NCBI GenBank assembly: GCA_002077065.1 | Contig: NAJO01000034.1 | Location: 434,001 to 498,000 of the forward strand | Reading direction: 5' to 3' | DNA: 64,000 nt | From: Cryoendolithus antarcticus | Lineage: Eukaryota; Ascomycota; Dothideomycetes; Cladosporiales; Cladosporiaceae | Shown: positions 1-64,000 of the stretch, in pieces | Numbering within the stretch: the first letter of the stretch is position 1 | Layout of the letters: every line of letters starts with the position of its first letter | The notes under the pieces: model-generated | Told to the model about the DNA's origin: nothing | Seen by the model: the letters and a program-made list of their open reading frames with translations, nothing else | Databases searched by the model: none | Program-made: the position numbers and the translations under genes

Positions 1-844
1 TTTGTGTCGTCCTTTGGCGTCCTTGGGGTGAAGCGCTAGAGGCCAAGCTGCAGCACGTATGCACAAGTGTATTGCTTCACTAGACCGGACCTGGTCGTCA
101 TAGCCTGCAGCTATGTTGATCGAAGGCGTGCTCTGGACTCCCGTGATTGCCTTAGACCAGGCAACGCGGCTCTCGGCCCCGATCGCAAACGGTTATGGAG
201 GGCTTTGAACGGAGATGTTGCTTCTCCGCATTTCCAACGACTTGGAATGACCGGTGTGCCTGCATGCTCGAATATTGTCATAAGACATACGGGAACTCAA
301 ATGGCGCAGCCAGACGTTAGACGTTCGCGGGAGCAGAAATTAATTGGTCTGGGGAAGTCACAGATGTGAGTGTTGAGGCCACTCCGATCGCTGCGTCGTT
401 AATGCGCACCGTAGCTAGCTGAGGCTTCACTGGTTATGCTGGCTGCAAGGAAGTCACGCAATGGTCGATCGAGCCTGGCTGTGAGTGCTTGTCCAGCAAA
501 AGGCTCGCGATCAGCCTGCGAGGCTTAGATGATCTGCCCGACTCTGAAGATACTAGCTTGTAAGTAGGTACGTTCTCAGCGATTACACTTTGAAGCTAGC
601 GTTGTAATATAGCGTAGAAACATGCGGCTACAAGGCTCACGAGGGGTTGCGAACGAATGAGACTGATCCTCACTTCTCCATTCCAAATGCGAGCGAGCGC
701 GTCATACACCATGCTGCTCATAAAAATAGTCACAGCATGAAGAGCTTTGATGGGCTCTCCCATAAGTACCTGCGTAAGTCGCCTTCGGTCTTCTCCTGCA
801 TACCCTCCCAAGAAAAGTCACTTACCTCAGCCTCAACCGACACC
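1..844. other. Intergenic region, window start to Rds1-like gene
   Basis: No supportable gene was found. The open frames here are short and have no recognisable protein composition. The last 100-150 bases before position 845 are pyrimidine-rich and probably hold the 5' leader and proximal promoter of the Rds1-like gene. Confidence 0.5.
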
Positions 845-2019
845 ATGAAGTCCACCTTCTTCTCCGCTGTGCCTCTGTTGGCCACCATCGCTAGCGCCGC
901 GCCGGTGGAAGTGCGCCAGGCCACCAACATTGACACGACAGTCCTCCAGTTCGCGCTCACCCTCGAGCACCTCGAGAACGTGTTCTACAAGAACGCGCTC
1001 ACAAACTTCACCCAGCGCGACTTTGAGAAAGCTGGTGCGTAGTCACCTTGTTTACTATTGATAATCAGTCCTGACTCTCTCCCAGGCTACAGCAAGGACT
1101 ACTACAACAACCTCAAGTACATCGCGCACGACGAGGAGCAGCATGTCCTCTTGCTGTCTGGCGCACTCCAGAATGCTGGTGTCACGCCCAACGCAGCCTG
1201 CGCGTACAGCTTCCCGTACACTGATGTCAAGAGCTTCATCACTCTGTCATCCGTTCTTGAGGGCGTCGGCACTTCCGCGTACCTCGGTGGCGCCCCCTTG
1301 ATCACCAGCAAGGCCTACCTCACTGTCGCTGGGTCCATCCTCGTGACTGAGGCTCTTCACACCTCGCTGCAGCGTCTTGCTGTTGGTGAGGTGCCAATGG
1401 CCAACCCATACGGCACAGTAAGTGAACATTCGTCCTGTCGCGATGATACATACTTACCTCGTCGCCAGCCTCTCGACCCCACCTCCGTCTACACCCTGGC
1501 AGCTTCCTTCATTCTGAACTGCCCGACAAGCAACACTGCCCTTCCTTTCACGCCCTACCCGGCGCTCACCTACACTGGCAATGCTTGCACACTTGAGGAG
1601 CCGTCCGGCAAGATCTCCGACTTGATCAAGCGCAACGGCTGGGGCAAGTGGGGCAACGGTCACCAGGGTCAGAACCAGTGCCGCGCGATCTCGGGTGGTT
1701 CCACTGCCTCGTTCACGGCTGCGTCGGCTGTTCCAGCTGGCTCGTACCTTACGTTCGTCAGCGGCTTGTCCGTCACCAGTGTAAAGGGAACCATCAACGG
1801 TAAGTCAGCCAGTGTGGAGGAACATCTCGACACCATGCTAACGACTGATCAGGCAACACCATCTCTGCCCCCATCCCGACCGTCGATGAGGGTCAGACTT
1901 ACCTCTTCGTCTCCAGCAAGGACGTTGAGGGTGCGCTTGACGGTACCTCGGTGCTCTTCGGGCCTTCCATCATTGAGGTTGCCCCTCAGCCACCGACCAT
2001 TAACTACAGCGTGCAGTAG
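845..2019 (+). CDS. Rds1-like secreted ferritin-fold protein
   Basis: Four exons: 845-1034, 1086-1417, 1469-1799 and 1853-2019. They join in phase to 339 residues. The start has an N-terminal secretion signal ([20 protein letters not shown]). The mature region opens with a helical ferritin-like domain: a [13 protein letters not shown] segment, then H-D-E-E-Q-H, the carboxylate/histidine pattern of the fungal ferritin_2/Rds1 family. The C-terminal third is beta-rich. S. pombe Rds1 is a stress- and nutrient-responsive protein, and related fungal proteins are secreted or wall-associated. Whether this copy binds metal is not known. All three introns are 51-53 nt with canonical ends. The frame is intact. 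Confidence 0.9.
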
Positions 2020-3304
2020 AAGCAAGTGGTATGGGTGGAGAAATCAGATCTCTCGTATTGTCGGGTTTAATCACAAGTAGCAAAGTAATATTGTATACCA
2101 ACACTTGTTAGTGCATACTTGTTGGCAAGTTTCAAGTCACGTCTCTCATAGCTACACCCTCTCGAGATACAGTCGAAGACTTCGTGACTATAAGTGCAAG
2201 AGTCACCAGAAAGCGCAGTCGTATTCAGCTGCAATCTTCTTGCACTCACATGTATAGCACCATCGCAATCATTCTACCCTCCACACGTACGACCGGGTCG
2301 CGATGGATTCTGCATACTCACAGAGTTCATCAGCTTCGCCACATGGCGGTACTCACATATAGCGTCACCCTGCCATCTGTTGTGCTCCAGGCGGTGTATC
2401 GAGAAGCACGAGACAGCGAGATGGATCCCGGGGGGTGATCATACGCGAAGTCATCCTGGTGTCCTGCCTGAGGCAGCAAGGCGCCCGATCTTACCGAGAC
2501 GACCTCCAGTTTGACACTGCTCGCGACAGCCAACCACAGACGTGTTTACTTTACACTCTAACGAGCTGCTTGTGAGCACTCTACACTCTGTCTCGCCTGC
2601 TCAGACACTCCGTTGATGAGGACCTACACACGACCGTCCTGGCCTAGAGAAGCGCGCCTCTTGAACGTAGCAAGTAAGGTCCTCGACGCGGGCATACAGC
2701 GGGCTCCCACACACACCCGACCGTCACATACGCCATGGCCTCTGAACTGATACATCGCACATCCACTACACTTGAGCCGCCGTAAAGGTTGGCACCGCCG
2801 TGATGCTCTGCAGCGAGACTTCGAGGAATAGCAGACCTCATAGCGGCACGGATGGGTGATGTTCTCTCGGACGTCTTATTTTCGATTGAGATGGCACTGT
2901 CCTCCAGAGCTTCGCCATCACAGGTTGTCGAGGGACTGTCCTCCGACTGGGCTCTTTCGAGGGCTCGGACTCGTTGGTCTCCAGCCCACAGGACGGTTCT
3001 TTGATGATCCAGCACATGCGTGCCAAACAAGCGTGTCTTTGCAGACTTCTTTCTGAAATGACACCTGCTGCTTTGTCGCTACCTTCACCTTTGACTAGGC
3101 TTGGCTAGCTGCCTGGAGGAGCCATTGAGTGAGTTGCTTGCTGACACTAGACAAGTAGTATCTCCTTGTCCAGATGATTGCGCGTCTCTTCCTCCGGGCA
3201 ATCAGGTCTGCAGTCATGGTGAACAGGGCTGAGAGATATATGCTGCTTGCAGTATGCGCGGTGAACAGCCTTTCTGTTGTCCACCTCGTTCATCAAGACC
3301 TATC
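2020..3304. other. Intergenic region upstream of the Argonaute gene
   Basis: About 1.3 kb between the Rds1-like stop and the proposed Argonaute start. Open frames on both strands are short and overlap one another, with no conserved-looking protein. It probably holds the 3' end of the first gene and the promoter of the second. An upstream Argonaute exon cannot be excluded. Confidence 0.45.
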
Positions 3305-6300
3305 ATGTCTTCTGGTCGGTCAGGCGACGGCAAAAGGCCCTTGGGTAATCAACCTAAGGGGGTTCCCAACAATCCCAACAAGTACAACAAGCCCACATAT
3401 ACTCCAGTACAGTCGGCAAAGCCAGCGTTGCGTCAGGCTCAGGCTCAGTACGCGGCCCTTCCAGTACACCTGCTGCCACTGCGGCACGTGGTCCAGCTCC
3501 GACATGGGGCAGCAGTCCTCCACAGGGCGCGCTCGCAGCTCTCACCCTGAATTCCAAAATCACCACGCGTGCTGACTCGTCTGCTCCGACACCGCAATCT
3601 GCCCCATCGATTGCATCTTCTGCATTGCCGGTTACTGCAGCAGGTGGCCCTGGAGATTCAGGCTCTACATCTCGTTCCACTCCAACGAACGTCCTCAGCG
3701 CCGCCGGTGTTGCTGTTCAAGATGTGTCCACCTCTGGGCCGCTCGAGACGAGGGCAGTAGCCACCAGCAATGCCAGTCACAATCCCGAAACCAATCCAGA
3801 TGCCGCTGCTAAGCATCAGAATCCTGTCAAGTTTGTGGAAGCCAGTATGTCTCTGCTCAAGGACGAAGCGCCGACTTATGCAGCACTGCCCAAGCAGAGT
3901 CAGCCAATCCGCCACGCCATTCCTCTGAAAGTCCGCGCCAACATGTTCGGGATTTCAACACCCAAGACCGACATGTATGTGTATGCCTTCGGCTTCGCTT
4001 CTATGCACTCCCGCGAGCTCAGGAACCGGAAAATCAAGAAAGAACTCATCGTGGAGGTTCTCAGGCAACCGCCGTTCACCACCGCTATGCTTCAACACGT
4101 GGCAACAGACTACACCACCATGCTGGTGTCTTTGGTCGATCTCAGCCAGCATGACAACCTCCTCGCCGCCAACAGCGCACGGGTCTTCACCGTACCATGG
4201 ACGCCACAAGGTTCCACAACTGCGCAAAGCGTTGATGTGCAGGTCCGGCACAAGCATACCATCTCGCACACGGCAATCGTACGTTACCTGGAGGGTACAT
4301 CTGGTGGCAACATCAACATCGCACCTCACCTGGCAGCCTTGAACATTCTGCTCCGCAAGGTTGCGAACGAGTCATGAAATCCTGCTCGCGCCGACGTTGT
4401 GAAGACCAGCAGTGACAAGCATTTCTGGAAGCAGATCGTCACTGGGCCTGATGCATGGACCGTGCTAGGCCTCGAGTCTCGTCACGGTTTCCTGATTTCT
4501 TCGCAAGCTTTCCACAACAATCTGGCAGTCAATACTCTGAAGGTGGCTACAGCCTTCATCACAGCTCAGCCACTCGTCGACTATGTTGGTAAGCGCGTTG
4601 GAATTCAGCGCCTTGTGGCCAATGCCACCACCCAAACCCTGCGCGCCATTCGGCAGGCCACTCATGGGCTTCAAGTGCGATACGTCTATACGCCGCCTGC
4701 TCGCGACGTTCGCCCGATCGTGAAGTCCTCGCGGCTCACAAACCCTGCTGTGCATGGCCGGCTGAAGCGCATCAACGGTATGGGGACAAGCGCTCACACT
4801 CAGTTTTCCTGGCATGACGACTCGAATGCCGAAATCACTGTTCAACACTTCTTCGAGCATTACGTTATCAACTTCACCTTGACGCGGCCCGAGCTTCCTG
4901 TCATGAATCTCGGATCCTTAGATCGCCCTGTCTATGTTCCGATGGAGCTGCTGTATGTCGAGCCTCATCAGCCTTTGCGCGGCATGCTTGACAGAGATGC
5001 CATGACAGAGATGACAAAAGTCGCCCAGCACACACCCATGGAGCTCTTGACGCGCACCGAGGCTGCGTTCGCCCCTGGCGGCATGTTCGACCTGTCCTAC
5101 ACCATGCGCACACTCGGTATCGCTGTACAGCCGCACATGACGGTCTGCTCGGCACTCATGCTACCTTTACCAAATCTCTTGTACGGAGGCGGTCGGCCTG
5201 AGACAAGCCATGCGTTCAAATCTCGCCAGGGCGACGGCCGATGGGACATTCAGAAGCGCGTCATGCACAAGGCTGTTCACATTCCATGGCTCGGTATTAT
5301 CGAGATCGGGCAGAAGTCTACTGATCCACAGCAGGAGAACTACGCAGCTCTCGTCGTAGACATGCAGAAATACGGCATCCACATGGATGTTGTCCCGAAC
5401 GAACTGGGCTTCGATGGCTTCGAAATACGCAACGCCGCTAACAGCAGTAAAGCTGCCCTGAAGGTTGCTTGGAATGGCTTCTCTGAGACTGTCCAAGACA
5501 CTCGCTTCGCCATTGTCTTGATGCGGAGTCGCGACAAGGATGTCGATGAGCACGCAGCAATCAAGCGCTGGGGCGAGCTCGATGAAGGCGTCAGCACGAT
5601 GTGTCTGACACGGAACAAGTTTCAACGCAATCTTGGCCAACCCGCCTTCCGGTGTAACCTCGTGATCAAGATCAACGCGAAGCTCAACGGGCAAAATCAC
5701 GTCCTCGACGATATCAGCACGAATGCATTGCACGCCCTTTCCACTGGCAATGCCGGTGGTGCCACTAATACGATGATCGTTGGTGCAGACGTCACTCATC
5801 CCGGTTCTGGCGCAATTGCGCACTGCCCGTCAATCGCTGCCGTAGTTGCGAGTGTTGATCGCGAGTTGGTGAACTTCCCTGGCTCGATGCGAGTGCAGAA
5901 GAGCAAGCAAGAGGTATCTCAACTGCACTCCCTAGCTACCCTGCGCCATATCATGACTGACCCCTCCCAGATGATCCAGGACCTTGAAGTCATGATGCTT
6001 CAACGACTCCAAGCCTTCTACTTTACCAACAAGCGTCTGCCCGCAAACATCTTGTTCTACCGCGATGGCGTCAGCGATAGTCAATTCAGGATGGTCAAGC
6101 TCCAAGAACTTCCTCAGATCGAGCGCGCCTGCGTCACTGCCGGCGTAAGAGCGAACATCCCTAACTACACGCCAAAGATCACACTTGTGACCTGCAACAA
6201 ACGCCACCACACTCGCTTCTTTCCGGCCGCTTCATCCAGTCGCTCTAAGGCAGAAGCCGACAAGATCGATGGCAATTCGAACTTCAAGCCCGGTCTTTTG

Positions 6301-6742
6301 GTCGATGACTCGCGCATTCGCAACCCATACACTTTCGACTTCTACCTTCAGTCTCACGCTGCACTCAAAGGTACTGCGAGAACCCTCCCACTACTTCGTC
6401 ATCCACAACGGCATGGACCTCTCCGCCGCTCAGCTGCAGCAGCACACCTTCGCGCTGTGCTGGATCTACGCCTCCTCCCTCACACCTATCTCTTACGTGG
6501 CGCCCGCCTACTATGCCGACAGGATGTGCGAGCGCGGCAGGAAGTATCTGCACGAGCTGCTCAAGCCAGGGCAAAACAGCGGATACGATGATCGCTCGCT
6601 GGTGCAGGGCTGGAACGGAGGTCTCTTCCAGCCGCCTAATCAAGCTCAGGGCTGGGAGTATCAGCTTGATCAGATGAAGGACAAGGACGCATACGCTGTT
6701 CGGCAGATCATGGCCAACCGAGTTCTGCCTAGGCTTGAGTAG
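3305..6742 (+). CDS. Argonaute (QDE-2/AGO family), interrupted reading frame
   Basis: Core RNA-interference nuclease that binds small RNAs. A Ser/Gly/Pro-rich N-terminus (likely exon 3305-3344, intron 3345-3412) is followed by the N, linker, PAZ, MID and PIWI regions. PIWI landmarks are V-G-A-D-V-T-H-P-G near 5776, Y-R-D-G-V-S-D-S near 6060, L-Q-S-H-A-A-L-K-G-T-A-R near 6345 and A-P-A-Y-Y-A-D near 6500; these give an Asp-Glu-Asp-Asp type tetrad. Two problems occur. (1) A TGA at 4375-4377 lies between the N and PAZ regions. A 45-nt (4360-4404) or 39-nt (4371-4409) intron would remove it in phase, but both have weak splice sites. (2) One extra base at about 6381, inside G-T-A-R/P-S-H-Y-F, shifts the frame. 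As written, the product loses the last catalytic Asp. Either a recent pseudogene or a consensus error; family assignment is secure. Confidence 0.85.
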
Positions 6743-7559
6743 CCACAGATGAAGCCGACGGGGGTGCCGAAAGCTAACCCAGTGCACGACGAGTTGCAGG
6801 AGAGGATGTACTACATCTAGACGGCAGTGGAGGTAGTGTATTGGCGAAGAGGCGATGTGGCGTGCCACTGGTTAGGAGGGTGAAGAGTGGAGAACGGTTG
6901 TTGGCGTACCAGATCCGGCTGGTCGCCATGGTGAGGTATTTTGATGGCGTACCAGGTGACGCTGGCTGCCAAATTTTGCGACTTTGGCGACCATGGTCAT
7001 TAACATTGATGAGTGGGTAGGGTTTTGGCTTTGCGCGAGTTGGGCGACTGCCTGGTTTGGCACATGGCGTACCAGTCTGGCTGGCTGCCAGGAGTTTGGG
7101 AGGCATCTTCGTACAGGTAGTCTTGTCTGCACTTACACTTTTGTCAGTGCATTGCGCTCTTGATCATCATGCCACCTTCCGTATGACTTCTCCTTCCAGC
7201 TCCGCGTGTTTGGCCGTCACCCCAGCTTCTTTCCTGCAGTACTCTAGTGAAAGAAAGGGACCTGAGTGAGCATGTCAGCTGACACTGATGAGCAAGGAGC
7301 TGGAAACGATGCCATGGAGTGAAGAGACAGGCGGAAATCAGCTGGCTCCCTGCTGTCACATGTAACAGCACCTTCCTCGCGAATTCACTCTCGATTTGAA
7401 TCGAAAGAGTGAAGGTATCAAATGAGTCCAGTCACATGCCAAATGGACTGCATGGTACGTCGTGTCTCGGAACCTCAACACAACTAGTCGATACAGACAC
7501 TCACCACAACATCTCCTCACATCGACACTATCTCCTTGTCCACAGCATAGCCCGACAAC
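6743..7559. other. Intergenic region holding hairpin repeats
   Basis: Lies between the Argonaute and BTB genes. The first 350 bases contain three copies of a short imperfect inverted repeat (separate entry). The rest up to 7559 shows no gene and presumably includes the promoter of the BTB gene. Confidence 0.5.
6902..7090. repeat. Three copies of a 26-27 bp imperfect inverted repeat
   Basis: Copies lie at 6902-6928, 6945-6971 and 7065-7090. Each starts with TGGCGTACCAG, has a 5-nt or so spacer, then CTGG followed by two variable bases and GCCA. The arms TGGC..ACCAG and CTGG..GCCA can pair, so each copy could form a small stem-loop in DNA or RNA. A degenerate relative (TGGCGTGCCACTGG) lies near 6858. 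The block begins about 160 bp after the Argonaute stop and may be in its 3' UTR. Function unknown. Confidence 0.7.
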
Positions 7560-8280
7560 ATGGCGGCGCCTCTTACACCACCATCGGCAAGTGACGAAGG
7601 GTCGAGAGCGCCGAAGCGCAAGTGCACAGAGTAAGTTCGGCTCCCAAAATGCTCGTAGCTCCAATACTGATACTTTGGGTAGGCCGGACTACGGCGAAGC
7701 GATTACTGTGCTCGTTGGTGACCCAGCCCGCCCATTCATGATCCACAGAGATTACGTCTGTGCCAAGTCGAAGTTCTTCGAGGCAGCTTGTTCCACACGT
7801 TGGCTAGAAGGGCAGGAGAAGACGGTCAAGTTGGACGATGTAGATCCGGCGCTGTTTGCGCGTTATGTTCACTGGGCGTACTACGATAGCTTTGAGGCAA
7901 AGACATCTGTCAACGACCGCCAAGACGACCACAAGAAGGAGCTGCTCGATGCATACCTACTCGGCGATCGACTCGATGATCAGGCGCTACGTGATCACGC
8001 CATGGGCCTCTTACACCATCATCTCCGGGATACAAGCACAGTGTATCCTCTCCGATCGTGGATTCAACGGCTGTATAGAGAGACTGCTGCCGGTTCGCTG
8101 TTACGCAAATTGATGGTCAAGTACACCATTGCGCGTCGGTCGAGGGGAGAGTTTGTTCTTTCGCGATATCCCAGGGAGTTCGTCGACGAGTTGGCGAGCA
8201 TGGCTCTGGCAAAGATACCGATTCGCAGGGCAGATTGTGGGACGATTGACGAATATCTCGAGGGTAGCGCTGAAATCTGA
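7560..8280 (+). CDS. BTB/POZ domain protein
   Basis: Two exons, 7560-7630 and 7683-8280, give 222 residues. The 52-nt intron starts GTAAGT and ends TAG. After a short basic N-terminus (S-R-A-P-K-R-K), the protein has a fungal BTB fold: I-T-V-L-V-G, F-M-I-H-R-D-Y-V-C-A-K-S-K-F-F (the classic 'H..lL...S.fF' core), then W-L-E-G-Q, V-K-L-D-D-V-D-P and Y-V-H-W-A-Y. A helical region follows (L-L-D-A-Y-L-L-G-D-R-L-D-D). BTB domains mediate dimerisation and can serve as CUL3 adaptors. Stand-alone fungal members of this type are numerous and mostly uncharacterised. Confidence 0.88.
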
Positions 8281-8622
8281 GAGCCATCTTTGACTCAATG
8301 GGCTCCGTGCTTGAAGCTCGTCACTACGTACGCAGTAAGGAGGGTGCATATTGCAGCATCAGCCCGAGGCGGGCTTTTCCAACGAATTGGCCCGAGCACC
8401 GGGATCTGATACGCTGGTCTGGGGGTCTTTGGACCCAAGATTGACAGCGCCAAGACACTTTCGCTGCTGCGACAACGCCGACGAGAGGAAGCATCGATGG
8501 GTGGATGGAAGACTCCTCCTGGGTGAACCTCCCATAGAGACACGTCGATAGACTTTGACTATCGCAGTGCAATCTGTATCTGCATAAGTTGTACAAGTAC
8601 TTCAAGGAGCGAAGATGATAGC
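8281..8622. other. Intergenic region between convergent genes
   Basis: Separates the convergent BTB and racemase genes. No coding or repeat signal was seen; presumed 3' UTRs and terminators. Confidence 0.5.
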
Positions 8623-9387
8623 TCACACATACCCCTGCCCCCTCGCTTCCCGCCCAGCCCGACTGCTCTTCCACAACCCCCTCTTCGCCGTCCTCCCACC
8701 CATCCTGACAACCCCAATCAAATGCTGCACCCCCGCCACAACCCCATCCACAACCTGTACCTCCCCGCCCACAGCCTCCTGCACCGCAGTCTGCATATCA
8801 GTCATTCCCGCACACCCCAGCGTAAGCACGTCAGCACCATCGAGCTCCACGAGCTCCTTCGCCACGGTCTTCATGCGATCTAAGACTTGTTGTCGGGGCA
8901 GGCGCTCGAGATCTAGCACGCCGAGATCGCAGGACCGGAGGCCGGCGAGGGAGGAGCTGAAGCCGTAGGCTGCGAAGCTGTCGCGGTGGGCTATGGCGGA
9001 GCGGGAGCTGGTGGATACTACGCCGATGCGGGCGCCGAGCGTTCGGGCGTAGAAGAGACTTGCTTCCATAATTCCGATGACGGGTACATCGACTTCTTCT
9101 CGCAGCATTGGGATCAGAGCATGGCTGCTGTAGCACGCTACTAAGATTGCGTCGAAGTGCTCATTTTCTTGTAAGGGCAATAAGGCGCGGAAGGCTGCGG
9201 CGGAGGAGAGCACGTTGTCGACCGCGCCTTCTATGGCTGTTGGACCGGGGTGGGGGGATGTGAAGCCGTGGACTGAGACGTCTGGGGGAAGGGTCGGGGT
9301 GACGAGTTTGAGGCAGCTGCCTGTCATTGAGGAGGTGGCGTTGGGGTTTGCGATGAGTATGCGGATCTTGGGCTTTGAGTCGGCCAT
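8623..9387 (-). CDS. Asp/Glu/hydantoin racemase family protein (Dcg1-like)
   Basis: Single-exon gene of 254 residues. N-terminal I-R-I-L-I-A-N-P-N-A-T-S-S-M-T is the typical start of hydantoin/allantoin racemases. Both catalytic cysteine sites are present: I-L-V-A-C-Y-S-S-H-A-L and L-T-L-G-C-A-G-M-T-D. G-I-M-E-A-S and G-V-V-S-T also match the family. These cofactor-independent enzymes interconvert enantiomers of hydantoins or related ureides; yeast Dcg1 is linked to allantoin/nitrogen catabolism. The C-terminal tail (after about residue 235) is basic and probably disordered. No purine-catabolism genes flank it, so the substrate is uncertain. Confidence 0.88.
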   Translation of the reverse strand: MADSKPKIRILIANPNATSSMTGSCLKLVTPTLPPDVSVHGFTSPHPGPTAIEGAVDNVLSSAAAFRALLPLQENEHFDAILVACYSSHALIPMLREEVDVPVIGIMEASLFYARTLGARIGVVSTSSRSAIAHRDSFAAYGFSSSLAGLRSCDLGVLDLERLPRQQVLDRMKTVAKELVELDGADVLTLGCAGMTDMQTAVQEAVGGEVQVVDGVVAGVQHLIGVVRMGGRTAKRGLWKSSRAGREARGQGYV

Positions 9388-10121
9388 GGTGATGTGGGAT
9401 GCGGTGGTGCCAGTGTGCCAATATTTGAGGTCCGGCCGTCTTGATCACTGAGTGTTGCTTTCCAAGACCCGGATGCAATACCCTATCGTCACTGTGGCTG
9501 GGTATACGAGAGTCTGTCAGCTTTCCTACCAAGTAAGTCATATGGTGTCTGCCGGCAACAATATGGAAACACAAAAATCTATCTGCGAGGCAGGCTATAA
9601 GAGATGATGCTCCAAGACCTTATCTGGTACCTGCCTATACCTTATCCTACCGGCCGCAGCTAACGCACAGTGGCTGCTGCAAGTCATAATGACTTGCTGA
9701 TGTGCCGATCTTCGAGCTTCTGCAAGCTTGGCGATGGCTAGTCTATAAGGTACATAGATCTAGTGATGTATTTCAGGTATTGAAAGGTATCAGGACGTAT
9801 CTCAAGATTCTCCGGCAAGGACCTCCACATCATCCGATCGGGTCCTGTACCGTACAATGTTCTTGTGCTGAGCTGAACGCATATTTATTGGGCACATACC
9901 GCTTTGCAACGATCTTCTGATATATGACAGTCATTTACAAACGTAACGCGTAGTCTACATCTCCTGCATTCTAGAGTACCGGGGATCCCGGCTAGAAGCC
10001 CACCAACATCGCCTGCAGTCGGTGTTTCCGAGGGTCTTCTGCGGCGTTGACCAACTTATCTCTGGATGCTCACAAATCAGTCATCGAACGTAGGAGCTGC
10101 ACAGGATCCATCGTGATAGCT
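9388..10121. other. Intergenic region, no gene seen
   Basis: About 730 bases, locally more AT-rich than the surrounding genes. It contains only short frames. It would hold the promoter of the racemase gene and the 3' flank of the lactonase-like gene. Confidence 0.5.
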
Positions 10122-11321
10122 CTACCCGCTGAGCTGCCCTTCCTGATCCCACACGACACAGGTCACATTGCCCGCAATCGGCACTCTCGCGATTGGCTCT
10201 CCAATCAACCCTGAAGCCACATCGCGCTCCAAGATCGCCACATTCCCACTCAGCTGGTTGCCCACAGCTACGAAACCACCCGACGGGCTCAAGCTGAACT
10301 GCCGAGGATACAAGCCGCCACTCGGCCAGATCTGCGTGAACACCAATCCGCCGGTAGCCAGAAGCTCGAAGGTCGTGATCGAGTCTGATGGTATGGGCGA
10401 GCCACCTGTCGCGTTCGGTAGAGAGAACAGTGTGCTGTTCCTGTTGCTGACGATCAGGAAACGATTGTCGGGTGAGACTACGACGCCTGCCGGAGCATTG
10501 ATGCGTTCATGGTTCAGCAGACCGAGTGTGGGTGTCTGCGAGAGGAGTGTGAAGTTCAGACCGCCTGATGATGGCTGGTAGGTTACGCTGTAGCTAAGGA
10601 TGGCGCTGGTGAGTTCTGTTGCGAGGTGGAAGTACGTTGTCCCGCCTGGAATTCCGGAGGGATTGTAGAAGACTCCATGGCGGGGTCCTGAGCCAGCGGG
10701 AGCTTTGAGAGAGGTCTTCTCGGTGAGAATGAGGGTCGTCGGGTTGATTGAGAAGATACGGACGAGATCTGCGCCAAGATCTGGGACGACGATGTACTGG
10801 CCTGTTGGGTCAAGGATCGTCTCGTGCTCGTGCGGGGAGTCCTGGCGATCGGGCACTGTGCCTGGCGCGGAGAGGGTGAAGGGGAAGGACTGCGAGGCTG
10901 AGAACTGCCCACCGCCGTTCAGATACCATGTCGTGAGTGCGGAGCCTGTGTAGTGCGCAAGTGCAATTGCTCGGCGGCCTGCAGGGTTTCCGTAGATGGT
11001 GCCGTGCACGGGACCGGAGATCACTGTCTGGTTCTTGATGGCATTGAGGCTGCCATCACGAGTGATGGTGAAGGAGCTCAGAGAGCCATTCAATGAAGTC
11101 AATCCTTCGTTCTGGCAGAACAAGAGACCTCTGTTGGCGTCGATGGTGAGCCATGATGGATTGGGTCCGCAAGCGGCGTTGTAGAAAGTGGGCGCGAGGC
11201 TGTAATTGCCAGCAGTTTCTGTTAGGCTCAGTGACGTGACATTGCCGGCATACGAGCTGACGAAGAGGTTGACCGCTGATGCTGCTCCGCTAAGCGCGAG
11301 CAGAACTGAGAGGTACTTCAT
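10122..11321 (-). CDS. Secreted lactonase-family seven-bladed beta-propeller
   Basis: Single exon, 399 residues. The start was set at 11321 because it begins directly with a signal peptide (MKYLSVLLALSGAASA); the frame is open 15 codons further upstream without adding a plausible leader. Propeller features include P-S-W-L-T-I-D near the N-terminus, H-E-H-E-T-I-L-D-P-T-G-Q-Y, G-P-R-H-G-V-F and S-P-D-N-R-F-L-I-V-S-N-R-N in the middle, and Y-P-R-Q-F-S-L-S-P-S-G near the C-terminus. These are hallmarks of the 6-phosphogluconolactonase/carboxy-cis,cis-muconate cyclase family (lactonase, PF10282). Multiple N-x-S/T sites fit secretion. Substrate not predictable. Confidence 0.88.
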   Translation of the reverse strand: MKYLSVLLALSGAASAVNLFVSSYAGNVTSLSLTETAGNYSLAPTFYNAACGPNPSWLTIDANRGLLFCQNEGLTSLNGSLSSFTITRDGSLNAIKNQTVISGPVHGTIYGNPAGRRAIALAHYTGSALTTWYLNGGGQFSASQSFPFTLSAPGTVPDRQDSPHEHETILDPTGQYIVVPDLGADLVRIFSINPTTLILTEKTSLKAPAGSGPRHGVFYNPSGIPGGTTYFHLATELTSAILSYSVTYQPSSGGLNFTLLSQTPTLGLLNHERINAPAGVVVSPDNRFLIVSNRNSTLFSLPNATGGSPIPSDSITTFELLATGGLVFTQIWPSGGLYPRQFSLSPSGGFVAVGNQLSGNVAILERDVASGLIGEPIARVPIAGNVTCVVWDQEGQLSG

Positions 11322-12230
11322 GCTTGACGAGTATTGACTGGAGGTTAGTCTGAAGTTGAAGGGCACAGGACAAGCTTATCAGAGATGCAGGTGGGCACTT
11401 CTCCTCAAATATGTAGCGCTCCGCTTGATGTTCGGCTTCACTACCGGCTGACGAGGATGAGGTGAGCCGTGTCAATGCATTTCGGTTCGAGGTTTGACGT
11501 GCGATGATTCTACTAGGAAAGTGGAGTCGTGGCGGTTTGTCAGAAGGCTTGCTTGTGACCATTCAGACCGAGCGCGCTGCACGCCAGAGTTGGCTGCCGC
11601 TATCGATCATCTCAGCTCAGCTCGCTCAATGGCGCAGACGTGCGCAGAGTAGCGTACCTGACGCCTTCGATATATTGATGCGGGGATAATCAGGTACCGG
11701 ATGACGATGTTGCTGCAGGTGTGGAGCCGAAGATGGAGCCGAGCCGGAGGAGGTGGTCCGAGCAGACGTGGCGCGATATGAGTTCGCGCGCGTCGTCTAT
11801 TCCCCTCCTCTCACTCACGCTGCCATTTTGCGCATTGTACCTTTGTGATATCCTCTCATAGTGCTCCGTGCCAATGATGGTCCTGGTAGAGCAGAGTGCT
11901 CGAGCCGAAGCACTGAGGAGTCGCGTGCGAGGGTTGATATTAGAATATCGACGCGATCACATATACTACCGGCCCCAAGCTGGCGCATTCATACTGCATA
12001 ATGGAGTAAAGTGGTGTTAGTACGGAATGAATTCGCTGACCATGCCAGCACAAGGTGAGAAGATGTCTCATATGTTGCGCTTGCTCGCTGTGGGGGAAGG
12101 TACCACGGCTGGAACGTGACTTCCTTTGATCTCCTGCAATGCTCCTTCCACATGCAATCGCTTACTCTCACCGACCTCGCCCTCTATCCACTCCCGTCTC
12201 TACTCTTGCCGCACCTCTTCACATTGAGCA
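11322..12230. other. Divergent intergenic region
   Basis: About 900 bases between two divergent genes. The stretch near 11770-11830 is CpG-rich and followed by a pyrimidine-rich segment. No supportable gene or repeat; likely promoters for both neighbours. Confidence 0.45.
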
Positions 12231-14708
12231 ATGCCGAAGGTTCGCGCACCGAAAGCGAGAGCAGCAGCCGACCTACAGCGGCCAAGCCGCCTGCCACTTG
12301 GGACTCAACTCAGCAAGTCCCCGCCACCGCACAGCCCGCATCTTCCACCATCTCGCAGCATCAGCAAGACGTTACTCGGCATGGCACCCGAAATTGTCAA
12401 CGATGGCGAGCCTCGTGACAAGGCTGCAGCGAAGCTCGAACGCTAGCAGAAGCGTATTGAGCAGGCAGAAGCTGCCTTGGCGGCCCCAAAGCTGACCGCG
12501 AAGGCGAGGGCCAAAGCGTGGAAGCCGTTCGACTTTGGTGGCGGCGAAGCCACGCCAAGCGGCCCGTCGCCCGTCGTCGAGACTAGAGTCAATGTCTTCC
12601 GGCCTGCATCGTCAGCATCTCTGTCTCGCCCAATCTCCCGCATCTCGCACGCCACTGGTGATTCTGATGGCCGAGAATCCTCACAGCTAGAGTCCGACGA
12701 CTTTCAGCTGTTCACTGGACGCAAGACGCGCCGACAGGCTGCTGAGGAGAGGCCGGAACCGCCGCAGATCACCGTCGAGGCGACCTTCAGTAAGCGCGAA
12801 ATCTGCGATGTCTTTGGCAATGAGCTACCCGGCACCAGCTTCCTTGAGTGGAATCCTGGCACAGTTCACGGGCAGCTTCAATTCATCCAGCATCCCAACG
12901 GCGATGTCTACGCCCATCAGTGGCAAGCTTCACAGTACGAATGGAACAACATCGGCTCATTCTCCAACATCCGCAAGAAGGTCGAAGGCGGCCTTGCTCG
13001 CGAGCGCCTGGTAGGCGAGACAGCACTACAGTCTCTGCATCAGAACACACTCATCTACTTCCGCACCATCGCCAGGCAACGCGAGGCCTTACAGATAGGT
13101 CTCCCCTTTGGGCAGAAAGAGATCGTGGCCGCCTTGCCTGATATTCGACCACCGTCCGCGGCGCCACCTGTACCCAAAATGCAGTGCCGCACTGTTGAGA
13201 TGCCTACTCCGCCTGCCGCACGCAAACAAGATGCCATTGATGACAGTATTGGCCAGATTACTGAAGGGACGGATGATCCGAATGCTCGTCCTGTCGCCAC
13301 GAGACTTGTGTCTGGAGCCGGATCTACCGTCACTGGACAGCCGCCACCTCATACTAGTCAACGCACACCGTCATACCCAAGCTACAACGCGCCGACATAC
13401 ACACCGTACACGAACGACCCATACTATCAAGCATCGTATGCTCAGCCCTACAGCGTCAATCCCAGCTATCTCCAGACTATGCAGCACCCATCTTACTATC
13501 CTCAGTATTCACAGCAGTGGGGTACATCACCGACATACTATCAACAGCCAATGCAGACACCAAGCTACATGACTCCCGCCGCATACCCACCACACCCCAG
13601 CTACGGCCAGACTGGACTGGACGCTGAGATCCAGCGCATGCGAGCACATGCTAGCTCTCAGCAAAGCTCACCAGCCACCGCCAGTCAAGGCTCTGCGCAA
13701 CAGTCAAGCTTCCATATGACTGCAGCTGGTCACACACCCCGCCGTTCTGATCATCATCACGCTTCATCATCTTCGCAGCCTCCCTCAACGCCGTATGTGC
13801 AACGCACGGCGATGCGTGAGAGTATCTTGAGGATGAGTGAGACGAGGGGGGAGCGCACTAAGAACCTGGCTAACAGCCGGACGGTCCTTCACGATCCATT
13901 TCTGGCACAGCCGAAAAGTGTCGAGAGTACTCCCGCTGCCGTGCCAGTGCCGGAGCTACCCGTCACGCCTGTCAAGGAGCCAGTCAATCGTCAAAGAAGT
14001 CCTTCCGTGGTTACTACTGGCGGCGTCACCATGCCTGCACGTCCAGCACGCCCGCTTGCGAGGTCGGTCGCCGTACCTTCGATCTCCCTTGCGCCGCGCC
14101 TGCCTGATACCGCATCAATCCCGTCTGAGAACGACCTTCGCAACAGTAGCCCAGACCGCGAGTGGCAGCGCAAGCCAGCTGAGACGTACCACGTAGATGT
14201 CGCCCCGCTCCTCGACCTCGAAGGCAGCAAGAAGTGGGATGCTACCAACTTTAAGGAGTGGTACTGGGACTACACTAAGTTTGCACGCCATGAAGAGTTC
14301 TTCGACCGCCTCAAGGCGTCGTCTGGCAGTCCATCCACCACAACAGCACCGCAACTCGCACCCATCGGACCGCCTCGCAAGGACTCAAAGGCGTCCGGCA
14401 GTGGCGATGGCTATAACGAGAAGATGACTCGCTTGTGGATTCCTGTGCTGGAGACTTTGGCATCATACACCACGGGACCGGAAGAGAAGCGCCGCGACTA
14501 CTTCTCTCGTTGGGCTAAGGCGCCGGAGCACGCAATTGATCGCAGCGCGCGAGGTCATGAGTCCTTCTGGGATAGTCCAGCTGATGATGCTTCGGCTGAC
14601 ACAGGGGCTACATTGGGATCGTCGATGAGGTTTGGCAGCGTGGAATGTGTCATTGGTGGTGGTGTGCTGGACCGCAGGTTTGCTCCCGTGAGGTATGGAA
14701 CGGAGTGA
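12231..14708 (+). CDS. Disordered, coiled-coil-initiated protein with in-frame TAG
   Basis: Not recognised as a known family. The frame opens with a basic segment (M-P-K-V-R-A-P-K-A-R) and runs 826 codons to 14708. A TAG at 12444-12446 interrupts it. The residues around the stop (D-K-A-A-A-K-L-E-R / Q-K-R-I-E-Q-A-E-A-A-L) read as one continuous charged helix, which suggests a nonsense change in a real coding region. A 51-nt GT-AG intron (12396-12446) would remove it in phase, but with a weak GTCAAC donor. The middle is rich in Tyr/Pro/Gln (Y-x-P-S-Y type, about 13360-13620). The C-terminal 200 residues (V-D-V-A-P-L-L-D-L, F-K-E-W-Y-W-D-Y-T-K-F) look folded. It converges on the M20 gene. Confidence 0.65.
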
Positions 14709-14803
14709 GGCGCGAAGACGAGACATTCAATGACTTAGCTTCACTGCACACTAAATACATACCCGCGCAACAAGCCTCTACCCGTGCTCACCAACGCAAT
14801 CCT

Positions 14804-16093
14804 TCAAGCTTCCTTCATCAACCAAGTCAGCGCCCCCACTACATAAGCATCCGTCCCCACCTGCAACGTCGGCTGTATCGCCGGCGCGAACAACCCGCTA
14901 TGATTTATCGGTATATCCTCGCCCAGCCTCCCTTCCTTCTCTGCCTTATCCCACACCTCGTGACCTGTGCCGCCGTACATCCAGAACGAACACGGTTTCC
15001 CGACGGCTGTGCCGAGAATACTGAAGTCTTCACTCCCGCCAAGCTTGTCCATTACTGGCGTGTACGCTTTCGCATCTTCCGTGAAATGAGCAGTGAATGT
15101 CTCCTCGAGTTTGGCCGTGAGTGTCTCATCATTAATCGTCAGCGGAAAACTTCTCGTAGGAACGATCGTCGGCTCCTTAACAGCATTCCCCGCCACGGCC
15201 TCAGCGTTCACAATCCGTCGAATACTAGTGAGCGTTCTCTTCCGGGTCTCCGGATTGATCGTCCGCACATCTACCGCGATCTTAGCGTCGTCTGCGACCA
15301 CGTTCTCGGCATCCCCGGCTTGTATGCTAGCGCACGTCACGACCGCGGTATCCCAGGCATCTGTCTCGCGGGATACGATGGTTTGCAGACGCATTACGGT
15401 GCTTGCGGCCATTATCACGGGGTCTACGAGGCGGTGAGGCATTGATGCGTGGCCTCCTCTGCCGTGCAGGGTTATCCGCATGGAGTCGGCGGAGGAGGCG
15501 ACGAGGCCCCGACGGGTGCCGATCACACCAGAGCGGTGGGGCATCACGTGCCCTCCCAACACGATATCCGGAATGGGGACATTGTGGCGTTTGGGGTCGT
15601 AGAGGCCGTCGTCGACCATGGCTTGGGCACCTGTGCCGCGTTCTTCGGCGGGTTGGAAAATTAAGAGAAGCGTTCCGGTCCAGGATGCACGGCAGGCTAC
15701 GAGCGTCTCGGCTGCGGCGAGGAGGGACGTGATGTGGAAGTCGTGGCCGCAGGCGTGCATGACGGGTTTCTCCACGCCGTCGGCATCTTTCATGCGGACT
15801 GCGGAGGCGTAGGGGAGGTTTGTGCGTTCGAGAACGGGGAGGGCGTCTGTGTCTGCCCGGAGCAGGACTGTGGGGCCGGAGCCATTGGCGAGAAGGGCGG
15901 CGAGGCCGTGGCCGCCGATGTGTTCGCGGATGTCAAAATCTGAGGAGAGCTGCTTGAGTTCGGAAACGATGCGGGAGGCTGTTTGGGCTTCTTGGTCGGA
16001 GAGCTCGGGATGGGAGTGGAAGTGTCTGTAGAGGTCTTCGTACTTGGCTTGGTCTGGACGGTACTTATTGGCGAGGGAGGAGATGGCGGACAT
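14804..16093 (-). CDS. M20 family amidohydrolase/carboxypeptidase
   Basis: Intact single exon, 429 residues. Close to the IAA-amino-acid hydrolase / hippurate hydrolase (M20D) group: H-S-H-P-E-L-S near residue 27, G-P-T-V-L-L-R-A-D-T-D-A-L-P, the metal-site motif H-A-C-G-H-D, Q-P-A-E-E-R-G-T-G, G-G-H-V-M-P, the dimer-domain motif G-R-G-G-H-A-S, and C-terminal G-G-S-E-D-F-S plus I-N-H-S-G. These zinc-type enzymes cleave amide bonds of N-acyl amino acids. No signal peptide, so probably cytosolic. The substrate (N-acyl amino acid, peptide or auxin conjugate) cannot be inferred. Confidence 0.93.
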   Translation of the reverse strand: MSAISSLANKYRPDQAKYEDLYRHFHSHPELSDQEAQTASRIVSELKQLSSDFDIREHIGGHGLAALLANGSGPTVLLRADTDALPVLERTNLPYASAVRMKDADGVEKPVMHACGHDFHITSLLAAAETLVACRASWTGTLLLIFQPAEERGTGAQAMVDDGLYDPKRHNVPIPDIVLGGHVMPHRSGVIGTRRGLVASSADSMRITLHGRGGHASMPHRLVDPVIMAASTVMRLQTIVSRETDAWDTAVVTCASIQAGDAENVVADDAKIAVDVRTINPETRKRTLTSIRRIVNAEAVAGNAVKEPTIVPTRSFPLTINDETLTAKLEETFTAHFTEDAKAYTPVMDKLGGSEDFSILGTAVGKPCSFWMYGGTGHEVWDKAEKEGRLGEDIPINHSGLFAPAIQPTLQVGTDAYVVGALTWLMKEA

Positions 16094-16300
16094 GATGGCA
16101 GTGTGTTTGATGTGAATGTGGCAGTATGAAAGGGTATAGTGTATAGCGAATATTGAGATTAGCTACCTACCTGGTGCAGAGCTGTGCGTGACGTCGGGCC
16201 GGATGCTCGACTCACAGAGTGCATCCTGTGGAGTCGCTGCGTGGAGCTCGAGCTTTAACTCCGCATGCGATCGGCAAAGGTGGGTAAAGCGGCGAAGCTT

Positions 16301-17674
16301 TCAGACCTCAGGCTCCCACGACCTCCTGAATTCGAGCAAGTCACGCTGTCCGAAGAACTCACCCACTACAGTCAAAATCATGTCCAGTGTTGCCAGAGTA
16401 TGCTCCGTGTCATCGGCCTCACCTGTCGTTCGCGCTGTGACAGCATCTTCTGATTCCACATCGCTGGCATCGTGTTCAGCGTCGGCACCGATGTCAGTCT
16501 CAACGGCGCCATCGACAGCAGCTGCATACTTCTCCTTGGCTGCTACTGCTTCCAGCTCCGTCGCGGCTGCAGCGTTGACAAAGGACAGCTGTACAATCAC
16601 GGCCTTCTTACCCAACTCCCGCAGCAGCGAGACTTGGTCGCCGTCCATGGTGCCAACATCATCAAGCCGAGCAAACAGAGCCATCACCCACGCTCCCGTA
16701 TTGCGCTTGATCTGCTTACGCTGACTGAGGCAGTGTGTATCGATTAGCTCCAGCATCGCGAAGACGCTTTCGTTGGACATTGCAATGAGTTGGCTAGGTG
16801 AAGGTGTTGTTTTGCGTACGGCGTTGATGCACGCTACGTACGCTTTGTTTCCATCCTGTGGATTGAGGGGTGTCGGTGGGTCCGTAGTGTTGGTCGTGAC
16901 CTTAGCATCGAGTGGTTCGCGTAATCGTGCGCGTAGCTTCTTGAATCGATTTGACAGCGCATTCGTGTACGCTTCCATCGGCGAGACTGTCGCTTTGAGT
17001 GGCGGCTGAGGTCGCATGACCGGTCGCGCAATGTAGCAGTCGTCTTCGAAGTAGCCGCGACTGTCTCCCTCTTCGTAGATGTCTGCGTCGTCGTCTGCGC
17101 CGGGAGCCTTGAGCACAAGCGGTATGCTCTGTCTCTCCTGCCTGACCGCTCTGAGATATGCCATTGCTTCTGCTACTTCGCTCTCGCCCCCATCTTCGGA
17201 CTCGTCGTCCCATTGGAATGCTAGTGAGCCGATGGCGGGCATCTGGTTGGTAGACGCGTTCTTGCCTAGCTTGCCGGACGCGTGTGTGGCCCGCTCATCC
17301 TCGGGCGTCACATCCACGCTCTCCTTCCAAGACACTCCAGCAACCTGATCGCCGCCGTGACTCTTCATTACCAACGCCGCCGGATCGTAGTCATCGTCCT
17401 CCTCCGGCAACTCTTCAGCAATGTTAAACTCTGCAATGCCGCCGTTCCCCTGGGTCTGCGCCTTCGTAAAAGGTCCATTAATCGAGACCCTGACGCTTGC
17501 TCCAGCAACTGTGGGCGATGTGCTCTTCACTGCTCTCGGATCTACGACAGGAACAGGATCCAGCACTTCAGTTTCCTCTTCCGAGTCGTAGCTCAGCAGT
17601 ATGCGCTTGTTGGGATTGTAGCCCGCGTTTGGGCCTGCTTTTGGGCGATCTCGTTCTCGCGGTCGCTTGCCCAT
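16301..17674 (-). CDS. Gemin2/SIP1-like SMN-complex protein
   Basis: Single exon, 457 residues. The N-terminal half is acidic and disordered except for a Q-W-D-D segment. The C-terminal half matches the Gemin2 (SIP1/Brr1) helical domain: A-Y-x-x-A-L-S-N-R-F-K-K-L-R-A-R, K-R-N-T-G-A-W-V-M-A-L-F-A-R-L-D and, at the end, V-V-G-E-F-F-G-Q-R-D-L-L-E. Gemin2 binds the SMN protein and cradles the Sm D1/D2/E/F/G pentamer during spliceosomal snRNP assembly. The start (M-G-K-R-P-R-E-R) has a basic, nuclear-signal-like beginning. Longer than human Gemin2 because of the acidic insertions. Confidence 0.8.
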   Translation of the reverse strand: MGKRPRERDRPKAGPNAGYNPNKRILLSYDSEEETEVLDPVPVVDPRAVKSTSPTVAGASVRVSINGPFTKAQTQGNGGIAEFNIAEELPEEDDDYDPAALVMKSHGGDQVAGVSWKESVDVTPEDERATHASGKLGKNASTNQMPAIGSLAFQWDDESEDGGESEVAEAMAYLRAVRQERQSIPLVLKAPGADDDADIYEEGDSRGYFEDDCYIARPVMRPQPPLKATVSPMEAYTNALSNRFKKLRARLREPLDAKVTTNTTDPPTPLNPQDGNKAYVACINAVRKTTPSPSQLIAMSNESVFAMLELIDTHCLSQRKQIKRNTGAWVMALFARLDDVGTMDGDQVSLLRELGKKAVIVQLSFVNAAAATELEAVAAKEKYAAAVDGAVETDIGADAEHDASDVESEDAVTARTTGEADDTEHTLATLDMILTVVGEFFGQRDLLEFRRSWEPEV

Positions 17675-18345
17675 GGTGTGATGTCGATGTAGGTGTCAAG
17701 ATTGGTCGTGATGTTGAGGTACAATATGTACTTCAAGATCGGGCCCTGGTGACTCGGGGAAGGCACGGGGAGCTTGTCCGGAAAGGGTAGGGTCAGGGTT
17801 ACACAAAGTTAACCACACCTTGGGGTGAAGAGGTATTCCATATATGTCGATACGGATCATTGTTTTGTTAGCGAAACAGCTCGCAGATGCAGCGGAAGGG
17901 ATATGTCGATAAAGGGTAACATGTTTGGAGTTTTGAGACTGGGCCGGGCTCGACCTGTGATGTTGCGGGCGACTTCACTGGACACATGATGAATTTCTAA
18001 GGATATGACCACGCTCCTCTACGATGTCGAGTCTCTCTTTGCAAGCCCGAAGTATCACCTGCACGATCGTCGCCCTCGTCGCTGTGTGAGGGGAGGAAGG
18101 ACGGAAGAGGTCAACTGAGGCAAGTGGAAGATCACTGCTAGCGTCAGTATACGGTGAACCACCGGGTCTAGCAGCTCAAGTCGCATGATGGGCATCCTGC
18201 TCCAGCACACTGCTTGAACCCTCTTAGAGTCGACGTCCTACTCCGGAGACTTCCCCACCCAGCCTGCAGTTCCCTGATCACAGCCTCCACATTAAAACCG
18301 GGCCAGACAAGGGTCAAGCCATGACCTGCATCTGGGCTCGACAGC
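17675..18345. other. Intergenic region
   Basis: Between the start of the Gemin2-like gene and the end of the HeLo-like gene. No supportable gene or repeat. It contains the upstream region of Gemin2 and the 3' flank of the HeLo-like gene. Confidence 0.5.
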
Positions 18346-19230
18346 TCAGAAGATGCCAATTTGATTCTGCCCGCCACTCTTCGCAGTCATCTTACCAGCC
18401 TCAATACGAGCTTCTTTCAGCTTGTCTATCGCATCTTTAGACACTCCGGCGGCATTCGAAGAACCGGCACCTTCCGCATAGACGTCTTTCACCTTCACAC
18501 TTACAACGGCGAGCTGTTTCAGATCATCGCTGGCCACAGCGCAATTCGCCCGCAGAAGCTGGTGAGCTGCAACTTCACCGTTGACTTGCCGTAGCTGCGA
18601 GTCACGATCGTCGTCGTACTCTTCTTGGTTCTGCTTTTCGAGCTCGGCCGCAAGTAGCGTGGTCCTTTCTTGTTGCTGTTGAGCATCGCGAGATATGGAC
18701 TCGATGTCTCGCTGTAGCTGTTCTGCTTGAGCTTTTCTTTGAGCTTCTGAGGCTGAGCCCATCTCGACCAGGATGTACCTATTCGTGTTAATGCAGATTC
18801 GAAAACCGAGTCCCGTAGGCACTCACAAGCTCGCAGCGCTGACGACCAATGTAATCGTGCTCTTAGCCGTAGATATGTCGGCGAGATACCTTTCAATGCG
18901 AGCCTCGTGACGCACCACCCTCCACTTAGCGCGGAGGGATTTCATGTCACCCTTCATCTCGCCGCTCAGCTCCTTGCACGATTTCCCACATTGTTCCAAG
19001 GAGTCCTTTAGCCCCAGTTCCAGAATCTTGGCCTTGACGCTATCACTAGCGGACTTCAAGAAGTCCAATCCATCCGCACATTTCATCAACGCGATAATAT
19101 TGTTCTTGATCTCCACGACTTTGCCTTCAGCTTCTTCGATGGCCTTGCAGAAGTCGTAAACTGCTTTGATGCTCTTGACGGCGACGTCCGTGATGCCGAT
19201 TGCGGCAGCGGCAATTTCCAGACCAGACAT
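18346..19230 (-). CDS. HeLo-like domain protein with C-terminal RHIM/PP-like motif
   Basis: Two exons on the reverse strand: 19230-18827, then 18778-18346. The 48-nt intron has a GTGAGT donor and ATAG acceptor; the product is 278 residues. The N-terminus (M-S-G-L-E-I-A-A-A-A-I-G-I-T-D-V-A) and the helical region to about residue 140 resemble the fungal HeLo-like/NACHT-associated N-terminal domain, whose hydrophobic first helix can permeabilise membranes in relatives. A long Gln/Glu/Arg-rich coiled coil follows (about 140-220). The last ten residues are S-G-G-Q-N-Q-I-G-I-F. The neighbouring divergent NLR begins with G-S-N-V-Q-I-G-V-F. By analogy with HELLP/PNT1-type pairs this is probably the cell-death effector triggered by amyloid templating. 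Effector role is inference; the gene structure is well supported. Confidence 0.78.
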
Positions 19231-19717
19231 CGCGATATTCTGTGCACTGGGTACCGAAACGTGCCGCTATACTTTGTAGCTCGACTTGATCCTCAAGCGT
19301 GGCAGCTTGTCACTAAATTGTTCATATACGCTCACGACGACCAGCATGACCGGTAAAGCTTCTACTGCAGGCATGCCGTGCTCGCGCCACCATCACAGCC
19401 CAACGTCCAATTGGAGCTGCAGGACATGATACGCGCCCAATGCACATCAACTGCCCTCAGGACTACCAACTGCCTCCAGGACCATACATGTTGCGATTGA
19501 TCATTAGATGAAACGCCTCCATTTGCAAGACAAATTGTAGATTCGGCAAGCCACTAGTCTCGCCGCGGCGGCGTGGAGGCTGCTTATCGCGGTAGTATCT
19601 ATCCTCGCTCTGCATTCCTCAGGTTCAGGCAACGGTCTATCGCAATAGCGCACCTCCAACCCGGCATTGCACCAGTCTAGACAGTTGCGCTTAGCCGCAT
19701 CTCGCGTGTCCGACGTG
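19231..19717. promoter_or_regulatory. Shared divergent promoter of HeLo-like/NLR pair
   Basis: A 487-bp gap separates the start codons of the HeLo-like gene (reverse) and the NLR gene (forward). The head-to-head arrangement suggests co-regulation, as expected for a sensor-effector pair. No specific binding site could be named. Confidence 0.5.
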
Positions 19718-22700
19718 ATGAATCTGAACATCACGACTGGGGATATCGACACTCGCGATGGCAGCAATGTCCAGATTGGCGTATTTGGACTCATGGGAAG
19801 CGCCAGTAAGGTTCGTCTGCGCCATGCAGCGCTTTTGGGTTGACAATCGCAGGTGATAATCGACGAGCCATCCAAATGTGGATTGCACCGTGGCTGTTTG
19901 AATCCTACAGATCATTGTCGCAAGCCAAGATCTGGGAGCAGCGACGTGAGGCCTCGAGGGGAGACAGCGGCACTTGGTTTACCGGCAGCAGTCTTGAAGA
20001 CTGGCTACAGAATGGTTCCGACTGCTTGTGGCTATATGGCGAGAGTCGGTTGAACCTCTCAGAAAGTTGCCTGAACACAGCACTAACCGACAACTGCAGT
20101 GGGTTGCGGAAAGAGCATGCTCAGGTCAGTCGAGAATTTGGGCTTCCAGCGGTGACTCTAATGCCTGACTTCACAGCTCGCTCATTACTTCAGAGCTATA
20201 TCTGCAAGCTGACATTGGAAAGCTATCGCTGGCATTCACCTTCTTTGCATGGGACTTGACATATACACACTCGAAGACTTTCGTAGCACGGACACTCCTC
20301 GCACTCCTGAGCTCGATCGAACCTCTGCTGAAGGAGATCAAAGATGCTTACGAGAAGGTCAATTCGTTTGAGACCGTTGACGCTTTGATCTTGATACGGC
20401 AGATCTTCGCTCGCCCGGCTACCAATAGCTCGGTCGGACGAGTTACAGATCTGGTACTCGTCGTGGATGCCATCGATGAGATTCCCTCCACTGAAGTTCG
20501 GCTACAAGCGCTAGCGATGTTGAAGACTCTGTGTACACTCGCCCGCTCCTCTCCTAATTACCGCCTCCGAGTCATCTTGACCTCCAGATACGGCAAGGAC
20601 GTTGAAGCCATCTGCAGTCAGGGTTCGGGCTGGTCCCGCCGTGACATACCCACGGACATGATCAAGGTAGACATGAAACTCGTTCTAGAGGCGCGCATGC
20701 GCGAGATCCCCAGTTTGCAGGACCTCATCTCCGAAGAAAGATATTCGCTGTCAGATAAGATCATTCACAAGTCCGGTTCCTCGTAAGTGGATCGACATAC
20801 CGTGCCAGGGCAGAGATGCTGACTTTCAACAGATTCAGACTTGCCAGCATGTATATGGACGCGCTGGTGGACTCTGACCTCGAGTTTCTCGAAGAAGCTC
20901 AAGCGAATCTGATCCTTGATGACCTCCCTAGCGACCTTTTCGCCTACTACGATCGCATTTTAGCTCGGATCCAGAGACCAGAGGTCAAAGAGCCCATTCT
21001 ATCAGCGCTGCGACTACTGTTGTTCGCTGCGGAACCGCTTACTGTGGAGCAGCTTGTGGCGTCATGTGCTTCAATGCGCCTTTTTGAGCTCAATCGCCAC
21101 CCGGTGTTCCAGCTGAAGGCCACGGATCTTGTCCGTTTACTCAATGGACTCGTCGAGCCTCCATACAGTGATGACATAAGGACCAGACTCGGTTTCGGCA
21201 TCAATATGAGCATCAGGATGAAGCACTTCTCCGTTGTGGAGTGGCTGAGACGTCCTAGCGCGAATTTTAATCAGGCTTTCTTCCACGGTTCAGCTCCCCA
21301 AAGGCACATAACCCTGCAATGTTTCGCCTCCCTGACTTATTGCCATGAATACAGTAGAGCTGTGGCAGTCAATGCAAACGACAACACGCAAGGCTTGGAG
21401 CAATTCTCATTTGCTCGCTATGCTGCAGCCAATTGGTTTCTGCATGCAGCTGCATATTTCCAGATCAATGAAGCCTCAGCATCGTGTCCAGATCGAGCAA
21501 ACAATTCAAACCCGTCAGGAGACGATGAGGACGCCGATTATGGCCTGACCAGACCCACTGCCTTTGCACTTCGTGTTTGCAGCGCCGTCCTAGCACCGGG
21601 GCTCTGCAGTGTTGAAAAGTCAAATGCCATACTGACTCGACTCGAGGGACTGACGGAATCATTTCTCGATCCTGGAAGAAGAGAGACACTATTCGGAAGT
21701 ATACTCAAGCATGGCCTCAGACCACAGCCCGACATCGCCAGGGAGACAGACAGGCATGATCATTCGCTTCTTACGTTCGTCGCGCCACGTAAGCTGGATT
21801 TCTCAGTACCGCTGTATCCCTCAATCAGCCGATATCCCAACACGACTCGCTTCCTGGTCAAGGAAACGCCAGGCACAGTTAGCCGCTGGCCTGCGGAGAT
21901 CATGACGATACGCTCGACGAGCGTGACTTCTGGACGTCTGGTGGCTGAGTCACTGGAAAACAAACCGAAGTATATAGCGCTAACATATGCTTGGGCAATG
22001 GCATATAGTCGAAGAGGTGACATACTACGTGTGAACGACCAGACTTTGCCGATATCAGAACACCTTTCCCAGTGGCTGGATTACTGGCAACGTGATGAGC
22101 GGCTTCAATTGCCGGTCTGGATTGATGCAATATCGATAGACATGAGGGAGCTCGGCGAACGGACACAACAGATACAATTGATGGGACCGATCTACAGTCA
22201 AGCCGCCACAGTGGTAGTCTGGTTGGGACAAGGAACAGAGCACGAGTAGATTGCAGTCGACGTTGCCAACCAGCATGCCGCAATCTTGCGACAATTTCCA
22301 ACCGAAGCGCGAGGTCTTTCAAATGGAGTGCAGGAGAGCAGAGTTGAGCTGCACCATCAAACCATAATCACAGTATTCGATGCGTATCTATTCCGCCGTC
22401 GATGGATATATCAGGAAATTGCGCTCGCACAAGCAGTGGACTTCCAGTGTGGATCGCGCCTAATATCCCTGGATGACCTCGCTGTCATTGTTGATGACTT
22501 GAAATCTCAGCTTCGCAGCACACTGTTTCAGGCTACCACAACAGGAGACCAGGCACAGCATAACGAGTTGCAGCGGACGTGGAGTCGTGTTCTGGGTACG
22601 TTCGACATATTACAACGACTCCGAGATCGCGAAAACCCTCCGAAGCTTCCTGAGATGCTCTACCTGCTCCGACATAGACATTGTACAGATCCGAGGGATC

Positions 22701-23664
22701 AGTTGTACAGTCTCATCTATCTCCTGACGGACGAAGAACACAAGAGATGTGCTCAGCTTGTCGACCTGACAAAGTCGGCTGCCTTCACGTTTCACAAGCT
22801 GAATTTGTTACTAGCCGAGACTTACGGTCCGATAACCCTATTCTCCATGAACAATCATTCATGGAGAGAGGAGCGTGATCAGCCATCGATGATCCATAGA
22901 CTATGTGACGCATGGCCCCCATCGTGGCAGCACGACATATATGACCACCCTCTAGCGCCGGGTAGCTTCCTCCCTCGCGACTCCCCGCTACACCAGCCCT
23001 CACTATATCGTGTCATTTCACCACGACGCCCAACGTCCTCGAGTTCAGCTGAGGAGATGCAAGTGTTTGGTGAGGGAATCAGATGTGCAGCCATTTTTGT
23101 GGACACTATCGTCACCTCGGTCGATATAATCGATTCGGACAGACTTGCCATGGTCGAAGAGAACATTGGGAACATGTCTCTGCTAAGAACGCTACTGGAA
23201 GACCGCATTGCACTCGCCGTCGGTGATGTCAACAGCAGGACTTTCCGCCGTCTCCGTACCGACGAAGTTCTGAGCGTATCGCGCCGCTATCGCGATATGA
23301 GTTGGCGGGATCTTTTGCAGGACCGCGGAAACAGAGCGGACAGGCGAGTATTCATCACGAGTAAGGGCATACCAGGCAACGGACCCATGCAAACGCGCGT
23401 CGGGGATGACGTCGTAGTACTCCCTGGAGCAGAAGTGCCTCACATCGTGCGGAGATTGCACGACAGTGACACCGATACCTACAAGATGATCGGCGAGTGG
23501 TATGTCATCCCAGCGTCCACTAGTAGGATAATATACTAACCTAGCGCAGCTATCTAGACCTCATGATGGACGGGCAGGTCATGAACGGGTTGGATGCAGG
23601 AAAATATACTGTCAAGCCGATCACGATCACATGGGAGCGTAACCACATGAGTAATGAAGCGTAA
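19718..23664 (+). CDS. NLR: RHIM/PP-like motif - NACHT - HET, with in-frame TAG
   Basis: Six exons: 19718-19805, 19853-20044, 20100-20124, 20177-20782, 20833-23499 and 23550-23664. They sum to 1231 codons in one consistent phase. Exon 1 encodes a short Gly/Asp/Asn-rich segment with V-Q-I-G at residues 18-21. The NACHT NTPase follows: W-F-T-G-S-S-L-E-D-W-L, Walker A G-C-G-K-S (95-99, in a 25-nt exon), Walker B L-V-L-V-V-D-A-I-D-E (about 194), and V-I-L-T-S-R-Y. A HET domain starts near residue 684 (Y-I-A-L-T-Y-A-W, then W-I-D-A-I-S-I-D). It continues after a TAG at 22247-22249 (codon 776) with R-R-R-W-I-Y-Q-E-I-A-L-A and a typical HET C-terminus. No phase-preserving intron with credible sites removes the TAG. 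HET at the C-terminus, in place of WD40/TPR repeats, is unusual. Likely self/non-self recognition and cell-death trigger; the truncated form would keep motif and NACHT. Confidence 0.82.
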
Positions 23665-23705
23665 AGCGAAGGTGAAACCCGATCACGGAGGGACACGTGG
23701 AGAGC

Positions 23706-25168
23706 TCAGCTCTCTCCTCGTCCACCACTAAAACCCCTTCCAAAGCTACTCAATCTGCTCCCAATACTCCCTCCACCAGCCTGTAGATTACTCATCACAG
23801 CCTCCTCAAGCGCCGACTGCGTCACACTCGCGTCTTCGAGATCACTGAAGCTGCTGCCCATGCTTGGAGTGCCGGAGCTACCGTCTCCTCGTGCGGCTGC
23901 TGCGAGAGCAGCGCGGTGTCGAGGGCTGAGAGGGCCGGGCCGTGGAAGAGCCTCGGGGTTATTGGGTGTTGTGGAGGTGGATGATGCGGAGGCAGAGGGC
24001 GAGGAGTCTGGTGCTGAGGATGCAGTGTTGGGTGTCCTGGATTTCGTAGCTGTCGATGCAGGACCAGACTTGCTGCTCGGACGTCCTGCTGCTTGACCTC
24101 GAAGTGTTGCTGCTGGGTCATGCAGTGGAGCATCGGAGGATGACGACGCTACGTTCGCCGCTGCGAAGGGCAGAAACCCACCAGAAGACGACTCCGGATC
24201 GTCTTCTGATGATCCGCGGTCGCCTTCTGAGCTTAGCGTTCCCAGCGTTGATCGTTGAGGCAGAGCAGCGGATGGCAAGCGTCGAAAAGCCTGACTACGA
24301 GCCATTGATGATGGTTCGTCTTCTGAGTCTGATGCGTCATCACAATCATCGTGATCGTCGTGGCCAAGCTCGGCATCGTCTTCCACAGCGGTACGTTGCT
24401 TGGCTGGAACGGTTCTTTGTTGCTGCGAGCCGCCAGATGATTGGAGAGCGCGTTGTCGCAAGGTGTATAGTCCACTACCAGCTCTGCTTTGTGTCAAGGT
24501 AGCATTCGAAGGCGTTCGAGATAGCTGAGCTTCAGATGTGGGTCTCGGTGTCCCTGGCTCGGTGGGTGGCGGTATTGGGCTCGCTCGCTTCGAGCCTGTG
24601 TCGATTGATGGTGTTGCTTTGGAATCTACAGTGAATCAGTAGATGCTTAAGAGGTGGTAACAGGGTCTCACACCTTTGCTAGCAGAACCATCATCGCCTC
24701 CAGAAGCTAGCCGCCTCATCTGCGTCTTCATGCCCTCGAAATGCTGCTCGTACAGCCATGCTGCCTGTTGCATTAAGAAGCTCAGATCGACTTCGAATCG
24801 TCCTGCTGTCGCTTCCCAGTCGATATCCTGTAGTCATTATTAGCCACTTCTCAACGATAGCAGACGTTCTCTTGAGTAGTGCCGCGAACCTTCGAGTTCG
24901 ACGTCTTGGAAATAATCTTCCACAGCGCCTTGTCTTTCGTGCCATCCCATGAGACAGGCTCAGGGTCTTGAAATCCATTACGCGGGAATAGGCAGCGAAC
25001 GATCAATGTATAGTGTACAGGTCGCGCTGGTGGAGGTGCAGGCGAGCCGGGCAAGGGAGACGTCTTAGTCGATCGTTCTGCTGGTTGTGCAGATACACTG
25101 GTGCGAGGCGAGTGGCTTGGACGTCGATGTTCTGCACTGACCCGGCTTGTGGATGCAGTCGGAGACAT
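23706..25168 (-). CDS. ATG29: Autophagy protein Atg29
   Basis: Three exons on the reverse strand: 25168-24890, 24827-24674 and 24625-23706; 450 residues. The conserved N-terminal Atg29 region is clear: Y-T-L-I-V-R-C-L-F-P-R, W-D-G-T-K-D-K-A-L-W-K-I-I-S, then D-I-D-W-E-A-T-A-G-R-F and L-M-Q-Q-A-A-W-L-Y-E-Q-H-F. The C-terminus has the fungal-specific S-V-T-Q-S-A-L-E-E-A-V-M-S-N. The long middle is Ser/Asp/Glu-rich and disordered, as usual for filamentous fungi. Atg29 works with Atg17 and Atg31 at the phagophore assembly site to scaffold autophagosome initiation. The first intron has a weak GTTCGC donor but a good acceptor. It converges on the NLR with only 41 bp between stops. Confidence 0.88.
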
Positions 25169-25511
25169 GATACAGTTCCCTGGCCTCCGAAGAGGGTGCA
25201 AGGTACCTAGGATGGGACGAACAGATACACGGCAGGTGCGATGCAAGTCAGTAGCCAGGGGCTTGGCAGGCAATGATTGGTCGATCTAAAGTAGAGATCG
25301 GCATTGTATGTGAAGGAAAGGTGCGCATGAAAGATGCATCGTCATGGTTGGCATGGAGCACTCCTAACGACCCATGACTTTCAAATTTTTGGCATTGGAG
25401 GTACATCAGCTCTACTGTCAGCCTGCTGCTCATCGCAAGATCGAGCAATCCAGGCAAGCCTTTCCCTTCCTCAGCCCGCCAGTACGCCACCAAGCATAGC
25501 AAATGACACGC
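25169..25511. other. Intergenic region between ATG29 and RPL21
   Basis: About 340 bases between two reverse-strand genes. No gene seen; includes the ATG29 promoter and the RPL21 3' UTR. Confidence 0.5.
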
Positions 25512-26196
25512 TCAGATCGTCGTCTCATACGCTATCGGTGCCACGCTCTCCGGCTTGTTCTCCTTTGCGCTCACCGTCCTCGCCTCCCTCGGCATCACTG
25601 GCTGACGCTTGAGATGCACGTGCACACCGTCCTCCTTCGCCTTCTTCATGTTGGCCGCGTTCGTCTTGACACGTCGCAGGAACTCGTCGCGCGAGCGGGA
25701 GTGGTTGACGTGCTCGATGCGGACGTTGACGCGCTTCTCGATGTAGCGGTTGCCGACTTGCTTGTAGAGGATCACACCGACTGCGGACTTGGTGACGTTG
25801 TAGACGACGCCGGTCTTGCCGTGGAAGTCCTTGTGGCTGCGGTGTTGTCAGAGACTGCTCCTCGCTGATGTTTCGCGCACTGCCAGGCGTGCGCCCTGTC
25901 ATCTGCGGGGTGGATAGACTTACGGCATGCCCTTCTGCACAGCACCGTTTGCGACCACATCGACGATATCTCCGACCTTGTACTGCTTGAGGTATGTGGA
26001 CAGCTTGATCATACCCTTCTTCTTGAAGTCCCGAGAGAAGGCTGCACATTGTTAGTTTCTTGCTTGTTCTCGCGGTCCACCTTTGCCTCCTTTCACTGCA
26101 ACATTCTCCATCCCTCTTTCCTCATTTCTCTCGTTCTTTTCCAAGGAGTGACTGACCATAGCGCGTGCCCGCGCGGAGACCTGCGGCGTGACCCAT
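25512..26196 (-). CDS. RPL21: 60S ribosomal protein L21 (eL21)
   Basis: Three exons on the reverse strand: 26196-26157, 26041-25924 and 25836-25512; exactly 160 residues, the family length. Starts [13 protein letters not shown]. It then has [42 protein letters not shown] and [13 protein letters not shown], all diagnostic of eL21. A large-subunit structural protein. Introns are 115 and 87 nt, longer than most in the window, as is common in ribosomal-protein genes. Divergent from RPS9 across 343 bp. Confidence 0.97.
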
Positions 26197-26539
26197 TGCG
26201 AAATGATTTGGTGGCTATATCGGAATTGTTAGTGTCGTGGTCGTGATCGCACTGAGGGAGGGCTCGGCATACGTCTGAGGGTTAGGGTCTATAGCAATAT
26301 GTCAGTGATTGATTGCTAGATATATGAGGTCTGCAGTACTCACGTCGTTGGTGCTGTGATGCGATCTCCTCGTCGGCGTCGCATTCGAAGTTCCACCAAG
26401 TCGAAAAGCGGTGCTTGTGCCAAGACTTTGGATGCGGGAGCCGCCGCACGCTAGCGAGCGCACTCTGAGAACTTCGAATTCGAACACCACCGCATAGTTG
26501 ACTTGACGACAGCAACGATACCGACGACTACCATCCATC
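26197..26539. promoter_or_regulatory. Bidirectional ribosomal-protein promoter (RPL21/RPS9)
   Basis: A 343-bp interval between the start codons of two divergent ribosomal-protein genes. It carries a telobox-like element, GAGGGTTAGGGTCT at 26278-26289 approximately, resembling TTAGGG-type sites bound by Tbf1/Rap1-like factors at many fungal ribosomal-protein promoters. Caveat: on the reverse strand the same bases read CCCTAACCCTCAG, which is also a good branch site plus 3' splice site. It could instead end a 5'-UTR intron of RPL21. Confidence 0.55.
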
Positions 26540-27650
26540 ATGGCACCGTAAGTACAACCCCTACGCTGGACACGACTGCAATCTGCGAGAGCGATGAACA
26601 TGGCTGCGAGCGATCGTGTAGAGTGGAGTGATCGAAGATATTGTGCACACGACACAAGGGCATATGGCTTCGAGAGACATGGAGGACAGGCACTCGATTG
26701 GAGCGCTCTCCTATTGGAGACGTCTGCCTCCGAAGATCGTTACAAGAGCATTGGAATGAGGGGAGAGACTACCCCATAAGCCGCGGTCGAAGGCAGTCAA
26801 GGCGGATGTTCAGACTCCCGACCACTACTCGCGCCGCAGTCATGTCCATCGCTCTTCAGATACGGACGTGGGTACAAATTCAAGCACATCCACTGACACA
26901 CTCAAAAGTCGCAGCTCCAGCAAGACCTACAAGGTCCCGCGTCGTCCGTTCGAGTCGGCGCGTCTGTACGTACTCCATGGCCACTGAGCGCGAGCTTGCT
27001 CCGCTTATGTCTGCAGTATCTAACGTGCACCCAGCGATTCCGAGTTGAAGACCGTTGGCGAATATGGTCTCCGCAACAAGCGTGAGGTGTGGCGCGTCAT
27101 GCTCACCCTCTCCAAGATTCGTCGTGCTGCCCGGTATGTTGTCCTACAGCCAACCCATTCAACCAATACTGATTTCAGACACAGTCAGCTCCTCACCATG
27201 GACGAGAAGGACCCCAAGCGTCTGTTCGAAGGCAACGCCCTCATTCGCCGCCTGGTCCGTGTTGGTGTACTCGACGAGACCCGCATGAAGCTCGATTACG
27301 TGCTCGCCCTCAAGGTCGAGGATTTCTTGGAGCGCCGTCTTCAGACCTGTGTCTACAAGCTCGGTCTCGCCAAGTCCATTCACCACGCTCGTGTCCTCAT
27401 CCGCCAGCGCCACATCCGGTCAGTCTTCTTGGAGCATTTCACGATGAACAATAGCTGACACAGCAATAGCGTCGGCAAGCAAATCGTCAACGTCCCGTCC
27501 TTCGTCGTCCGTCTCGACTCGCAAAAGCACATCGACTTCTCGCTCACCTCGCCATTCGGTGGCGGGCGCCCCGGTCGTGTGCGCAGGAAGAAGGCCAAGG
27601 CCGCCGAGAAGGGTGGTGATGACGCGGCTGAGGAGGAGGAAGAGGAGTAG
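26540..27650 (+). CDS. RPS9: 40S ribosomal protein S9 (uS4)
   Basis: Five exons: 26540-26547, 26909-26965, 27035-27133, 27185-27418 and 27470-27650; 192 residues. The first exon is only 8 nt (M-A-P split). Family motifs: [46 protein letters not shown], the S4 RNA-binding region [13 protein letters not shown], and P-F-G-G-G-R-P-G-R. The tail is acidic (E-E-E-E-E-E). It is an early-assembling small-subunit protein important for decoding fidelity. Intron 1 is 361 nt, far longer than the other introns here. Confidence 0.96.
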
Positions 27651-28035
27651 ATGCTGTCACGTTTCGAAGACAGAAGATCATGTCCCTGTAGCCGTGGTCG
27701 CTAGGCCAGAGCAGCAGTATGCCTGCTGGTGTGTGCTGGTGGATCATGTGCGATGCATCAGGTCGACGGGCGCCAGTCATAGATCATGTACTACAGATCA
27801 CGCTCGGCATTTTTACCTATTTCTTCACCATTAACTCCGTACTTTGATCCAACTGCGTCGCTCGATGTGCCCTCACTGCTGTACACTCACTTTGTCGGAA
27901 GCCCGGGGATCTCCCTCCGATGTTTGCGTGACGTAACACTTCGCGATCTCAATAGGCTTCAAGTTCAAATGATTGCATGGACTCCAGCGAACGCGTTTAT
28001 GGGGATGCCGCGATGACAGAAGACCATGCAGGACG
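27651..28035. other. Intergenic region
   Basis: About 385 bases between RPS9 and the Nvj2-like gene, both forward. No gene or repeat seen. Confidence 0.5.
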
Positions 28036-31000
28036 ATGAGCCTGTCGACTATCCTCTACGCCTACCTCATCGGCGGTCTCACCTTCCTCCCACTCCTCGT
28101 ACTTGTTATCGTCCTCCCAGCATGGCTTACACTGCCTCAGACAAAGGAGGGCGCGATCTCGACTACTGGCGATGAGAGGAAGATAGTGAAGGACAAGGAC
28201 GAGGCAGAAGTTCGACGTGAGGATGAGCTCTCGTCCTACGACAGTGCCGCGAGTGGCAACTTTGCCGTGTTGCGTTCGTACAACTTTCAGTCCGCCCTTG
28301 CGGCACTGAACGCGAAGAGCAATACTGGACCGAATGGCGGCGATGGCAGCGGCGAGAACGGGAGTCAGGAGTCCATGTCGGTGTATCAGAGCATGTACAA
28401 GTCGGTGTTTGACCGGAATAAGGCTACTGGGCAGAAGAGTGTACTGGCCGAACAGGACGAGGCAGCAAGTGCCGCCGTTGCGAAGCCAAAGCCCTCTACA
28501 ACTCCGGCGACGATCTACCATATCGTGCTCAGGCATCGTCATCTCATGCTCTACGACTCAGCTGCACAGCTCGAGGTTCGACACGTCATCAGCCTCGCGC
28601 ACCACACGGTCTCTCTGACGGACGGCGAGGACGAGGATGTTGCTCTCATAGACGGCGATCTCTTCGTCAAGCGTACTGCAATATGTTTGCAGCCGAACTC
28701 TACAATGCCAAACGGCTTCAACCCCCACGAGCATGTGCAGCTTCCGAAGCCGTTCTACCTCTTCTCAGCAACATGCTCGGAAAAGGAGGACTTCTACCAC
28801 GCCCTCCTGTCCGCTCAGGCCGAGCATCCTGTACCACAGCCTCTGGATCCCGCATGCACGATCAAGTTGCAGTCGGCGCTGCACTCAAACTCCCTCACGA
28901 CCGAGTCTCGGGCGTTGAACGCCTTGCTGGGACGGGTGTTTTTAGCAGTTCATCGAACACCTTTCATGCAGGACTTCATTCGGAAGAAAATCGAGAAGAA
29001 GATTGCGCGTGTTACCAAACCTGCCTTCATCGCGTCGATTGCAGTGCAGAGCATCGATCTTGGCGACATGGCGCCGATCATCTCGAATCTGAAGTTGAAG
29101 GATCTGAACATCTCGGGCGACATGATCATAAGTGCCGATGTGAAGTACACGGGAGCGTTCAAGGTGGTCATCGCAGCAGTCGCAAAGCTCGATCTTGGCG
29201 CAAGATTCAAGGTGCGGACGGTCAATCTTGTGCTCGCGGCATCACTACAGCGCCTGCAAGGGAAGCTACTTGTCCGCGTAAAGCCCACTCCGAGCAATCG
29301 CCTTTGGTTCTGCTTCGAAGAGATGCCTGCCATGGAGGTCAAGATCGAGCCTGTGGTCAGCACGAGGCAGATTACCTACACGTTTATCCTGAAGGCTATC
29401 GAGAACAGGATCAGAGAAGTCGTGGCGGAGACTGTGGTCAAGCCAAATTGGGACGATGTGCCTTTCTTCGACACCAGTTCTCAGGAGTATCGTGGTGGCA
29501 TTTGGCAAGAGGCGAAAGGGGACGATTCAGACGTCGAGGACTCTAGCGACGAGCTGTCCAAGACGAAAGACAAGCTCGGCATGAAACCAGACCAGACTGC
29601 TTCCATGCCTGTCCTCCCAGGAGTCGATCAATCTGAAGATCGACGAGCCAGCGCATCAAGTGGCATGCAAACGAAGAGCTTTCGTGACACTAGTGGCTTG
29701 AAGAGCCGGTCGACCATGTCACTCCCACCCCCTTCGCAAGCTGCACAACTTGCAGCGGATCGTGCAACAACTTTCCGACCGCCCAAGCCGATGCGCTCGC
29801 CTTCATTCAATGCGCCGTCTCCGAGTGTAGCTATGGACGGCGTGAGTGCTTTGAAGTCCGAGGATCTGCCTCGTGCGCCTGCCAAGCGATGGATCGGTCG
29901 GGCACCTCCGCCTGCTGTGAAGCGCGATGCAGTTGATGCTGTGCGTGAAGTCTATGATAGGGCTGGTCATAGGGTCGAAGTCGCCGGGACAGATGTTCCT
30001 GATCTCCATACAGACTCTATGAATAACGCTGACCAGGACCCTGCATTTCTGGATGCCGTAGAAGATAATGTTGAGCCTAGGTCACCCTCCCGCGCTGGCA
30101 GCCACGAGGAAGCCACATCGTTACACAAGGACTCGCCGTCCACACTACACACCACAGATCCAGCCTCCTCAGCACCTAGCCGTGCCTCTACAATGCGAAG
30201 CTCTGCCTCGTCAACAACCTCACGCGAACAAGCGCAAGCGAAAGGCAAGAACCTTCTAGCTGCCACAGCCGCAGCTACGACCGCCGCCCGCGCATGGGCC
30301 TGGAGCGCTGCAGCCAACCGCAAGAAAGGTGCCCCCATATTTCAGCCTCGCAATCTACGAGGTGAACCTGATGGCTTGCCTCAAGAACCCATGGGCCGAG
30401 GTCAGCCGCTGCCACCACCGGGTACACCACTGCCGAAGCCGCCGAAAGGCAGTCTCTGGGGTGGCAGTGGTTTTGCTGGGGGCAGTGTGAAGAGGAAGCC
30501 CGTACTGCCTGCGAGGAGAGCAGGTGGAGTGCCTGAGGGACTAGGGGAAAGCAGCGCGACGGCTAGCTCCGAGAGCCTGGCGAGAGCGAGTGGCGAAGAC
30601 GAGTTTGGGCCTTGGAAGGAGAACTTCGAAGATCATGAAGATGATGCAGCCATGGCAAGTGGAGATGCTGAGCGGTCACAGGCTACCGATGAGACAACCC
30701 TTGACAGTGACGCAGCTGAACACACGAAACGGCAAGCACCGCCTCTGCCGCCACGACGGAAGAAGCTGGTGGACTCGCAGCCTTCGACTGCTTCACTCGA
30801 AGGCCTTGCTGACACGGCAGGCGATAAGAGACATCACGATGCCACTGCTCCCCCACTCGATCGAATCTTACACTCACGCGCTCGTGACTCTGCCGCGGAT
30901 GAGCTCGAAGATGACACAGCCCATGACAGCCTCGAGAAGCATCCGAGTGGTGATGCAGTGTTAGAGCCACAGATACTTGCTGCTCCGGCACCTGTTGATG

Positions 31001-31194
31001 CCGAGGCGGGAGCACAGGGTGCATTGGAGATTGACGAAGCTGACGGTACCCATGTGATTGACGATGAAGGGGACCATGTCTTCGCCAACACACAAGTGAC
31101 GCCTAAGTCCGTCGGCGATGATGCGAGCAGCGAGGCCTCTATACTCGAAGTGGCGAATGGTGAGATTACGGTAGATGGAAGCAAGCATGCATAG
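28036..31194 (+). CDS. Nvj2-type SMP-domain lipid-transfer protein
   Basis: Single exon, 1052 residues. The start was placed at 28036 because an N-terminal membrane segment follows at once (L-I-G-G-L-T-F-L-P-L-L-V-L-V-I-V-L-P). Next is a PH-like region (Y-H-I-V-L-R-H-R-H-L-M-L-Y to about residue 270), with A-L-N-A-L-L-G-R-V-F at the start of the SMP domain (about 300-480; L-G-D-M-A-P-I-I-S-N-L-K-L, G-D-M-I-I-S-A-D-V-K-Y). This order matches yeast Nvj2 and animal TEX2, tubular lipid-transfer proteins at ER contact sites. The C-terminal half is disordered with many P-P and Ser-rich stretches (P-K-P-P-K-G-S-L-W-G-G-S-G-F). Confidence 0.87.
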   Translation: MSLSTILYAYLIGGLTFLPLLVLVIVLPAWLTLPQTKEGAISTTGDERKIVKDKDEAEVRREDELSSYDSAASGNFAVLRSYNFQSALAALNAKSNTGPNGGDGSGENGSQESMSVYQSMYKSVFDRNKATGQKSVLAEQDEAASAAVAKPKPSTTPATIYHIVLRHRHLMLYDSAAQLEVRHVISLAHHTVSLTDGEDEDVALIDGDLFVKRTAICLQPNSTMPNGFNPHEHVQLPKPFYLFSATCSEKEDFYHALLSAQAEHPVPQPLDPACTIKLQSALHSNSLTTESRALNALLGRVFLAVHRTPFMQDFIRKKIEKKIARVTKPAFIASIAVQSIDLGDMAPIISNLKLKDLNISGDMIISADVKYTGAFKVVIAAVAKLDLGARFKVRTVNLVLAASLQRLQGKLLVRVKPTPSNRLWFCFEEMPAMEVKIEPVVSTRQITYTFILKAIENRIREVVAETVVKPNWDDVPFFDTSSQEYRGGIWQEAKGDDSDVEDSSDELSKTKDKLGMKPDQTASMPVLPGVDQSEDRRASASSGMQTKSFRDTSGLKSRSTMSLPPPSQAAQLAADRATTFRPPKPMRSPSFNAPSPSVAMDGVSALKSEDLPRAPAKRWIGRAPPPAVKRDAVDAVREVYDRAGHRVEVAGTDVPDLHTDSMNNADQDPAFLDAVEDNVEPRSPSRAGSHEEATSLHKDSPSTLHTTDPASSAPSRASTMRSSASSTTSREQAQAKGKNLLAATAAATTAARAWAWSAAANRKKGAPIFQPRNLRGEPDGLPQEPMGRGQPLPPPGTPLPKPPKGSLWGGSGFAGGSVKRKPVLPARRAGGVPEGLGESSATASSESLARASGEDEFGPWKENFEDHEDDAAMASGDAERSQATDETTLDSDAAEHTKRQAPPLPPRRKKLVDSQPSTASLEGLADTAGDKRHHDATAPPLDRILHSRARDSAADELEDDTAHDSLEKHPSGDAVLEPQILAAPAPVDAEAGAQGALEIDEADGTHVIDDEGDHVFANTQVTPKSVGDDASSEASILEVANGEITVDGSKHA

Positions 31195-32027
31195 ATACCC
31201 CGATATGATACTTCATGAGCTGTCAATGTTGTCTTTTCCCGCATGCCTGTTCGACTCTACCTCGCGAGTCCGCAACCTTTCAACAAGGACATGTGCTGCA
31301 CCTCTTGTCAATTCGTTGCCATGCCGTGACGGTGTGTTGGAAGGATCAAGCTATGTCGCATGGATGAAATCATCATTTTGCAATACGATGCTCGGCACTC
31401 TGTGATGCTGGGCGGTTCCCAGTCTTTGATCTTCGGGCCGTGTTCGCGAAGGATCATCGAATGTCACACTTCTCTCCCTACATTTGCCAACCAATAGTAT
31501 CCTCTGACAGCATGTCTGAGACAAGATTGCCATGCGATCAACTCCGCAACGCGTCTCCAAGGGGTTCAATCCCGTAATTGCACAACCCGAAATAGGAGAG
31601 AAAGCTTCAATACGGCCCAGCCCGTCCTCTAACGGCGCTGGCACAGACCTCACTTCTCCACTACAGGCACGCACAGGGTCGACAGCTGCCGCCGTTGACC
31701 AGAACAACGCCTCCCGCGTGGCACTAGGGATGATCTACTGCTACCCTGCCTGGCGGGAGGATGAACACGAGTCGCACTTGATGAAGACGAGATGAGGGAC
31801 CGGTCAATTGTTGCCGGAGAGGTGATGTACATTTCTTTCCGTCTGTCTCTGTGATCTGTCTGTCTACTACCAGCATCCTGTTACTGTCTCTCTTGTTGCG
31901 AACATTGCGTTCGTGTCCATTCTTTCGGTCTTCGCGACCACCACACTCGTTTCTAGGCCACGGCCGTCCATTCATTGAACAGCAGTAATACAATAGATCT
32001 CGAATTATCTACAGTCCTTTAGCCAAG
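31195..32027. other. Intergenic region upstream of the chitinase
   Basis: About 830 bases with no supportable gene. The last 200 bases are rich in CT/TG runs typical of a 5' leader. Confidence 0.5.
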
Positions 32028-33635
32028 ATGCCTTCTGTACTCAGCGCCACTTTCGCTACCACTGCACTCGCCGCGCTCGCCTCTGCGGCTTTTAACCCAC
32101 TTTCCAAAACCAACGTCGCTGTCTACTGGGGCCAAGGTCCATACCAGAACCGACTCCTCACAACCTGCCAGAACCCCTCTGTGGACATCGTCAACGTTGC
32201 ATTCGTCAATGCCTTCCCCGACAACAGCCCTGGCGCGTGGCCAGGAACGAACTTTGGTAACCAGTGTGGTGACCAAACCTACACTCACAATGGAGTCTCT
32301 ACGCTCTTGAAGTCCAATTGCCCCACTATCGGCTCGGACATCATCACCTGCCAGCAGACATACGGGAAGAAAGTGTTGCTCTCACTAGGAGGAGGATACC
32401 CGACCAACTATTACGTTGCGAACGATACGAGCGTGAACAACTTTGCGGACTTTGTCTGGGGTGCTTTTGGCCCAAAGACAGCCGCATGGACGAATGCTGG
32501 CAACCCGCGACCGTTCGGCGATGCTATAGTCGACGGGTTTGACTTCGACATCGAGAGCCAAATGTCCCCCCCTCCAAACGACGTCAACGGCAACGCCATT
32601 ACGGACTATCAGAGCCGCGGCTATGCCACCATGATCAACAGACTGAAAAACTCTCTCTTCGGTCAAGATACATCCAAGAGCTACTACATCTCGGGTGCAC
32701 CGCAGTGCCCTCAGCCAGATGTGCACCTCAGTTCAGTCATCAGCCAGGCGTGGTTCGACTTCCTCTTCGTCCAGTTTTACAACAACCCATCATGTAGTGC
32801 TCGTGCTGCTGTGACGTTCAACGCGAACGACAGCCTGCTCCACTGGACGCAAACGCCGTCGAAGAACTCCGCAGTCAGGATCTACTTCGGCATTCCGGCA
32901 TCCGTCAATGCTTCCCAGACTGCAAGTGACTACATCACGCAATCCGAGGCTTTCGCGATTGTGCAGCGCTTTTCCAAGTTCGACAAATGGGGTGGTATCA
33001 GTTTGTGGGAATCGCAGTACGCGCAGAACAATGTCGCTTGTGGCCAGGACTACACTACCTGGATGAAGAAGATCGTTAATGCTGCTGTTGGCGGGACCTC
33101 TTTGAATACTGACACGAACAATTGCCCAGTCACTTCGACAACGAGCTCGACTGCTCAGCCAACGACGACGAAGTCATCCACCACGACTTCATCCACCACG
33201 ACTTCATCCACCACTACCTCATCCGTCACCACGACCTCATCCTCGTCTAGATCGTCCAGCACTCTTGTCACGACCACAAGGACTTCGTCTACTACCACTT
33301 CGTCCACCGCATGCGCCACACCGACCTTGACCACAGTCACCTTCAACGAACAGAAGTCGACTGTCTATGGAGAGTCTGTCTACATCGTTGGCGATAACGC
33401 CGCGCTCGGAAGCTGGAACACCGCCAATGCTGTACCTCTCAGCGCAGCTGGCTACACGTCCAGCAACCCACAATGGTCCGGCTCAGTGAAGTTGCCGGCT
33501 GGCGCGTCGGTGCAGTACAAGTTCATCAAGATGGGTACTGATGGCAGCATCACGTGGGAGAGTGATCCGAACAGATTGTACACGGTGCCGGGGAACTGCG
33601 CGGGGACTGCGGTGGTGGGGAGTACGTGGAGATAG
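32028..33635 (+). CDS. Secreted GH18 chitinase with C-terminal CBM20
   Basis: Single exon, 535 residues. A signal peptide (M-P-S-V-L-S-A-T-F-A-T-T-A-L-A-A-L-A-S-A) leads into a class III GH18 barrel: V-A-V-Y-W-G-Q-G near residue 30, L-L-S-L-G-G-G-Y, and the catalytic motif D-G-F-D-F-D-I-E with proton donor Glu at about 176. A Thr/Ser-rich linker (about 365-430) follows. The last 100 residues form a CBM20 starch-binding fold (T-V-T-F-N-E, G-S-W-N-T-A-N-A-V-P-L, V-Q-Y-K-F-I-K, I-T-W-E-S-D-P-N-R). It hydrolyses beta-1,4-GlcNAc chains, probably at the wall or outside the cell. A starch-binding module on a chitinase is known but less common than chitin-binding ones. Confidence 0.95.
   Translation: MPSVLSATFATTALAALASAAFNPLSKTNVAVYWGQGPYQNRLLTTCQNPSVDIVNVAFVNAFPDNSPGAWPGTNFGNQCGDQTYTHNGVSTLLKSNCPTIGSDIITCQQTYGKKVLLSLGGGYPTNYYVANDTSVNNFADFVWGAFGPKTAAWTNAGNPRPFGDAIVDGFDFDIESQMSPPPNDVNGNAITDYQSRGYATMINRLKNSLFGQDTSKSYYISGAPQCPQPDVHLSSVISQAWFDFLFVQFYNNPSCSARAAVTFNANDSLLHWTQTPSKNSAVRIYFGIPASVNASQTASDYITQSEAFAIVQRFSKFDKWGGISLWESQYAQNNVACGQDYTTWMKKIVNAAVGGTSLNTDTNNCPVTSTTSSTAQPTTTKSSTTTSSTTTSSTTTSSVTTTSSSSRSSSTLVTTTRTSSTTTSSTACATPTLTTVTFNEQKSTVYGESVYIVGDNAALGSWNTANAVPLSAAGYTSSNPQWSGSVKLPAGASVQYKFIKMGTDGSITWESDPNRLYTVPGNCAGTAVVGSTWR
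33174..33236 (+). repeat. 15-nt tandem repeat in chitinase linker
   Basis: Units of tcatccaccacgact (two exact copies, then two degenerate ones, the last with 3 extra bases) encode S-S-T-T-T. They build the O-glycosylatable linker between GH18 and CBM20. Such tracts vary in length among strains. Confidence 0.8.
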
Positions 33636-34332
33636 TGTCCTGGGGCAGGAATAGCGTCAGTGTGTATACCAAAAAGCCAACGGCACTTGCCTAATAATCA
33701 ATGTTCAATTTTGACGTCTATCCGAGATCTTTCTTCCGTCCAGTGGTGTAGTGCCTGACTCGATCGAGTGGCGAGATGCAAGTCAAGTGACAGATCGTTG
33801 TTCCTGTACTTGTAATTCCGGGTAATCTGCCTCGACCATGAATTCGGAACAGCGGTCTCCGTGTTCAGTCCTCGCTTGGCACACGGTGTTTCAGGATCAC
33901 CATTCGGTCTGGACTTTGGACATTGACTTCAACATCAATACTCGAAACACACTCGCCAACGACCATCATTCACTACGCGTCTGAGCAGCGGATGGCTGGG
34001 TGTAATCACATCATGCTGCAGCACACCACGAATGCTGCGTGCCAGTACAGGACTATTGCGATCACTCAGTACACGCGAGTCCACGTCTTCCGCTACCAAC
34101 TTCATATAGATGAACGTCTCTGCGGTCCGTGGAGCTTGAGTGAAACAGTCTACGGTAGCACGGAGTCGGCAGTCACCTCTCGCCACGAGAAGCCTTAATG
34201 TAAGTCAATTCTTATACATGTTCATCTGCCCTTGGCATACTTCCTGCTCCCCCCGTTGTCGCTCTCTTGTCTCACTTTCCTATACATCTCATTCAACCCT
34301 ACGTGCCGGTCACGTCGTCAACATCGCCAATC
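33636..34332. other. Intergenic region between two secreted-enzyme genes
   Basis: About 700 bases; short frames only. The last 120 bases are pyrimidine-rich, consistent with a leader for the esterase. Confidence 0.5.
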
Positions 34333-35752
34333 ATGGCACGCTTCACTACCCTCGTTTCGCTGCTCGCAGCCGCATCCACCTTCTTCACCGGCAGCAATGC
34401 CGCCGCCATCGAGAAGCGCGCATCCCTCACGCAAGTCACTGGCTTTTCGAGCTCGAACCCGAGCAACACGAAAATGTACATCTACGTGCCGGCCAAGCTT
34501 GCTACTAAGCCTGCGGTTATCGTCGCGATCCACTTCTGCACTGGTACTGCGCAGGCCTACTACTCGCAGACTCCGTATGCTGGGTATGCGGACAAGTACG
34601 GGTTGATCGTCATCTTCCCCGAGTCGCCTTACTCTGGTACTTGCTGGGATGTCAGCTCGACCAACGCGCTCAAGCATGATGGGTCGGGCAGCGATAGCAA
34701 GGCTATTGCGGACATGGTCACGTACACGCTTTCCAAGTACAGCGGAGATGCTAGCAAGGTCTTCGTGACCGGGAGCTCGTCCGGCGCTATGATGACTGTG
34801 AGTGATGTCTTGAGGTCATGAAGGTGAACGACGCTTACACCAGGCGCAGAACGTCATGGCTGCCACCTACCCCGAGCTCTTCGCCGCTGCGACTGCGTAC
34901 TCAGGTGTCCCAGCTGGCTGCTTCGCTTCGTCCAGCGGCGCAGCTGATGCGTGGAACAGCCAGTGCGCCCAAGGCCAGTCGATCAAATCTGCCGCGCAGT
35001 GGACCACGATCGTGCAGAACATGTACCAAGGCTATTCTGGCGCTCGTCCTCGCTTCCAGGTCAAGCACGGCAGCATTGACTCGGTATGGGTGTAGACTTT
35101 TGAGGTGTCCATACTTTCTACTAACACTCACTAGACTCTCCTCCCGCAGAACTACAACGAAACTGTCAAGGAGTGGACTGGTGTCTTCGGCTACAACGCT
35201 GCCACCCCCGCTAAGCGCCAATTCAACTTTCCCAAGTCTGGCTACACAACGGATTCCTGGGGCATCGACTCGGCGAATCCGCTCGGCAAAGTTCAGGGCG
35301 TGGTATGTAGGCAGGCTGAGCTCATGTGGAGCATCGTTAACGTGACTATAGTACGCTGTCAACGTTGGCCACACCGTTCCCGTCGATGGCGACCAGGACT
35401 TGCAGTGGTTCCAGCTCGGTCCCTACGCTACTACTGGCAGCGCGACCACGACCAAAGCCGCTTCATCCACTGTCGCCGCAACCTCTGCCACTCGCGTCGC
35501 TACTTCCGCCCCTGCAACCACGACAAAGGTAGCTACGACGACTTCCGCAGCTGCAACGACTTCTGCTGCTTCAGGTGGTTCCGGAGCTTCGCAATGGTGA
35601 GCATGACTCCCCTGTATATTTTCGTTTCTCATGTTCAGCGCTGACTAGTGCGTAGGTCACAGTGTGGTGGAATAAGCTGGACGGGTGCGACATCTTGCGC
35701 GTCACCCTATAAGTGCGTAGTGGTGAACCCGTACTACTCGCAATGTCAGTAG
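34333..35752 (+). CDS. Secreted CE1 esterase (acetylxylan/feruloyl type) with CBM1
   Basis: Five exons: 34333-34797, 34850-35083, 35135-35302, 35352-35596 and 35656-35752; 402 residues. A signal peptide and a K-R dibasic site (I-E-K-R) precede the catalytic domain. Family motifs: [29 protein letters not shown], nucleophile G-S-S-S-G (Ser 149), and V-G-H-T-V-P-V with the catalytic His. A Ala/Thr/Ser linker ends in a fungal cellulose-binding CBM1 ([21 protein letters not shown]). Such enzymes remove acetyl or feruloyl groups from xylan. Acceptor of exon 2 may be 6 nt upstream (adds Ala-Gln). Confidence 0.93.
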
Positions 35753-35923
35753 ATATAGGTAGTGAGCAGTTGGCTAAGGGTGAGGGAGAGGGGATATGTA
35801 TCTTGGACAATAGGAGGTCTGATAGTCATGGGTATTTGCAATTTAGGATCTGCCCAAAAGCCCTGCGCCACGGTCAATCGCTTATGCTGTCGGCAAATTG
35901 TGCTATCTACGCGCAGCGACGCC

Positions 35924-38900
35924 TCACAGCTGCATCGTTTTCTCGCCAGTAAGCGCAATGCTCATTACAGTCTTGCTCTGTGCGACATTGCTCTTTGCTC
36001 CACCCGTCGAAATCCCTCCAAGCACCACAAGACTCTCGATGACAACCCCAGAATCGTACCCGAATGTGCCGGTCATTTTGAACGTTCCCCTCTTGTACGA
36101 GAAGTGGATCATGCTCGTCTTTGGCTGCTCAACACTGACGCCATCATCGAGGTACAGGTCTCCACTCGCGCTTCCCTGGGCGTCAGGTGCGATGATGAGC
36201 TGGAAGTTCTGCTTGCGTAGCTCGGTAGTGGTATTTGCAGAGTTGGCGCGCTGGGCGATGATGGAGCCGCCCTTATAGTAGAGCGGAATGCTGGTGTATG
36301 CGACGTCGGTCAGGGTCATCTCGGCTCCTGCACCTTGTACAGGAGCATGGGTGTAGAAGTCGTAGAAGAGGTCTTTGGGGAGGTAAACGGTAGTGGTCGT
36401 GCTGTTCTCGTTGATCACTGGTGCGACGAGGAGACCGGGTCCATAGAAGTACTGGTACTGGAGGGCGTTTGTGTTGGGGTCGTTGGGGTAGTGGAAGAAC
36501 ATGGGCTGGACCAATGGCGTACCAGCCTGGTTCTGAGCGTACATCGCGGTGTAGATGTAGTCGAGCAGACGGTAGCGAATATCGATCGCCACCTTGGCGG
36601 CGGCGGCAGCAGTCGGGTAGCGATAGAACTCATGGGGTGGCGATCCCTGCTCACCGTGGTTGCGGTAGAAGGGCGAGAAGGCGCCGAGAGTGGCCCAACG
36701 AGCACAAAGCAGGTCGTTAGAGCCGCCAGCATAGCCGCAGACATCACTTCCAGCAAAGGGTACTTGGTAGAGACTGCCGAATTGCAGTATACCGGAAACG
36801 GAGATTAGGTAGTGAACCCAATCGGCACCATTGTCTCCAAGCCAGTGTCCGACTTGCCGTCCAGAGCCAGCGAAGGTTGATCGTGTGATGATCATTGGGC
36901 GGAGCGAAGGCCTGCGGGCCAGCATAGCCAAGCGCGAAGCCTCGGACATCATGGCACCGTACAGATTGTGGGTATCGTACTCGACATATCCACCGTAGTG
37001 CACGAGATCGGTGTTCAGCGTCTTGTTACTGATGCTACCGGCTTCATTGTTGATGGTATACGGAGGATTAATGAGATCGCGGCCAGGTAGTCCGAGTGCT
37101 GATCCAGCTGCTTGGCGCTTCTCGATCTTGCTCGGGTGCGCAGTGAAGACCTCTCGCTTCTTCAACTTCGACTGTGGTGGCGAGACAGTGGTGATGGTAT
37201 CGTGCGTAGCAGACGTGCTGTTGCATCCTCCAGTGCTGACTGTCCGGTTGGTGGCCTCGTAGATGTAGCTGCCGTCTGGCTCGGTCCGGATGTACTGGTA
37301 GCTGAAGTTGCCATTGGCCGGAAGGTCGATGGTCGCACTCCAGATCGGGTACGTCTGGCCGTTGGTGTTCACGGCAGCAGCACCATCTGGGCTACCGCTT
37401 CCTAGGGTGATCGCATTGCCAAGAACTGCGATGTTCTCACCCTGGAATGTGCTTGCGTTGACATTGAAGGTCACGGTCGCGTGGCATGTGGGCTGGAAGC
37501 CTGCAGGAAATCCTGCAATGGATCGAGGACTTCCAAGGCGGACAGGAGGTGGACGAGGCGGGTCGCCAAGAGTCTTTGCCTCCAGCTCTGGGTTGAGGCA
37601 AGGGTAGCTGCAGAAGTTGGATGCCTCGTTCCTGCGCATTTGTCAGCGCAGATTTACAGCAGGTATCACCTGGATTGCGAAGTGCACTCACATATCGATC
37701 CACAGCGCATCGATGTCAACACCATCGGTCGGGCTGAAGAACGAGGCGAACTCGTTATCCCAGTATGTCTGAGTGCTCGGTTTGAACCAATCCGGGAACG
37801 CGGTAACACCAGGCCACACGACACCTTTATACACCGACCCGTTGAATGTCTTCAGGAACGAATCAACGCCGTTGTTGAATGCAGGATAGTCCTGATACGC
37901 GACCGCAGGATCGACCATGACGATATAGTGTTGCTGGCGCGAGTGTAGTACATCCACGAGGTCCCGTACGAGCTGGAGTGGGAAGCGAGCCGGGTCGAGA
38001 GTGAACACTCGGCGAAGGTACATGTAGTCGATGTCTGTGTAGCCTGTCAATGGATGTAATCTGCCAGCTATGCTGATGGTCACTCACCTGTCCACATGGT
38101 CTCTAGCGGGATTCCCGCGCTTGAGTAATTCGCCACCACCTCTGCAACCTCGTATATATCTTGCATTCCGTATCGACATTGGCTGGGATCGAGTCAGTGA
38201 TCCGTTCGAACATCGCACGCCACTAGAGGGAGACAGACTGGAAGCCAAAGCCCCAGTACGGCATAAGCGCACTCTTGCCTACAACCTCGGAGTACTGCTG
38301 CGCAACCTGGACAGGCGTCGGCCCGGATAGAAAGTACAAGTCAAGTACGCCTCCCAGAGTGTTGTACTCGAGGTGCTGACCGCCAGCTGTGTCAATTTTG
38401 ATGTCCATGCCATTAGAGTTGAGCAGGAACACGCCGTGAGTGGCGTTCTGTCTGTGATCGTAATACACCGGGTGGTCGCCGTAGAGGTTGGTCCCTTCAG
38501 GCACCAAGTACGCATCACGGTTCCAGATCGTGCGAGTGTACTTTGTTGTGTTGAGTTGGCTGTGGTCCGCATCAGTATTCGTATGCGCTTACTCACTACT
38601 TGCAGAACTCACAAGGGATCCGTGTGCTCTCCCAAACCGTACAGATTCGGAGCAGTAGGCAGCTTTGTCCGCAGCCGCACATACTGACTCTCGAAGACAA
38701 GCTGTGCCGCAGAAGTATCGAAGAGCACCTCGCCTGTCTTCCGCCGGACGACAGAGAAGCTGAACGGGTTGTCGACATGTTTGAACTGGAGATCGCTCTG
38801 CCCATAGACTTTGCCCAGTGTGGGGCGCGTGAAGACCGAATCCGGGACTTGGTATACCTGGTTTGCGGCATCCTTGATTATAACATGCAAGCGTTGGTCT

Positions 38901-39184
38901 TTGTATGGGTCAATATTGAAGGCATTGGGCTAGCAGTAGTACTACTCACTGCTTTGATACTCCACCGTCAAACTCAGATCAGTCATGTCAGCTCCATAGA
39001 CATTGCACGCAGTACCGGCGAGCGACAAAGACGCAATAAGTCCGCTGTTGGTCGTCTTGACATTGCTAGCTTTGTACCCCGGACATGCGTCGAGTGTGCC
39101 ATTTGCAGCTCGGGGTATGACATCCGCAGCGACAGATGCCACAAGCAGTACGCTCGCACGAAGCAAGCTTTTCACGATTGCCAT
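35924..39184 (-). CDS. Secreted GH31 alpha-glucosidase with internal CBM20-like insert
   Basis: Six exons on the reverse strand: 39184-38950, 38898-38613, 38559-38239, 38182-38088, 38034-37692 and 37631-35924; 995 residues in consistent phase. After a signal peptide it has [29 protein letters not shown], nucleophile W-I-D-M-N-E-A-S-N-F (Asp about 426) and acid/base [10 protein letters not shown]. Between these sits a CBM20-like starch-binding domain, residues about 475-565 ([18 protein letters not shown]). A linker with two dibasic sites (K-K-R and E-K-R) follows. Cleaves alpha-glucosyl ends of maltose, starch or similar. Divergent from REV3. Confidence 0.94.
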
Positions 39185-40080
39185 AGTGAAGAGTATGGCT
39201 GTACAGGAAGGCAAGAAGAGCGGAGGGATGTAGAACAACTATATCATACCTAGTCCTTTGCAGGGTGGATTCATGCGAATCACATGCAACGCTACAGACG
39301 GTCTCCGCAAGGGGAGTGGACACACACGCAGGATGCTAGCATCTCGAAACTAGCAGGTGACCGTTCAGGGCACCCGAGCGCAAGGTTGGACCGCGATGAG
39401 ATGATGTCGTTGTGCGTGCAGACGCTTGTACGCCTTGACTCGAGCAAGGTAGATCGCCATGACGGGATTGGCGCGGGGTATGGCCGAGTTCCTGAAGCTT
39501 ATGCGTGACGCTGTCGCCGCAAAGTGAGGAGAAAGTGGAGGAGGTGCAGGTAAGAAAGTGGAGGAGGCAGGGTGACTAGGCGCTTGCGCTGAACCCCATC
39601 GTGACCAGTGGAGCTTGTTGTGCTGCTACTTGCGGTCCGAAGTGTGCTTATCCACACAAGAGTCTACAGTGAGCTGTACTTCCGTTCGCCAGTCGTGTCG
39701 CCCGTGCCTCACGGCTATGGCTCCTTCTCACCGCACGGGTGCGACGAGTAGATGGAACGACAGTCTTACGATGTCCTGAATATTCCAATGTTGTAGTAGT
39801 GAGTTTGCAGGCGGCTGGGTGCAGAATGGCTGTGAAACAGAAGGAGGGCGTGCAACGATCGAAGTGTCTCGGCACGGAAGTAATGCCGGCTGCCGACGGG
39901 TTACCCATCCAGCTCTCGACCTCACGCGCCCCCACGACGCGCTGTAAACATGAGCACACGTCCAACCTGACGGTGGCAATGTGGCGATCGCAGTAAGACG
40001 AAGGTCCTGGTGTGAGCTACCCATCTGATCTGCACATGCCCAGTCTGCGGCGATGACACTGATCCTGCCGTACCACGACC
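39185..40080. other. Divergent intergenic region GH31/REV3
   Basis: About 900 bases; no supportable gene. Contains promoters for both flanking genes. Confidence 0.5.
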
Positions 40081-43000
40081 ATGGCTAAAGTGGCGGACGT
40101 GTTTCGCGTCAGGCTCAATTGCCTCGACCACTATCAGAATACTCCAGGACCACTTGATCCGCAACTATGGGGCCCAAACAGCATGTCTGCCTCCCAGCGA
40201 GGTGCGCTGCCATAAGTTCCCGTTATTCGACTGTTCGGCGCAACCGAGACTGGCCAGAAGGTGTGCATGCACATTCATGGAGCGATGCCGTACCTGTATG
40301 TCCCGTATACAGAGTCTCTGGAAGCTAGCCATGTCGAAGCATACATTACGACGATGCGCCATTCGATCGACCATGCAATGGCACTTTCGTATCGTCGCAA
40401 TCCGTATGATACACTCCGGAACACTTCATTCGTGGCGCACATCTCGTTGGTCAAAGGCGTGCCTTTCTTTGGGTATAACGTAGGGTATCATACATATCTT
40501 AAGATTTATCTACTCAATCCGATGCATATGACCCGCTTTGCCGACCTGCTGCAACAAGGCGCGATACTGAAGAGGCACTTCCAGCCACACGAAGCTCATC
40601 TGCAGTACTTGCTCCAATGGATGTGCGACTTCAATCTTTACGGATGTGCATACATTGAGACAACGAGGCCGTACTTCCGAGCTCCTATACCTGCATGGGA
40701 GGAGATAGATGACTTGACGCATCTCTGGCATGATCGGTCCATCAAAGAGTCGCAGCTGCTGGAGGAAGTCCACTTCCCGCGCCAGAGTCACTGCCAGCTC
40801 GAGGTCGACATCCGTGTGGAGGACATACTCAACAGGCACGAGATCAAGACTCGATCCCTGCATCACAGTTTTGTGGAGCGACTCAGCTCGCTCGATGAAC
40901 TGCCGCCCGACGAGAAGCTGGTTCATTCTATGGCCGGTTTGTGGCGGGACGAAACAAGACGCCGGAAGCTCCGCATGGGCATCACAGACCCTTCGTCCTC
41001 GCCATTCCCGGCGGAGGTGCTTGTCAGCATGAGCGCAGATCCGCGAAACGACAACAAGGGTGGCTGGATCCATGAGGACGAGTTCAGAGAAGCGATCGAG
41101 GAGCTCGCGCAGCAGGAGCGCAAGGCCAGAGGCGGAGGCAATATCACATTTGAAAGCTTCGGATCGCAGCAGAAAGGGTCTGCAGCTGATGTGCAGACGG
41201 TTCTGGAAAGCGTGGTCGACCTGTTTGATGAGTCATTGAGACGAGACTGGGCCGTGAATGCTCAGACGCAAGCTCACCAGCAGCGAAGCACTCAGGCGGA
41301 CGTGCAGCAAGGTGTCATAATCGAGCCACTCGTTGACATGGGCAGTATAGCTCAAGTCGCCGAGGAAGACGAATACGGCAGCGATGAGGAGATCGCCAAG
41401 GTCATTGCGCTCACGCAACGTCAGAAGGCGAGTATTCTGAAAAGGCCGAGTGGGAATGGGGGTATCAAAGCTGCCGGAGATGAGATGGGCGACGATAGCG
41501 ATGCGACGCATGCAGAGGACTCTGTCTCCAACCCCGCGACTCCCCATCGTTACAACGGCATTCGAAAACGGCCAGCTATCAACGGCGTACATTCCCCATC
41601 AAAACGGCAGAAAGTTGAGGGTGCCGATGACAGCGGAGTAGCGCGAAGGGTTGCCTTCCGAGTGCGTGACGTGAAGTCTCAGCAGGCAGAGCTTACTGAT
41701 GGAGTAAGCGACATTCTTCCGAAGGTAACACGCAAGCCTGTATTCCTCCCGCCATCCGGACAGGCCCCGCGCTCTTCTCAACACTCATCGCAAGGCTCGC
41801 ACTCCTCACAACAGAACAGGCTCGACTTTCCTCAGGTCAAGGACCCATTCAATCCAGCAACTCAGTTTAGGTTGAGTCAACGTGGGAAGAAGCCATTGCC
41901 AGCTGAAAACCTTCTGAAGACTGTGCCATCGAAGGGTCCCGAAAGTGTAGCAAGTCAGGCATTTCAAGCGCCGGCAGTGTCCGACCTTACACCTGGCACG
42001 GATTCGATAAGACGTAAGCTTCCACAAAGTCTCGCAAATTCTTACGCGACATCCTTTCCGCCGCTGGATGACGCTGATGTATTCGTCTTCGGCGCGATGC
42101 CGCTTCCAGTGGACGAAGTACAGAGCAGTGTTTCGCCAGCGGTAATCTACCAAGATGCATACTACAGCAACGAGCTTGACGTGCCGGAGCGTGCGCGTGA
42201 GTACGCTGGCAAAGAGTTCCGCTTGGATAGCACCACGCTGCCGTACCTGCCAGAGTTCGACGCTAGCGGGAGGGTTGCGGCGACCAAGACAGTCATTACG
42301 GAAAAGCCGAAGCAGGATCTTCTTGCTCAGCGGCGTGGCAGGCAATGTGGTCTTCGCCATTGGGAGATCATCACCGCCCCTCCTTCATGGCACGAAGTGC
42401 AGGCGTGGAGTAACAGTAATGTCGTAAAGAAGGAGACTGACCTCGACGATCTCGATAACGACGGCCCACCCAGCAGCTCTCAGATCAAGCGGAAGAATCG
42501 CCCGGCCGCTGAGCTCTCGCAAATTGACGGTCCAACGCAAAAGAATCGACATGGCGCCAAGTACTCACAGCGCAAGGCTAGCACTAGCGTGCAGCATGAG
42601 ACAGGCTACATGTCCACCATGGCTTTGGAAGTGCACGTCAACAGCCGCGCTGATCTTGCGCCCGATCCAGAGCGCGACGAGATCAGCATGGTGGTATGGA
42701 GCATTGCTGATGAGCAAATGGAGGACGAGTCGAAATTGGGCATATTGCTGGTAGCCAAACCTGGGGACGACAGCATAGCAGACCGAGTCCGCAGTGTGGT
42801 TGGTGCATCTGTGCAGGTGGACGAAGAGGACGACGAGCTGAACTTGTTGAACCGCATGGTCGACATCGTACGTCTCCATGACCCGGACATATTGACCGGG
42901 TACGAAGTCCACAACAGCAGCTGGGGCTACCTCATCGAGCGTGCGAGGCTGCAGTACGAATTCAGTCTGCCGGATGAGTTCTCCCGCATGAAAGCGCAGA

Positions 43001-45177
43001 GTCACGGCCGCTTCGGCAAAGAAGCTGATCGGTGGGGCTTCAATCAGACAAGCACGGTGAGGATCACGGGACGACATACGATCAACATCTGGCGGGCGAT
43101 GCGATCTGAGCTCAATCTCTTGCAGTACACGATGGAGAATGTTGCGTTCCACGTGCTGCACAGGCGAGTACCACACTATGCATTCGCCAAGCTTACGCGC
43201 TGGTACAATAGTGACAAGCCGAAGGACCTAGCCAGAGTGCTCGACTACTTCGTCTCGCGCACACGCCTCGATCTCGAGATCCTAGACGCTAACGAGCTGA
43301 TCCCGCGAACGTCCGAGCAGGCGCGTTTGCTAGGTGTGGACTTCTTCTCCGTCTTCAGCCGTGGCTCGCAATTCAAGGTCGAGTCTCTGATGTTTCGTAT
43401 TGCGAAACCAGAGTCGTTTGTCCTTGTCTCGCCATCACGCAAGCAAGTTGGCGCCCAGAATGCGCTTGAGTGCTTACCCCTGGTCATGGAGCCGATGAGT
43501 GCTTTCTACAACAGTCCGCTCCTTGTACTTGACTTCCAGAGTCTGTATCCGAGCGTCATGATCGCGTACAACTACTGCTACTCTACCTGTCTGGGCCGCA
43601 TCACTAGCTGGCGAGGGACTAACAAGATGGGCTTTGCTGACTTCAAGAGATCACCTGGACTGCTAGAGCTGGTCAAAGACAAAGTCAACATCGCACCGAA
43701 CGGCATGATGTACGTGAAGCCCGAGATGCGCAAGTCACTGTTGGCGAAGATGTTGGGCGAGATTCTGGAGACCCGGGTGATGGTCAAAAGTGGAATGAAA
43801 GTCGACAAAGATGACAAGACGCTACAGCAGCTACTGAACAATAGGCAGCTCGCACTGAAGCTGATTGCGAACGTTACATATGGCTACACCTCAGCTAGCT
43901 TCTCGGGTCGTATGCCATGCAGCGAGATCGCTGACAGCATTGTGCAGACGGGACGTGAGACACTTGAGAAGGCTATCGCTCTTATTCACTCGGTGGAGCA
44001 GTGGGGCGCTGAGGTCGTGTATGGCGACACTGACTCCTTGTTTGTCTACTTGAAGGGCCGCACTAAAGCCGATGCCTTCCGTATCGGCGATGAGATTGCC
44101 AAAGCAGTCACCGATCTGAATCCTCGACCAGTCAAGCTCAAGTTCGAGAAGGTCTATCATCCCTGCGTACTGCTAGCCAAGAAACGCTACGTGGGCTTCA
44201 AGTACGAATCGCCCTCGCAAGTGGAGCCCGACTTTGACGCCAAAGGCATTGAGACAGTGCGCAGAGATGGCACACCAGCCGAGCAGAAGATGGAGGAGAA
44301 GGCTCTGAAGCTGCTTTTCCGCACTGCTGATCTGAGCCAGGTGAAGTCATACTTCCAATCACAATGCGCCAAGATCATGACTGGCCGCTTCTCGGTGCAA
44401 GACTTCTGCTTCGCGAAAGAGGTCAAGCTCGGCACGTACGCGAACAAGGGTCCTGCTCCGCCCGGGGCACTTATCGCCACGAAACGAATGCTCAAAGATC
44501 CCCGTCTGGAGCCACAGTACGGCGAGCGGGTTCCTTACGTCGTCATTGCTGGCGCACCTGGTGCAAGACTGTGGGAGCGCTGCGTTGAGCCCGAAAGGCT
44601 ACTGCACGATGAGCACGCAGAGTTGGACGCAGAGTATTACATCAACAAGAACCTGATCCCGCCTTTGGAGCGGATCTTCAATCTTGTTGGAGCGAATGTG
44701 AGACAGTGGTTTGATGAAATGCCCAAGATTCAGAGGATCAGGATGCTGGGCGGGCCGGTCATGAAGGAAGGTGAAGCTGCTGCGAGCAAGAAGAAGACGA
44801 TGGAGAGCTATATGGGGTCTTCGCTTTGTGTGGTCTGTCGAGACAGACTACCGCCTATCGTGCCGAATGCTGCATCCACTGCCGTAATCTTGCCACTCTG
44901 CCATGGATGCCGGACGGAGCGCACACAAGAAACGATCCTCGCGTTACGTCGTGAGGTCAACAAAGCGTATGAGAAGAATCGTTCTCTTGAAGAGGTCTGC
45001 AGGAGCTGTGCGGGCTTGACGTTTGAGGAAGAGGTACATTGCGACAGCCGGGATTGTCCGGTCTTCTACAGTCGGGTCAAGGCGAAGACTCGTCGTGGTG
45101 TAGTCGCGAATGGAGTGGGCAGAGTCTTGGCAGCGCTTGAGGAAGAGGCTGGTACTGCTGCGGCGTGCGAGTGGTGA
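40081..45177 (+). CDS. REV3: DNA polymerase zeta catalytic subunit Rev3, interrupted near N-terminus
   Basis: B-family translesion polymerase of about 1,690 residues. N-terminus V-F-R-V-R-L-N-C-L-D-H-Y-Q and V-P-V-I-R-L-F-G-A-T-E-T-G-Q-K-V are the conserved Rev3 start. A TAA at 40213-40215 separates them. Removing 15 nt (40202-40216, which begins GT and ends AG) joins them as S-Q-R-V-P-V-I-R. Downstream the frame is open to 45177: polymerase motif A S-L-Y-P-S (about 1153), motif B K-L-I-A-N-V-T-Y-G-Y, motif C Y-G-D-T-D-S (about 1314). The C-terminal CysA (C-V-V-C...C-H-G-C) and CysB (C-R-S-C...C-D-S-R-D-C, iron-sulphur type) follow. Pairs with Rev7 in DNA-damage bypass. Without repair of the break, translation could only start at a later Met (such as 40267). 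Confidence 0.93.
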
Positions 45178-45290
45178 GCGATCAGCCAGTCGCCACGGTC
45201 GGTCGGTCCCGAAAGAGCTGCGTACCAAGCGCCACACTGCCAGCGTAACATGGCATAATCTGTCTTGGGTCGAAACATAGGATGTCTTGA

Positions 45291-46358
45291 TCAAGGACCA
45301 GCAAGTGCTGCATCGATGTCCCTCCTGGTGCAGCCGATCAGGTAGGCAACATCAAGCAAGCTTTCGCCGTTCAGTCTGGTCAGCGCCGCCTTCTGCACCT
45401 TCGGCTTCGCATTGAAGGCTACGCCAAGTCCAGCGGCTCCCAACATCAACAGATCGTTGCTTCCATCGCCGACCGCGATCGTGCGCTCGATCGGAATATC
45501 ATTTTCCCCAGCAAGCTGATGCAGCAGGTCGAGCTTCTTCTGCGCATGTACGATCGGTTTGCCCGCGACCAGCTCTCCGGTCAAGGTCTTTGACTCCGGA
45601 TCCTCGACCAGGTGGTTCGCGAACGCATAGTCAAGACCCAGCTCCCGTGCCACCCAATTAGCGAGCGGTGTGAACCCACCACTCAGCACTGCAGTCTTCC
45701 ACCCACGAGCTCGCAGTACCTTCACTAGGTCTCTGGCGCCTGGCGTGAAAGTGATGACATCCCCCTTCATGTCCTCCCAGATCGAGATTGGCACACCCTT
45801 CAGCAGTGCCACGCGTGCTCTAAGAGAAGCTTCGAAGTCAGTGTAGGGCGCTTCGCCGCGCATGGCCGCTTCTGTGATGGCAGCGACCTCGTCGTAGCGG
45901 CCTATGGCTCGCGCAAGCTCGTCAATGACTTCTTGTTGAATGAGGGTGGAGTCCATATCGAAGACCGCCAGGCCCGGGGCGTCTCTGTGAGTGGCGAAGA
46001 GGCGATATGGTTGCACGACCAGCTCTAGCTCATGCTCGCTCTGGAACTCGCTGAGAGCATCGCCATGAGCTTCTAGGAGGTCATGGCAGTCGGCAAGGGT
46101 GGGAGAACGTTCGCAAGGGCGAGCAACGTGCATGACACGTGAAAGATTCGAGTTGCCTGGAGAGTCAGGCCAAGCTCGTGGTCGTTGGTAGCGGATTGGC
46201 TTGAACGATGAGAATATATCGTCCAATAAAGTGATCAGTGCAGCCACATGAAGGAATGTGTGTGGCTCGTCTAAATAGAGCGTTGCGACAATGCCATGTG
46301 CATCGGCGTTGACCGTGAAGTCGTTTTCCGCTGGAGTCATTTTACCGTTTCCCATCAT
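45291..46358 (-). CDS. SER2: Phosphoserine phosphatase
   Basis: Single exon, 355 residues. HAD-superfamily motif I is L-A-V-F-D-M-D-S-T-L, followed by the cap region (Q-E-V-I-D-E-L-A-R, E-A-M-R-G-E). Motif II is T-A-V-L-S-G-G-F-T, and motif III/IV is A-V-G-D-G-S-N-D-L-L-M-L. These match SerB/Ser2, which makes L-serine from phosphoserine in the cytosol. The N-terminal 140 residues are a fungal extension, ACT-like in position, but not confidently assigned. Convergent with REV3 (113 bp) and divergent from SSS1. Confidence 0.95.
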   Translation of the reverse strand: MMGNGKMTPAENDFTVNADAHGIVATLYLDEPHTFLHVAALITLLDDIFSSFKPIRYQRPRAWPDSPGNSNLSRVMHVARPCERSPTLADCHDLLEAHGDALSEFQSEHELELVVQPYRLFATHRDAPGLAVFDMDSTLIQQEVIDELARAIGRYDEVAAITEAAMRGEAPYTDFEASLRARVALLKGVPISIWEDMKGDVITFTPGARDLVKVLRARGWKTAVLSGGFTPLANWVARELGLDYAFANHLVEDPESKTLTGELVAGKPIVHAQKKLDLLHQLAGENDIPIERTIAVGDGSNDLLMLGAAGLGVAFNAKPKVQKAALTRLNGESLLDVAYLIGCTRRDIDAALAGP

Positions 46359-46744
46359 TGTCGCCGTACCAATCTTGATAACCCCTTAAGTCGATTGTTT
46401 GTCGTGAACGCGTAATTCAAGCCCTCGTGACAAACGCAGTCTTCACATCTCGCTACTTGAATCTGCACAGCAATGTGCGAGACAAGTCGTTGATAGCACG
46501 TGGGAAGAGCGAACATATTACGCGAGTCAGTCAATCATACCCCAGATTCCGGCGCGGAGCCTCATTAGCCGCAAGCAAGCTGGCCGATCGAGTACAGTAC
46601 AACACACATATTCGTTACCATCTATACCCCTTGCCTACTTCCTCACCCAGCGCCCACAATACTTCACAAAGCTATTCGCCGATCGCCCTCATTCCGAAAC
46701 CTCTATAACACATCCGAAACCAATAAATATTGACAGCAGCAACG
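46359..46744. promoter_or_regulatory. Divergent promoter region SER2/SSS1
   Basis: About 390 bases between divergent start codons. No gene and no nameable motif seen; presumed to drive both neighbours. Confidence 0.45.
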
Positions 46745-47195
46745 ATGGACCAAGCCAAAGAACTCCTCGAGATGCCCCGGGAGTTTGTCAAGGATGGCCG
46801 ACAGTTCCTCACGAGGTGCAGCAAACGTATGCCTCACATTCACTCCTGCTCGCCGACTCTCAGGCGACCAAGGGTAGCAATTGGAGATCGAGAGGGCATG
46901 TGCTGACGTGACACAGCCGACCGCCGCGAATTCCTCCGCATATCGCAAGCAGTGGGCACGGGGTTCTTGATCATGGGCGTGATTGGGTATATCGTTAAAT
47001 TGAGTGAGTTTGCACCTTCCCTGACTCCACGATTGGACAGGCGGTATCGCGGTCAGGAGAGTGAAGCAAGCGACACGGAGGAAAAGGGAGTCGACATAAC
47101 TAGGCAGAGCCGTGATGTACAAGAGGCATGGATTGAGAGCTAACGTGAATGCAGTACATATCCCCGTCAACAACATCCTGGTGGGAGGCGCATAG
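46745..47195 (+). CDS. SSS1: Sec61 translocon gamma subunit (Sss1)
   Basis: Three exons: 46745-46826, 46917-47003 and 47155-47195. They encode a 69-residue tail-anchored protein, too fragmented to show as one frame. Motifs: M-D-Q-A-K-E-L-L-E-M-P-R-E-F-V-K-D-G at the start, C-S-K-P-D-R-R-E-F, then the membrane helix G-T-G-F-L-I-M-G-V-I-G-Y-I-V-K-L and I-H-I-P-V-N-N-I-L-V-G-G at the end. This is nearly the family consensus. Sss1 clamps the Sec61 channel in the ER membrane. Introns are 90 and 151 nt. Confidence 0.96.
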
Positions 47196-47510
47196 GTGAG
47201 AAGAATGCGTTGCTCGATTGGGGGTGTTGGGAGCCTGGAGCAGGCGTCGAGAGGCGCGGCGACTCAGCCTTGGCTGGCAGGGTCTACCGTGCGGGAGCGT
47301 ACATGGAGGCGCGAAGGCCGACATCTGCTTGCTATGGTACCTGTATTGCTTGCCCGGACTCGGGCCTGCGCAGCGAAGAAACAGCGCGAGGATACGGGAG
47401 ATCAAGCTTGCAGGAAGTGGAGCCGTAAAAGTCATATACCATCAGTCACATCAGCGATATGTACAAAAGCTCGAGTCCTCCCTCGCCCGTCCATTACCTT
47501 TCCAGTCTCC
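47196..47510. other. Convergent intergenic region
   Basis: About 315 bases between SSS1 and the WD40 gene. No gene seen; likely 3' UTRs. Confidence 0.45.
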
Positions 47511-49986
47511 TCACTCATCGTCATCCACTCCTCCCCAGATTCCCCCTAACCTCTCCCTCACACTCCTCGTCCTGGCCGTCATCCCCCTTCTTGCCTGCGG
47601 CATCCCATAAAACCTCCCATCATGCCGTAGCTGCGCCGTGACTCTAGCACCCATAGGCGTGCTGCCTAGACTATCTTTATTGGCAAAGCTCGCCACATCC
47701 TCGCCATCCTCTTCATCGCCCACTTCATCCGAGCCAACGCCATCATTCCAGGAGTGCACTGTGCATGTCCCCACCGTGTGATCGTTACCATTCCACGATG
47801 TGGCTGCGATGACAGGCGCGCTCGGATGCCACGAGCAGTCTCGAACGATCGTCTTCCATTGCCCGCTGCTCTCGTAGTAATCCCCCCGGCCGGCGTAGTC
47901 TTCACTTGGTCGGCAGTTTCTCGTCGCTTCGATTACAGAGATCTTGGACTTGATCGTGCCGTCCAGGTTCCAGACGTAGATTTTGCCGTCGTGAGAGCCA
48001 GAATAGATGTAGCGTTGATTCGTGCTGCCAAGTGGCGAGAAGTGGCAGCGAATGAGAGTCTTGAGGACGCGGTGGCCGCGGAAGGTCACGAGAGAGCAGT
48101 CATTGGGATGTGGGGTGTGCGAGCCTTCGTCGTAGGGTGCGAAGCGGTAGTCGAAAGAGGTCGTGTGGTCCTGCGAAGCTTGTCAGTGAAATGCAATATG
48201 TACATCCCGGATGGCGACACCGACCCGAGGATCGATCTTCTCCGCATCATCTGTGGAGATCATCCGACGCAGATCCCACAGCTTGCATGTCTGATCCTTG
48301 CCATTGCTTATGACATAGCGGCCATCCCCTTTGCTGTCGATATACGTCAAACCCTCAGTATGTCCCAGGAACATGCCCGCCGGTCGCATCGAGCTCAGAC
48401 TCCTCCGATCCCAGACTTTCAGAGTTGTGTCATCGCTACCAGAGTAGAGAATGTGTGGACTCATCTTGTCGCCGAAACAGACTGCATTGACATCATCAGA
48501 ATGACCAGGTATGCGCAAGATTGACCGCTGCGACTCGATGTCGTACACGTAGACGCTGTAGTCTGAGGTTCCGGCAACAATCTCGCTACCGTCACCGCTG
48601 TATCGCAGCGACCAAATGCCGAAGTGTCCGCCTCGACGACCCCAGCCTCCGCCGCCTCGACTGCCTCCACCACCCATGTCGCTGAAGTCAAGTTGCGTGG
48701 GCTCAGAGTCGTCTGCAGGATCTGTTGGAGCAAGACATACACGCGAGCTGATCGAGCTGTATGCTAGGTGCCGATTGTCTGGGGAGAGTGAGGCATCTGT
48801 GATCGTCCACTGTCCGCCATAGTAGTTGACTGTCTTGTAGTATCGCCAGTCATACGGATTGCGAGTATCGTACATCCGTACTTTGAAGTCTCGGCCACAT
48901 GCGAAGAAGAAGGAGCCGTCTTCGCTGAATTGTCCAGAGTAGCATGGAGCATTCGCATTGATGATCATGTCTGCCTTGGAGCCGGGGATCATTTCCTGAG
49001 TCGCTAGAGCATTGAGTGCACGACTTCGGCCGCGATTCTCTACACCGAGCTCACGGTCAAGCATGCGATATGAGACGCGTCGACGTTTGTACTGCGTCCG
49101 ATCACTCAATGGTTCACCGCATGCAGTGTGGGAACATCGATCATTAGTACCAAATTGCCCGGACGCCATCAGCTTGCTGCCCTCTTCAGATGGCACCTTA
49201 GGATACCTGTCGCCGACGAACTTTGGCCTTCGCCGTCGATATCGGTCCGCTGACCAGAAGCCTGGAGCGTCGTCATCTTCGGGCGCATCGTCAGCAACTC
49301 CGCGCTGTCGGCGGGAGCCTCCTCGGGTTCCTGAGGTGAAGACACTCTGAATGCCTGCTTGTTGTAACAAGCGTAAGATCTGCTGTTGTGTAGCTGTGCA
49401 ATGTTGTCAGTATTTGATCTGGATCGTGTCGGAGCATGGCCAGTAGTCTTGTGGAGCGCCTCTGGAGAGCATACCTGAGATGGTGGGTCTCGTCTCCACG
49501 GCTGGAGTCGTTGGCGCAGTACTCGCAGCTGCGGCAGAGCTCGCTACCGTCGGCGTCTGGGTACCATCTTCACTCTCATCCTCTTCCACCACTTCATCTA
49601 CTGTCTCCTCCGTCTCGAACACAATTTGGTCTCCGTTGGCCGTCACGAATGTCCCTTCCTCGGCATCATAGTACAGCGTTGTGCCTACCTCATCGTCTCC
49701 TTCTGCTTCATCGTCGTCTTCGCCATCCTCGGTGTAGGATGACGGAGTTGCCGAGTCCTCGGTGGCGAGCTATGACAGAGACTATTGTTAGTATTCAATA
49801 GGTCTTGATCGCTCCTTCATCTGAACCGGTTCTTCTTTATGTCTCTCTATCGGGGTGTAATGTCCCATTCCGGTGCTCTGTTCCTCGACATCAGACGACC
49901 ATGCGTACCTCGTAGTCCATGTCGTCATCACCACCGCTACTCTCGGTATACTGCCATTCCTCTGATGAAGCTCGTTCGCTGGCCAT
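47511..49986 (-). CDS. DCAF11/LEC14B-like WD40 repeat protein
   Basis: Four exons on the reverse strand: 49986-49909, 49769-49475, 49393-48204 and 48170-47511; 740 residues. The N-terminus is acidic and disordered. It is followed by L-D-R-E-L-G-V-E-N-R-G-R-S-R-A-L-N and S-G-Q-F-S-E-D-G-S-F-F. Repeats continue as Y-V-Y-D-I-E, H-S-D-D-V-N-A-V-C-F-G-D, V-W-D-R-R, G-H-T-E-G-L-T-Y-I-D, L-W-D-L-R-R, D-Y-R-F, G-H-R-V-L-K-T-L-I-R-C-H-F-S-P and I-Y-S-G-S-H-D-G-K-I-Y-V-W-N. This pattern is that of DCAF11-type CUL4-DDB1 substrate receptors. The last intron is just 33 nt (48171-48203; GT...CACTGAC...CAG). The protein ends in an Arg-rich, acidic tail. Confidence 0.9.
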
Positions 49987-50542
49987 GACCGTTGAAGCTA
50001 CACACCCAGCAGATGAGTCCAATAAGAATACTTCGGAAGTGTATCGCTCGCGCAAGGGCAAGTGAGGTAAGCTCATTTCATGATTACATCCATGAGGTCG
50101 TCGATCTAGGTGGGTCCGTTTGCATGGAGATTGCCTTATCGCCGAACTACATTGACCAAGACATTTCTTGATGTTCTACTATACCCCTTCCACATACACT
50201 ACAGGTGCTACCTATCAATGGTCACAGACCCACGGCGAACACTCCATTTCGTTCTGCTTACTTGCCGCTTCAATTGTGCGGTATGCATCTTTCGTGACAT
50301 CGTCCTTTTGACTAAAAATTGAGGCTGAAAGTCCCTCGGCAATTGAACGACGATCAACGGCGGGGCATCTCGAAGCGAACAGAGAGTCCAGCATCTCCAC
50401 GATCGATAGAATAGTTCCTGGACATATCAGGTAGGGCAGACGTTCGAAAGGAGCGATCTCATATTCTTGTCGTTCGCGTCGTCTCCACTCTTGTCCGTTA
50501 TTCAGCGTCTTTCCCCCTTCAGCCACCTCTCGCTCGCCCACA
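49987..50542. other. Divergent intergenic region
   Basis: About 560 bases between the WD40 gene and the cytochrome b5/FMN gene. No gene or repeat seen; promoters expected. Confidence 0.45.
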
Positions 50543-52141
50543 ATGTCCTCACCCAAGATCTCCGTCGCCGAGCTATCGAAACATGCCACGCCTGAAGACT
50601 GCTGGGTCCTGGTCAATGGCAAGGTATATGACCTTTCAAACTTCGCCCCAAACCACCCTGGAGGTGCTGATAGTATGTCAATACTCACATGCTTCTTACA
50701 TTGAAGTAAGACTAGGTATTTACTCATTCAACGCAGTGGTCTACGCCTACGCCGGCAAAGATGGTACGACAACGTACAATCAATACCACTCCGCCTCGCT
50801 AATCGAGAAAACCCTTTCGCCCTCCGAGAAGAAAGGCGACATCGACGACTCAACCATCACATCCACCTGGCTCGAAGCCCAGAAAGCCGAACTCACGTCT
50901 GCTCCTGATCCAAATGAGAAACCCCCATTAGACGCCATAATCAACCTCGATGACTTCGAGAAGGCTTTCGCCGCTACTGGATCGAAGAAAGCAAATGCAT
51001 ACATCGAAGGCGCGTCTAATGATCTCCTCACCCTGCAAGCAAACAAGACGCACTGGCAGCGGCTCTTCTTCCGGCCCCGCGTAATGCGGAATGTCAGCGT
51101 CGTCAAAACCTCCTCCACGCTGCTAGGAGTGAAAGTGAAGATGCCAGTCTGGATCTGTCCCATGGGTATAGCCAAAACCGCCGGTCCGGAAGGCGAAGCC
51201 GCCTTAGCGAAAGGCGCGGCGAGCAGTGGGATTGTGCACTGTGTCTCTACCACCGCGTCGATGTCTGTAGAGGAGATCGTGGGAGCGACAGGGAGCGACT
51301 GGCCGTTCTTCTACCAACTTTACGTCGACAAGCAGCGGCATAAAACTGAAGCCGTGCTGCGCCAACTCGCCTCTATACCTCAAATTAAAGCCCTCTTCGT
51401 CACAGCCGATCTCGCAGTCGTGTCGAAACGGGAAGCGGACGAACGCGTGCGCGTCCAAGCCACGGTGTCAGTCTACGCCAACGGCGCGAAATCCGGCATC
51501 GACAAGAAAGGCGGCGGGCTCGCTCGCAGCACGGGGAGTTTCATCGACTGGTCATTGAATTGGGATGACCTTGCTTGGCTGCGACGCCATACGAACTTGC
51601 CGATCGTGGTGAAAGGCATCCAATCTGCGGCCGATGCGAAGACAGCTATGGAGCTAGGGTGTGCGGGGATCGTGGTTAGCAATCACGGCGGGCGCGCGCT
51701 GGATGGCGCGCCGAGTACGCTTTTGGTTTTGATGGAGATTAGAAGGGACTGTCCGGAGGTTTATGAGAGGTTGGAGGTGTTTGTTGACGGAGGTGTGCGG
51801 AGAGGGTCGGACATCCTGAAGGCTGTACTACTCGGCGCAAGGGGCGTCGGTGTGGGACGGCCGTTTCAGTGTTCTGTGGCCTATGATACGGAGGGTGTGG
51901 AGCATTGCGCTGGGAGTGAGTGCTTGCGTAGTGCACACTTGACTGGACGATTAGCTGACCAACACTCGCAGTCATCCAAGACGAGCTCGAGACAGCTATG
52001 CGTCTTTGCGGCATTACGGATCTGGACAAGGTCAGGGGCGACATGTCGTGGCTTAATACTGCTGAACTGGCGCCGCTTCTGCCGCCTACGAGTAATGCTG
52101 GAGGTGGGCTCTGGCGAAGGCTCTTTGGCGCGAGGCTGTAA
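50543..52141 (+). CDS. Cytochrome b5-FMN alpha-hydroxyacid dehydrogenase (Cyb2-like)
   Basis: Three exons: 50543-50672, 50737-51915 and 51972-52141; 492 residues. The N-terminal cytochrome b5 domain has the haem motif H-P-G-G (about 38) and Y-A-G-K-D. The FMN barrel includes F-R-P-R-V-M-R-N-V, P-V-W-I-C-P-M-G, Q-L-Y-V-D-K-Q, V-V-K-G-I-Q and the catalytic His/Arg segment S-N-H-G-G-R-A-L-D-G. It ends with V-F-V-D-G-G-V-R-R-G-S-D and G-V-G-R-P-F. Relatives oxidise L-lactate (flavocytochrome b2) and pass electrons to cytochrome c; others use glycolate or mandelate. No clear mitochondrial presequence, so lactate specificity is not certain. Confidence 0.92.
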
Positions 52142-52853
52142 AGACTATTGTATGTTGCACTACAGACCATTCATATCTATGACTACCCGCTCAGGTCGCC
52201 GAAAGTACCGCCTTCCATGTGGCTCTCGTATCAAGTCCACTGCGTCGGCTTCTTAGTCTTCGTAGATCGTGGGAGTAGTGTCGCCGAAATGCCCACTTGA
52301 ATCTGAGAAGCACGTATACAAGTAATTGGGCCCCGAGTCTTGCTGGCTGGTGCCTCATGTCTGAAGGACGCCCTTGCTGGCTAGTGCGATCGCCAAATCC
52401 CACTTCGAATGCACACATACATGTATGCTTAGTCGTAGATTCTTTCAAACAATCGCCAGTGCGGTCGACCAGAACCAACAGTCTGTCGTGAAGCTACCTG
52501 GGTAGACTCTCGCTTGCAACCTCGAACCCGATCGTTCGCAGCAGGTGAACCAGGCGGATGTAACATGTTCAATGTGCGACGTTTATACCTTGGGATTTTA
52601 TATTCCGGTCTGCATGCTTTGAATTACCTAGATCTTGACCGGGCGGATTCGACATTGAACGACGCCGTCAGGTTACGGCCGCTGGTCTGACAATGTGAAG
52701 GTTCACGGCTCAGAGATTCCAGTCCGAGGATATGATCACTAATCTTACATTTCCATTGGAGTCGACACGAACATCGCTACATCGTACTGGCAGTCCCATC
52801 GTCTGCACTTCCGGTCACTCCCTCTAAACGTCACAGTCCATCATTATCACAAC
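52142..52853. other. Intergenic region
   Basis: About 710 bases. A B-box-like GGGTTCGAGG occurs on the reverse strand near 52515, but no tRNA fold was found around it. No gene seen. Confidence 0.45.
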
Positions 52854-53642
52854 ATGTCCCTTAACAACGCAAAGAAGCCCGTCATCGCCGTGGTGGGCGC
52901 AGGTCCCGGCATTGGCGAAGCAGTTGCCCGTCGGTTCGCAGCAGAGGGCTTCGCAACCGCTCTTCTTGCGCGGACCGAAGACAAACTGCAAACAATGGCT
53001 CAAGGTATCGACGCGGACTTCGGCCAAGACACAGCCCATTACTACATTACCGATCTCCGAGTAGAAGAATCCGTGAACGCTAGCTTCGCGAAGATCGCCA
53101 CCGAGCTCGGCCCCGTGCAAGTCCTCGTGTACAACGCCGGCGCACGCCGCGTCAATGGCCGCAAGATCCTCGACACCTCGTCCGAGGAGTTTGAGAATTT
53201 CACAAAGATCAACCTGTTCGGAGCGTTCTGGTCAACCAAGTGCGTGCTCCCAGCCATGCTGCAAGCGCAAAAAGGCACCATCCTCTTCACCGGCGCGACG
53301 GGTGCTCTCCGCGGCGCACCGGGTCTATCCAGTTTCTCGCCCGGCAAGTTCGGCCTGCGCAGTCTCTGTCAGATCATCACGCGAGAGTACCAGCCCGACG
53401 GCATTCATGCGGCGTTCATTGTTGTTGATAGTCCTGTGGATGGTAAGCTTATTGGAGGCGTGAGGCGTCGGGCATGGGAGCGCGAGGGCGCGACGGAGAA
53501 GTTGCAGGACTTGGATGCGTATTTGATGCAGCCGGGCGATTTGGCGCAGACGTACTGGTTCTTGCATACACAGCCGCGCAGTGCGTGGACGCATGAGATT
53601 GATGCGCGGCCGCAGAAGGAGGGCATGTACAGTCACCTTTGA
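52854..53642 (+). CDS. Short-chain dehydrogenase/reductase, atypical active site
   Basis: Single exon, 262 residues, Rossmann fold. Cofactor motif V-V-G-A-G-P-G-I-G; L-L-A-R-T-E-D beta-2 end (Arg suggests NADPH preference); Y-N-A-G. The active-site segment reads S-S-F-S-P-G-K-F-G, so the usual catalytic Tyr of Y-x-x-x-K is Phe while Lys is kept. Proteins of this type (with an F-A-x-A-K-like motif) form a known SDR subgroup. It may not be a standard reductase. Both N- and C-termini look complete. Neighbour GST kappa gene is convergent. Confidence 0.9.
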   Translation: MSLNNAKKPVIAVVGAGPGIGEAVARRFAAEGFATALLARTEDKLQTMAQGIDADFGQDTAHYYITDLRVEESVNASFAKIATELGPVQVLVYNAGARRVNGRKILDTSSEEFENFTKINLFGAFWSTKCVLPAMLQAQKGTILFTGATGALRGAPGLSSFSPGKFGLRSLCQIITREYQPDGIHAAFIVVDSPVDGKLIGGVRRRAWEREGATEKLQDLDAYLMQPGDLAQTYWFLHTQPRSAWTHEIDARPQKEGMYSHL

Positions 53643-53891
53643 TCCGCGAAGACGGACAATTCTGTCTAGTACAGGACTGAAGTACCTCCTTGCCACCGCT
53701 GATTACCCAGACCTCACTATGAAGATGATGTGGTAAGATGAGATTGATCGTAGCATATCCCTCTTTCGACTCTTGAAAGTACAGAGGCCTCTTTTCGACT
53801 CGGCCCCAGTGCTGCACGTTCTGCCATGAAGCACTACATCCGACCACAGCAACACCACTACCCGTTCTATAATTGAGCATTGCCCTCTCGA

Positions 53892-54700
53892 TCACAGCAA
53901 TGATCTGAACGCCCGATCCGCCCCCCTGTCCAACCCCAAAAACTCACACATCAAGCCCAGATGACTGATACCCCCAAACCCATGCCTCTCGCCCTTGTCG
54001 TTCACAGCCTCGAACCACGGCGCTCCGAACGAGCCAGACCTGAAAGCCTCGTCCGTGTTAGTCTTCAACAAGTCCTTGGCCTCCGCCTCGCCCATCTTCC
54101 GCAGCACCTGCTTGGCCTCATCCACGCTACCAAGCACCTCGGCCAGAACTTTGCCGAACACTTTCGGCTGCGAGACAGGCTCCAGATGGATCCAGAACCG
54201 CTCGAAGAGCGCGGTCATGTAGTCGTCTACTCTCGAGGGCTGAATGAGGCTCAAGGCACACACTGAACGCATGGTTGGGAGGGTGTTTTGGGGGAAAGGC
54301 TCGGGCAGTTTGCCAGAGGGAGAGAAGGGCACTTGGAAGCGATCGGCAAAGTACTTGCGCTCAAAGGTGGAGTAGGGTCCTTTGTCTGCGTGTGCAAGCG
54401 AGAAGTCAGCTCATCTTATCCAGCGAGATTTCCGTTCGTGATTTCTCTAGGATCGAGTGCGAGGGCATGCTTTTGATAGTCATTGGCGGTCTGTTGTCAT
54501 TCATTTGCATGATACCGCCTTGGAACACTGGGACGAGAATGATCGTTGTGTTGGCAAAGACAGGAGAGTGCTGGGCTTTTCGATCAGCGATCTGACCTGT
54601 GGCTAATGGCCAGGGGAAGATGCACCTTTAAAATATGCCATGCCATATGTCCGAACGGACTGATCACGTCCGTGTACAGGGTGATTTTGGTTTCTGGCAT
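53892..54700 (-). CDS. GST kappa / DsbA-family 2-hydroxychromene-2-carboxylate isomerase-like
   Basis: Three exons on the reverse strand: 54700-54626, 54570-54471 and 54385-53892; 222 residues. N-terminus has I-T-L-Y-T-D-V-I-S-P-F-G, with the kappa-class catalytic Ser. Then H-S-P-V-F-A-N-T-T-I-I-L-V-P-V-F, G-G-I-M-Q-M-N, K-Y-F-A-D-R-F, and cis-Pro-like N-T-L-P-T-M-R; the end is G-S-F-G-A-P-W-F. The second intron (54386-54470) has no GT at all; the only donor giving the conserved I-K-N-K join is GC, so it is a GC-AG intron. Probable mitochondrial or peroxisomal glutathione-dependent redox enzyme. Confidence 0.88.
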
Positions 54701-55567
54701 CTTGTCTTGCGAGTCCCGCCCTTGTGTCAGGTTGCGTCGTCCAATGGCTCAAGGCAGAAGCATTCCTTCCTAAGAAGTATTCGGTATAGGACATCTCGGG
54801 AGACACGCACGCGAGGGTGTTTGAGCTTATTCGGCAATAATCAACAGGTAATCCGGCTTTCGGATAGCGAGTGTGATTGATCTGTACCCCGCCTCTAAAG
54901 TTAAACTATACAGTAGTAGAGCAGAGCATACCGATTTTCTGATACTACCCGAGAACCGGAGTGCTGTCCAGTAATCACGTCCATGCTTCTCGGCCGTCGG
55001 ACCACAAGCTCTGGCGAATACTGCAACCCAGCTTCTTCCCACCCCCTTAACCGCCATCTTGACATCTCTTGACAGACCTAATACAGCAGACACCATGCCA
55101 AATAGAGTCCAAGTATCCACCAGTTGAGTTTCCAGACATTCAGGTGGTCATTGGGAGTTCGCCTCCAACCGTGGAGATCCTTCTTTCCCGGGAACCAAAG
55201 GTGAATTGCATTGAACTCACCAATGTCACAGATGTACTTCTGCTTCGCTCTGAAGATCTTCACCGACGCGGCCATGGATCGGTCGTATACTTATGCTCAG
55301 GTGAATGGAGCACTTACGTGCCCTTACATTTCAGCAGCGCACGCCACGAGCGGCGTACGCGACCTGTAGTCCTTGGCTGGCGCCCGACGTTTGTTAGACT
55401 GGCGGAGGCGCATTGCCGATGCCCGTCGAGTCTGATAGGCGGCAGATTTGCGATATGTCAGACTGACTCAACGCAACGTGAGCACAACCCCATTCGTCTC
55501 CCGCACAATCTCAAGCAAGGACAGATCCATCCTGGCAATTAGGACCACATTTTTCGTCTCGATTCCA
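54701..55567. other. Intergenic region
   Basis: About 870 bases between two reverse-strand genes. Short frames on both strands, none with recognisable protein features. Contains the GST kappa promoter. Confidence 0.45.
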
Positions 55568-56602
55568 TCACCCAGCGATCAAAACCCACAACAGAAAGAA
55601 AATCATCAACACGCCAAACATCTTCGCCACAAGCCACCGATTGCCCTGCACCCGCCCCCAGTACTTCATAAGCTCCCTCTGCGCGCCATCAACGTTATCC
55701 ACGACGTCATCCGTATTCGCATCTATGCGCTGGATTTGCTCCGCCTGTTCGGAGACCATTGTAGCTAGTTGGCCAAAGATCCCGCCGAGTTCGTTTATTG
55801 TCCGTTCAATGGCTTCGATGGCTTCACCGCGTTGGGAGATGTAGGAGTTGGATTGGGCACCTTCTTCCATTATCTGTAATTGCTGTTGTGACTGTGGTGA
55901 GTTATTGTACAGAGGCGAGGATGAAGAAGGGTCAAGGGAAAGGACGTCCTGCTGCTGTGAGGGATTGGGAGTTCGACTTCGAGAGCCCGGAGTGTTGTAG
56001 AGAGGACTGTCTGTGCGTGCTGTGTCTAGATGAGATGCTGGCGTCTGAGCCTGTGAGACACTCGAGACGAAGTTGTCCTGTCGGCTGCGGCTGGCTTGGA
56101 TGTTCTTCGTGCGCACTTCTAGCACGTCCTTGAAGTGTACTCCTACGTCTGCTAGCTTTCCCTGTAGCAACACCACGACGTTCTTGTTGTGCTCTCCTTC
56201 CTGATCCGCCTTCCCGCGCGGCTTCTCGCTGGAGGACTGCTTCTGTAGGACCTGCAAGCTGCCGATCTGCTGGTTTAGTCCAGCCAGATCTTGCTTGATC
56301 ACATACGTCAACTCAGCAATTTCCACCGGTCGGTCGTCGAAGAGTGTCTTGCGCTTCGCCAGCTCGCCCAACCGCTGCAGCTTCCCCATCGTCGCACTGA
56401 TGCCTCGTCCTATCCCCGCGGCATTGCGCGCGAACTCGGAGCGCTGCTTTCTCGTGGGCGGTGTTGCGCTGCCATTCTGCTGTGGTGGGAGTAAGGGCTG
56501 GGATTGGCCGGTCTTTCGGTTTCGGGCGATCGTCTTCTGGGCCTGTGTGAGGATCGAGCGGAATTCGGGGGTTCGGTCTTGGATCGAGGAGGTGTGAGAC
56601 AT
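55568..56602 (-). CDS. SED5: Syntaxin 5 / Sed5 Q-SNARE
   Basis: Single exon, 344 residues. Starts M-S-H-T-S-S-I-Q-D-R-T-P-E-F, where D-R-T-x-E-F is the conserved Sed5 N-terminal peptide that binds Sly1. The Habc region contains A-K-R-K-T-L-F-D-D-R-P-V-E-I and E-L-T-Y-V-I-K-Q-D. The SNARE helix runs E-A-I-E-A-I-E-R-T-I-N-E-L-G-G-I-F, with Q-I-Q-R-I-D-A-N-T-D-D-V and a C-terminal anchor (M-F-G-V-L-M-I-F-F-L-L-W-V-L). This is the cis-Golgi SNARE needed for ER-Golgi traffic. The frame is open upstream of 56602, but M-S-H is the likeliest start. Confidence 0.95.
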   Translation of the reverse strand: MSHTSSIQDRTPEFRSILTQAQKTIARNRKTGQSQPLLPPQQNGSATPPTRKQRSEFARNAAGIGRGISATMGKLQRLGELAKRKTLFDDRPVEIAELTYVIKQDLAGLNQQIGSLQVLQKQSSSEKPRGKADQEGEHNKNVVVLLQGKLADVGVHFKDVLEVRTKNIQASRSRQDNFVSSVSQAQTPASHLDTARTDSPLYNTPGSRSRTPNPSQQQDVLSLDPSSSSPLYNNSPQSQQQLQIMEEGAQSNSYISQRGEAIEAIERTINELGGIFGQLATMVSEQAEQIQRIDANTDDVVDNVDGAQRELMKYWGRVQGNRWLVAKMFGVLMIFFLLWVLIAG

Positions 56603-57537
56603 GGTGACCAGCATATCCCGCACTGAGTACAAATTAGGGAAGAACGCCTCCGTGCCAGTGAAGTTGTCTCCAATCCTCGCTGTTGGACAAGTGTCACTGT
56701 TGCGACACCCACTGTAGCCCTGGCCGTAAAGGAGGATTCGAGGGCTCTGTTCGTTGCGCCTTCCTCGCTGCAGAGGTTCCGTCCGATCTTCCCAGATCGC
56801 TATGCGCTGCGCTGATTATAATCGCTGAGTGCTGCAATTCGTCCAGCTCAAATTAATTGTACAAGACAAATGTCAGACAAGTGGTGGTTTGGGAAACATA
56901 ACATCAGCATCGGCTTGCCGTGTCTGGCCATGTGGCGTTCGGCAGACGGCAAGAGACAAAGCCGACAAGGGGGAACATGTGCGCGCGTTGGAGCTGAGGC
57001 GGAGTCGCGACAAGACGATCATACAGAGGTCTACCTACATATCTGCCCTTGTGGTATTTGAATGGAGCTGAGAAGTCGCCGAGTACCTGGTAGCTTGTTG
57101 TATTGCGACATGAAATCGAGTATTCTCCAACTTTGACGAAGAATTGATTAATATCGGGGGTCTGTCTCAACTGAGACGGACAGTGACTGGGGGGTGGTGG
57201 CTTGACTAGAAGCTCGGACTCGGAGACGGCATCCATCACCAGAAAGTAGGCAGACTGGGCCAAATCAACACCTCCGTTGTCTTGTAGCATCACAACACCA
57301 CCCTCCTTGAAGTCGCCATATTTCCTGAGCCTTCATCTGGTGTACTTCGCGCTAGAGTCTGCGAATCGGTGACATTTCCTTGACTCGCCCTCGAGTACGC
57401 GTCCGCGAGGCTGAGCTGCATTCACTGGCACTGCACGAGCACCGCAGTGAAGACGACCTTTGAAAATGACAGCCTGAGCATTGCACAGCGTTTCGCACAT
57501 TCTGGGATGACCACAACATAATACTAATACCACAGCA
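56603..57537. other. Divergent intergenic region
   Basis: About 935 bases between SED5 and the large disordered-protein gene. Only short frames. Promoters expected. Confidence 0.45.
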
Positions 57538-60500
57538 ATGGCGCGACCTAATCCCAATGGCGATGGGCAGCCGCCAATGTCCTTCAAGACAGTCCCTGGA
57601 CGAAACCCAACACAGAAGTGGAATCAAGCTCCATCATACAACTACGACGGCGATGACTGGGGAGGCTTCGATCCCTATGATGAGTACGCGCGCGAGGATG
57701 ACCATCCTGCCCCTCCAGCGCGTGGACCACAACCACCATACGCTCAGCCGGCGCGGAGACAGAACAGCTTCGATCGCGGCGTAGATAACGAGCGGCGGCA
57801 GTTCAGCTCAGGCTACGGTCCGCCTGAGGCTGCGAGGCGAGGTAGTCCGGCTGCAAGTGCGAGCAGTCGCGTGAGTCAGGACAGTGGGAGGACAGGGAGT
57901 GACTTCGCTGCCAAGAGTGCGCGAGTCTTCAGCAACCCAGCGCAGGTGCCTGCACCACTCAATATGCGAGGCAGTCCAGCGCCGTCTGCTGGGCCACCTC
58001 GACTGAACAGTTTCGGCTCAGACAGCGCGCCTCCCGAGAATCTGTCATCTTCTGCCAAGGCAGAGAAGCCGCTACCCTTCATACGTCCTGCGGATATATA
58101 CAAACGCATGGCTGAACAAAGAGAGCGAGAGCGACAATCACAGGATGGCGGCAGGCCGAGCATGGACTCGGTACAGCGCGACACTACGTCTCCGCCGCAG
58201 ATGCCAGCAGCGCTGGCGAGCGATCGCAGCGGCAACGGCTCGCCTAGCAGTGGCATGAGGCGGCTCAGCCTAGACCCTGTGAATGAGACGACTGAGGCAA
58301 CACCATCAACAGCAGCGCCCTCTCTACTGCCGGTACCAGAACGACCACAGAGCAGCGAACGAGCATACTCAGGTTTCAAGGTCGACAACCCGATTTTGGC
58401 AAGAGCGCTTGGCGCAGAGGTGGCGCAGCCTGCTGCAAGTAGAAACAGCATTGAAAGCGTGGGTGGACTGGACCAGGAGGACAATCAGCCAAGGCTCCCG
58501 CCCGTTAGTAGGATTTCCGGGTTCGGCAACTTTGGCTCGTTCTTGCAAAGTGATACAGCGCCTGCCACGTCCGCAGTGCCAGCTCTCGCTCAGTCTGCAG
58601 CTCCGGTGACTCGTAGCGTCGATCCAGCTGCCGAGATACTGGCAGAGAGGCATCAGGAGGTGCCTGCACATGTTTTGGGGAGGGCAGAGCAGGAGCATGC
58701 AGCTGGGGTACCTGCTACAGAATACAACACCAACGATATCACAGATGCGTCTCGATCAGCTTCATCGCACGATCCAGCGGCCGAGATCTTGGCAAAGAGA
58801 CACCAAGAAGTTCCTGCGCATTCACTGGGTAGAGGGACACACGAACATGCAGGCGGTAGTTTTGCTCCAGCAGATATCACCAGCCGCACAAGTCAAGGAC
58901 CTCGATTCACTTCTTCCCAAGATCCGCCAGCCGATATCTTGGCCGAAAGGCACCAAGGAGTCCCCGCGCAATCACTGGGCAGAGTTACACAAGAACATGC
59001 GGGCGGAGTGCTGCCTCCAACAGTTGCGAATGCATCGGCAGGCCCCACAAATGACTCTCAATCTGCACCATCTTACGATGCGGCAGCCGAGATCTTGGCA
59101 GAAAGACAACGGCACGCGCCTGCAGAGCATCTCGGGCGAGCTGCACACGAGCATCCAGCTGGTCTTGCGCATCAGCCGTCCGCAGGCTACAGATCCATGG
59201 TGAACAGAGCGTTCGACAGTAAAGCTGACGCCACTGGACTGACGCCCATGGCATCTCGCGACACCTTGCACACTGACAGCGCGGATGGGGTGGGCAGAAG
59301 CAACACGACCTCGACAGCCTCGATCAGTCCGATCATGTCTCACATGCCGTCTGCGGGCATAACGCAGATGAAGCAGCGAGATAATGTCGTGTCGCCAATT
59401 GCTGAGGAGAGCAGGCCAGAGTCGCGCATTGCATCTGATGCCACGATAAGGGCCAGCTCTCACAGCCGTGGCATAGCACGGAAGCCGTCGCCCAGTCTTG
59501 CAAGTGCTGCGGATCCGAACTTCGAGCCCGGCTATAGGCGCAGCATGAACGCCCCATCGCCCGGCAACTCACCCGCACGCACGCCTGCGCTCGAGGATGC
59601 CAACACTCGTCGTATCAGTGGTCCGCAGATTGCAGAACGACATGCTGCCGAACCCTCAGACGTGCCGCCAGAAGCGCCCGAGCTGCCAGGAGTGATATTG
59701 GCACCTCTCGAAACTCCAGCTTCCGAGGCACCCCCTACGCTCGATACCTACCGTGACCTGCCCACGAAGACTCGTGATCGCAGTGGAACTGACTACAGCA
59801 TGCGCGAGGCGGATATGGCACAGCAAGTGAGTAACGCACCAGACAAAGTAGCAAGTCCAGTTATCGCCGAAGCAGCGGCGTTTAATCAAGATCAGTATTT
59901 GCGAACACATCCGGCGCCCGCTTCACCCGGTCCGAACTCGCCATCTGCTATCGGTGCAGGATTCAGCAAGCCTGGATTTGGTGTTCCTCGGGCTACTACC
60001 CCCGGTAGTGGAAGGAACAGCCCTGTGCCTGGCAACAACGGCGGTAGCTATCCTCGTGTGAAGGCGATTGTGGATCAGTACCATCAGATTGATGATGCTT
60101 CGCGTCGGAATAGCACAGCGAGTGTCAGCTCTAGCAAGTCTTCGTGGAGTAACTTTAGGGGCAGTACTGAAGATCTGCCTGGTCTGAAGAGAAAGACGAC
60201 GGAGGGGTCGATGCTCTCGAGCGACCGCGTGGAATCACCTGTGGATGCTCGTGATGAAACGCCTTCGAACATCAGTGCAGCATCGCCGACGAGACCATTC
60301 CTGGCCGATGCAAACAGGCTGGAAAGCTTCAGACCTCAGCTCCCAGGGCAGTGGGTCAGCTATGCCCCAACGCCTGTGAGCGAAGACATGCCTGCAACGC
60401 CGCCAGTCGCGCCTGTCCATTATGCGACTCCTCAAATGAACGAGCCTCATCACGATCAGCTGCCCGAGTCGCCACCAACGCCTCGAATAGAGCAGTCGCG

Positions 60501-62346
60501 CGAGCCCGAGGCTGTCGACTTCACGCCCAATCCCAAAAAGAGTCAATTCCGGTCCAGCGACACACCCACAATCACAGATGGGAAGAGCCCGACTGCCACT
60601 CTAGCATCTCTCAAGACCGCAGGTGATGCACTTGGTGCCGCGTTCATGTCGAGTGTAGGCTACGGCTCTCATGAGACTCGCGACTTCGCTGCACCAAAGG
60701 CACCGGCTGCTCCTGTCGATGTTCCTGAGATGCGACCGCACCGTGAGACTGGAAACGTCTTTCGGCCTAGTGCACCCGAGTTGAATCGTGGGTACAGTGA
60801 AGCACCGTCTTTCGCTTCGGACATCACAAACATCACTGCAGTCAGCCGGTCGAGCTCGCGGCCTCCTACACCACCTGCGAAGGATACACCTGGACCTTCA
60901 CTTGCACCCGCAGTCGCATCTGGTGGTGATCGACCGATCAGCAGCTATTTCTCCGGCGCTGAACCTGCTACGCCGGCACCACTGAAGTTCATTCGTCAGG
61001 GCCAGAATGCAGCGAGCGACTCGAGCAACGACAGACCAAAATTCATGCCGAGTCTGAGCACGGATACGAGCGCAAGCGACCTCGAAAGCGATCGACTGCG
61101 TAAGGACATTGTCCGAAGTCTCGGTGCAGAGAAGGTGGAGAAGATGAAGCGAGAAAGCATCATGGAGGATGTGGAGAGGACTGAGGACGCGCTTGCTGCT
61201 CCTGCGAATGCTAGAGCGATCGAGAGTGGGCAGAGCCTGCAGCCTGTCCATGAGAGTGTTGCTAGTGATGCGCGATCTGCGCTGCCATCGCAAAGCACGC
61301 AAGCGAAGCCAGGGTTCCTTGACCAGCGCTTCTCGTGGGAGAACAGACCTGCTGGAGGGCTGTATGCGCCCATGGCTGTTGTGGGTGAGCTCGAAGGTGA
61401 CGAGGGTCGTGCGAGCTATGAGCGACCGCGAAGTGCTCAGGGCTTACATGTCATCAATACTGCTGTTGGTGTGCCGTCGGAGCCGAGTACTGCTGACACA
61501 CCTAAGCCGATACTTGGTGCAATGGAGGGACCCATGCAGGCACCGGCGCTCACAGTGAATGATGCCAGCCCTGCATTCGATGGCGACGAGGGTCCTTCTT
61601 ACGGCAGCCATGCTGGCGGACAGTCAGCCGAACGAGACTTGGTAAGCCCGATAACTAAGAGCCAGGAGAATCTCGGCCTACACAACAGGCTGTCCGGCGA
61701 CGGCAGTCTTGCCGACATGGCCCCTTCCCCAATCTCCGAGCCAGACCATGATCACTTCGATTCGATCGACTCTCGTGCCGGTCACCCAGACACTGCTGCA
61801 TCCACTAGCCTGCCGGCAGTCGATGCGTCTTCTCCCGCATCATCAGGCAAAGCTGCAACACGACAGTCCGGCTCGCGCATCCCACCCTTCCGCGAGATCC
61901 TGGCCATCAAATCCACGCCCGACAGGATCCAGGCTTACTCATCAACCCGCGAAACCTTCGCCAACATGAACACCGGCCTCAACGACTGGGTCTCAGCCAT
62001 GATGGCCCAGCATCCGGAACACGCCGATGTCGCGACCCGCCCTCCTCTCAATCCTTCCGCTACCATCGGACGCGGACGCGGACACAAACCCACAGCTAGT
62101 ATTGCGAATTTTACCAAGCAGTTCACTGGCGGCGCTGAAGGACCTGGACCCTCGGAGCGGAAGGCATCGAATCCTGCTGGCTACGCTGCTATGAGACCCA
62201 AGACTGGCGGTGGGGAGGGCAGTGGAGTTGACGTCAAGGAGCTGCAGATGAAGGGCAAGGACATGATGAAGAGTGCAGGGGCTGGGGCTAAGGGACTTTT
62301 TGCGAAGGGCAAGAGTCGGTTTGGGAGGGGCGAAAAGGTAGAGTGA
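57538..62346 (+). CDS. Large disordered protein with four 50-residue repeats
   Basis: Single 1602-residue frame, family not recognised. The N-terminus has W-N-Q-A-P-S-Y-N-Y-D-G-D-D-W-G-G-F-D, and the bulk is Ser/Pro/Ala-rich. Residues about 362-550 hold four repeats (separate entry). Later landmarks: L-P-G-Q-W-V-S-Y-A-P-T-P, and a folded-looking C-terminal part I-P-P-F-R-E-I-L-A-I-K-S with A-Y-S-S-T-R-E-T-F-A-N-M and G-L-N-D-W-V-S. The last 40 residues are Gly/Lys-rich (G-A-K-G-L-F-A-K-G-K-S-R-F). Codon use matches neighbours and the frame is unbroken, so it is a real gene. A cytoskeletal or trafficking adaptor is possible but unproven. Confidence 0.85.
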   Translation: MARPNPNGDGQPPMSFKTVPGRNPTQKWNQAPSYNYDGDDWGGFDPYDEYAREDDHPAPPARGPQPPYAQPARRQNSFDRGVDNERRQFSSGYGPPEAARRGSPAASASSRVSQDSGRTGSDFAAKSARVFSNPAQVPAPLNMRGSPAPSAGPPRLNSFGSDSAPPENLSSSAKAEKPLPFIRPADIYKRMAEQRERERQSQDGGRPSMDSVQRDTTSPPQMPAALASDRSGNGSPSSGMRRLSLDPVNETTEATPSTAAPSLLPVPERPQSSERAYSGFKVDNPILARALGAEVAQPAASRNSIESVGGLDQEDNQPRLPPVSRISGFGNFGSFLQSDTAPATSAVPALAQSAAPVTRSVDPAAEILAERHQEVPAHVLGRAEQEHAAGVPATEYNTNDITDASRSASSHDPAAEILAKRHQEVPAHSLGRGTHEHAGGSFAPADITSRTSQGPRFTSSQDPPADILAERHQGVPAQSLGRVTQEHAGGVLPPTVANASAGPTNDSQSAPSYDAAAEILAERQRHAPAEHLGRAAHEHPAGLAHQPSAGYRSMVNRAFDSKADATGLTPMASRDTLHTDSADGVGRSNTTSTASISPIMSHMPSAGITQMKQRDNVVSPIAEESRPESRIASDATIRASSHSRGIARKPSPSLASAADPNFEPGYRRSMNAPSPGNSPARTPALEDANTRRISGPQIAERHAAEPSDVPPEAPELPGVILAPLETPASEAPPTLDTYRDLPTKTRDRSGTDYSMREADMAQQVSNAPDKVASPVIAEAAAFNQDQYLRTHPAPASPGPNSPSAIGAGFSKPGFGVPRATTPGSGRNSPVPGNNGGSYPRVKAIVDQYHQIDDASRRNSTASVSSSKSSWSNFRGSTEDLPGLKRKTTEGSMLSSDRVESPVDARDETPSNISAASPTRPFLADANRLESFRPQLPGQWVSYAPTPVSEDMPATPPVAPVHYATPQMNEPHHDQLPESPPTPRIEQSREPEAVDFTPNPKKSQFRSSDTPTITDGKSPTATLASLKTAGDALGAAFMSSVGYGSHETRDFAAPKAPAAPVDVPEMRPHRETGNVFRPSAPELNRGYSEAPSFASDITNITAVSRSSSRPPTPPAKDTPGPSLAPAVASGGDRPISSYFSGAEPATPAPLKFIRQGQNAASDSSNDRPKFMPSLSTDTSASDLESDRLRKDIVRSLGAEKVEKMKRESIMEDVERTEDALAAPANARAIESGQSLQPVHESVASDARSALPSQSTQAKPGFLDQRFSWENRPAGGLYAPMAVVGELEGDEGRASYERPRSAQGLHVINTAVGVPSEPSTADTPKPILGAMEGPMQAPALTVNDASPAFDGDEGPSYGSHAGGQSAERDLVSPITKSQENLGLHNRLSGDGSLADMAPSPISEPDHDHFDSIDSRAGHPDTAASTSLPAVDASSPASSGKAATRQSGSRIPPFREILAIKSTPDRIQAYSSTRETFANMNTGLNDWVSAMMAQHPEHADVATRPPLNPSATIGRGRGHKPTASIANFTKQFTGGAEGPGPSERKASNPAGYAAMRPKTGGGEGSGVDVKELQMKGKDMMKSAGAGAKGLFAKGKSRFGRGEKVE
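58621..59190 (+). repeat. Four tandem coding repeats of about 50 residues
   Basis: Units start at 58621, 58771, 58921 and 59077 (periods 150, 150 and 156 nt). Each encodes a core of the form D-(P/A)-x-A-(E/D)-I-L-A-x-R-(H/Q), then a P-A-x-x-L-G-R element and x-E-H-x-(A/G)-G. The spacers are Ser/Thr-rich and divergent while the cores are kept, so the core is likely under selection. Confidence 0.85.
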
Positions 62347-62545
62347 TCCTGATTTTCTTGCTTACTTGCTGCACTGCACGATATCACGATGGGGCGGGGC
62401 AATGGAGAGCAGCATATGAAGATGATGAGTACACTGGCAAAGCTTTTGTGTTGGTATACCCGAGCTACTCCTTCACAGGCGACAATTTCTCCTATTCTCA
62501 CCTCACCGTATGTCAGATACACAAGCTCATAGTAAGTCTCCGTAG

Positions 62546-64000
62546 GTTTCGTCTCCCTCCTCTTCGTTCAGCAGCGCCCCCTCTTTACTCAAGCGGCTTA
62601 GCAGCAGTCAGTCTAGGAACGTCGAAGTGATCAGGTCACCTGCCGATGCAATGCCTGTGCCGGAAATGCCCAGTCCGATGTTGGATGTGAGGAATGATTA
62701 TGAGAAGAAAGAGCCTGCGGACAGGTCGACTTCTGGAGTTGGCATGGGACAGGGTACAAGAAGCGTGCCTGAGAAGGAGAGCAGGGGGGAGCCGGCGAAG
62801 GCTGGGGCCGACGCGGGAATGCTTGGTGTATCCTCGAGTGGCATTACTGCACTAGTCGCGAAGGACGTTGACGCGCAACGTGAGCCTCTTCATGAGCCAT
62901 CGCCGCTTCCTGCGTTGGCCTCGGGTCAAGACAGCACGCCGCGCGGAATGCTCGGCGGAGATGGCTATGCTGACACATCTGCATCTGACAATGCAGCTTC
63001 GGCCATGACAGCGCCCGCGTTGGCCCATCCGAAGGATCAGAGGTCGACAGCGCTTACCGGACAAAATCTTGACGTGCCCGCTGCAGCAGGGCAGGACTCA
63101 TCGCAGGCGTTCCCCGATGCAGTGCCAGCATCGATGAGCCCAGGTGCTCAAGCTCACGGTGCAGGGCCCACTGACACTAAGGAGCCCGGGCGTGAGAGCG
63201 CCAGATCGGTACCACTCACACTCTACAGCAGGACGCCAGAGCGAGACTTCCCGCCTGAAGCTCTCCCAGCTGCCTTGGCCACGCCAACATCGCCCTCATT
63301 CCCTTCATCAGCAACGCCTACAACCGACCAGCCGCGACGCTCCATCCTCGAGCGCCTCCGCGCCGCCTCACGATCGGCCTCTCGCTCAGCAACACGAAGC
63401 CGCCCCGGCAGTCTCGTCATCGACACCAGCACGCCCACGCAAGGAAGCAGTCGCACTCCATCTCGCCCAAACAGCACAGTTCTCGCCCAGAAGCCAATCC
63501 TTGTCCCCTCAGCCGACGACGCTATACCAGCCATCTCCGACTCGCTCCGCCGCCGCAGCGAAGAGCGATCGCGATCGCGGTCGCGCGAGAAGTCTAGATC
63601 GCGGAGGGCGAGTATGAGGGGGAGTGAAGTCTGGGCGCAGAGTCGGGAGCAGTTGGCTGCTATGCCTGTGCCTACTACGCCTAGTAATAATCGACGGAGG
63701 GAGGCTTGGGAGGACGATGAGGGGGTCAGTGGTGCCACGTCAGGAGTGCTGGAGCGGTCTGAGAGGCTGGGTATACTACCTAGTCCTACTACGCTGAATG
63801 AGTCGCCTGAGAAGATCAGACGGGGGAGCGGGCTAGGCGCTACGCATCGTGATCTGCAGGGTATGGGCGCCCTCGACGCTGAGACCTTGCCGCACGCAAA
63901 CGAGGTGCCAGCGGATTCCTCGCGAGCGCTGGAAGCGCCGGTGCAACAAATCATGCGACCGAGCGCCTCGCTTGTTGGACAAGAAGCATTCGATGCAGCA
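62546..64000 (+). CDS. Partial disordered Ser/Arg-rich protein, runs off the window
   Basis: An open frame (codons in phase with 62546) runs without a stop to base 64000, over 480 codons. Early part: S-F-S-S-A-P-S-L-L-K-R-L-S. Then an acidic/Pro region, a R-S-I-L-E-R-L-R-A-A-S-R-S-A-S-R-S segment near 63335, and an SR-like run (S-R-S-R-S-R-E-K-S-R-S-R-R) near 63570. The true start is unresolved: a Met codon at 62510 followed by GTAAGT is a possible first exon, but the simple splice combinations tried do not join in phase. Family unknown; no domain seen. Confidence 0.6.

Follow-up and report, generated by a model that had tools for sequence, protein, structure and literature searches.

A divergent HeLo-like effector/NLR gene pair in Cryoendolithus antarcticus: a candidate amyloid-signalling system with a partly decayed NACHT-HET receptor

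RESULTS

A divergent gene pair with a shared terminal motif

In the Cryoendolithus antarcticus window (the whole 64,000-nucleotide stretch that was analysed), a HeLo-like effector gene and an NLR gene lie next to each other in divergent orientation; the pair is real, and its coordinates and reading frames hold (Table 1). The C-terminus of the effector and the N-terminus of the NLR share a motif, which related loci retain. The NLR frame is interrupted by a stop codon. We slightly favour the reading that the two genes encode an amyloid-type signalling pair of the NWD2/HET-S kind, with a RHIM-like motif of its own and an unusual NACHT-HET receptor, and that the pair is partly decayed. The adjacency of the two genes, claimed in an earlier note made from the sequence, is borne out by the exon coordinates and the profile matches.

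Table 1. Features of the effector/NLR locus (positions in the window)
Feature	Position	Strand	Details
HeLo-like effector gene, 278 aa	18346..19230	-	exons 19230-18827, 18778-18346
Effector intron	18826-18779	-	GTGAGT..GAATAG
Effector C-terminal motif IEAGKMTAKSGGQNQIGIF, aa 260-278	18349..18405	-	best local match to NLR N-terminus
HeLo-like domain PF17111, aa 4-134	18827..19230	-	profile match; extends to aa 200 in whole protein
Intergenic region separating the divergent genes, 487 bp	19231..19717	.	sequence; alignment with contig C112
NLR gene	19718..23664	+	exons 19718-19805, 19853-20044, 20100-20124, 20177-20782, 20833-23499, 23550-23664; TAG interrupts at 22247-22249
NLR N-terminal motif ITTGDIDTRDGSNVQIGVF, aa 5-23	19730..19786	+	conserved in P0006, P0008
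Intron 3' of the NLR motif exon	19806..19852	+	47 nt in window and in C112 copy
Two small NLR introns, 20045-20099 and 20125-20176, around a 25-nt exon	20045..20176	+	25-nt exon completes Walker A GEMGCGKS
HET domain, first part (profile positions 1-92 of 146)	21971..22243	+	aa 405-495, frame starting 20759
In-frame TAG within HET	22247..22249	+	Trp/Leu in relatives
Open continuation 3' of TAG (remaining HET and C-terminal region)	22250..23664	+	51% identity to Rachicladosporium proteins, 409 residues

The window effector is intact and matches the deposited B0A48_13228 (P0001) with 100% identity. Its terminal residues are KSGGQNQIGIF; both the translation and the deposited protein thus confirm the GGQNQIGIF end read earlier. 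The proposed HeLo-like N-terminal domain is likewise supported, with PF17111 matching at 33.3 bits against a curated cut-off of 27.2 (35.2 bits in another scan). PF17111 is the Pfam family PigL_N, named Helo_like_N in PMC9815663. Among the relatives scanned, whose models are shortened or re-spliced, P0002 scores 18.6 and P0003 15.9 bits (below the cut-off), and P0004 has no match. AlphaFold models, made with 13 sequences for the effector and 12 for its first exon, are helical and poor, with mean pLDDT values of 46.0 and 52.3, so that the profile is the sole basis for predicting a HeLo-like fold. A PDB sequence search with P0001, the 35-aa motif and P0007 returned no relevant match.

The first exon of the NLR gene translates as MNLNITTGDIDTRDGSNVQIGVFGLMGSA, placing GSNVQIGVF ahead of the NACHT-type domain, as had been claimed. 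That this exon belongs to the NLR gene is supported by its inclusion in 3/5 deposited NLR models and by the conservation of its intron on C112, another contig of the same genome. With NPHP3_N, a NACHT-type model, the spliced NLR reaches 79.6 bits (cut-off 24.8) and the open-frame piece alone 36.7 bits; the Pfam NACHT model itself scores 21.8 bits, below its cut-off of 26.7. The Walker A motif, GEMGCGKS, is intact once the two small introns are spliced out, neither of which is used by the models deposited as P0005, P0006 and P0008. Further downstream, HET (PF06985) matches at 53.3 bits.

We also considered a membrane-anchored NLR, which remains a tentative candidate. C112 and B0A51_00075 have an upstream ATG with a hydrophobic segment (on C112, 19 residues with a mean hydropathy of 2.57). 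However, the differences between window and C112 in this stretch are spread almost evenly over the codon positions (20, 18 and 20), and the window lacks that ATG.

The two termini match where a shared motif is expected

The effector motif IEAGKMTAKSGGQNQIGIF aligns with the NLR motif ITTGDIDTRDGSNVQIGVF over 19 residues, ungapped, with a score of 37. The alignment G-x-x-x-Q-I-G-(V/I)-F proposed earlier therefore stands, and the shared stretch is longer than first noted. Shuffled termini reached this score in 1/2000 and 1/4000 trials. Shuffled whole proteins reached it in 9/60 trials, so that the whole-protein match is not significant; the motif match owes its significance to the fact that a match was expected at just these termini. 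Among 508 C-termini of 30 aa each, taken from six-frame open frames of at least 100 aa in the window and further loci, most of which are not genes, three reach 37, namely both copies of the effector and, on C112, the exon of the NLR itself. By the same measure, the window pair scores 37 versus 57-65 for the other HeLo-like/NLR pair in the genome, which lies on contigs C87 and C69. The effector ends four residues past the central Q, and N, not a hydrophobic residue, precedes that Q.

The non-significant whole-protein match would also fit an effector tail that is no more than the usual end of PF17111 proteins, the likeness to the NLR being chance or an unrelated short motif and the two genes being linked for other reasons. 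The last 70 effector residues show a weak collinear alignment to the tail of a paralogue with PF17111 on contig C19 (19 bits; shuffling p 0.02). That paralogue tail, however, lacks QIG and has no match to the NLR (p 0.09), while the terminal match, reached in only 1 of 4000 shuffles, persists in those copies for which both ends are covered. We regard an ordinary tail as improbable.

The pair and its motif are conserved in related genera

Adjacent divergent effector and NLR genes occur at two places in the Cryoendolithus antarcticus genome, the window and C112, and the pair was also found twice in Rachicladosporium (neighbouring locus tags 00075/00076 and 00444/00445) and once in Oleoguttula (014507/014508, on one 6471-bp contig). 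The effector tail is conserved in 5/5 copies (P0001-P0004 and P0013). The NLR motif is present in all three copies whose sequence covers the N-terminus, two further NLR models starting downstream. Related loci thus carry the same adjacent pair with its motif, and no scorable partner lacks it.

Identity between copies is 85-97% for the effector tails (119-121 aa), compared with 51-95% for the NLRs after the NACHT-type domain, pointing to a conserved signal and a diverging receptor; between the window and Oleoguttula the respective values are 85.7% and 51.5%. Between the window and C112, the 18 codons of DTRDGSNVQIGVFGLMGS, a stretch chosen by us that holds only four nucleotide differences, have a dN/dS of 0.078 versus 0.31 over 763 NLR codons. 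The dN/dS of the whole motif exon, 0.232, is not below that of the NACHT-type domain (0.189) or the linker (0.162). In the same comparison, the last 40 effector codons have a dN of 0.022 and a dS of 0.36, and the first 59 codons of that exon 0.10 and 0.45.

The motif fits none of the named classes in full

The earlier note had likened the motif to the PP class and to the RHIM core. The segment common to PP and RHIM motifs is GxQxG (PMC5485727); it occurs in 0/4 segments of the window and C112 pairs and in 4/4 segments of the C87/C69 pair. The strict PP consensus, FxGx(x)NxGLQLxGxNxGxL (PMC3321046), is missed by all eight window-type proteins, and does not decide the question because all four segments of the control pair C87/C69 fail it too. 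In a search with amyloid-motif profile models, whose HMMER filters conceal most weak matches, none was listed for either terminus. Ses_B (PF17046), which we take to be the profile for the PP motif, has no match in the window and C112 pairs; in the control pair it scores 26.2 bits in the C87 effector (cut-off 23.2), 15.5 in the C69 effector and 14.1 in the C69 NLR, with no match in the C87 NLR. With GxQxG and Ses_B both missing and the C87/C69 pair as control, we rejected the PP label, and this part of the earlier note is not borne out.

These absences weigh against a diverged PP/RHIM pair that is kin to the pair on C87 and C69, an alternative that we regard as doubtful. It would account for the V-Q-I-G core of the NLR and for the architecture shared with the C87/C69 partners, and the window NLR matches the C87 effector motif over 34 residues (p 0.005 uncorrected, the best of 16 cross-comparisons among 28 pairs). 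The window effector, however, yields p 0.45 to 0.66 against the four PP-type segments, and the receptor is a NACHT-HET and not a TPR protein. The likeness to the RHIM core holds for one partner only: [IV]-Q-[IV]-G is present in 3/3 NLRs, as VQIG in the window, but in 0/5 effectors, the window effector having NQIG. None of the eight proteins has the full G-[IV]-Q-[IV]-G.

The published HRAM pattern was scored as hydrophobic residues at 5, 8, 10 (T), 16 and 18 plus Gly at 19, HRAMs usually having two effector repeats. In full it fits at the motif in 2/3 NLRs (C112 and B0A51_00075) and 0/5 effectors; the window NLR fits at 8, 10, 16, 18 and 19. A beta-solenoid of the HRAM (HET-s) type, for which the effector would supply two repeats and the receptor one, is nevertheless quite unlikely: the pattern is loose, with two other matches in each of P0006 and P0008, the NLR lacks R/K at 15, and the effector fails the pattern and has no significant second repeat (p 0.20). 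A candidate first repeat in the effector proved not significant, and the two-repeat reading was rejected. Furthermore, neither the sigma motif (repeats of GxGxQF, GGTQN) nor PUASM (FxGxGxQxxGxGxF with a PNP_UDP effector, the effector here being HeLo-like) is found in any of the eight proteins. The comparison with PP/RHIM, HET-s, sigma and PUASM motifs that the earlier note had called for supports assignment of the pair to none of them.

A premature stop codon and signs of decay

The in-frame TAG in the window HET is replaced by Trp in C112, P0006 and P0007 (3/4 relatives) and by Leu in P0009. The deposited NLR model P0005 stops at this codon. The C-terminal HET domain reported earlier is real in the relatives and cut short in the window copy; the stop codon itself is absent from the earlier note. 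Another 429 codons without a stop follow the TAG in frame, suggesting a recent loss or a sequencing error. An RNA hairpin at the TAG, sought as a hint of RNA editing, gave no signal (z -0.39).

On C112, the effector is disrupted by an in-frame TAG as well as by a 10-bp deletion, and the NLR by a frameshift and additional breaks, so that both NLR copies and 1/2 effector copies are broken in this genome. With the window receptor ending inside HET and the C112 effector broken, no more than partial activity is to be expected of the system. A locus whose pair worked formerly and gives no signalling now in this strain would fit these lesions and remains a minority possibility. Against full decay, however, the window effector is intact, the motif, the NACHT-type domain and the P-loop are open in both NLR copies, the long open frame past the TAG leaves room for a recent loss or a sequencing error, and a truncated NLR would retain motif and NACHT.

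DISCUSSION

A candidate mechanism and its implications

If the pair signals in the manner of NWD2/HET-S, the HeLo-like protein would be a membrane-active cell-death executioner that is kept inactive with an unfolded C-terminal tail. Upon sensing a cue, the NLR would oligomerise through its NACHT-type domain and bring its N-terminal motifs together. The clustered motifs could then adopt an amyloid-type stacked fold, serving as a template that recruits the matching effector tail and switches the effector on. The motif would be specific to the pair, with V-Q-I-G on the receptor side and N-Q-I-G on the effector side; it is RHIM-like and lacks the GxQxG of PP. Most fungal NLRs carry repeats at the C-terminal position, and HET is a TIR-related domain. 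A C-terminal HET in place of the usual repeats suggests that the receptor may signal through a second output or sense its cue in an unusual way.

If this reading is correct, the motif lies outside the named families HRAM, PP, sigma and PUASM, and motif-NACHT-HET is a new receptor architecture in which a death-type domain replaces the usual C-terminal repeats. Together with the PP/RHIM-type pair, the locus would make it possible to study, within one genome, how parallel death pathways are kept separate by short amyloid motifs in a natural setting. More speculatively, and with considerable doubt, the pair may represent a separate fungal amyloid-signalling motif class in three related genera, with a HeLo-like executioner and a dual-output NLR whose HET region replaces the sensor repeats. 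In that case, one receptor could trigger both pore-type and TIR-related death responses, coexistence with the PP/RHIM-type pair would require that the motifs of the two pairs not cross-seed, and the receptor end would be in the course of being lost while the motif is retained.

Comparison with known systems

HET-E and HET-D of Podospora anserina (HET-NACHT-WD40) also combine HET and a NACHT-type domain within one protein; in the window NLR, unlike in these, HET is C-terminal, where repeats are usual, and an amyloid-type motif occupies the N-terminus. The window NLR shares the [IV]-Q-[IV]-G core with the animal RHIMs of RIPK1/RIPK3, but in the effector the Q is preceded by N, G is absent two residues ahead of Q in both partners, and the place in the pathway differs.

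The HRAM systems HET-S/NWD2 and HELLF/FNT1 resemble the window in their adjacent effector and NLR genes and single NLR N-terminal motif, and NWD2 also has a NACHT receptor. The window NLR segment fits most of the HRAM hydrophobic and glycine pattern, whereas the window effector has one motif instead of two and fails the pattern. HELLP/PNT1, the PP system of Podospora anserina and Chaetomium globosum, differs in that the window pair has no GxQxG or Ses_B match, its effector ends four residues past Q, and its receptor is NACHT-HET instead of NB-ARC-TPR. Like the window pair, HELLP/PNT1 consists of adjacent genes, with a HeLo-like effector carrying a C-terminal motif and an NLR carrying an N-terminal one; the central Q is shared, and the window NLR has a RHIM-like core.

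A HeLo-like effector gene lies divergent to a NACHT-HET gene

Cryoendolithus antarcticus is a rock-dwelling fungus of Antarctica, and the assembly holding the window, on its contig C78, comprises 46.97 Mb in 149 contigs. The reverse gene of the pair is composed of two exons and encodes a 278-residue effector, identical in protein comparison to B0A48_13228 of this fungus; 487 bp separate it from the start of the forward NLR gene. A profile search matches PF17111 (Helo_like_N, HeLo-like; PMC9815663) to residues 4–134, encoded in the first exon, verifying the HeLo-like N-terminal domain claimed in an earlier note. The reading frames likewise contain both terminal motifs described there: the effector ends in SGGQNQIGIF (claimed as GGQNQIGIF), and NLR exon 1 encodes 29 residues including GSNVQIGVF. 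The intron behind this exon is 47 nt in the window and 47 nt in a copy of the pair on C112, a second contig of the same genome.

Locations of the features discussed
Feature	Location	Strand or orientation	Remark
Effector gene	window 18346–19230	−	
NLR gene	window 19718–23664	+	
Two tiny NLR introns	window 20045–20176	+	around 25-nt exon in P-loop
In-frame TAG	window 22247–22249		in HET
Synteny with C112	window 14001–22782; L003 (stretch of C112) 1220–10000		DNA 73–83% in three blocks
Upstream segment of C112 NLR	L003 6777–6945		
PP/RHIM-type pair, copy 1	L052 (C87:168001–178000) 4323–8918	divergent	HeLo-like effector + TPR-repeat NLR-like gene
PP/RHIM-type pair, copy 2	L054 (C69:168501–178500)	divergent	HeLo-like effector + TPR-repeat NLR-like gene
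Further PF17111 protein	L029 (C19:3997–4428 and downstream)		

Once two tiny introns are spliced out, the P-loop of the window NLR reads GEMGCGKS. The deposited models P0005 (window), P0006 and P0008 have no intact Walker A, because these introns are not used in them. The NACHT-type profile NPHP3_N scores 36.7 bits on the open-frame piece and 79.6 bits on the spliced NLR, while the Pfam NACHT model reaches 21.8 bits, below its cut-off of 26.7. The HET domain lies downstream of the NACHT-type domain in the same 496-aa open frame, and NACHT-HET is therefore not two genes merged by annotation. PF26639, which we take to be a HET-6-type barrel, is a precomputed match in P0006 and P0007. At an E-value of at most 0.001, the genome holds no fewer than 71 matches to the 496-aa frame, mostly to its HET part only, and the predicted HET repertoire of the genome is large.

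An in-frame TAG truncates HET past profile position 92 of 146; the residue at this site is Trp in C112, P0006 and P0007, and Leu in Oleoguttula P0009. Downstream, the frame stays open for 429 codons and is extendable across a final intron as far as the stop at 23664; this region shares 51% identity with the Rachicladosporium proteins along 409 residues. The open frame and this identity therefore point to either a recent loss or an erroneous base.

The shared motif is significant at the termini

An ungapped alignment of the effector and NLR ends spans 19 residues and scores 37, a value reached in 1/2000 and 1/4000 shuffles (effector last 30 versus NLR first 60 residues). Among 508 C-termini of six-frame open frames of at least 100 aa, mostly not genes, three attain this score, namely the effector in each of its two copies and the C112 NLR's own exon. 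The match around the proposed G-x-x-x-Q-I-G-(V/I)-F motif is significant for the termini but not over whole proteins, for which 9/60 shuffles reach the score; the terminal match carries weight because it sits at the expected place.

Between the window and C112, the 18 codons of DTRDGSNVQIGVFGLMGS give a dN/dS of 0.078, a value resting on four nucleotide differences in a stretch that we picked. The corresponding values are 0.232 for the whole motif exon, 0.162 for the linker, 0.189 for NACHT, 0.40 for the post-NACHT part and 0.31 for all 763 NLR codons. In the effector, the last 40 codons give dN 0.022 and dS 0.36, and exon 2 overall gives dN 0.073 and dS 0.481. These figures are in part consistent with the motif match.

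The pair recurs in the same genome and in close relatives

The upstream flanking DNA of the C112 pair is 82.9% identical to that of the window pair across 3.8 kb. Both C112 genes are damaged: the effector has lost 10 bp and carries an in-frame TAG, while the NLR has a frameshift and more breaks within and after HET. Judged from their locus tags, such neighbours occur twice in Rachicladosporium sp. CCFEE 5018 (B0A51_00075/00076 and 00444/00445) and once in Oleoguttula sp. CCFEE 5521 (LTR95_014507/014508). Across this genome and these few and close relatives, the tail Q-I-G-[IM]-[FL] is found once in each of five effectors (P0001–P0004 and P0013), always at the extreme C-terminus. The NLR motif is present in all three NLRs whose sequence includes the N-terminus (window, C112 and B0A51_00075), a count that leaves out P0007 and P0009, whose models start downstream of the motif.

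The C112 NLR, like B0A51_00075, has an upstream ATG and a strongly hydrophobic segment ahead of the motif. This feature is not in the window NLR, and no coding constraint between the window and C112 was found there. Several PF17111 matches also occur in contig pairs; together with the conserved gene order and DNA between C112 and C78, the window's contig, this suggests a duplicated or hybrid genome. A further PF17111 protein, on contig C19, has a tail, EDVSTGEDSHQVIVSTVGDLISAKRVTAGPRSTQTLGQMSDES, that is weakly collinear with the effector tail.

Motif class of the window pair

Eight proteins (five effectors, three NLRs) were compared with published motifs. None matches the strict PP (PMC3321046, section 8), sigma (PMC3321046, section 9) or PUASM (PMC9815663, section 24) pattern. 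The RHIM-like core (PMC7885112, Introduction) proposed for both partners holds for the NLRs, with [IV]Q[IV]G in 3/3, but not for the effectors (0/5). The full HRAM pattern (PMC4518210, Results) fits the motif in 2/3 NLRs and 0/5 effectors, and also matches two other sites in each of those two NLRs.

Two further contigs, C87 and C69, each carry a copy of a PP/RHIM-type pair; on C69 the comparison covered exon 1, the tail of the effector and the beginning of the large frame. The C87 effector ends in HNVFGAHNSGVQVGQSSGAITNN followed by TTALPAK and scores 24.0–26.2 bits against Ses_B, above the cut-off of 23.2. The gene divergent from it is a 1052-aa frame with TPR repeats, whose exon 1 is MAAVQQINTFGDRNSGSQIGTLYG; we read it as an NB-ARC NLR, no NB-ARC profile match to this frame being listed. 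The effector tails contain GVQVG (C87) and GPQVG (C69), and the NLR-like first exons GSQIG/GTQIG; Ses_B scores 15.5 bits on the C69 effector and 14.1 on the C69 NLR, with no match on the C87 NLR.

The strict PP consensus matches 0/4 of these segments; because this pair misses it too, we set it aside as an argument on the window pair. GxQxG, common to PP and RHIM (PMC5485727, section 7), occurs in 4/4 C87/C69 segments versus 0/4 window/C112 segments, and effector-NLR alignments score 57–65 versus 37 for the window pair; a better PP/RHIM-type pair is therefore present in the same genome. The PP label given to the window pair is accordingly not supported, a Pfam scan of the pair listing no motif match either. 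The window and C112 motifs score 15–31 against the C87/C69 motifs, the best cross-comparison being window NLR with C87 effector (p 0.005, uncorrected). On sequence, the window pair may be either another motif type or a far diverged relative of the C87/C69 pair.

Proposed mechanism and comparison with known NLRs

By analogy with NWD2/HET-S and PNT1/HELLP (PMC7885112, Introduction, Results and Discussion; PMC5485727, abstract and sections 7 and 14), the window pair probably works by a mechanism of this kind: the clustered motifs of the receptor would act as a template for the tail of the effector, which would free the HeLo-like domain toward membranes. We infer that the motifs form amyloid. Structure predictions were poor. 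The conserved effector tail and the fast-evolving receptor are consistent with this mechanism (85.7% and 51.5% identity, respectively, between the window and Oleoguttula).

A limited literature search on a C-terminal HET in an NLR and on Cryoendolithus antarcticus yielded no report of such a pair, which does not establish its absence from print. Published work (PMC4986451, section 12; PMC12881547) treats HET as a death domain related to TIR that stands at the N-terminus of fungal NLRs. In the window NLR the domain is C-terminal, in the position that WD, TPR or ANK repeats usually occupy.
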